Shown: positions 1 through 20,721 of the stretch, one piece after another | Layout: each line of letters begins with the position of its first letter | How positions within the stretch are numbered: the first letter of the stretch is position 1 | DNA from: a virus | IMG/VR virus record: IMGVR_UViG_3300042934_000568 | Span: 1-20,721 of that record | Direction: 5' to 3' (one strand) | Length of the DNA: 20,721 bases | The notes under the pieces: generated by a model | What the model saw: the letters and a program-made list of their open reading frames with translations, nothing else | What the model was told of the DNA's origin: nothing | The model's database searches: none | Position numbers and translations under genes: made by a program

Positions 1-677
1 CGATCACGACCCCGTCGATCCAGAACTACGCGACCTCGCGTACCCTCACGATCGACGCGCTTGCGGACACCACGCAGTCGCTCGTCATCAACAAGGAAGA
101 CGCGATCTCGTTCAAGGTCGACGACGTTGACCGTGTCCAGTCGGCTGGTTCGTTCGAGCCCGTCACCCGTGACGCTGCGAAGGCGCTTGCGGAGAACGCT
201 GAGACCAACCTCATCGCTGACCTGAAGGCGAACGGCACCTCGGCTGGTACCGCTGCGATCACCACGTCCGCACTGGCGTACTCGGCGGTTGTTGCGATCC
301 GTACCGCGCTGGTCAAGGCGAAGGTTCCCTCGAGCGACCGCTACCTTGCGGTTTCGCCCGAGTTCGCGGCTCTCCTCCTCGGTGAGTCGTCGAAGCTGAC
401 CAGCTTTGACCCGGTGGGTGACGAGCCCGTCCGTAACGGTGTCATCGGTCGCATGCTCGGCTTCACGGTTGTGGAGCACCCGCTCCTCACCCACACGTCG
501 AACCGTCCTGCCGCGATCGGCTTCCACGCCCCCTCGGTGGCTTACGTGGGTCAGATCGACAAGGTCGAGGCCGGCCGCATGGAGCTCGCGTTCGCGGACT
601 ACGTGCGTGCCCTGAACATCTACGGCACGAAGGTTCTTCGCGCGACCGCTGTTCAGACGTACCTGCCCGCTGCGTAA
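1..677 (+). CDS. Major capsid protein, C-terminal part (5' end outside window)
   Basis: An open frame enters from the left edge in the frame of position 3 and stops with TAA at 675-677, giving about 224 residues without a start. The sequence has the beta-rich, moderately charged character of an HK97-fold phage coat protein. The segment SLVINKEDAISFKVDDVDRVQS, then a helix rich in Ala and Glu, then YLAVSPEFAALLL and a final LRATAVQTYLPAA, is what I associate with the coat proteins of actinobacterial siphophages. Its place directly before head-tail connector genes agrees. The role is the icosahedral capsid shell. The N-terminal arm and any scaffold region are missing only because of the window border. 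Exact family (P22-coat-like or HK97 gp5-like) is not settled from sequence alone. Confidence 0.85.
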   Translation, partial: ITTPSIQNYATSRTLTIDALADTTQSLVINKEDAISFKVDDVDRVQSAGSFEPVTRDAAKALAENAETNLIADLKANGTSAGTAAITTSALAYSAVVAIRTALVKAKVPSSDRYLAVSPEFAALLLGESSKLTSFDPVGDEPVRNGVIGRMLGFTVVEHPLLTHTSNRPAAIGFHAPSVAYVGQIDKVEAGRMELAFADYVRALNIYGTKVLRATAVQTYLPAA

Positions 678-710
678 GCGGCACTGTCGCTCAACCCGTA
701 GGAGGTAATC

Positions 711-1271
711 GTGGTTGCGTTCACCAACTCTGACGCTGTCGCCGCTCGTCTGAACCGTACTTTCACGAGTGCGGAGGACGAGTGGGTCACCACACTGTTG
801 GTGGACGCTTCCGCGTACCTTCGGTCGGTTATCGGGCAGGACGTTTACCCGACGACTCAGTCGACGTTCACGGCATGGCCGGATGCTGGGCGGGTTGATC
901 TGCCTCAGTATCCGGTCGTGTCCGTGGACGCGGTCGAGCGGGACGCGGTTGCGGTGGACTACACATACCGGCCCGGGTATATCACCGTGTCGTGCGATGA
1001 CCCGCTGGATGTGACGTTCACCTGGGGTGTTGCTACGGCGCCGCCTGTGCTGGTGTCGTTCTCCGCTGTACTCGTGTCGCAGGCGATCCTGGCTGTTGAG
1101 ACGGGGACCGGGCTCACCTTCGGCGGGCTTTCGTCTGTCGCGCTGGATGATTTCCGGGCTGCGTTTGCTGATGGTGGCACCGGGTCGGGGATGGTGCTTC
1201 CGGAGCCTCAGCAGGCTCTCATCCGTCGCCAGTTTGGTCGTGGTGATGTGACGGTGGTGGAGACCCGGTGA
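711..1271 (+). CDS. Head-to-tail adaptor (connector) protein
   Basis: 186 residues with a GTG start preceded by AGGAGGT at 701-707. The N-terminal half (FTNSDAVAARLNRTFTSAEDEWVTTLLVDASAYLRSVIG) is a helical bundle of the kind seen in gp6/gp15-type connector proteins. The middle is beta-rich with LPQYPVVSVDAVERD, a pattern typical of head-tail adaptors (interface, then hydrophobic strand). It lies between the capsid gene and the stopper gene, where adaptors normally sit. It should attach under the portal as the first ring of the neck. Its stop overlaps the next start by 4 bases (GTGA), implying translational coupling. Confidence 0.75.
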   Translation: MVAFTNSDAVAARLNRTFTSAEDEWVTTLLVDASAYLRSVIGQDVYPTTQSTFTAWPDAGRVDLPQYPVVSVDAVERDAVAVDYTYRPGYITVSCDDPLDVTFTWGVATAPPVLVSFSAVLVSQAILAVETGTGLTFGGLSSVALDDFRAAFADGGTGSGMVLPEPQQALIRRQFGRGDVTVVETR

Positions 1272-1654
1272 GCATCCTCGGGCTGGGACGCAACTTCGCT
1301 GAGGCGCGGATGACTGACACCGTGCTCATCACTCGGGAGTCGGAGCCTGTCTTCGATGAGGAGACCGGAACCTACACACCGACAACGGTGACGGTCTACA
1401 ACGGCCCTGCCCGGCTGAAGCTCACCTCAACGGTCGTCGGGTCGGTGGACGCGCAGGGGCAGAACCTTGCAGCGCAGACGCCGCGCCTGGACCTTCCTGT
1501 CGCGACGTCGGGCGGTGTGCAGGTGAACGACTCGGTCGAGATCACGGCTTCTGTGAATGATCCGGCGAGTGTGGGGCTGCGGCTGAACATTGAGGGCGTG
1601 TTCTTCCAGACCGATGCGACCGCGCGACGTTTCCCGGTGGAGGTGCAGTCGTGA
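1268..1654 (+). CDS. Head-to-tail stopper protein
   Basis: 128 residues, GTG start overlapping the adaptor stop. An internal ATG at 1310 (MTDTVLITRESEP) is an alternative start. The motif 'T-D-T-V-x-I-T-R-x-S-E-P-V-F-D-E-E-T-G-T-Y-T' followed by a small beta-barrel with PARLKL and a C-terminal strand pair resembles the stopper / DUF6093-like proteins of actinophages. These form the second neck ring and close the DNA channel before tail attachment. The assignment depends mainly on gene order and overall character. No catalytic residues are expected. The next gene overlaps it by 4 bases. Confidence 0.65.
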   Translation: MSILGLGRNFAEARMTDTVLITRESEPVFDEETGTYTPTTVTVYNGPARLKLTSTVVGSVDAQGQNLAAQTPRLDLPVATSGGVQVNDSVEITASVNDPASVGLRLNIEGVFFQTDATARRFPVEVQS

Positions 1655-2040
1655 CGACCTTTGATTTCTCGGAGCTGTCGAAGCTGGCCGCGGATCTGGG
1701 AGAGATTCCAGCGAAGACACACGCCAACGTCCGGAAGGCCGTTGAGGTGACCGCCCGTCACGTGAAGGACGACTGGCGTGACCCGCTTTCGCAGTCGGAG
1801 ATGATTCCCCGCGGAGCGTTCACCGTCAGTTACGACATTGCGACGGACTCGGAAGGTGTCACGGCTGAGATTGGACCGACCGTGCGTGGCAAGGGTTCGC
1901 ACTGGCTCGGTGGTCTGGTCGGAGCGCTCGAGTACGGCACTCCGACGACACCGCCTACGGGGTTCGGGCACGCCGCATTGCAGAAGAACGAGGACGACTT
2001 TGAGAAGGGTCTCGCTGAGGCCGTGAAGGACATCCTGTGA
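1651..2040 (+). CDS. HK97 gp10-like neck / tail-completion protein
   Basis: 129 residues from a GTG start with a near-perfect Shine-Dalgarno (GGTGGAGGT at 1636-1644). The N-terminus is helical (FSELSKLAADLGEIPAKTHANVRKAVEVTARHVKDDW). The C-terminus carries the family hallmark of EYGT followed by a Pro-rich turn, a hydrophobic helix and a final acidic helix (ALEYGTPTTPP...FEKGLAEAVKDIL). This is the pattern of HK97 gp10-type proteins, which act at the head-tail joining step. It overlaps its neighbours by 4 bases on each side. Confidence 0.7.
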   Translation: MTTFDFSELSKLAADLGEIPAKTHANVRKAVEVTARHVKDDWRDPLSQSEMIPRGAFTVSYDIATDSEGVTAEIGPTVRGKGSHWLGGLVGALEYGTPTTPPTGFGHAALQKNEDDFEKGLAEAVKDIL

Positions 2041-2417
2041 GCGCCGCTAGTGACGCTGCGGTCCTGGCCCGGCTCCGATCAGACGCTCGTCTTGTCAACG
2101 CCGTGTATGAGGGGACCGTCACGACACCCCCGAGCGCCTATGTCTCGGTCTTCTCCGGTATCGGGCGCGACACCTCAGACCGTCTCGCAGGCCCGTCCAA
2201 CGCGAACACCACGACTTACACGATCCACAGCGTGGCGCTAGACATCGCAGGCGCTAAGTCGACGGCCCGCCGCGTCCAGGCCCTACTCACGGACTGGGAA
2301 CCGGTCGAAGGCAAGGGGCGCATGGTCCACGCCGTTTCGCGTGAGCCGCAGCTCGACCGGGAAGCAAACCCGAAGCTCTGGTACCTCGTCGATCAGTACG
2401 ACCTGACCCTCTCATGA
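2037..2417 (+). CDS. Tail terminator protein
   Basis: 126 residues, GTG start overlapping the previous stop. The order is an N-terminal helix (SDAAVLARLRSDARLVNAVYEG), a short beta segment (PSAYVSVFSG), a strand pair with TTYTIHSVALDIA, a helix (AKSTARRVQALLTDWE), and a final strand pair ending WYLVDQYDLTLS. This alpha/beta order is the tail terminator fold (lambda gpU / HK97 gp10-neighbour type), and the position just ahead of the tail tube gene fits. It caps the polymerised tail tube and joins it to the neck. Confidence 0.7.
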   Translation: MSAASDAAVLARLRSDARLVNAVYEGTVTTPPSAYVSVFSGIGRDTSDRLAGPSNANTTTYTIHSVALDIAGAKSTARRVQALLTDWEPVEGKGRMVHAVSREPQLDREANPKLWYLVDQYDLTLS

Positions 2418-2539
2418 TGACGGCGATTGCGGCCCCCGAGCCGGAGGGCGAACGCCACTACGCCACCGCGCTCGGCTCGGCCGCTATCTGTAGCGGCGAC
2501 TACGCCACCGCGCTCGGCTCGTCGGCCTACGCCGACTAG
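2414..2539 (+). CDS. Mini-ORF with two YadA-head-like 14-residue repeats
   Basis: An ATG overlaps the tail-terminator stop (ATGATGA) and opens a 41-codon frame ending TAG at 2537-2539. No Shine-Dalgarno is visible, so expression would rely on coupling to the upstream stop. Residues 16-29 and 30-41 repeat as YATALGSAAICSGD and YATALGSSAYAD. That is the 14-residue period and the A-x-A-[LI]-G-x-x-A signature of YadA/Hep_Hag trimeric head repeats. A much longer version of the same motif is in the fibre gene at 8736-9482. Two repeats are too few for a stable coil of their own, so this may be a remnant of a fibre gene, a small capping peptide, or a decoration element. Its translation is unproven. 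Confidence 0.5.
   Translation: MMTAIAAPEPEGERHYATALGSAAICSGDYATALGSSAYAD
2457..2521 (+). repeat. Direct repeat, 23 bp x 2, 42-bp period
   Basis: Identical 23-bp copies lie at 2457-2479 and 2499-2521, starting ACTACGCCACCGCG. The 42-bp period equals 14 codons and encodes the duplicated YATALGS motif of the small ORF. Nucleotide-level identity suggests a recent duplication or strong constraint. Confidence 0.85.
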
Positions 2540-2618
2540 CCCGAATGACTCCCTCCTTACTCCCTGGAGGGCAACCCAAGGAAGAACCCCGGTTGTCGGG
2601 GAGAAGAAAGGAAAGAAC

Positions 2619-3143
2619 ATGGCAGATGTTGCTGACGTTGTTCCCGCCGCCATTGACGTCAAGGGAAACCTGGTCATCTGGTGGGTTGGGGGCGCTATCG
2701 CCGACCTGACCGCACCGGGCAAGGTGCTCGTCTTCGATGCCGCGACCACGTTCCGGGTGACGCACTCGTTCACCCCGGGCGGTTTCGCTCTCGACGCTGA
2801 CCAGGTGATTGACACGGACTCGCGTCTGGGTCTCACGGTCGACCTGGAAGCCCTCGGTATCCGTACCGACACGCTCGGCATGCTCGAGTACGTCGATTCG
2901 ACCAACGCGTCTTCGGCTGCGGTGGTTCTGAAGCCGGTCGGTTCGGCTACGTCGATCTCGGGGTATTTCGTGATCCGCCGCAATGTGACGAACACGACGG
3001 TCGCGACGGCCGCGCAGAAGGTCTACACGGTCCCCGTGACGCTGGGTACGCAGATCTTCCCCGTCACCCCGGATGGTAAGGCGCTCATCAAGCAGCGTGC
3101 GTCGATCACCGGCCCGATCGTTCACGGCGTTATCGCGGCGTGA
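2619..3143 (+). CDS. Major tail tube protein
   Basis: 174 residues from an ATG preceded by a purine-rich ribosome site (GAAAGGAAAG at 2606-2615). The frame is open upstream to 2427, but that stretch is an Arg/Pro-rich read-through of the repeat ORF and has no suitable start signal. The protein is beta-rich with conserved-looking segments VIWWVGGAIADLTAPGKV, RVTHSFTPGGFALDADQVIDTDSRL and a C-terminal KALIKQRASITGPIVHGVIAA. Size and position, before the tail chaperones and tape measure, fit the tube subunit that polymerises around the tape measure protein. A strong hairpin directly follows it. Confidence 0.75.
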   Translation: MADVADVVPAAIDVKGNLVIWWVGGAIADLTAPGKVLVFDAATTFRVTHSFTPGGFALDADQVIDTDSRLGLTVDLEALGIRTDTLGMLEYVDSTNASSAAVVLKPVGSATSISGYFVIRRNVTNTTVATAAQKVYTVPVTLGTQIFPVTPDGKALIKQRASITGPIVHGVIAA

Positions 3144-3150
3144 TCCATCT

Positions 3151-3187
3151 CCTGACCCTGGGGTTCTCACCGTGCCCCAGGGTCAGG
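3151..3187 (+). terminator. Hairpin terminator after the tail tube gene
   Basis: A perfect 13-bp inverted repeat (CCTGACCCTGGGG at 3151-3163 and its complement at 3175-3187) with an 11-nt loop starts 7 bases after the tail tube stop. Only a weak T-tract (TTCTACC) follows. A partial terminator here would give more tube protein than the downstream chaperones. Confidence 0.75.
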
Positions 3188-3222
3188 TTCTACCCTCCAC
3201 GGTGAAGTAAACGGTGAACAGA

Positions 3223-3795
3223 ATGAACTTCAAGGAACAGTTGGCCGCGGCTCGTGCCGCACGGCCTACCAAGGATGTGGTGGTTGTTCTCGACGGCGCG
3301 GTGTCTGCTGAGCGGGAGCGGCTGGAGAAGGAACTCGCAGCGGTTGACGTGAGCGACACTCGCATGGGTGTTGCGTCGCCCGCGGACGAGATCCAGCGCA
3401 AGCTTGACGAGCTCGCGGAACAGTCCGCCGATTCCCTCCTCACCATCCGTCTCACCCGCCTTCCCGGGCGTGACTGGTCGAACCTGACGTCGAAATGCCC
3501 GGTGCGGCCCGACGTTCCCATTGACCGTCATTACGGGTACAACTACGACGCCGCCTGTGAAGCCGCCGCACGCTACCGGGACACGTCAAACGTGGCGTAC
3601 GGTGCACGGATGGAGGACGGCGAACCCGTCGACATCAGCGACGACGAGTGGGGTGACCTGTTCGACGTCCTGTCTGGTAGCGACATTGGCAAGATCCGTG
3701 ACGCCGTGTGGTCGCTGAACGAGTACGAACCGCAGGAACGACTGAATGCACTGGTAAAAGGCTCCGGGGCAGCGTCGCGCTCCGTCAGCAAGTAG
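3223..3795 (+). CDS. Tail assembly chaperone, short (unshifted) form
   Basis: 190 residues from ATG 3223. A GTG three codons upstream (3214) is equally open, and GGTG at 3213-3216 can act as ribosome site for the ATG. The product is rich in charged helices (MNFKEQLAAARAARPTKDVVVVLDG, AERERLEKELAAVD) and has a helical C-terminal domain (DDEWGDLFDVLSGSDIGKIRDAVWSLN). This matches the gpG-like chaperones that hold the tape measure protein during tail assembly. The 3' end overlaps a second frame (3708-4172), the usual layout for this gene pair. Confidence 0.75.
   Translation: MNFKEQLAAARAARPTKDVVVVLDGAVSAERERLEKELAAVDVSDTRMGVASPADEIQRKLDELAEQSADSLLTIRLTRLPGRDWSNLTSKCPVRPDVPIDRHYGYNYDAACEAAARYRDTSNVAYGARMEDGEPVDISDDEWGDLFDVLSGSDIGKIRDAVWSLNEYEPQERLNALVKGSGAASRSVSK
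3754..3760 (+). other. Probable -1 programmed frameshift site
   Basis: The codons of the first frame read CTG GTA AAA GGC at 3751-3762. The run of four A (3756-3759) lets tRNA-Lys slip back one base from AAA to AAA and continue as AGG CTC CGG in the -1 frame. The window in which both frames are open is 3708-3795, and this is the most slippery stretch I see in it. It is not a canonical X_XXY_YYZ heptamer, so the exact slip point is tentative. Confidence 0.5.
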
Positions 3796-4172
3796 CTTTC
3801 GCCGCGCGCTCCGGGATCGCCCCACGGCGACTCTGGGGGTGGGAGCCACGCACGTTCTACGAGTACGACGACGACGGACGCATGATCTCGTCAGTGGTCG
3901 AACCTGAGTGGGACGAAGACCAGATTGACCTTGTCATCGCGGAACAGATGGTCCGCAACCTGACCGGACCTAACGGCGAGTGGATGCCCGAGGCGACGTC
4001 CGACGCAGCCGACCCGATGAAGTATTCCGGTATGCGTTACGTCGCTAATGGTCCGTTCACGAACTGGGCTGAGAAGGAACGCCTTGACGCGCTTGACGCG
4101 CACCGCAAGGCGATGGGTGAGGGCGCGAACCTGAACGGCGTGTACTTCACCTCCGACAAGTTCGAGTACTAG
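3759..4172 (+). CDS. Tail assembly chaperone, -1 frameshift extension
   Basis: This frame has no good start of its own but continues the upstream chaperone after a -1 shift, ending TAG at 4170-4172. A fused product would be about 316-319 residues (about 137 from this part). The stretch LWGWEPRTFYEYDDDGRMISSVVEPEWDEDQIDLVIAE matches the known C-terminal part of actinophage gpGT-like chaperones: a Trp/Pro-rich turn, an acidic segment, then an E-P-E-W-[DT]-[DE] motif before a helix. The gpT-like part recruits tail tube subunits while the gpG-like part coats the tape measure protein. The stop overlaps the convergent lipoprotein gene by 4 bases. Confidence 0.72.
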   Translation, partial: RLRGSVALRQQVAFAARSGIAPRRLWGWEPRTFYEYDDDGRMISSVVEPEWDEDQIDLVIAEQMVRNLTGPNGEWMPEATSDAADPMKYSGMRYVANGPFTNWAEKERLDALDAHRKAMGEGANLNGVYFTSDKFEY

Positions 4173-4471
4173 AACTCGTCTGCGTACTCGTCGCAATACG
4201 CGACGGATGCGGCGCCGGCGACACGCCCCGCTTCGGCGGCTGTCATCCCGGTCTCTTTGGCGATGCGGATGAACTCGGTCAGCCCTGCCTCGAATCCCCG
4301 GTCCTCGAGGATGTCGCAGACCTGACGGCCCAGTTTCGTCAGGTCTGCGGCGCCCGCGTCGGCTAGCGCCGGCACCTCACGGACCACGGCCACGTAAGCG
4401 TCATCGACGCTGGGCGCTGCACAGCCCGTCAGTAGCAACACAGGTAACAACACGGCGAGGACGCGCTTCAT
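4169..4471 (-). CDS. DUF732-like lipoprotein, lone minus-strand gene (moron)
   Basis: 100 residues from ATG 4471. A TTG at 4492 would add 7 residues before the signal peptide and is less likely. The N-terminus is a bacterial lipoprotein signal: positive start (MKR), hydrophobic core (VLAVLLPVLLL) and lipobox LTGC with Cys at residue 17. The mature part has two Cys in the contexts R-Q-V-C-D and A-Y-C-D and the helical spacing typical of DUF732, a domain of secreted and lipid-anchored mycobacterial and actinobacterial proteins. The protein should be anchored on the outer face of the cell membrane. It lies antisense between the chaperones and the tape measure gene and has its own -10 element. 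Expression from the prophage and a role in excluding other phages are plausible but inferred. Confidence 0.75.
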   Translation of the reverse strand: MKRVLAVLLPVLLLTGCAAPSVDDAYVAVVREVPALADAGAADLTKLGRQVCDILEDRGFEAGLTEFIRIAKETGMTAAEAGRVAGAASVAYCDEYADEF

Positions 4472-4478
4472 GGCGCTG

Positions 4479-4484
4479 ACTCTA
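4479..4484 (-). promoter_or_regulatory. -10 element of a probable leaderless promoter for the lipoprotein
   Basis: On the minus strand TAGAGT (TANNNT) ends 7 bases before the ATG at 4471, so transcription would begin at or next to the start codon. No good -35 is seen and there is no Shine-Dalgarno in front of the ATG. Both are common in leaderless actinobacterial promoters. Confidence 0.45.
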
Positions 4485-4515
4485 CAACTCAAGACCTATC
4501 TAGCGGAGGTGTATC

Positions 4516-7251
4516 TTGGCCGACCGCCAGACCAAAGTGACCTTGATTGCGGCCGTGAATGGCTACATCACCGACATGAAGCGGGCGCAGGACGCGACCG
4601 AGAAGGTTGGCGACGAAGCGGCTAAGGCCGCGGCGCAGCTTGAGAAGCAGCATCAGGCGATGTCTGAGGTCGGCGCTGGGGTTGCTGCGATCGGTGCGGT
4701 TGCTGCGGTGGCGTTCGGTATCGCTGTGTCGAAGTTCGCTGAGTTCGACCAGGCCATGAGCAACGTTCAGGCGGCGACGCAGGAGTCTGCCGAGAACATG
4801 GGCAAGCTGCGTGAGGCGGCGCTCGAGGCGGGTGCTTCGACGGTGTTCTCTGCCACTGAGGCGGCGAACGCGATTGAGGAACTGGGTAAGGCTGGCCTGA
4901 CGACTGAGCAGATCCTTGGTGGCGGTCTGACGGGTGCGTTGGATCTTGCTGCGGCGGGTCAGCTTGAGGTTGCTGAGGCTGCGGGTATCGCTGCGATCGC
5001 GTTGAAGCAGTTCAACCTTGAGGGCGAAGACATCCCCCATGTGGCCGATCTGCTCGCGGCTGGTGCGGGTAAGGCTGTCGGTGACGTTGAGGATCTGTCG
5101 GCCGCGCTGGGTCAGGTTGGTCTGGTCGCGAACGGTGCGGGTCAGTCCATCGAGGACACCACGGGCACGCTGGCTGCGTTCGCTGACGCGGGACTACTGG
5201 GCTCGGATGCGGGTACGTCGCTGAAGGCTGCGATCATCGCGCTCCAGGCGCCCACCGACAAGGCCCGCGGGATCATGGAGGAGTACAACCTTTCCTTCTA
5301 TGACACCAACGGGCAGATGCTCGCGTTCGATGAGATCGCCGGCCAGTTGGACGAGAACCTGGGTTCACTCACGGATGAGACCCGCAACGCGGCTCTGGCC
5401 CAGATTTTCGGCAACGATGCGCTGCGTGTCGCGAACGTCCTGTACGACGAGGGTGCTGATGGCATCCGGAAGTACATCGACCAGACGAACGACTCGGGGT
5501 ATGCGGCGAAGGTTGCCGCGGACCGGTTGAACAACCTGACCGGTGACGTGGAGAAGCTGGGCGGCGCGATCGACACTGCCCTCATCAAGTCTGGTTCGGG
5601 TGTCAACGATCTTCTCCGAGGCGTGACGCAGGGTGCGACGGGGATTGTCGACGCTATCGGCAGCATCCCCGAGCCTGTTCTGGGTGTCGCCACTCAGATC
5701 ACGGGGATTGTCGCCGCTGTCGGCCTTGTTGGTGGTGCGGCTCTGCTCGCGGTTCCGAAGATCGCACAGTTCAAGCTGGCGCTCTCCACGCTCAACATCT
5801 CGGGTGCGTCAGCGGCTCGCGGTATCGGTCTGGCGACCGGTGCTCTGGCTCTCGCTGGTACTGCGTTCTCGATTTGGGCGTCACGGCAGGCTGAGGCTAC
5901 CGCGACGGCTTCGGAGTTCGAGCAGTCCCTGGACGAGACGACCGGTGCTGTCACTGACTACACGCGGGAACTGGTTGCGAAGAAGCTTGCTGAGGCGGGC
6001 GCTTTCGACGGCGCGAAGAACGCTGGCATCTCGCAGAAGGAACTGACTGAGGCGATCCTGGAGGGCGGCGACGCTGTCGAGGATTTGCGGCAGAAGCTGT
6101 ACGACTACGCCAACGGGAACCCGTTTGACCCGTCGATCGCTAACTCGGTGAACACGGTCAACGCGCTGTCTGACGGGCTCGAGCGTGCCGATAAGAACCT
6201 TGAGGACCAGGCTGCTGCTGCTGACGTGTCGGCGGATAAGACGACGGATGCGGCGACTGCGTACCAGGACGCTGCGGACAAGGCTGAGGAACTTCAGACG
6301 AACCTCCGCGAGCTCATCGACACCATCAATGAGGCGAACGGTATCGGGCAGGACGCGGTTTCCACGAACGCGGCCTACCAGTCGGCGCTTGCTGGGATCA
6401 GTGATGAGGTGGACCGCCAGAAGGAAGCGTTCATCGACTTGCAGAAGAAGGCGTTCCTCGATGCCAACGGCACCCTGGAGGGTTTCGTTGGGACGCTGGA
6501 CGGTTTCATCCTGACGTTGGATGAGACCACTGAGGCTGGTTCGGCTAACGCGGCGATGCTCGCGGATGTTGCTAGCAAGGCTCAGGATGCCGCCCTCGCG
6601 CAGTTCGAGGTCGATTCGGCGACGTTGGGTGCTGACAAGGCGACCGAGATCTATCTCGACACTCTCGCGAAGCAGAGGCAGGCGTTCATCGACTCCGCCA
6701 TCGAGGCGGGTTACAACGCCGACGAGGTTCAGGCGCTCGCGGACAAGGTGTTTGCACTCCCCGACGAGAAGGCAATGAAGGTTGTCGCCGACACGGCGGC
6801 GGCTGCTACCACGATCGACAACTTCATGACCCGGTATGGGACGTTGCGGGGCACGATCGTGTATCGCGCGACTCGCGAAGGGTCGATGAGTGATGGTGCC
6901 GCTACGGGCGGGTTTGCGAACGGTGGAGAGATCCCCGGGACGCCGTCGCGGAAGGACAACGTCCTTATCCACGCGGCCACTGGCGAGTTCGTTGTCAACA
7001 CGGAGGCGGCTCAGCGGAACAAGCGTCTGCTGCACTACATCAACAACGGTGGTCGTATCCGCGGGTATGCGGATGGTGGTGAGGTTCAGCCTCAGTACGC
7101 ACCCAGCACGCCTAGTTGGGGTTCCGGTGGGGGCGCTGTGGCGAGCGTCGATGTGACGCAGATCATTCAGCCTGCGCCAGGGATGAGCGAGTCGCAGATC
7201 GCTCGTATCGCGGCGGAGCGGATGGCGTTTGCGGCTAGGGGGAACGGATGA
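4516..7251 (+). CDS. Tail tape measure protein
   Basis: 911 residues, the largest gene of the window, as usual for this function. The TTG start is chosen because GGAGGT (4505-4510) lies 5 bases before it. The N-terminal third is a TP901-type tape measure core (FDQAMSNVQAATQESAENMGKL, GLTTEQI, DLAAAGQLEVAEAA). A hydrophobic stretch lies at about residues 53-72, with two more at about 388-415 and 434-455 that may insert into the host membrane during DNA entry. The rest is long Ala/Glu/Asp-rich coiled coil. The C-terminus holds a Gly-rich GGFANGGEIPG...NGGRIRGYADGGEV section common in these proteins. At about 0.15 nm per residue the tail would be near 137 nm. Its stop overlaps the next ATG. Confidence 0.95.
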   Translation: MADRQTKVTLIAAVNGYITDMKRAQDATEKVGDEAAKAAAQLEKQHQAMSEVGAGVAAIGAVAAVAFGIAVSKFAEFDQAMSNVQAATQESAENMGKLREAALEAGASTVFSATEAANAIEELGKAGLTTEQILGGGLTGALDLAAAGQLEVAEAAGIAAIALKQFNLEGEDIPHVADLLAAGAGKAVGDVEDLSAALGQVGLVANGAGQSIEDTTGTLAAFADAGLLGSDAGTSLKAAIIALQAPTDKARGIMEEYNLSFYDTNGQMLAFDEIAGQLDENLGSLTDETRNAALAQIFGNDALRVANVLYDEGADGIRKYIDQTNDSGYAAKVAADRLNNLTGDVEKLGGAIDTALIKSGSGVNDLLRGVTQGATGIVDAIGSIPEPVLGVATQITGIVAAVGLVGGAALLAVPKIAQFKLALSTLNISGASAARGIGLATGALALAGTAFSIWASRQAEATATASEFEQSLDETTGAVTDYTRELVAKKLAEAGAFDGAKNAGISQKELTEAILEGGDAVEDLRQKLYDYANGNPFDPSIANSVNTVNALSDGLERADKNLEDQAAAADVSADKTTDAATAYQDAADKAEELQTNLRELIDTINEANGIGQDAVSTNAAYQSALAGISDEVDRQKEAFIDLQKKAFLDANGTLEGFVGTLDGFILTLDETTEAGSANAAMLADVASKAQDAALAQFEVDSATLGADKATEIYLDTLAKQRQAFIDSAIEAGYNADEVQALADKVFALPDEKAMKVVADTAAAATTIDNFMTRYGTLRGTIVYRATREGSMSDGAATGGFANGGEIPGTPSRKDNVLIHAATGEFVVNTEAAQRNKRLLHYINNGGRIRGYADGGEVQPQYAPSTPSWGSGGGAVASVDVTQIIQPAPGMSESQIARIAAERMAFAARGNG

Positions 7252-7676
7252 ACGCGACTCTTGGCGGGCTGACGTTCGTTGGTGGCGAGGGTGCGGCGAC
7301 GTACACGATCTTCCGCGATCGCGGTCTTACGGGCTGGTTCGAGGGCGTGGAGATGCGTCGTGAGATCATCGCCCGCCCGAATGGCAACGGTGACTTCCCC
7401 ACCCCTGGCCACCTCGGGCCTCGGCTCATCACCCTCTCGGGGCTGATTCTGACGGCGGACGACCCTGCGGCGTTCGAGGTTGCGATGAAGGCGCTCGAGG
7501 ATCTGCTTGCCGACGGCAGCATGGGCACGTTCTCGGTGGAGCAGGCGACGGGCACTTATACGGCGGAGGTTGGCCGTCTGGGTTCCCCGGAAATCATCAT
7601 CGAGGTTTACGGGTCACGGGCACGGTACCGGTTGCAGTTGTGGGCGCCTGATCCGACGAAGGAGCTGCTTCCGTGA
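7248..7676 (+). CDS. Minor tail protein, distal-tail (Dit)-like
   Basis: 142 residues, ATG within the tape measure stop (ATGA), ribosome site AGGGGGAAC directly upstream. The sequence is beta-rich, with YTIFRDRGLTGWFEGVEMRREIIARPNGNGDFP, then GPRLITLSGLILTADDPAAFEVAMKALEDLLADG, then a closing strand with YRLQLWAPDP. The 'arginine-pair, N-G-x-G-D, R-x-I-x-L-x-G' order matches N-terminal Dit domains, which form the ring that joins the tail tube to the tip. It comes directly after the tape measure gene, the usual place for Dit. Confidence 0.7.
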   Translation: MNATLGGLTFVGGEGAATYTIFRDRGLTGWFEGVEMRREIIARPNGNGDFPTPGHLGPRLITLSGLILTADDPAAFEVAMKALEDLLADGSMGTFSVEQATGTYTAEVGRLGSPEIIIEVYGSRARYRLQLWAPDPTKELLP

Positions 7677-8746
7677 CGTGGTCCTTCAACATCTACAACA
7701 CGCAGAGTGGCGCGCATGTATTGACGCTCCCTGAGCCGAGTGCAGGGGAGTGGAACACGCGCCTGTCGGGCAAGGGTCGCGGCCGGCACACGTTCCCGCT
7801 CTACGGGGCGGGGGTTTCGCGGGCTGACATTCGGGAATTCACCACCGGCAACAAGCACACGATCACTCAGGAGTGGGGTACACATGTTGTTTACGCGGGT
7901 GTGATTCAGCGGCCGACGTACACGAAGAAGACGCGAACGCTCGAGGTGGCATCGGGCGAGCTCCGGGGTGCGTATCTCAATGACCGCATGTTGTTTGGTG
8001 TTGACGCGTATCTCCCGAATGATCCGATCTTGACGGTTACCGGTCGGTCTCACTCAGGTGCTGCGCGGGCAGTCCTGGGGCTTGCAACGTCCACGCCTGG
8101 GTTCGCACTACCGATTGACCTTCCTGCTGATGGTGCGGGCGGGTTCTCGGCTAACTGGCTTCATAGCGAACGGTTGAAGGTTGAGGATCATCTTCAGCAG
8201 GTTGAGGATGACGGTTGCGAGATTTATCTGCGCCCGTACAAGTCGGGCTCTGCGTTGCGGTTTGAGACGGTCGTGGGGTCGCCTGGGGTTGAGATTGGTT
8301 CCTCGACTGCGATTGATCTGGCGGGTGACGATAGTCCGGTTCTGGATCTTCAGGTTTACACCGACTATGTGAAGCAGATGACGGGTGTGCTCGCGTTTGG
8401 CACGGGCGGTTCGTCGGCGCCGACAGCGTACGCGCCACTGTCGGGGTATCCGGGTGGGATTGGTATTCGTGACACGTGGATGACGTTCAGCGACATCTCG
8501 GACGTGACCCGGTTGCAGGACGCGGCCAACAACACTTACGCGTTCCTTCATGTTCCCACTGAGGTGATGTCGTTCGGGTTGCATGTGTACCCGGGCGGGC
8601 CGGCGTTTGCTGCACCGGGTCGGCTGCTTCAGGTGACGTCTTCGGGTGATGAGTACATTCTTGACGGCCCGTACACGAAGCGTGTGGTTGGGCTCCGTGG
8701 GGATCTTGGTTTGACGGTGACCCCGGAGGTGCAGGATGCCAGTTGA
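7673..8746 (+). CDS. Minor tail protein, tail-tip hub candidate (Tal-like position)
   Basis: 357 residues, GTG start with AAGGAG about 9 bases upstream. The protein is beta-rich: WSFNIYNTQSGAHVLTLPEPSAGEWNTRLSGKGRGRHTFPL, then a variable middle (EDHLQQVEDDGCEIYLRPYKSGSALRFETVVGSP), then a C-terminal part with YILDGPYTKRVVGLRGDLGLTVTPEV. This resembles the second minor tail protein of actinophage tails, placed where the gp27/Tal-like hub normally lies. I see no protease or lysozyme motif. A hub role is inferred from position. Confidence 0.6.
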   Translation: MTWSFNIYNTQSGAHVLTLPEPSAGEWNTRLSGKGRGRHTFPLYGAGVSRADIREFTTGNKHTITQEWGTHVVYAGVIQRPTYTKKTRTLEVASGELRGAYLNDRMLFGVDAYLPNDPILTVTGRSHSGAARAVLGLATSTPGFALPIDLPADGAGGFSANWLHSERLKVEDHLQQVEDDGCEIYLRPYKSGSALRFETVVGSPGVEIGSSTAIDLAGDDSPVLDLQVYTDYVKQMTGVLAFGTGGSSAPTAYAPLSGYPGGIGIRDTWMTFSDISDVTRLQDAANNTYAFLHVPTEVMSFGLHVYPGGPAFAAPGRLLQVTSSGDEYILDGPYTKRVVGLRGDLGLTVTPEVQDAS

Positions 8747-9482
8747 TGACCCGTCTGATTTGAATGTTGGGGACCGGCAACTTCGGAAGCGTGTTGAACG
8801 TCTCGAAGCTGGCACTGGTGGCGGGGACAGTACTCACCCGGGCGCTGGCGGCGATTCCATCCTCCTGGGTACCGATGGTCTGGCGGACGGGTATGCGTCG
8901 GTTGCGATCGGGTTTGAGGCGAAGGCTTCTCCGATCACGGACACGGATGCGGATGAGGCTGTCGCTGTTGGGACCGCGTCGACTGCGGACGGGTTCGGGG
9001 CGATCGCTTTGGGTGGCCGGTCTTACGCGCAGTATGAGAATGCGATGGCGCTGGGTTGGTTGGCGTTCTCGGGGCACGCGTTCTCGACGGCGATTGGGCA
9101 TCAGGCGGTGACGTCGGCGACGCATCAGATCATGTTGGGTCGCGCGGAGGACACTGTGCGGGTGCCTGGGAACCTGACTGTGGTGGGGACGTTTTCGAAC
9201 CCGTCTGCCCGTCACTTGAAGTGTGACATCGTGCCGGCGCCGCGCCTCGTTTCGGTGTTCCCTGAGGTGTTCGAGTGGGAGTACATCGAAGGGGACGGTC
9301 GGCGGCATATCGGCCCGATGGCGGATGACCTTGTGGGGACGGACGCTGAGCGGTTCCTTGTCGTCGATGACGCGGGTGAGCCTGCGGGTATCGACAAGCT
9401 CGGGTTGCACACGGCACAGATCGCCGCACTGCTCGCACGTATCGAACGTCTGGAAGAGGAACTGAGGAGACGCGATGGCTGA
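8736..9482 (+). CDS. Tail fibre with YadA-like head repeats and S74 intramolecular chaperone
   Basis: 248 residues, ATG after GGAGGTGCAGG, overlapping the previous gene by 11 bases. Residues 8-25 form a short charged coiled coil. Residues about 50-125 carry repeated A-x-A-[IVL]-G motifs (SVAIG, AVAVG, AIALG, AMALG, STAIG) of the trimeric YadA/Hep_Hag type. Residues about 154-248 form an S74-type chaperone. They include the Ser157-x4-Lys162 dyad in NPSARHLKCDI (the usual Asp after Ser is Ala here), HIGPMADDL in place of the common H-x-G-[FL]-[IM]-A-[QD]-[DE]-[VL] box, and a C-terminal coiled coil (LHTAQIAALLARIERLEEELRRR). The family folds the trimeric fibre and then cuts itself off, probably before Ser157. 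Confidence 0.85.
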   Translation: MPVDDPSDLNVGDRQLRKRVERLEAGTGGGDSTHPGAGGDSILLGTDGLADGYASVAIGFEAKASPITDTDADEAVAVGTASTADGFGAIALGGRSYAQYENAMALGWLAFSGHAFSTAIGHQAVTSATHQIMLGRAEDTVRVPGNLTVVGTFSNPSARHLKCDIVPAPRLVSVFPEVFEWEYIEGDGRRHIGPMADDLVGTDAERFLVVDDAGEPAGIDKLGLHTAQIAALLARIERLEEELRRRDG

Positions 9483-9828
9483 ACTGGCCCAACTGCCGGG
9501 AGTGCTGGATCTCCGCATCTACCGGGGTGATGACTCGAACTTTCAGGTGACGATCACGGACACGGAGTCGGGTGACCCTCTGGTGTTGCCGACGACGGGG
9601 TGGCGTGCACAGGTGCGCATCGACACGGCCGCTACCAGCGAGATCCTGTTTTCGTTGACGGTGGACGCGTCGGATGCTGCGACGGGTGTCATCTCCCTGT
9701 CGATTGTGGGTGCGGATACGGCGGAGCTTGAGGGTCCGGTGTTCTGGGATTTGGAGAACACGGATCTGGACCGCACGTTCCTGGCGGGGAAGATTCGACT
9801 GTCGGGGCAGGTGAGCCGCGATGAGTGA
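9475..9828 (+). CDS. Small tail protein with an immunoglobulin-like beta domain
   Basis: 117 residues, ATG after GAGGAGACGCG, overlapping the fibre gene by 8 bases. It begins [39 protein letters not shown], the pattern of phage tail or baseplate BppU-type N-terminal domains. It continues with a [26 protein letters not shown] beta sandwich and ends [28 protein letters not shown]. Such proteins normally precede or are joined to collagen-like fibre proteins, as here. It is probably a structural piece that links fibres to the tail tip. Confidence 0.6.
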
Positions 9829-10351
9829 TATCACCGTTTCGGTTACCGCTCAGCCGGCCATCGAGGTGGGTGTTACGCCGGCTGGTGCTACGGGGCCGCA
9901 GGGGCCTGCTGGTGCGGCTGGCGCTACCGGTCCTGCTGGTGAAACAGGCGCGACGGGTGCCGCTGGGCCAACCGGGGAAACTGGACCGCAGGGGCCGCAG
10001 GGTGACCCTGGCGCCACCGGGGCTACGGGTGCGACTGGTGCAACGGGAGCGACTGGCGCGACCGGTCCCGGTGTGGCGACTGGTGGCACGACCGGTCAGG
10101 TGCTAGCGAAAGTGTCTGGCACCGACTACGACACTGAGTGGATCGACCCGCCCGAGGGCGGTGGCGGCGGTGCAGCCCAAGAGGTTCGTCACTCGAACGA
10201 TGGCACTTACGACTACACCGGCAACGCCGCGAACGGCACCGCTGAGGGTTCGTCCGGTTGGACTGTGACCCGCATTACCCTCACATCTCCGCCTGTCGTT
10301 GAGACGGGCTCTGGAACGTGGACCGGTCGCGCCGGTCTCAGCTACTCGTAG
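9821..10351 (+). CDS. Collagen-like tail fibre protein
   Basis: 176 residues, ATG after AGGTGAG, overlapping the previous stop by 8 bases. Residues 22-84 are about 21 uninterrupted Gly-X-Y triplets, mostly GAT, GPA, GET and GPQ, and should form a trimeric collagen helix. The region directly after ([25 protein letters not shown]) is a motif I recognise from many phage tail fibres, where it follows collagen repeats and caps the stalk. The C-terminal 55 residues are Ser/Thr/Gly-rich and probably form a beta domain. Role: flexible fibre of the tail tip, perhaps in host contact. Confidence 0.85.
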
Positions 10352-10360
10352 GAGGCAACT

Positions 10361-11566
10361 GTGGCAACCCGATACGCAACAAAGTCCGGCGTGTGGTCCG
10401 ATGTGACGGTGTGGGACGGTGGAGTCAGCCTGCCCGCGTCTATCGATGACGTTCACGCGAACACGTTCACCGTCGACATCGACCAGAACATCACGGTGAA
10501 CTCGCTCCGAACCACGTCGGGATCCGGGATCACGGTCGGCGGAAGTTTCCGCGTTGCCTCCGGGAGCCCCGTCATCAACGTCACAGCGGGACTGATCGGC
10601 GCGACACACAACGGTGTGAACTCGACGGCCATCCTGAACATCACGGGCGGAACCCCGACCGTCAACGCCAACGTGACCGGAGGCACGTCGAGCGGACGGC
10701 ACGGCGTACAGATCACAGGCGGCACATCAACGATCACCGGAACCATCACAGGGGGAACCGGTGCAGTCTCCACCTACGGCGTACATATTCCCTCTGGGAC
10801 ACCCACTGTCACGATCAACGGCGATGTCGTCGGCATCACCGCGTCATCCAGCTCCAACAACTTCGGGGTCAACATCGCAGCCAACGCGACGGTGACCGTC
10901 AACGGCAACCTCAGCACCAGCGCCGGCCCGAACGCCAGCGCCGCCGTGAGTTGCACGGGGACAACAGCGGAAGTAGTCATCAACGGCGACATCACGGGGG
11001 GGTCCGCCCAACTGACCGCCGTTGGCTTCATCGGGTCGGGAGCGTCGGCGCAGTACACAATCACGGGTAACATCTACGGCGCAGTCGGATATGGCGTCTC
11101 CGTCACCGCAGGCTACCTCAGCCTCGACGGATGCAGCCTGTACCCCTCCGCGACGGGCGTACCCGCAGTCAACAGCACCGGAACCTGCCGATTCCACGGA
11201 AACGCCTACTTCTACACGACGACGTCGACAGGGCAGGGCTACTGCCCGATCGCCGGACGGTGGCAGGCATGGGGCGGGCAGGAACTCATCTTCCACATGT
11301 TCGAGACTGACGGCTGGCCGTTTACCTATTCGGGTGACGTTCTGCAGATCACGAACTATGGCAGCAACCTTCCCGCCGCTGAGGACGTGCGAGTCGGAGT
11401 CGACTACGGCGGCGGGTCGGCACTCACAGGAACTCTCGCAGTCCCTTCACCTGCCTCCGTCGCAGCGGGCATCCCCACGGATGACACGGTGGGCACGGCG
11501 GCGGTGTCTCTCGCGGACGTGCTCGCTGGGACGGGTGCACAGATCGCGGCGGCAACGTCGGGCTGA
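10361..11566 (+). CDS. Beta-helix-like tail fibre / spike protein
   Basis: 401 residues, GTG start with AGGAGG 9 bases before it. The body is a ladder of 8-20-residue segments ending in T-x-N-G-[DN] or I-T-G-G-T (NITGGTPTVNANVTGGTSSGRHGVQITGGTS, GVHIPSGTPTVTINGD, GVNIAANATVTVNGN). That is the rhythm of a right-handed beta-helix as in pectate-lyase-like spikes. The C-terminal 60 residues (EDVRVGVDYGGGSALTGTLAVPSPASVAAGIPTDD) match a widespread phage tail C-terminal motif. No catalytic residues of a known depolymerase could be picked out, so enzyme activity is open. Codon style is unlike the neighbouring tail genes: more C- and A-ending codons and fewer GGT/GCG. This suggests recent exchange. 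Confidence 0.65.
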   Translation: MATRYATKSGVWSDVTVWDGGVSLPASIDDVHANTFTVDIDQNITVNSLRTTSGSGITVGGSFRVASGSPVINVTAGLIGATHNGVNSTAILNITGGTPTVNANVTGGTSSGRHGVQITGGTSTITGTITGGTGAVSTYGVHIPSGTPTVTINGDVVGITASSSSNNFGVNIAANATVTVNGNLSTSAGPNASAAVSCTGTTAEVVINGDITGGSAQLTAVGFIGSGASAQYTITGNIYGAVGYGVSVTAGYLSLDGCSLYPSATGVPAVNSTGTCRFHGNAYFYTTTSTGQGYCPIAGRWQAWGGQELIFHMFETDGWPFTYSGDVLQITNYGSNLPAAEDVRVGVDYGGGSALTGTLAVPSPASVAAGIPTDDTVGTAAVSLADVLAGTGAQIAAATSG

Positions 11567-11630
11567 GAATCTATCGGCTCGCTGTATCAGGGGTTGGTGT
11601 ATCTGCTCGTAAGGGTCATGGGCGAACATC

Positions 11631-11659
11631 TTGTGAACCGTAACGACAACCAGTACACT
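11631..11659 (+). promoter_or_regulatory. Sigma70-type promoter for the mini-cassette, leaderless
   Basis: TTGTGA (11631-11636), a 17-bp spacer and TACACT (11654-11659). The ATG at 11666 begins 7 bases after the last base of the -10, so the transcript would start at the start codon. Confidence 0.6.
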
Positions 11660-11665
11660 TCACGC

Positions 11666-11818
11666 ATGGAGACCACAATGGACGTCGACACCAGCATCTT
11701 CCCCGCACGCTGGCTCCACATCGACGACTTCACCGTCTGCGACAGGCACGAAGTGTGCACCAGGGACACGTTCGTCCGCGGCGGGCGACCGGAGCACCCC
11801 GATAACCTGACCGTGTGA
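11666..11818 (+). CDS. 50-aa protein of unknown function, first gene of a self-contained cassette
   Basis: The start is set by the promoter that ends 6 bases before it. The frame is also open upstream but lacks a ribosome site there. The product is 50 residues with no signal peptide or membrane segment. It has a compact central part (IFPARWLHIDDFTVCDRHEVC) with two Cys seven residues apart (C-x6-C) and an acidic, His-rich character. I do not recognise it. Its stop overlaps the GTG of the HTH gene by 4 bases, so the two form one unit. Confidence 0.5.
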   Translation: METTMDVDTSIFPARWLHIDDFTVCDRHEVCTRDTFVRGGRPEHPDNLTV

Positions 11819-12006
11819 ACCCGCGCGGCACCGTGACATCTGAAGACGCCGACCTCATCAAGCAGGCACACGCCGAGAAGGTCGCTGCGGACGCGAACTG
11901 GCGTCGCGTGGTCCTCGACGTAGCGACCCGCTCGAGCGTCCGCGAAACGGCGAAAGTGGCTGGGATCTCCCCGGACACGATCACGCAGTGGAAGAAACAC
12001 AACTAG
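11815..12006 (+). CDS. 63-aa helix-turn-helix protein
   Basis: GTG start overlapping the stop of the 50-aa gene. Residues 30-62 (WRRVVLDVATRSSVRETAKVAGISPDTITQWKKHN) form a helix-turn-helix in which 'S-V-R-E-x-A-x-x-x-G-[IL]-S-x-[DN]-T-I-x-x-W-K' is readable. The same pattern is in the 72-aa protein in front of the integrase gene (16382-16600), so the two are probable relatives. The family resembles small HTH regulators or terminase-small-subunit-like DNA-binding proteins. A regulatory role for the cassette or for lysogeny is inferred. The hairpin terminator starts 13 bases later. Confidence 0.65.
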   Translation: MNPRGTVTSEDADLIKQAHAEKVAADANWRRVVLDVATRSSVRETAKVAGISPDTITQWKKHN

Positions 12007-12018
12007 ACACGTAGGCCC

Positions 12019-12060
12019 GACGAAGCCCCCGGAACCGTATTGGTCCGGGGGTTTCGTCTT
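12019..12060 (+). terminator. Strong hairpin terminator of the mini-cassette
   Basis: Stem GACGAAGCCCCCGGA (12019-12033) pairs with TCCGGGGGTTTCGTC (12044-12058) over 15 bp including one G-T pair, with a 10-nt loop that can close partly. TT follows. It separates the cassette from the endolysin gene. Confidence 0.8.
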
Positions 12061-12081
12061 GCCCCAGGAAAGCGGGACCAC

Positions 12082-13683
12082 ATGGCTAAGCTTCCAATGC
12101 CGTTCGGCAACCCGGCAACCTACCCCGGCCACTCGGGGATCGACTACCCGCAGCCGCGAGGTACGGTCATCCGCGCCTCCGGTCCGTTCACAGTCAAGAC
12201 ACTGTCACGTAACGGCAGCGGCGGGTTCTACATCTGGGTGCAGTACCACGGTGGCCCGCTCGTCGGCTATCACCACATGGACTCCCACGCTGGTTGTCCC
12301 CCCGTGGGCTCCAGTGGCGGCGAGGGTGCCCGGCTGGGATTCGTCGGCAGCACGGGCAACTCGACCGGTCCGCACCTTCACTCCGAAGTTGCGGGACACG
12401 CGACCACGGCCGGCTACTGGCTGTTCTTTGACCGGAGCCGCGTAGTCGGCGCCGGTTCGACCACGGGAGGAAGCGGCATGCTCGTAGTAGACGGCGATTG
12501 GGGTGCAGCGACCACCTCAAAGTTGCAGTCCGTTCTCGGCGTGACGGTCGACGGTCAGCTGGGACCGCAGACCATCTCCGCGTTGCAGGGGCGTCTTGGC
12601 GTGGGTGTTGACGGGCAGATGGGACCGCAGACGATCGCCGCGCTTCAGCGGGTGGTTGGTTCGCTCGCGGATGGAATCCTCGGACCCAACACGGTGAAAG
12701 CGCTCCAGACGTACCTGAACAACGGTGGCACGTTTGGCGCAGCCACCCCGCCTCCCGTACCCACGGGGGCTCTCGTTGTCGACGGGTCATGGGGTGCAGC
12801 CACCACAGCCGCGTTCCAGAAGAGCCTCAACGTCACGGCCGATGGGGAACTGGGTCCGATCACATGGAAGGCATTCCAGACCGCGGTGGGAATCACCGTG
12901 GACGGCATCCCCGGTCCGCAGACGTACAAGGCGCTTCAGATGAACGTCGGTGCCACGGTTGATGGGGCTCTCGGCCCGGAGACCGTGAAGAAGCTTCAGG
13001 AGCACCTGAACGCGGGCAAGGGGTGGACGAAGGTCACACTCCCCGCTGAGCCCGTCGCATCACCCGCGGAACCGCGCACGCCCGTCTACCCTGACGCGCT
13101 CCGCGGGTGGACCGTACCGCTCTCCAGCGACCGCGCAGCAGGCTCCGTCATCAACCGGCTCATCATCCACCACACCACGAACACCGGAGACGAGGAGCCG
13201 TACTTCAAAACGAAGAACGACCGCTCATCCTGCCCGACGTGGTACGTGAAGGCGAACGGTGACGTGATCGAGATGATTGCGCCGGAGAAGCGCCCGAGCG
13301 CGACCGGTTCCGCGAACACTTACTCGGTGGCGATCGAGACGCAGAACACCTCCGGCTCGCCGTCATGGGGCATCTCGCAGGACTCTCACGAGACGATCGC
13401 CCGTATTGCGGCGTGGCTGTCGAAGCAGTCGAAGTTCGGTGCGTTCACCGTCGACATCAAACTCGACCGGACGCACATCATCGGTCACAACGAGGCTGGC
13501 GTGAACGCGACCGCGTGTCCCGGCCCGTCGATGAATCTGGATGGAATCGTGGCGCGTGCTGTAGAGCTCGCCGCCGCGCCCGATCCTGACCCGGTGGAGA
13601 CGGTCACACTCACCCGCGAGGCGTTCGACAAGATCCGCGCGAACCTCACCGCTGCGCTCGAGGCGTTGGGAGGTGCCTCGTGA
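12082..13683 (+). CDS. Endolysin: M23 endopeptidase + eight wall-binding repeats + amidase
   Basis: 533 residues from ATG 12082. The frame is open 14 codons upstream, but that part runs through the terminator. Residues 1-125 are an M23 metallopeptidase with HxxxD (His17, Asp21) and HLH (His98, His100) zinc sites. Residues 135-213 and 231-310 each hold four consecutive 20-residue repeats with core 'V-D-G-x-x-G-P-x-T-x-x-A-L-Q', related to peptidoglycan-binding type 1 modules. A Pro-rich linker (311-340) follows. Residues 341-500 are an amidase-2 domain with zinc ligands His363 (IIHHTT), His469 (IIGHNEAG) and Cys479 (ACPGP). A C-terminal tail of about 33 residues ends the protein. It would cut both peptide bridges and the amide bond to the sugar chain. 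Holins follow directly. Confidence 0.93.
   Translation: MAKLPMPFGNPATYPGHSGIDYPQPRGTVIRASGPFTVKTLSRNGSGGFYIWVQYHGGPLVGYHHMDSHAGCPPVGSSGGEGARLGFVGSTGNSTGPHLHSEVAGHATTAGYWLFFDRSRVVGAGSTTGGSGMLVVDGDWGAATTSKLQSVLGVTVDGQLGPQTISALQGRLGVGVDGQMGPQTIAALQRVVGSLADGILGPNTVKALQTYLNNGGTFGAATPPPVPTGALVVDGSWGAATTAAFQKSLNVTADGELGPITWKAFQTAVGITVDGIPGPQTYKALQMNVGATVDGALGPETVKKLQEHLNAGKGWTKVTLPAEPVASPAEPRTPVYPDALRGWTVPLSSDRAAGSVINRLIIHHTTNTGDEEPYFKTKNDRSSCPTWYVKANGDVIEMIAPEKRPSATGSANTYSVAIETQNTSGSPSWGISQDSHETIARIAAWLSKQSKFGAFTVDIKLDRTHIIGHNEAGVNATACPGPSMNLDGIVARAVELAAAPDPDPVETVTLTREAFDKIRANLTAALEALGGAS
12484..13011 (+). repeat. Eight 20-residue protein repeats, two blocks of four
   Basis: The repeats start at endolysin residues 135, 154, 174, 194 and then 231, 251, 271, 291. 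Each first copy of a block begins LVVDG[DS]WGAATT, so the 4-repeat block seems to have been duplicated as one piece around an Ala/Pro linker. At DNA level the copies are diverged. Confidence 0.8.
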
Positions 13684-13991
13684 CCGAGGACGCGCCCCCC
13701 ATGCGGCCACAGGACCAAACAAACTTCCTCCTCGGACAGTTGACCGGTCAGGTGGGTTCGTTGCAGTCGTCGGTGGAGTCGAACACGAACACCCAGGCGG
13801 ACCTGAACAACTCGTTCAGGGCGGGCATCGAGAAAGCCCAGTCGACCGCAGACCGGGCACTGTCTCAGACCGAGATGGTGGCTCAGCGCATCCCGTTGCG
13901 AACGCCCTGGTACCAGATCGGTAGCGGACTCGCAGGGTTCGCAGCGCTCGTACTCGCAGCCATCGCACTACTCCCCAACTTGCTTCGCTAG
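13680..13991 (+). CDS. Single-pass membrane protein, holin-like / lysis accessory
   Basis: 103 residues, GTG start overlapping the endolysin stop by 4 bases. Residues 1-72 are polar and helical (QDQTNFLLGQLTGQVGSLQSSVESNTNTQADLNNSFRAGIEKAQSTADRALSQ), probably a coiled coil. Residues about 80-102 form one transmembrane helix (GSGLAGFAALVLAAIALLPNLL). The N-in, single-helix layout after the endolysin is common for class III-like holins or holin partners in actinophages. Which of this and the next gene is the true holin cannot be told from sequence. Confidence 0.6.
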   Translation: MTEDAPPMRPQDQTNFLLGQLTGQVGSLQSSVESNTNTQADLNNSFRAGIEKAQSTADRALSQTEMVAQRIPLRTPWYQIGSGLAGFAALVLAAIALLPNLLR

Positions 13992-14000
13992 GAGAACAAC

Positions 14001-14240
14001 ATGTCTGACATCCCCAACGCTTCACACCTTGGCGTGATCGTGAAGAACGCGAAAGCACGCGCCATCATCTACGGCACCTACGTGGTCGCGATCATCGTGG
14101 CCGGCGCCGCACAGGTCGCATACGCGTCACTCGAGCTCGGCCAGCCCGACATCCTTGTTGCGGGTGTTGCGGTGCTCGCCTACCTGGGTGTCCCGGTCGG
14201 CACGCTCGCTGTGGCGAACACGAACAGCAGCGCCGCTTGA
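14001..14240 (+). CDS. Holin, two transmembrane helices
   Basis: 79 residues, ATG with AGGAGAACA ahead of it (13990-13998). Two hydrophobic helices are seen: about residues 23-43 (AIIYGTYVVAIIVAGAAQVAY) and 51-71 (ILVAGVAVLAYLGVPVGTLAV). A short loop with charged residues (SLELGQPD) joins them, and there are polar ends. Size and topology suit a class II holin that releases the endolysin to the wall. It lies in the lysis group and its stop overlaps a tiny downstream frame. Confidence 0.7.
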   Translation: MSDIPNASHLGVIVKNAKARAIIYGTYVVAIIVAGAAQVAYASLELGQPDILVAGVAVLAYLGVPVGTLAVANTNSSAA

Positions 14241-14308
14241 TCCGGTTCACGCCCTTCAAGGGCAACTCGATCCGCCTCGCCTTCGGGTTCCTGTTCCCCT
14301 GGTTCTAA
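14237..14308 (+). CDS. 23-codon mini-ORF, hydrophobic C-terminus
   Basis: A TTG overlaps the holin stop (TTGA) and opens a 23-codon frame to TAA at 14306-14308, just ahead of the terminator. The peptide begins with a basic stretch (MIRFTPFKGNSIR) and ends in an aromatic hydrophobic stretch (LAFGFLFPWF). This is compatible with a membrane-binding peptide. No dedicated ribosome site is visible, so translation would depend on coupling. It could be chance, but it ends exactly at the operon terminator. Confidence 0.4.
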   Translation: MIRFTPFKGNSIRLAFGFLFPWF

Positions 14309-14315
14309 ACACAAA

Positions 14316-14353
14316 CGCCCCGCATCTCACCTTCATTGGTGGGGTGCGGGGCG
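14316..14353 (+). terminator. Terminator of the late (virion and lysis) operon
   Basis: A 16-bp stem (CGCCCCGCATCTCACC with its pairing strand GGTGGGGTGCGGGGCG, two G-T pairs), 6-nt loop TTCATT, then GTTTCGTCGTTTC. It sits 8 bases after the mini-ORF and ends the late transcript before attP. Confidence 0.8.
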
Positions 14354-14376
14354 GTTTCGTCGTTTCAGGTGCGCCT

Positions 14377-14396
14377 TGTTATCGGATGCGATAACA
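14377..14396. repeat. Perfect 8-bp inverted repeat beside attP
   Basis: TGTTATCG-GATG-CGATAACA. It ends 1 base before the first arm-site repeat. It is not followed by T-rich sequence, so a protein-binding site (accessory factor or excisionase) is more likely than a terminator. Confidence 0.5.
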
Positions 14397-14397
14397 C

Positions 14398-14419
14398 AGT
14401 GGCGGTTTAGTGGCTGTTT
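14398..14419 (+). repeat. Arm-site pair P: two 11-bp direct repeats
   Basis: AGTGGCGGTTT (14398-14408) and AGTGGCTGTTT (14409-14419), head to tail, 10 of 11 bases identical. Centre to centre 11 bp is one helix turn. Confidence 0.7.
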
Positions 14420-14582
14420 TCAGGCACTACTTGTGACTCCCTACAGCTACTCGCCCGCAGAATCACGGCCAACGGTAGAGGGAAGTAGGCCCAGGTAACC
14501 GCGACTGCATACCAGACTGCTCAGCATTCGGGGGTTCGAATCCCTCACTCGCCACCAGCCCCACGGGCCCGGAAAATCAACG

Positions 14583-14620
14583 AAACCGCCCCGCTAGTCT
14601 TCGGACAGGCGGGGCGGTTT
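14583..14620. terminator. Bidirectional-looking hairpin terminator between core and P' arm
   Basis: A perfect 12-bp stem AAACCGCCCCGC (14583-14594) / GCGGGGCGGTTT (14609-14620). On the + strand it is followed by T-rich TCTGCG, and on the minus strand by TTTCGTTGATTTT. It would end the leftward integrase operon just after the 44-aa gene. Confidence 0.75.
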
Positions 14621-14628
14621 TCTGCGTT

Positions 14629-14650
14629 AGTGGCTATTTAGTGGCGGTTT
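14629..14650 (+). repeat. Arm-site pair P': two 11-bp direct repeats
   Basis: AGTGGCTATTT (14629-14639) and AGTGGCGGTTT (14640-14650). Same consensus, orientation and spacing as the pair at 14398-14419. The stop codon of the 44-aa gene lies inside the first unit. Confidence 0.7.
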
Positions 14651-14768
14651 TGCGCGGGCCAACGCCCGGGGGTACGGCTAGTTGTTGCAACCGCTCGATC
14701 AAGTCACGCCCGCCCAAGGCTTCGATCTGCGCCGGGCTCAGGATGGTTTCGCGTCTGGCAGCACTCAT
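14634..14768 (-). CDS. 44-aa protein of unknown function, last gene of the integrase operon
   Basis: ATG at 14768 with GATAGGAGTGAGCA directly upstream (strong ribosome site), sharing ATGA with the end of the 48-aa gene. The peptide has a basic N-terminus and a central helix (ILSPAQIEALGGRDLIERLQQL), followed by a Pro/Lys tail (VPPGVGPRKTATK). It is not recognised. It could be a small DNA-binding or accessory factor, given the basic charge. Its stop codon overlaps the P' arm repeat. Confidence 0.55.
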   Translation of the reverse strand: MSAARRETILSPAQIEALGGRDLIERLQQLAVPPGVGPRKTATK

Positions 14769-14911
14769 TGCTCACTCCTATCGGCGGCGAGAACGGCGCG
14801 AAGATCGCGGAGGACTCGCCATCCATCCTCGGGTTGCAGCCACTCGTCTTCACCATCCGTTTGCGCGTACCGGTTCAGCACCGCTTCTACAGACTCGCGC
14901 AGATCGCTCAT
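14765..14911 (-). CDS. 48-aa acidic protein, integrase operon
   Basis: ATG at 14911, overlapping the TAA of the 76-aa gene (TAATG), with ACAGGAGTGAG as ribosome site. The product is acidic and helical: SDLRESVEAVLNRYAQTDGEDEWL then GWRVLRDLRAVLAADRSEQ. The junction before this gene and the one after it are nearly identical at DNA level (GGAGTGAG-A/T-AATGAG), which suggests duplication of a small-gene unit. Function unknown. Confidence 0.6.
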   Translation of the reverse strand: MSDLRESVEAVLNRYAQTDGEDEWLQPEDGWRVLRDLRAVLAADRSEQ

Positions 14912-15141
14912 TACTCACTCCTGTCGGCGGTGGGGCGGGTCGGAACCTCTCGTGAGTCCACCCATAGGTCAAAGGCGCCGCGCAGACGCTCGATGGTGAC
15001 GCGGGCGACGAACGCATCCTCACGCGTCGAGTACGGGCCGCTGACAGTGCGCGCGGCCTCCGACCCGAAAGCGCCGCCGCTCAGAAGCCACCACTCAGTC
15101 TTCGTCGCGGCGGTCGAGGTCTGTTCGGTAGACTTATCCAT
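14911..15141 (-). CDS. 76-aa protein downstream of integrase
   Basis: ATG 15141 is chosen over an upstream ATG at 15156 because AAGGGA sits 6 bases before it. Its start lies 8 bases inside the integrase 3' end. The protein has a Ser/Thr/Glu-rich N-terminus (MDKSTEQTSTAATKTEWW), a small Gly-rich part (LLSGGAFGSEAARTVSGPYSTREDAFVARVTIERL), and ends DSREVPTRPTADRSE. I do not recognise the family. The T-E-W-W-L-L-S-G-G start of the fold resembles small one-domain phage proteins that are common beside integrases. Confidence 0.6.
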   Translation of the reverse strand: MDKSTEQTSTAATKTEWWLLSGGAFGSEAARTVSGPYSTREDAFVARVTIERLRGAFDLWVDSREVPTRPTADRSE

Positions 15142-16375
15142 GTTCGATCCCTTCATGATCGGACTCTTGCCCTCGACCCGTCGCAATCGGGTCGGGGGCT
15201 TCTTCACTCACATTAACAGCCACCACAGACACAGGGGACAGCAACTTCTGTACCGTCGACGCTGACGCCGGCCCACGCGATGCCTGCTCCACGTAATGCC
15301 GCAGATTCCCGAACCCCGTATGCCCGAGCTGGTCACGCGCCGCCTCAACACCCAGATCCTCGGCAAGCAGCGTCGCCACAGCCTTACGGAACGCCCCAGG
15401 AGTCACCGCTGCGTACCCGCTCCCCTCTAGAGCGGCCCGCCAATCCCTGCGAAGGTTGTCAGGCCACCTCGGCGTCCCGGCCGCAGAGGGAAACACCAGA
15501 TCCGAGTACGCGCCCGCCGCACGTGCCACGAGCATCGGAACAACGAACACAGGCAACTCGAGCTCGCGGCGGGACTTGTCCGTCTTCAGCGTTTCCTTCA
15601 CGACAAGCTTCCCGTCAATGCTCCTCGCAACGGTCCCGTTGATCGTGACCGTGGGCGGCATCGAGTCGAAGTTGAAGTCGGACCACCGCAACGCCAGAAC
15701 CTCGGACGTGCGGGCACCCGTCGCCGCATACATGTCCATCGTGTCCCGCAAGCTCCCGTTCCGCGGACGCTGATACCGGTCAAACCCGGCATCCCACACC
15801 TCCAACAAGCCACGAATCGCCGCGATGTCATCCGCACGCAACGCCTTCACCTTCGGCTTCGTCCGCGTCACCGCCTTAGTCTCCGGAACCGGGTTCTGAT
15901 CCACCGCACCCGCATACACCGCATGGGCCATCATGTGCTTCAACACGATCCGAACCGTCCGCGCCTGCCCCGGGGTCTTCTTCGCCACAGCCTGGATGTA
16001 GCGGTTCAGTTTCGCGGGGGTAGCCTCCCCAACGCGGACACCCGCCAAGCCCCGCAGAACCGCCTTCAGCGCCTCCTGGTAGGTGAGTTTCGTCCCGTCC
16101 GCCAAGTTGCTGTCGGCCAGCATCTCCACTTTCCACGCGTCAGCCAACTGCTGGAGGGTGGAGTCGCGGGTGATCGCTTCACCGGCCGGCGCCAGACGAT
16201 CCCGCAGCGCCTCCTTGAGCGCGTTGACCGCCAGAGCAGACGTCCGCCCCGTCCGCATCATCCGCCGCGTCTCACCATCACTGTCGCGATAGTGTGCGCT
16301 GGCCGCTGGCTTCCCGTTGTGCGTGAACTTACGGATCGTGCCGTAAGTCTCGAGGGGGAGCGGGGGCCTAGCCAT
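15134..16375 (-). CDS. int: Tyrosine integrase
   Basis: 413 residues, ATG 16375, ribosome site TAGGA about 6 bases ahead inside the end of the HTH gene. The N-terminus (residues 1-45) is an arm-binding domain, about 73-170 the core-binding SAM-like domain, and 180-365 the catalytic domain. Box I is Arg222 (YAATGARTSEVLALRW), the beta-hairpin Lys is Lys264 (LKTDKSRRELEL), Arg330 is in FRKAVATLL, His352 in LGHTG, and Tyr361 in LRHYVEQ is the nucleophile. The first His of the usual H-x-x-R is Gly327 here (TPGAFR). The enzyme should recombine attP at the tRNA copy 0.6 kb away with the host tRNA gene. Confidence 0.95.
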   Translation of the reverse strand: MARPPLPLETYGTIRKFTHNGKPAASAHYRDSDGETRRMMRTGRTSALAVNALKEALRDRLAPAGEAITRDSTLQQLADAWKVEMLADSNLADGTKLTYQEALKAVLRGLAGVRVGEATPAKLNRYIQAVAKKTPGQARTVRIVLKHMMAHAVYAGAVDQNPVPETKAVTRTKPKVKALRADDIAAIRGLLEVWDAGFDRYQRPRNGSLRDTMDMYAATGARTSEVLALRWSDFNFDSMPPTVTINGTVARSIDGKLVVKETLKTDKSRRELELPVFVVPMLVARAAGAYSDLVFPSAAGTPRWPDNLRRDWRAALEGSGYAAVTPGAFRKAVATLLAEDLGVEAARDQLGHTGFGNLRHYVEQASRGPASASTVQKLLSPVSVVAVNVSEEAPDPIATGRGQESDHEGIEHG

Positions 16376-16381
16376 GACGTC

Positions 16382-16600
16382 CTACTCGCCGCGCTTCCAT
16401 CGGCTGATTGTATTCGTCGACAGTCCCGTGAAGGCGGCTAGCTCGCGCACGGACGCCCCATGCTGCGCCGCAGTGACGACCGACTCTCGGATCTCCATCA
16501 ACGCCTCCTCGCGCCGCTCGAGCGCTGTGCGAATGCGCGCCTGATCGGCGTCATTGATGAGTCCTCGCTTCTGGGGCACACCCCCGACTGTAGCGCTCAT
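16382..16600 (-). CDS. 72-aa HTH protein ahead of integrase
   Basis: ATG 16600. Residues 16-47 form a helical part (INDADQARIRTALERREEALMEIRESVVTAAQHG), and residues 49-71 (ASVRELAAFTGLSTNTISRWKRGE) an HTH with 'S-V-R-E-L-A-x-x-[TA]-G-L-S-x-N-T-I-x-R-W-K'. It shares this pattern with the 63-aa protein at 11815-12006. It is transcribed with the integrase (6-base gap) from a leftward promoter with inverted repeats. It may control integrase expression or act as an excision/lysogeny regulator. Confidence 0.7.
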   Translation of the reverse strand: MSATVGGVPQKRGLINDADQARIRTALERREEALMEIRESVVTAAQHGASVRELAAFTGLSTNTISRWKRGE

Positions 16601-16649
16601 CGCGACACGGGGCAGAACGGGCCGGGAATCGTTGCGATCATAGCTACAG

Positions 16650-16679
16650 GTTATACCAAAACGTAGCGGGAAGCGCTAC
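16650..16679 (-). promoter_or_regulatory. Leftward promoter with operator-like inverted repeat
   Basis: Minus strand: extended -10 TGG-TATAAC (plus 16650-16658). The inverted repeat GTAGCG-GGAAG-CGCTAC (16663-16679) covers the spacer and -35 position. The half-site AGCGCTACA recurs in opposite orientation at 16589-16597, over the HTH start codon. A repressor bound here would switch off the HTH-integrase operon. Confidence 0.5.
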
Positions 16680-16681
16680 AA

Positions 16682-16709
16682 CTTTGGGCTTCATTAACAG
16701 AAGCCAAAG
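16682..16709. repeat. Inverted repeat in the switch region
   Basis: CTTTGGGCTTC (16682-16692) faces GAAGCCAAAG (16700-16709), 10 bp pairing with one bulged base and a 7-nt AT-rich centre. A protein-binding site or RNA hairpin. Confidence 0.45.
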
Positions 16710-16732
16710 CGAGTCGTACAACTTAGCTAGCG

Positions 16733-16750
16733 TCGTTACCGAATCGTTAC
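16733..16750. repeat. TCGTTAC direct repeats, 11-bp spacing
   Basis: TCGTTAC occurs at 16733-16739 and 16744-16750, one helical turn apart, in an AT-rich stretch. A related TCGTACA lies at 16714-16720. The helical phasing suggests cooperative protein binding. Confidence 0.35.
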
Positions 16751-16831
16751 ATTTTGTAGGTATTAAGGGGGACACGGAAAGCGCTCACTGTTTCCCCGGG
16801 GTGGCTTAGGGTTCCCCTTAATGGTCGACAG

Positions 16832-16850
16832 GGACCCGCTCGGGCGGGTT
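16832..16850 (+). terminator. Small GC hairpin ahead of the 73-aa ORF
   Basis: ACCCGC-TCGG-GCGGGT (16834-16849) followed by TAATAAG, enclosed by a second pairing TGGTCG (16822-16827) / CGACCA (16866-16871). A weak terminator or leader structure. No long T-run. Confidence 0.35.
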
Positions 16851-16897
16851 AATAAGCCCTCCAGCCGACCAGGATTCACCGGGGTTGGGGAACACAA

Positions 16898-17119
16898 TTG
16901 AACGAATCACACGCAGACGGTAGCGGTACCGACATGTCAGGCGCAGACAGTGTCCCCCAGCCCCCGGGACACATCACCTGCGGATCTGGCGTCGCATGCG
17001 AGACGATCTGCCCAGTCAAGGAGACCGGGCGATCATGCCCCGGACTCATGCAACTCATGCAAGAGCTCGAAGCGCTCAGTCACCCTTGGTTGGCACCGAC
17101 CGGGTCGCTCGTGCATTAG
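16898..17119 (+). CDS. 73-aa Cys-containing protein of unknown function
   Basis: TTG start with only a modest GGGGA ribosome site upstream. An internal ATG at 16934 is an alternative start. The protein has four Cys, in the contexts I-T-C-G-S-G, A-C-E-T-I-C-P and S-C-P-G, with a hydrophobic helix at the end (LMQLMQELEALSHPWL). The spacing is not a clear zinc ribbon. Third positions are G/C-rich, which supports coding, but the 3' end overlaps the convergent repressor gene by 44 bases. It is the only + frame of reasonable length between the two regulatory regions. Confidence 0.4.
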   Translation: MNESHADGSGTDMSGADSVPQPPGHITCGSGVACETICPVKETGRSCPGLMQLMQELEALSHPWLAPTGSLVH

Positions 17120-17396
17120 CAAAAAACTGTTCCGGGGTGACCCCGAGAAGAACAATGGCCCGCAGCAGGAAGTCGGCCGGCATCTCGCGTTCACCCCGGA
17201 AGTACCGTCCAACAGTGTTGTCGGGCTCACTCATGGCGTCAGAGAACTTCCCTCGAGTGCCGTACACGTCGAGGGCTTCCTTCTTTAGTTCGCGCACCAC
17301 GTCAGCGGTGGTCAGAGGCGCGTCATCCACGGCGTCGATACTAGCCGTTCCTGTTGCGAGGAAGGTGGCAGAGGAGGCCTTTTGGGTCTTATCCAT
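17076..17396 (-). CDS. Immunity repressor candidate (XRE-type HTH)
   Basis: 106 residues, ATG 17396 with GAGAGGGC ahead. Residues about 30-95 read as an XRE/lambda-repressor-like HTH: DVVRELKKEALDVYGTRGKFSDAMSEPDNTVGRYFRGEREMPADFLLRAIVLLGVTPEQFF. It contains 'T-V-x-R-Y-x-R-G-E-R' and the final L-G-V motif of this family. It is divergent to the Cro-like gene with a 111-bp region between them that contains a perfect palindrome. This is the typical repressor/Cro layout. No protease or dimer domain as in lambda CI is present, so induction would work another way. Confidence 0.7.
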   Translation of the reverse strand: MDKTQKASSATFLATGTASIDAVDDAPLTTADVVRELKKEALDVYGTRGKFSDAMSEPDNTVGRYFRGEREMPADFLLRAIVLLGVTPEQFFANARATRSVPTKGD

Positions 17397-17471
17397 GCCC
17401 TCTCAGAGACGCGGGATCCCCGTCTGATACATCGGTGTAGCCAAAAAGTTGCGTGACATGGCCGAAAAGGG

Positions 17472-17507
17472 TTGACGTGTTGCCATATGGGTGTCAGACT
17501 CTGACAC
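17472..17507 (+). promoter_or_regulatory. Early rightward promoter overlapped by a perfect palindromic operator
   Basis: -35 TTGACG (17472-17477), 17-bp spacer, -10 CAGACT (17495-17500). The perfect 17-bp palindrome GTGTCAGA-C-TCTGACAC spans 17491-17507 and ends directly before the ATG at 17508, covering the -10 and the start of transcription. The transcript would be leaderless or nearly so. Confidence 0.7.
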
Positions 17508-17741
17508 ATGGCAACCAACACACACCTCGCAGACGGCGAAGCAGCCGCGCGAGTCTTGCGGGTCCTCGAGACCGAGGGACGCAAGTTCTCCTGGTTGGCC
17601 GACGCGTCTGGTATCGCACGGTCAACGCTGCGCCACCAGCTCAAGGTCAAGCCGGAAGCGCTGACCGTCAAGAACCTCCTCCGCATCGCGGGCGCACTCG
17701 ACCGGCCCGTTGAGGCCATTATCGGGGAGCGTGCAGCATGA
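17508..17741 (+). CDS. Cro-like HTH protein, first gene of the early operon
   Basis: 77 residues. The ATG follows the operator without a Shine-Dalgarno. Residues 18-75 hold a canonical HTH (LETEGRKFSWLADASGIARSTLRHQLKVKPEALTVKNLLRIAGALDRPVEAIIG), with helix 2 at W29-L30-A31-D32 and recognition helix 3 at A37-R38-S39-T40-L41. The ending 'A-L-x-x-P-V-x-x-I-I-G' is common in XRE proteins. The product is well placed to bind the palindrome at its own promoter and to oppose the divergent repressor. Its stop overlaps the next ATG (ATGA). Confidence 0.75.
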   Translation: MATNTHLADGEAAARVLRVLETEGRKFSWLADASGIARSTLRHQLKVKPEALTVKNLLRIAGALDRPVEAIIGERAA

Positions 17742-17953
17742 GCGGCCCCGTCCTGACGTCGAAAGCCGCCGCTGACTACTGCGGTATGGCAGTGCAGACG
17801 CTGTACAACCTGATCTCGCAGGGCAAGGGCCCGAAGCATTACAAGCAGGGCAAGCGGAACGCGTTCTACACCGCGGACCTTGACGCTTGGAATCAGGCCC
17901 GCCTGATCCTCGTCGAAGCCGACGATGACTCTTCCGAGAGCGAGGCGGCGTGA
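17738..17953 (+). CDS. xis: Excisionase-like MerR-type HTH protein
   Basis: 71 residues, ATG overlapping the Cro-like stop, GGGGAGCGTGC ahead. Residues 6-55 match the HTH_17 / excisionase-AlpA type: LTSKAAADYCGMAVQTLYNLISQGKGPKHYKQGKRNAFYTADLDAWNQARL. That is helix 'S-K-A-A-A-D-Y-C-G', recognition helix 'Q-T-L-Y-N-L-I', wing 'G-K-R-N-A-F-Y-T-A-D-L-D-A-W'. It should bend DNA at attP to promote excision, and is expressed from the early promoter as expected for a factor needed on induction. Confidence 0.78.
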   Translation: MSGPVLTSKAAADYCGMAVQTLYNLISQGKGPKHYKQGKRNAFYTADLDAWNQARLILVEADDDSSESEAA

Positions 17954-18111
17954 TGTTCCGTGCGTTGAATGCGATCGCTGGAGGGTTCCTGTTCTTCTTC
18001 GGCGCGACCCTTGTGTTTTTCGGGGTGGATGGGTGGGTGCCGCTTGGTATCGGGGCGGCGCTTCTTGCGGTGGATCTGCTCATCGACCGGAAGGCGGTGC
18101 GTCATGAGTGA
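17953..18111 (+). CDS. 52-aa membrane protein
   Basis: ATG 17953 overlaps the previous stop (TGATG). Two hydrophobic helices: about residues 8-24 (IAGGFLFFFGATLVFFG) and 28-46 (WVPLGIGAALLAVDLLI), joined by a short turn. No signal peptidase site. The ending is basic (DRKAVRHE). A small two-pass inner membrane protein of unknown function, perhaps altering the host membrane early in infection. Confidence 0.6.
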   Translation: MFRALNAIAGGFLFFFGATLVFFGVDGWVPLGIGAALLAVDLLIDRKAVRHE

Positions 18112-18232
18112 CCGTGAGTTCGCGTTCCTCCAGCGCATCGCTGACATCGAACCGCTGAACGAGGTGCAGATGGAGCTCGCCCAGTTCCTCTACAACGCGG
18201 GTTGGGACGACCGGACGGAGGCGGCGTCGTGA
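18104..18232 (+). CDS. 42-aa acidic helical protein
   Basis: ATG 18104 inside the end of the membrane protein gene (8-base overlap). The product, SDREFAFLQRIADIEPLNEVQMELAQFLYNAGWDDRTEAAS, is acidic and predicted helical with aromatic residues spaced for a small hydrophobic core. Similar tiny early proteins are common in actinophage early operons. No function can be read from it. Confidence 0.55.
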   Translation: MSDREFAFLQRIADIEPLNEVQMELAQFLYNAGWDDRTEAAS

Positions 18233-18306
18233 ACCCGTCTCGTCCTGTTCCGGACATCCTCACAGAAGACCCCGTACTCCCCACGGACATCCCAGAGCTC
18301 GAGTAG
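18229..18306 (+). CDS. 25-aa ORF, Pro/Asp-rich
   Basis: GTG overlaps the previous stop (GTGA). The frame reads 25 codons, rich in Pro, Asp and Glu (NPSRPVPDILTEDPVLPTD...), and ends TAG at 18304-18306 where the non-coding region begins. It may only be a trailing, non-selected reading frame, but the coupling pattern is the same as for its neighbours. Confidence 0.35.
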   Translation: MNPSRPVPDILTEDPVLPTDIPELE

Positions 18307-18752
18307 CACCCGCTACACCAGCCCCCGTCGCAGTCACATGCGACCCGGGCACTAATCGTCGCGCCTGCGTGGACGGTTCACAACTGAATCCGGCACCCAT
18401 CCCGCCCACCGAGCGGCTAAGGGCTGATCCGGCGAACTCCATACAGATAGCAGCCAAGCGTGAGTGAGGCCACCGAACGGGGTGGATAGGCGCAGCGGTT
18501 GTGAGGTTCCCCGGTATGTCCCGGGGGCGGATCGGATCGTGAGTCCGATTGCTTACTCAACGTTCTCTGTCGAAGGGGAACACCAACTTTGAGCGCCGTA
18601 GCTGGCGCCTGATACATCGACTTTGAGGGATCGCCGAACGAACCGTTGAACGGTCGGGCGATGAAGGAGTCGGGTCCTGAGATGCATGGCACACACCCGC
18701 GTACAAGTCGCGGCAGGACACCAACCAACCATCACCACCGAGAGGAACTGCC
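18307..18752 (+). other. 446-bp gene-free stretch with many hairpins, possible structured RNA
   Basis: I see no plausible coding frame with a ribosome site here. Inverted repeats follow each other: GTCGCA/TGCGAC (18327-18344), CCACC/GGTGG (about 18470-18485), CCCCGG/CCGGGG (about 18509-18526), ATCGGA/TCCGAT (about 18530-18549), GCGCC/GGCGC (about 18593-18608), and a nested one. In the nested one, ATCGCC/GGCGAT (about 18630-18662) encloses ACCGTT-G-AACGGT. ACTTTGAG occurs twice (about 18585 and 18619). A long 5' leader, a small RNA or a regulatory region of the downstream gene are all possible. No Rfam family was recognised. Confidence 0.3.
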
Positions 18753-19001
18753 ATGACCAAGACAGCCACGTTCGTCCGCAACCTGACCGGGTACACGGGT
18801 GACGCGAAGCTCTACAACACCACGGACCAGGGGTACCTGATCGTGTCCGCCGTCGTCGTCCCGTACACCGGCCCCGAGACGTACATCTTCCCCGCCGACG
18901 AGGACGGGGAAATCACCGACTGGCTCGAGCTTGACGGTTCGTTCCGGGGTGGCCTTGACCACGAAGCTGCGCTGGTCGGCGCCGGGTACACGGTCGCGTA
19001 A
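18753..19001 (+). CDS. 82-aa conserved-looking phage protein, unknown function
   Basis: ATG 18753 with GAGAGGAACTGCC upstream. The protein is a small beta-rich domain: TKTATFVRNLTGYTGDAKLYNTT, QGYLIVSAVVVPYTGPETYIFPADEDGEITDWLELDGSFRGGLDHEAALVGAGY. It carries V-R-N-L-T-G-Y-x-G-D-A-[RK]-L-Y and F-P-A-D-x-D-G-[EK]-I-x-x-W-x-E-L-x-G-S. I recall very similar short proteins being common in Microbacterium and mycobacterial phages, without an assigned function. The structured region precedes it and a hairpin follows it. Confidence 0.7.
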   Translation: MTKTATFVRNLTGYTGDAKLYNTTDQGYLIVSAVVVPYTGPETYIFPADEDGEITDWLELDGSFRGGLDHEAALVGAGYTVA

Positions 19002-19005
19002 CGAC

Positions 19006-19046
19006 TTGTGGGGTTCGGGTCGGCCAGGGGGTACCGAACCCCACAA
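19006..19046 (+). terminator. Intergenic hairpin, 13-bp perfect stem
   Basis: TTGTGGGGTTCGG (19006-19018) pairs with CCGAACCCCACAA (19034-19046), 15-nt loop. No T-tract follows, so it may be an mRNA-stabilising or attenuating structure between the 82-aa gene and the methyltransferase. Confidence 0.5.
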
Positions 19047-19071
19047 CACACAAACGAAAGGGGAGGGGATC

Positions 19072-19803
19072 ATGAGCCTGTATTACGAAGACGAGAGTGT
19101 GACTATCTACCTTGGCGACTGCCTGGAGGTGATGGCTTCCCTACCGGATCGATCGGTGACGACGGTTCTCACGGACCCGCCGTACAGCAGCGGAGGTCGG
19201 CGGGAGAACTCGCGAAGCCTGCGCAAGTCCATGAACCGGTCGACGGACGACGACGACTGGATTCGTGGGGACGCCATGAGCACCCACGGGTTTGTTTACC
19301 TACTGCGGCAGTGCGGAGTGCAGTGGCGCCGGCTCTTGCATGACGGTGGACACGTTCTGTCGTTTATCGACTGGCGGATGGCGGGACACCTTGCCGCCGC
19401 GCTCGAGTCGGCGGACCTTCGCCAGCACCCGATGTTGGTCTGGGACAAGGATCGGCTGGGCATGGGGGCGATCTTCAGGAACCAGCATGAGTTCATCGTG
19501 CACATGACCGCAGGCACCCCGACCGCTCCCGCACGCCGAGATGTTCCAAACGTCCTCCGGTTCGCGCCAGTTCGCGACGGTGACCACCCCACGGAGAAGC
19601 CGGATGGGCTGTTGAAGACTCTGCTGACAGTGGTTGCACAGCCGGGTTCGGTCGTCCTTGATCCGTTCGCGGGCTCAGGTAGTGCCCTGGTCGCCGCGCG
19701 TGAACTTGGCCATCGCGCCATCGGCATCGAGGCTGACGAACGTTACGCCGAAGTCGCGGCCAAGCGAGCGTCGCAGCAGTCGTTCGATTTCTCCGGTCTA
19801 TGA
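19072..19803 (+). CDS. DNA methyltransferase, beta-class (N6-adenine or N4-cytosine)
   Basis: 243 residues. ATG 19072 is supported by GGGGAGGGG upstream, while the frame stays open to 18931. Residues 1-45 contain the catalytic motif IV DPPY (35-38) in SVTTVLTDPPYSSGG. Residues 90-180 hold the central part with WDKDRLGMGAIFRNQHEFIVHMT, and residues 194-203 hold SAM-binding motif I as LDPFAGSGSAL (Asp197 to Gly203), with IEADERY following. The order IV then I is the beta-class. The downstream region contains no restriction enzyme, so this is an orphan methylase. It probably protects phage DNA or modulates host gene expression. Target specificity cannot be read. Confidence 0.9.
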   Translation: MSLYYEDESVTIYLGDCLEVMASLPDRSVTTVLTDPPYSSGGRRENSRSLRKSMNRSTDDDDWIRGDAMSTHGFVYLLRQCGVQWRRLLHDGGHVLSFIDWRMAGHLAAALESADLRQHPMLVWDKDRLGMGAIFRNQHEFIVHMTAGTPTAPARRDVPNVLRFAPVRDGDHPTEKPDGLLKTLLTVVAQPGSVVLDPFAGSGSALVAARELGHRAIGIEADERYAEVAAKRASQQSFDFSGL

Positions 19804-19961
19804 GCCGTCGTGATCCGTTGGTGTGGGTGAACAACCGCCCCGGATGGATACACCGTGAACGCAACCACACTGCCCGGAAAGCCATCCTCTACGGGCTCAC
19901 CGTAGCCCTCATAACCCACGCGGCCTTCACGATCGCGTTCAGCCCCAGGAGGCAGAAATGA
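19800..19961 (+). CDS. 53-aa small membrane protein
   Basis: ATG 19800 overlaps the methyltransferase stop (ATGA). The protein begins with a Trp/His/Arg-rich part (SRRDPLVWVNNRPGWIHRERNHTARK). One hydrophobic helix follows at about residues 29-47 (ILYGLTVALITHAAFTIAF), then a basic tail. Single-pass with cytoplasmic N-terminus expected. Function unknown. It is not obvious at normal gene-length cutoffs. Confidence 0.6.
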   Translation: MSRRDPLVWVNNRPGWIHRERNHTARKAILYGLTVALITHAAFTIAFSPRRQK

Positions 19962-20152
19962 ACAACCGCACACTGTCATGGACGTCTCTCTTGTACTACA
20001 TGCTCGGCCTCGTCGGGACGCAGCTTTTCGTCATCAGCCTCACCGTTGACGCGAACTTCTGGGTGCTCATTCTTCTGCGCGTTCCATTCTGGGCATTCGT
20101 GTACATCCTCAGCGTCCGGCTCTTCGGGCGCCGTCGAGCGGACGAATCATGA
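19958..20152 (+). CDS. 64-aa two-helix membrane protein
   Basis: ATG 19958 overlaps the preceding stop. AGGAGGCAGAA at 19948-19957 gives a very strong ribosome site inside the previous gene. Two hydrophobic helices lie at about residues 9-28 (TSLLYYMLGLVGTQLFVISL) and 34-53 (FWVLILLRVPFWAFVYILSV), with an Arg-rich end (RLFGRRRADES). Aromatic-rich helices suggest a membrane-resident early protein. No further identification. Confidence 0.65.
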   Translation: MNNRTLSWTSLLYYMLGLVGTQLFVISLTVDANFWVLILLRVPFWAFVYILSVRLFGRRRADES

Positions 20153-20379
20153 ACGCTGCTGATGCTGACGATGCAGTCACAGAAGCCCGGAAAGCACGGG
20201 ACGAAGCGGCCGTGACCCTTGAACGTGCGAAGAACGCCGCACATGTTGCCGCACAGAACCTTGGGTTCGCGGAACGTCATTACGCGGCGATGGATGCGTG
20301 GGTTGCGCAGCGGGAACGGGTGCTACGGGAACTGACCATCGCAGACGACGGCGGACACCGACCGGACGGAGGTGCGTGA
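20149..20379 (+). CDS. 76-aa coiled-coil protein
   Basis: ATG 20149 overlaps the previous stop (ATGA). The product is Ala/Glu/Arg-rich and predicted as one long coiled coil: ADADDAVTEARKARDEAAVTLERAKNAAHVAAQNLGFAERHYAAMDAWVAQRERVLREL. A short Gly/Pro tail follows. It may form an oligomer, and the function is not readable. Tight overlap with both neighbours supports real expression. Confidence 0.65.
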   Translation: MNAADADDAVTEARKARDEAAVTLERAKNAAHVAAQNLGFAERHYAAMDAWVAQRERVLRELTIADDGGHRPDGGA

Positions 20380-20483
20380 TGTTCAACCCTTCTTGCGACG
20401 CGGACGGCGACGAGCACTGCACGGACTGCATTGCCGAGGAAAACGACCACTGCTGCTGGTGCGGCGACGAGGTGTCGTCGTGA
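20379..20483 (+). CDS. 34-aa zinc-ribbon-like mini-protein
   Basis: ATG 20379 overlaps the previous stop (TGATG) with GGAGGTGCG directly upstream. The peptide (FNPSCDADGDEHCTDCIAE...) has a Cys-x2-Cys pair (14 and 17) followed seven residues later by a second Cys-x2-Cys pair (25 and 28). An extra Cys26 and His13/His24 lie nearby. A small zinc-binding knuckle is the simplest reading. It is acidic (Asp/Glu-rich), so protein rather than DNA binding is more likely. Confidence 0.65.
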   Translation: MFNPSCDADGDEHCTDCIAEENDHCCWCGDEVSS

Positions 20484-20629
20484 ACCGTCCCACTGATCTT
20501 GGCCCTATGGGTGAAGCCGCCCCCGTGAAGGGCGCCCGCAGACACCGTAGCCCAAACGTCCTTGTGATCGTCGGCAGGCTGTTCGCCGCCGTGGTCATCA
20601 TCCAAATCATCGTGGAGGTAACCCTGTGA
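20480..20629 (+). CDS. 49-aa single-pass membrane protein
   Basis: GTG 20480 overlaps the previous stop (GTGA). The N-terminal half is basic (NRPTDLGPMGEAAPVKGARRHRS). The C-terminal half is one hydrophobic helix (NVLVIVGRLFAAVVIIQIIVEVTL). Unknown function, part of the same series of small early genes. Confidence 0.55.
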   Translation: MNRPTDLGPMGEAAPVKGARRHRSPNVLVIVGRLFAAVVIIQIIVEVTL

Positions 20630-20721
20630 ACGAATACACCGCAAGCAACGGCGCCAAAGTGGTGCTGACCAACGCTGGGCAGACCGGGTACATCCTCGCG
20701 GAGGTCGACGACACGGTCTCA
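20626..20721 (+). CDS. Start of a further small gene (cut by the window edge)
   Basis: GTG 20626 overlaps the previous stop (GTGA), with GGAGGT at 20614-20619. The frame stays open to the end: MNEYTASNGAKVVLTNAG then a small beta part (YILAEVDDTVS). It resembles short beta-strand-rich early phage proteins. Nothing more can be said without the 3' part. Confidence 0.6.
   Translation, partial: MNEYTASNGAKVVLTNAGQTGYILAEVDDTVS

What the first reader, a model, noticed from the sequence alone, without database searches (positions are those of the whole stretch)
4169..4516. Antisense lipoprotein moron directly beside the tape measure gene, possible superinfection exclusion
A DUF732-like lipoprotein with its own -10 element is transcribed away from the tape measure start. 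Known phage lipoproteins such as Ltp of Streptococcus phage TP-J34 sit on the outer membrane face, bind tape measure proteins of incoming phages and stop DNA entry. The placement here invites the same idea for actinophages. The function is inference; the lipobox and orientation are visible.
Basis: partly seen in the sequence, partly recalled or inferred. Interest (0 to 1): 0.7.

Follow-up and report, generated by a model that had tools for sequence, protein, structure and literature searches.

The report
Antisense membrane-protein slot beside tape measure
A temperate phage carries a small backward-facing surface-lipoprotein gene squeezed in just before the gene that sets its tail length, and relatives across actinobacterial phages fill the same spot with unrelated membrane proteins driven by the same type of promoter, which suggests a dedicated slot for prophage genes that probably keep competing phages out.

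Summary
Window 4169-4471 (-) encodes a 100-aa DUF732 lipoprotein under strong purifying selection, antisense between the tail-assembly-chaperone pair and the tape measure gene (TMP). All eleven intact relatives keep an invariant TAGAGT 6-7 nt before the ATG, even where the DNA upstream is unrelated. This is a leaderless, -10-only actinobacterial promoter.

The wider result was not in the finding. The chaperone-TMP junction is a recurrent "reverse slot". In 136 distinct TMP loci, antisense ORFs with a lipobox or membrane helix plus a leaderless -10 number 56 in the 120 nt before TMP (16 kb searched), against 15 in 903 kb elsewhere. They belong to several unrelated families (DUF732 lipoproteins, another lipoprotein, several small membrane-protein types). 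The five sequenced isolates with slot genes that I examined are temperate. Gordonia phage Jablanski has an annotated lipoprotein there. HK97's exclusion protein gp15, which acts through TMP, occupies the same junction on the other strand.

Superinfection exclusion is therefore the best guess, but it is untested. The protein is not Ltp-family, and I found no covariation with TMP. One announcement already notes reverse genes here in Gordonia cluster DN. I judge it a new variant of a known kind (prophage moron, probable exclusion).

The parts
4169..4471 (-). DUF732 lipoprotein gene (100 aa), lipobox LLTGC (Cys17), mature domain with Cys52 and Cys93 invariant in the 12 aligned sequences
   Evidence: AlphaFold model mean pLDDT 86, helical, matches DUF732 proteins of other actinophages in BFVD
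4479..4484 (-). -10 element TAGAGT, 7 nt before the ATG, no Shine-Dalgarno: predicted leaderless promoter with start at or next to the A of ATG (4471)
   Evidence: invariant in 11 relatives; TANNNT 6-7 nt before ATG in 45 of 47 distinct slot promoters, 0 of 47 with SD-like sequence, no -35
4169..4172 (.). palindromic CTAG that supplies the stop codons of both convergent genes (chaperone frame 2 on +, lipoprotein on -)
   Evidence: sequence; same in all 12 relatives; Jablanski also has CTAG
3214..3795 (+). tail assembly chaperone, first frame (assigned by position and overlap)
   Evidence: no Pfam, PHROG or NCBIfam family at a meaningful E-value; assigned by position between tail tube and TMP and by an overlapping second frame, as in the annotated relatives L081-L083
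3708..4172 (+). tail assembly chaperone, second frame, probably reached by programmed frameshift
   Evidence: overlapping ORF; annotated j2 chaperone in the same place in Footloose, Seahorse, Bridgette, TripleJ, Jablanski
4516..7251 (+). tape measure protein gene; its start lies 44 nt from the lipoprotein ATG
   Evidence: PhageMin_Tail E 3.7e-48, tape measure PHROGs
15134..16375 (-). tyrosine integrase; marks the phage as temperate
   Evidence: Phage_integrase E 5e-11; HTH gene next to it at 16382-16600 (-)

Best explanation
It is a prophage-expressed moron in a conserved 'reverse slot' between the tail assembly chaperone and TMP genes of temperate actinobacterial siphophages. SHOWN from sequence: antisense gene, lipobox, purifying selection, leaderless -10-only promoter, recurrent replacement by unrelated membrane proteins, loss in some close relatives. 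INFERRED: host sigma-A RNA polymerase transcribes it in the lysogen while the tail operon is silent; the protein is exported and lipid-anchored on the outer face of the cytoplasmic membrane. INFERRED, less certain: there it blocks genome entry of incoming siphophages at the membrane-crossing step that TMP helps with, as HK97 gp15 and TP-J34 Ltp do. In the lytic cycle the tail operon reads through the slot, and exclusion at the entry step would not hurt assembly of the phage's own virions, so slot and TMP can travel together as a cassette.
For: Same place and orientation in 12 viral loci from two metagenomes. Strong purifying selection. Invariant TAGAGT-CAGCGCC-ATG even where upstream DNA is unrelated. 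Survey of 167 TMP loci: 72 antisense membrane/lipoprotein ORFs with a leaderless -10 in the 250 bp before TMP, 0-4 in any other 250-bp bin; after dereplication 56 in 16.3 kb against 15 in 903 kb, Fisher p 1e-34 for the promoter among antisense membrane ORFs. At least 8 blast-separated groups of proteins. Dispensable: L013 keeps only residues 34-100 without start or promoter; L026 and L038, TMP 94-97% identical, have no slot gene. Isolates with slot genes are temperate: Footloose, TripleJ, Bridgette, Seahorse, Jablanski. HK97 gp15 sits in the same junction and excludes by blocking injection; hybrids carrying the HK022 tail tube and TMP escape (PMC10883804). TANNNT without -35, and leaderless mRNAs, are typical of mycobacteria (PMC3898074).
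Against: No transcription or exclusion data. LIPO distances do not correlate with TMP distances in 11 close relatives (rho -0.13 to 0.13). No defence-family match (PADLOC). Some slot genes are soluble rather than membrane proteins: Periwinkle gp17, the DUF4177-like ORF in L050. DUF732 lipoproteins are also host genes (Microbacterium chromosome), so a host-physiology role is possible.
Confidence: 0.5

Rival explanations
1. Lysogenic conversion without exclusion: the slot proteins alter the lysogen's envelope (fitness, adhesion, stress, mimicry of host DUF732 lipoproteins) and the position beside TMP is only a safe landing site in the late operon.
For: DUF732 is a host lipoprotein family, with a copy in a Microbacterium chromosome. 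Slot contents are unrelated to each other. No covariation with TMP.
Against: Such morons would be expected at many junctions, but in these loci the signature is concentrated at this one. The nearest studied precedent in this junction, HK97 gp15, is an exclusion protein.
Confidence: 0.27
2. The promoter matters, not the protein: antisense transcription from the slot keeps the late tail operon silent in the lysogen, or tunes TMP expression, and the ORF is a passenger.
For: Fully convergent layout with a 4-bp overlap and no terminator found. The -10 is the most constant element across unrelated slot genes.
Against: The protein has dN/dS near 0.01-0.15. Unrelated slot contents nearly always encode membrane or lipid-anchored proteins in the survey, though the survey selected for that. 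Many related phages have no slot gene and a tight chaperone-TMP junction.
Confidence: 0.08
3. A lytic-phase envelope protein (lysis timing, spanin- or holin-like helper, or exclusion during lytic growth) expressed early from a host-type promoter.
For: Weak PHROG spanin hits limited to the signal peptide region; small two-helix proteins resemble holin accessories.
Against: Lysis genes lie elsewhere in the window (endolysin 12040-13683). The slot genes examined in isolates are in temperate phages. They are antisense to the late operon.
Confidence: 0.1

Closest known systems
Escherichia phage HK97 gp15 moron (superinfection exclusion)
   Same: Exactly between the frameshifted tail assembly chaperone and TMP genes; small membrane-associated protein; temperate phage; exclusion overcome by swapping tail tube and TMP (PMC10883804)
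   Different: gp15 is on the same strand as the tail operon with a terminator behind it, has an N-terminal membrane helix and no lipobox, and the host is Gram-negative; no sequence relation seen
Ltp of Streptococcus phage TP-J34
   Same: Phage lipoprotein on the cell surface; exclusion of siphophages; TMP is the reported target (PMC3952083, PMC11480721)
   Different: No Ltp-family match; ltp lies next to the integrase gene in the lysogeny module; here DUF732 domain and TMP-adjacent antisense slot
Gordonia phage Jablanski gp17 lipoprotein (slot gene)
   Same: Antisense lipoprotein gene between chaperone and TMP, CTAG at the stop overlap, TAGGAT 6 nt before ATG, temperate phage
   Different: Unrelated 201-aa protein (weak DUF4352); TMP only about 36% identical over 68% of the query
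Reverse-transcribed genes of Gordonia cluster DN phages (Periwinkle gp17-19)
   Same: The same junction, reverse orientation, reported for all cluster DN phages (PMC9476921)
   Different: Periwinkle gp17 looks soluble, gp18-19 may not be real genes; no promoter of the slot type seen
Tab of Pseudomonas phage JBD26
   Same: Prophage-expressed small moron aimed at TMP of competitors (PMC10884400)
   Different: Blocks tail assembly, lies between terminase genes, needs an anti-Tab protein

Membership tests
DUF732 (PF05305) | Match to the Pfam model above its curated cut-off | tested here: met
   32.6 bits against 22.4, residues 23-94; model resembles DUF732 proteins of other phages, Foldseek probability 1.00 but best E 2e-3
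Bacterial lipoprotein | Signal peptide ending in a lipobox with invariant Cys | tested here: met
   MKRVLAVLLPVLLLTGC; L14-T15-G16-C17 invariant in 12 sequences; LPAM_1 18.4 bits, slightly under its cut-off of 20
Ltp-type superinfection exclusion lipoproteins | Sequence match to the Ltp family | tested here: not met
   No Ltp model among Pfam hits at E up to 0.1
Ltp-type superinfection exclusion lipoproteins | Two-repeat Ltp fold | tested here: inconclusive
   Foldseek and VIA found no clear PDB match; absence from the list is not exclusion
Ltp-type superinfection exclusion lipoproteins | Protein blocks DNA injection and binds TMP | not testable with these tools
   needs phage challenge and binding assays
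Moron (sensu Juhala 2000) | Own promoter, independent of the late operon | tested here: met
   Invariant leaderless -10; activity not measured
Moron (sensu Juhala 2000) | Own terminator | tested here: not met
   No terminator-like site at the gene end; 4-bp convergent overlap
Moron (sensu Juhala 2000) | Extra gene, absent from close relatives | tested here: met
   L013 remnant; L026 and L038 lack it
HK97 gp15-type exclusion moron | Located between tail chaperone and TMP genes | tested here: met
HK97 gp15-type exclusion moron | Same-strand gene for a membrane-helix protein | tested here: not met
   Opposite strand, lipoprotein

The most novel reading that the evidence does not exclude
Temperate actinobacterial siphophages share a dedicated, swappable lysogeny-expression slot embedded antisense in the late operon at the chaperone-TMP junction: a leaderless -10 promoter fused to exchangeable small envelope proteins, most of them exclusion factors that are inherited together with the TMP they act on.
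Probability: 0.4. Interest if true: 0.8.

Novelty: new variant of a known kind. Interest (0 to 1): 0.62.

Why it matters
If true, one genome position and one promoter signature would let anyone pick out candidate exclusion proteins from thousands of actinobacteriophage genomes, where they are now filed as hypothetical or membrane proteins. It would join HK97 gp15 and the actinophages in one positional rule (exclusion gene next to its tape measure gene) and make directly testable whether exclusion specificity is inherited with TMP. It also bears on the choice of phages for actinobacterial hosts, where prophages block infection.

Tried and rejected
1) Ltp homology: no Pfam match; fold searches in the PDB gave nothing clear, which is not exclusion. 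2) TMP-lipoprotein coevolution: distance correlations near zero in 11 close relatives; high in 14 but equally high for the chaperone, so uninformative. 3) Sigma-70 scan with a -35 found no promoter; the motif is -10 only. 4) INPHARED tblastn with the window protein: no hit; with the L074 homologue only weak Streptomyces DUF732 proteins elsewhere in the genomes. 5) Lipoprotein alignment against bacterial genomes: no hit. The TMP query then found prophages in Microbacteriaceae, Arthrobacter, Cellulomonas and others; four of ten have an antisense membrane ORF in the slot. 6) I considered the ORF a chance open frame opposite a coding gene: rejected by codon-position bias and because no + strand gene overlaps it. 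7) PADLOC: nothing. 8) Two survey hits are probably not slot genes as called (L081 long frame 'family 11', where the annotated gene is gp15; L161 'family 12'); they do not affect the counts materially.
Full report
WHAT IS THERE. The window is a 20,721-base virus record: a late head-tail-lysis operon on the + strand and a tyrosine integrase on the - strand at 15134-16375 with an HTH gene beside it, so a temperate siphophage fragment. Between the overlapping chaperone frames (3214-3795 and 3708-4172) and the tape measure gene TMP (4516-7251) lies a minus-strand ORF, 4169-4471, 100 aa. It matches DUF732 (E 1.1e-7, above the curated cut-off) and has an invariant lipobox LLTGC. The AlphaFold model is helical with mean pLDDT 86 and resembles DUF732 proteins of other actinophages (Foldseek probability 1.00, best E 2e-3). 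Its stop codon and that of the chaperone share the palindrome CTAG.

IS IT REAL. Twelve relatives were found in viral contigs, all from two metagenomes, all in the same place and orientation. Against the window, dN is 0.005-0.10 and dS 0.34-0.79 for the eleven intact close ones, with differences by codon position such as 2/0/21. No + strand gene overlaps the ORF, so this is selection on the lipoprotein itself. The block TAGAGT-CAGCGCC-ATG is invariant in all of them except for one missing base in L011, including L005, L006 and L011 where the DNA further upstream is unrelated. L005 and L011 have an HNH endonuclease gene inserted between TMP and the lipoprotein (Pfam HNH E 2e-9 and 5e-9). L013 has lost the N-terminal third, start codon and promoter next to what looks like the 3' end of that HNH gene. 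L026 and L038 carry 94-97% identical TMP and no such gene. It is therefore dispensable, a moron-like gene.

THE PROMOTER. There is no Shine-Dalgarno and no -35. In mycobacteria TANNNT without a -35 is the standard promoter, and about a quarter of genes are leaderless (PMC3898074). I infer that transcription starts at or next to the A of ATG (4471).

THE REVERSE SLOT. TMP relatives were fetched from viral contigs with three TMP queries together with isolates. In every locus I listed antisense ORFs of 45-200 aa that have a lipobox or a membrane helix and a TANNNT 5-9 nt before an ATG or GTG. Of 167 loci, 72 have one in the 250 bp before TMP; every other 250-bp bin from -3000 to +3000 has 0-4. 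After removing duplicates (136 loci), 56 hits start within 120 nt of TMP (16.3 kb searched) against 15 elsewhere (903 kb). Among antisense membrane ORFs the promoter is present in 55 of 83 in the slot and 18 of 380 elsewhere, Fisher p 1e-34 (loci are related, so the p-value overstates independence). Although 5-9 nt was allowed, the spacer is 6 or 7 nt in 45 of 47 distinct upstream regions, none has an SD, and no -35 signal is seen. The 59 distinct proteins fall into several blast-separated groups: DUF732 lipoproteins; L037, a different lipoprotein that lacks DUF732 and is linked to them only through its signal peptide; a 21-member group of small membrane proteins that includes Bridgette and TripleJ; and several further small membrane-protein types, including the Footloose-like MKWSA type. 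So the position and the promoter type persist while the protein is exchanged.

NAMED PHAGES. Antisense genes in this junction are annotated as hypothetical or membrane protein in Microbacterium phage Footloose and Arthrobacter phages Seahorse, Bridgette, TripleJ and Hestia. Gordonia phage Jablanski has an antisense gene annotated lipoprotein there, with TAGGAT 6 nt before its ATG. Footloose, Seahorse, Bridgette, TripleJ and Jablanski carry integrase and HTH or repressor genes. The slot is empty in Microbacterium phage Ajin, a Mycobacterium abscessus prophage, Arthrobacter phage Wollypog and Bifidobacterium phage Bbif-1. Among bacterial genomes the TMP query found prophages in Microbacterium, Frigoribacterium, Herbiconiux, Cryobacterium, Subtercola, Arthrobacter, Cellulomonas and one Corynebacterium-like record; four of the ten have an antisense membrane ORF in the slot.

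HOW IT PROBABLY WORKS. HK97 gp15, a 62-aa membrane protein, lies precisely between the chaperone and TMP genes of HK97. It blocks DNA injection, and hybrids with the HK022 tail tube and TMP genes escape (PMC10883804). Ltp of TP-J34 is a lipoprotein whose reported target is TMP (PMC3952083, PMC11480721). By position, cell location and temperate context, exclusion of incoming siphophages at the membrane is the best-supported guess. A membrane-stage block would spare the phage's own assembly, unlike Tab of JBD26, which acts in tail assembly and needs an anti-Tab protein (PMC10884400). Shown: gene, lipobox, selection, promoter signature, slot. Inferred: lysogenic expression, surface location. Guessed: exclusion through TMP.

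WHAT SPEAKS AGAINST. Lipoprotein and TMP distances do not covary among 11 close relatives. Hosts have their own DUF732 lipoproteins, so an envelope function remains possible. A few slot genes are soluble (Periwinkle gp17; L050). No family in PADLOC matches.

NOVELTY. One genome announcement states that all cluster DN Gordonia phages have at least one reverse gene between chaperone and TMP (PMC9476921), without function or promoter. In the ten literature searches made I found no description of the wider slot, its promoter or its exchange of unrelated proteins. The library is open-access only, so a description may exist elsewhere.

Noticed in passing
L005 4206-4890, L011 4206-4890, L081 (Footloose gp16): HNH endonuclease genes sit in the same chaperone-TMP junction on the TMP strand, between the antisense gene and TMP; L013 and L006 look like scars of their loss.
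   Followed up: partly
L026 and L027 (one contig, IMGVR_UViG_3300042934_000247): The same contig gave two loci with identical TMP upstream regions (contig 8205-17395 and 1-7217), suggesting a tandem duplication or an assembly artefact.
   Followed up: no
L002-L013, all late genes: Extreme mosaicism within two metagenomes: neighbouring genes vary from 29% to 100% identity to the window, e.g. 3-677 (31-100%) and 7673-8746 (29-77%).
   Followed up: no
upstream of slot genes: window 4485-4492, L043, L082, L083: A string like CTATTGAGTTGT recurs just upstream of slot promoters of otherwise unrelated loci; on the + strand it lies just before the TMP ribosome-binding site.
   Followed up: no
window 12040-13683: Endolysin that combines M23 peptidase, peptidoglycan-binding and Amidase_2 domains in one protein.
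   Followed up: no
L218 1111-1707 (Periwinkle gp19): The annotated reverse gene gp19 has a composition and frame that look like a spurious ORF.
   Followed up: no
L206 (Microbacterium sp. VKM Ac-2923 chromosome): A host DUF732 lipoprotein among ordinary chromosomal genes, in a strain that also carries a TMP 75% identical to that of the window.
   Followed up: partly

Follow-up and report, generated by a model that had tools for sequence, protein, structure and literature searches.

Candidate leaderless promoters and a family of small proteins in a probable moron between the fibre and lysin genes of a temperate phage

We analysed a 20,721-base virus record (the window, i.e. the whole stretch of DNA) and concluded that two small genes located between its fibre-like gene and its lysin gene probably form an optional moron of a temperate phage, which would be expressed during lysogeny from leaderless promoters and regulated by its helix-turn-helix (HTH) protein. 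The cassette is of a known kind, a moron, with an unusual stack of promoter-like elements; its new elements are the bipartite motif P1 and the family of the small protein. The genes are arranged in the order fibre-like gene, small ORF, HTH gene, hairpin and lysin (Table 1). All DNA matches of the lysin region (37/37) are Microbacterium phages, and the host group is probably Microbacteriaceae. The phage group is known from contigs of a few metagenomes, and all of the evidence is sequence, from which we infer promoter activity, expression in lysogeny and DNA binding of the cassette. An initial annotation of the window had described the promoter-like TTGTGA-N17-TACACT (P2 below) in front of ATG 11666 and two coupled small genes; both descriptions were correct, positions included, and the two genes overlap by GTGA.

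Table 1. Positions of the cassette, its elements and related loci (window coordinates unless a contig is named).
Feature	Position	Strand	Remarks
Fibre-like protein, 401 aa	10361-11566		5' neighbour of cassette
Cassette unit (promoter region, small ORF, HTH gene)	11578-12006		Between fibre and lysin
P1: TGTATCA 11583-11589, 16 nt, CTC 11606-11608	11583-11608	+	First T 35 nt 5' of ATG 11618
Possible 66-aa form of small protein, starting MGEHLVNRNDNQYTSRMETT	11618-11818	+	ATG at the +1 of P1; reading frame uninterrupted in every complete type A relative
P2: TTGTGA 11631-11636, N17, TACACT 11654-11659	11631-11659	+	6 nt before ATG 11666
Small protein, 50 aa	11666-11818	+	Coding signature, invariant residues, C-x5-C
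P3: TAACCT	11803-11808	+	Within the end of the small ORF, 6 nt before HTH GTG; not noticed earlier
HTH protein, 63 aa, GTG start	11815-12006	+	GTGA 4-nt overlap with small ORF; Pfam HTH_28
Hairpin terminator of fibre/lysin junction	about 12019-12057	+	By folding; present in empty-slot relatives
Lysin: M23 peptidase, peptidoglycan-binding repeats and Amidase_2 in a single polypeptide	12082-13683		3' of hairpin
Second P1 copy: TGTATCA 17431-17425, CTC 17408-17406	17396-17431	-	Before g17076, ATG 17396
Slot-2 paralogue of small protein, 50 aa	L062:5367-5516	-	P1-led, 3' of holin; also L064, L067, L083, L118
Che8 gp45-gp44	L131:3786-4189
Gudmit 31-32	L129:3807-4330

The initial annotation had suggested a search for the gene pair in other prophages and plasmids. 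About 30 related contigs carry the pair or a diverged allele of it, so it is far from absent among the relatives. Near copies of the pair came from IMG/VR contigs of two metagenomes, and diverged alleles were found by using the neighbouring genes as bait for the occupants of the fibre/lysin slot; the pair was not found in INPHARED phages, PLSDB plasmids or GTDB (~85,000 genomes), the last by scans sensitive only to near relatives. The slot holds at least three divergent allele classes, A (the allele of the window), B and C, and the B and C proteins are roughly 31-40% identical to the cassette proteins of the window. In two relatives (L062 and L100) the slot is empty and the fibre stop codon is followed directly by the terminator and the lysin; that is, as for a moron, the cassette is present in some relatives and missing from others at one site. 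DNA similarity of type A relatives to the window extends in several of them from ~11578-11582 to ~12064, and these limits are constant while the flanking fibres and lysins vary: the M23-type lysin is retained 3' of the cassette in L002 and L004, other relatives carry different lysins, and the fibres vary as well.

The description of the cassette as self-contained could be kept in part. The optional insert and its promoter-like elements stand, and the terminator does not belong to it: since L062 and L100 also have the hairpin, the terminator is part of the backbone and is used by the insert. The hairpin folds at -34 kcal/mol (z -5.2), relatives with other stem sequences fold too, and the terminators of the B and C cassettes align with those of the empty-slot relatives. 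The composition of the cassette genes (63-64% GC) is not distinct from that of the window (63%) as it might be in a moron; the promoter region (52% GC) is the only part of the cassette below the window's value.

The differences among relatives in the small ORF number 66, 80 and 198 at codon positions 1, 2 and 3, respectively, which is a coding signature. P2 points to ATG 11666 (50 residues) and P1 to ATG 11618 (66 residues). In the intervening 11618-11665 the differences number 63, 70 and 78 with no coding signature, and this equal distribution favours promoter constraint over coding, the stretch possibly being both promoter and coding sequence. An SD-like GGAG precedes the in-frame ATG 11678, which remains as an alternative start of the small ORF. 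The small protein had been noted as a new-looking C-x6-C protein; it does belong to a family new to the libraries searched, and its cysteine spacing is C25-x5-C31. In alignment A7, which includes alleles A, B and C, L123, L127 and the slot-2 gene, the invariant residues are P13, H18, D20, D21, C25, C31 and R33. No match to the small protein was found in Pfam, PADLOC or NCBIfam (best PHROG E 0.055), a PDB sequence search with the small-protein profile gave no match, and the structure model (pLDDT 69) was too weak for a fold search. A zinc motif C-x2-H-x2-C was considered and rejected: H28 varies in the B/C alleles, and H18, C25 and C31 alone are invariant among the H/C residues.

A paralogue of the small protein is encoded on the opposite strand in a second optional slot (slot 2), which many relatives have after the holin gene; it is missing from the window and present in L062, where the fibre slot is empty. 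A profile built without the slot-2 proteins detects them in 14 records (about 8e-7 to 5e-5), and no HTH partner accompanies the paralogue in the copies examined. As far as the libraries searched go, these ~50-residue H/D/C proteins are an undescribed family that occupies two separate optional slots. The small ORF and the HTH gene are not inseparable, because L123, from another metagenome, carries the small ORF alone, with neither an HTH gene nor a recognisable promoter. The small ORF of L127 ends sooner, with no overlap onto the HTH gene.

The HTH gene is under coding constraint, with 113, 91 and 260 differences at codon positions 1, 2 and 3. Its product matches Pfam HTH_28 at 25.6 bits (cutoff 25), and the AlphaFold2 model (pLDDT 92; helices 9-39, 42-49 and 53-62) predicts a helix-turn-helix at the C terminus, after a long first helix. 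No significant hit was obtained in a fold search with this model, the best being Fis (E 0.8). The resemblance to the HTH protein encoded before the integrase, pointed out in the initial annotation, was borne out at 34% identity; PHROG 5497 (HTH DNA binding protein) matches the integrase-side HTH at 4e-12 and the B/C alleles at 2e-8 and 3e-7, and the cassette HTH of the window reaches only E 0.0084. A PADLOC mad1 match of a B-type HTH (E 1.6e-4) does not extend beyond the helix-turn-helix and was regarded as generic. Of the 5 B/C loci tested, 4 have an inverted repeat (arms 20-21 nt) that runs from the TGTATCA of P1 into the -10 of P2; where B and C differ in one arm, the other arm has the matching difference, which is what a paired operator would show, and this fits a dimeric regulator. 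The repeat was looked for in type A, the allele of the window, and none was found; for type A, autoregulation is thus argued from the homologues and is weakest. The pairing in L087 of a B-type HTH with an operator of type C warns that specificity is not strict.

Several of these properties would suit a type II toxin-antitoxin system in reversed order, in which the small protein is the toxin and the HTH protein an autoregulating antitoxin with an internal promoter. The 4-nt overlap, the DNA-binding second gene with a separate promoter-like element and the mobile, allelically diverse slot speak for it, as does the predominance of leaderless transcripts among M. tuberculosis toxin-antitoxin pairs (PMC3898074). 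A toxin needs its antitoxin, however, and the small genes of L123 and slot 2 stand alone; beyond the generic HTH, no toxin or antitoxin match was found in Pfam, NCBIfam or PADLOC. We consider this reading unlikely and favour a moron expressed in lysogeny.

The lysogeny part of the favoured reading comes from P1, which consists of TGTATCA at -35 and CTC at about -11. The combination TGTATCA-N16/17-CTC was observed 20 times in 11 records against 0.25 expected, and 3 times within the window against 0.02 expected. The first base of P1 lies exactly 35 nt before an ATG or GTG in cassette A and in the slot-2 gene, and the same holds for g17076 and for the repressor-position genes of G007 and G008, so that repressor-position genes of three immunity regions have P1 at the fixed distance; in L009 the distance differs by one base. 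As a control, viral contigs were scanned for a strict form of P1, and the matches outside the phage group, chance matches for the most part, have ATG or GTG at +35 in 2 of ~76. The B and C alleles keep P1, but its +1 precedes a short leader. Because of the fixed distance to the start codon, P1 looks like a leaderless promoter and not like an operator. g17076 is flanked by the integrase side and by a divergently oriented regulator gene, which is the repressor position in an actinophage such as Gudmit; its HTH matches are very weak, and by position it would be the immunity repressor. Sharing P1 with the repressor-position gene suggests that the cassette is on during lysogeny. More tentatively, and with somewhat less than even confidence, we propose that P1 may be a dedicated class of leaderless lysogeny promoter of this phage group, served by an alternative (non-housekeeping) sigma factor or by an activator of the phage and defining a small regulon of the repressor, two H/C micro-protein slots and perhaps a non-coding RNA.

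A third P1 copy in the window (18616-18290, minus strand) has no start codon at +35, and copies resembling it, followed by TTCCCTTCGAC, are present in G009 and G010 and, less closely, in G007. This copy possibly leads a non-coding transcript. The P1-led stretch 18581-18290 (minus strand) was rejected as a structured RNA, as its folding (z -0.56) is not better than chance, and an Rfam scan of the window gave no match above chance.

A connection of the cassette to the lysogeny switch had been proposed in another form, as cross-talk of the HTH protein at 16589-16710. This was not supported. The shared GTAACGA, the one motif found in common there, was rejected as evidence (4 copies against 1.8 expected in the window; 9 of 100 shuffles reach 4), and cassettes are also present in contigs with no detected homologue of the integrase-side HTH and with an integrase only distantly related. 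The supported link of the cassette to the lysogeny region is the P1 shared with g17076. Two other observations were made in this region. A tandem GTAACGA-N4-GTAACGA is located 5' of the integrase-side HTH (window 16733-16750, minus strand); some relatives have related GGTAACG forms, and the ten other contigs gave no match to the double site. A 14-codon micro-ORF, MIATIPGPFCPVSR (window 16641-16597, minus strand), has TANNNT-N6-ATG at its start and overlaps the integrase-side HTH start by ATGA; in relatives both of its ends are conserved, its middle is variable and its length shifts by whole codons.

P1 being common to the cassette and the repressor-position genes could also be taken as part of a switch, in which the HTH protein controls the small protein and the latter inactivates the repressor, leading to lysis. 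The TF-smORF modules of prophage induction offer a precedent, with a transcription factor that activates an adjacent small-protein gene whose product inactivates cI (PMC10432266). In that case the small gene is divergent, whereas the two genes here are collinear with a GTGA overlap. In addition, a near-identical cassette stands alongside a different integrase in G001, divergent cassettes stand alongside different repressor-position genes in G007 and G008, and the cassette is missing from two phages. Such a switch is quite unlikely in our judgement.

For the lysogeny-expressed moron, P2 and P3 would act as further leaderless promoters. TANNNT ~12 nt 5' of the start codon is a mark of leaderless genes in bacteria (PMC3160421), and TANNNT is the main -10 motif in M. 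tuberculosis (PMC3898074); both cassette genes have TANNNT at -12 and match the published actinobacterial leaderless genes (PMC3160421, PMC3898074). In P3 it was found at exactly -12 of the HTH start in 27 of 27 loci, many of them close kin, in six hexamer forms, with an expectation of 0.16% at this codon register, and it persists in L127, where the hexamer falls outside the small ORF. Among 30 gene starts of the window, TANNNT at -12 precedes the two cassette genes and the micro-ORF at 16641 only; as background, 0.9% of ATGs and 0.35% of GTGs overall have it. P2 alone is not significant by an E. coli sigma-70 score. Its position and 6-nt gap to the ATG are retained in the aligned type A relatives, and the window and 8/8 aligned type A relatives have the spacer bases AACCGTAACGA without change. 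As in a moron with promoters of its own, P1, P2 and P3 are conserved candidate promoters, and their geometry is conserved across divergent alleles. An ordinary late-operon segment, in which the small genes are expressed together with the genes for fibre and lysis and the promoter-like elements have no role of their own, would agree with the strand and position of the cassette and with the lack of a recognisable promoter before the small ORF of L123, and it is very unlikely given this retained geometry and the absence of TANNNT at -12 from all structural and lysis gene starts of the window. A boundary conserved mainly for recombination of fibre and lysin modules is highly improbable: fibre and lysin types do swap around a nearly constant unit, but both genes are under coding constraint and three divergent allele classes would recombine poorly with each other.

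The favoured moron might work as follows. During lysogeny, the small H/C protein would be expressed from the ordinary leaderless P2 and from P1, whose leaderless class also precedes the repressor-position gene, and the third leaderless promoter, P3, would yield the HTH protein separately. The HTH protein would regulate the unit, most likely by binding around P1 and P2. The small protein would probably be a compact metal-binding effector directed against the host or competing phages.

Identification of prophage genes that are active in the lysogen normally takes RNA-seq. In this phage group one element at an exact distance from the start codon is found both at the repressor-position gene and at the small genes of the optional slots, and with P1 shared at a fixed distance the lysogeny-expressed cargo could be predicted from sequence.

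In comparison with known systems, the cassette is like phage morons in general in being an optional insert among late genes that has promoter-like elements and is probably on in lysogeny; it differs from them in the backbone terminator and in three stacked leaderless-type elements, one of which is common to the repressor-position gene. The CarolAnn gp43/44 defence pair was considered and is not related to the cassette. A small gene with a 4-nt overlap onto a broadly similar small HTH gene is found in mycobacteriophage Che8 (gp45-gp44), Gordonia phage Gudmit (31-32) and Arthrobacter phage Auxilium (32-33), and the small genes of Che8 and Gudmit have TANNNT-N6-ATG as in the cassette. The partner proteins of these three pairs are unlike the H/C protein, however, their loci are near the integrase, and their HTH starts are without the P3 signature. 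The SAS/ESAS elements of cluster K mycobacteriophages recur across the phage at a set distance from start codons, and some of them have 17-bp inverted repeats (PMC3203893); the 13-mer SAS resembles a ribosome site and lies 3-7 bp from the start, whereas P1 is bipartite with its parts at -35 and about -11. The layout of P1 is like that of the ECF41 sigma-factor promoters, TGTCACA-N16-CGTC (PMC3426412); the motifs differ, and the likeness is one of resemblance only.
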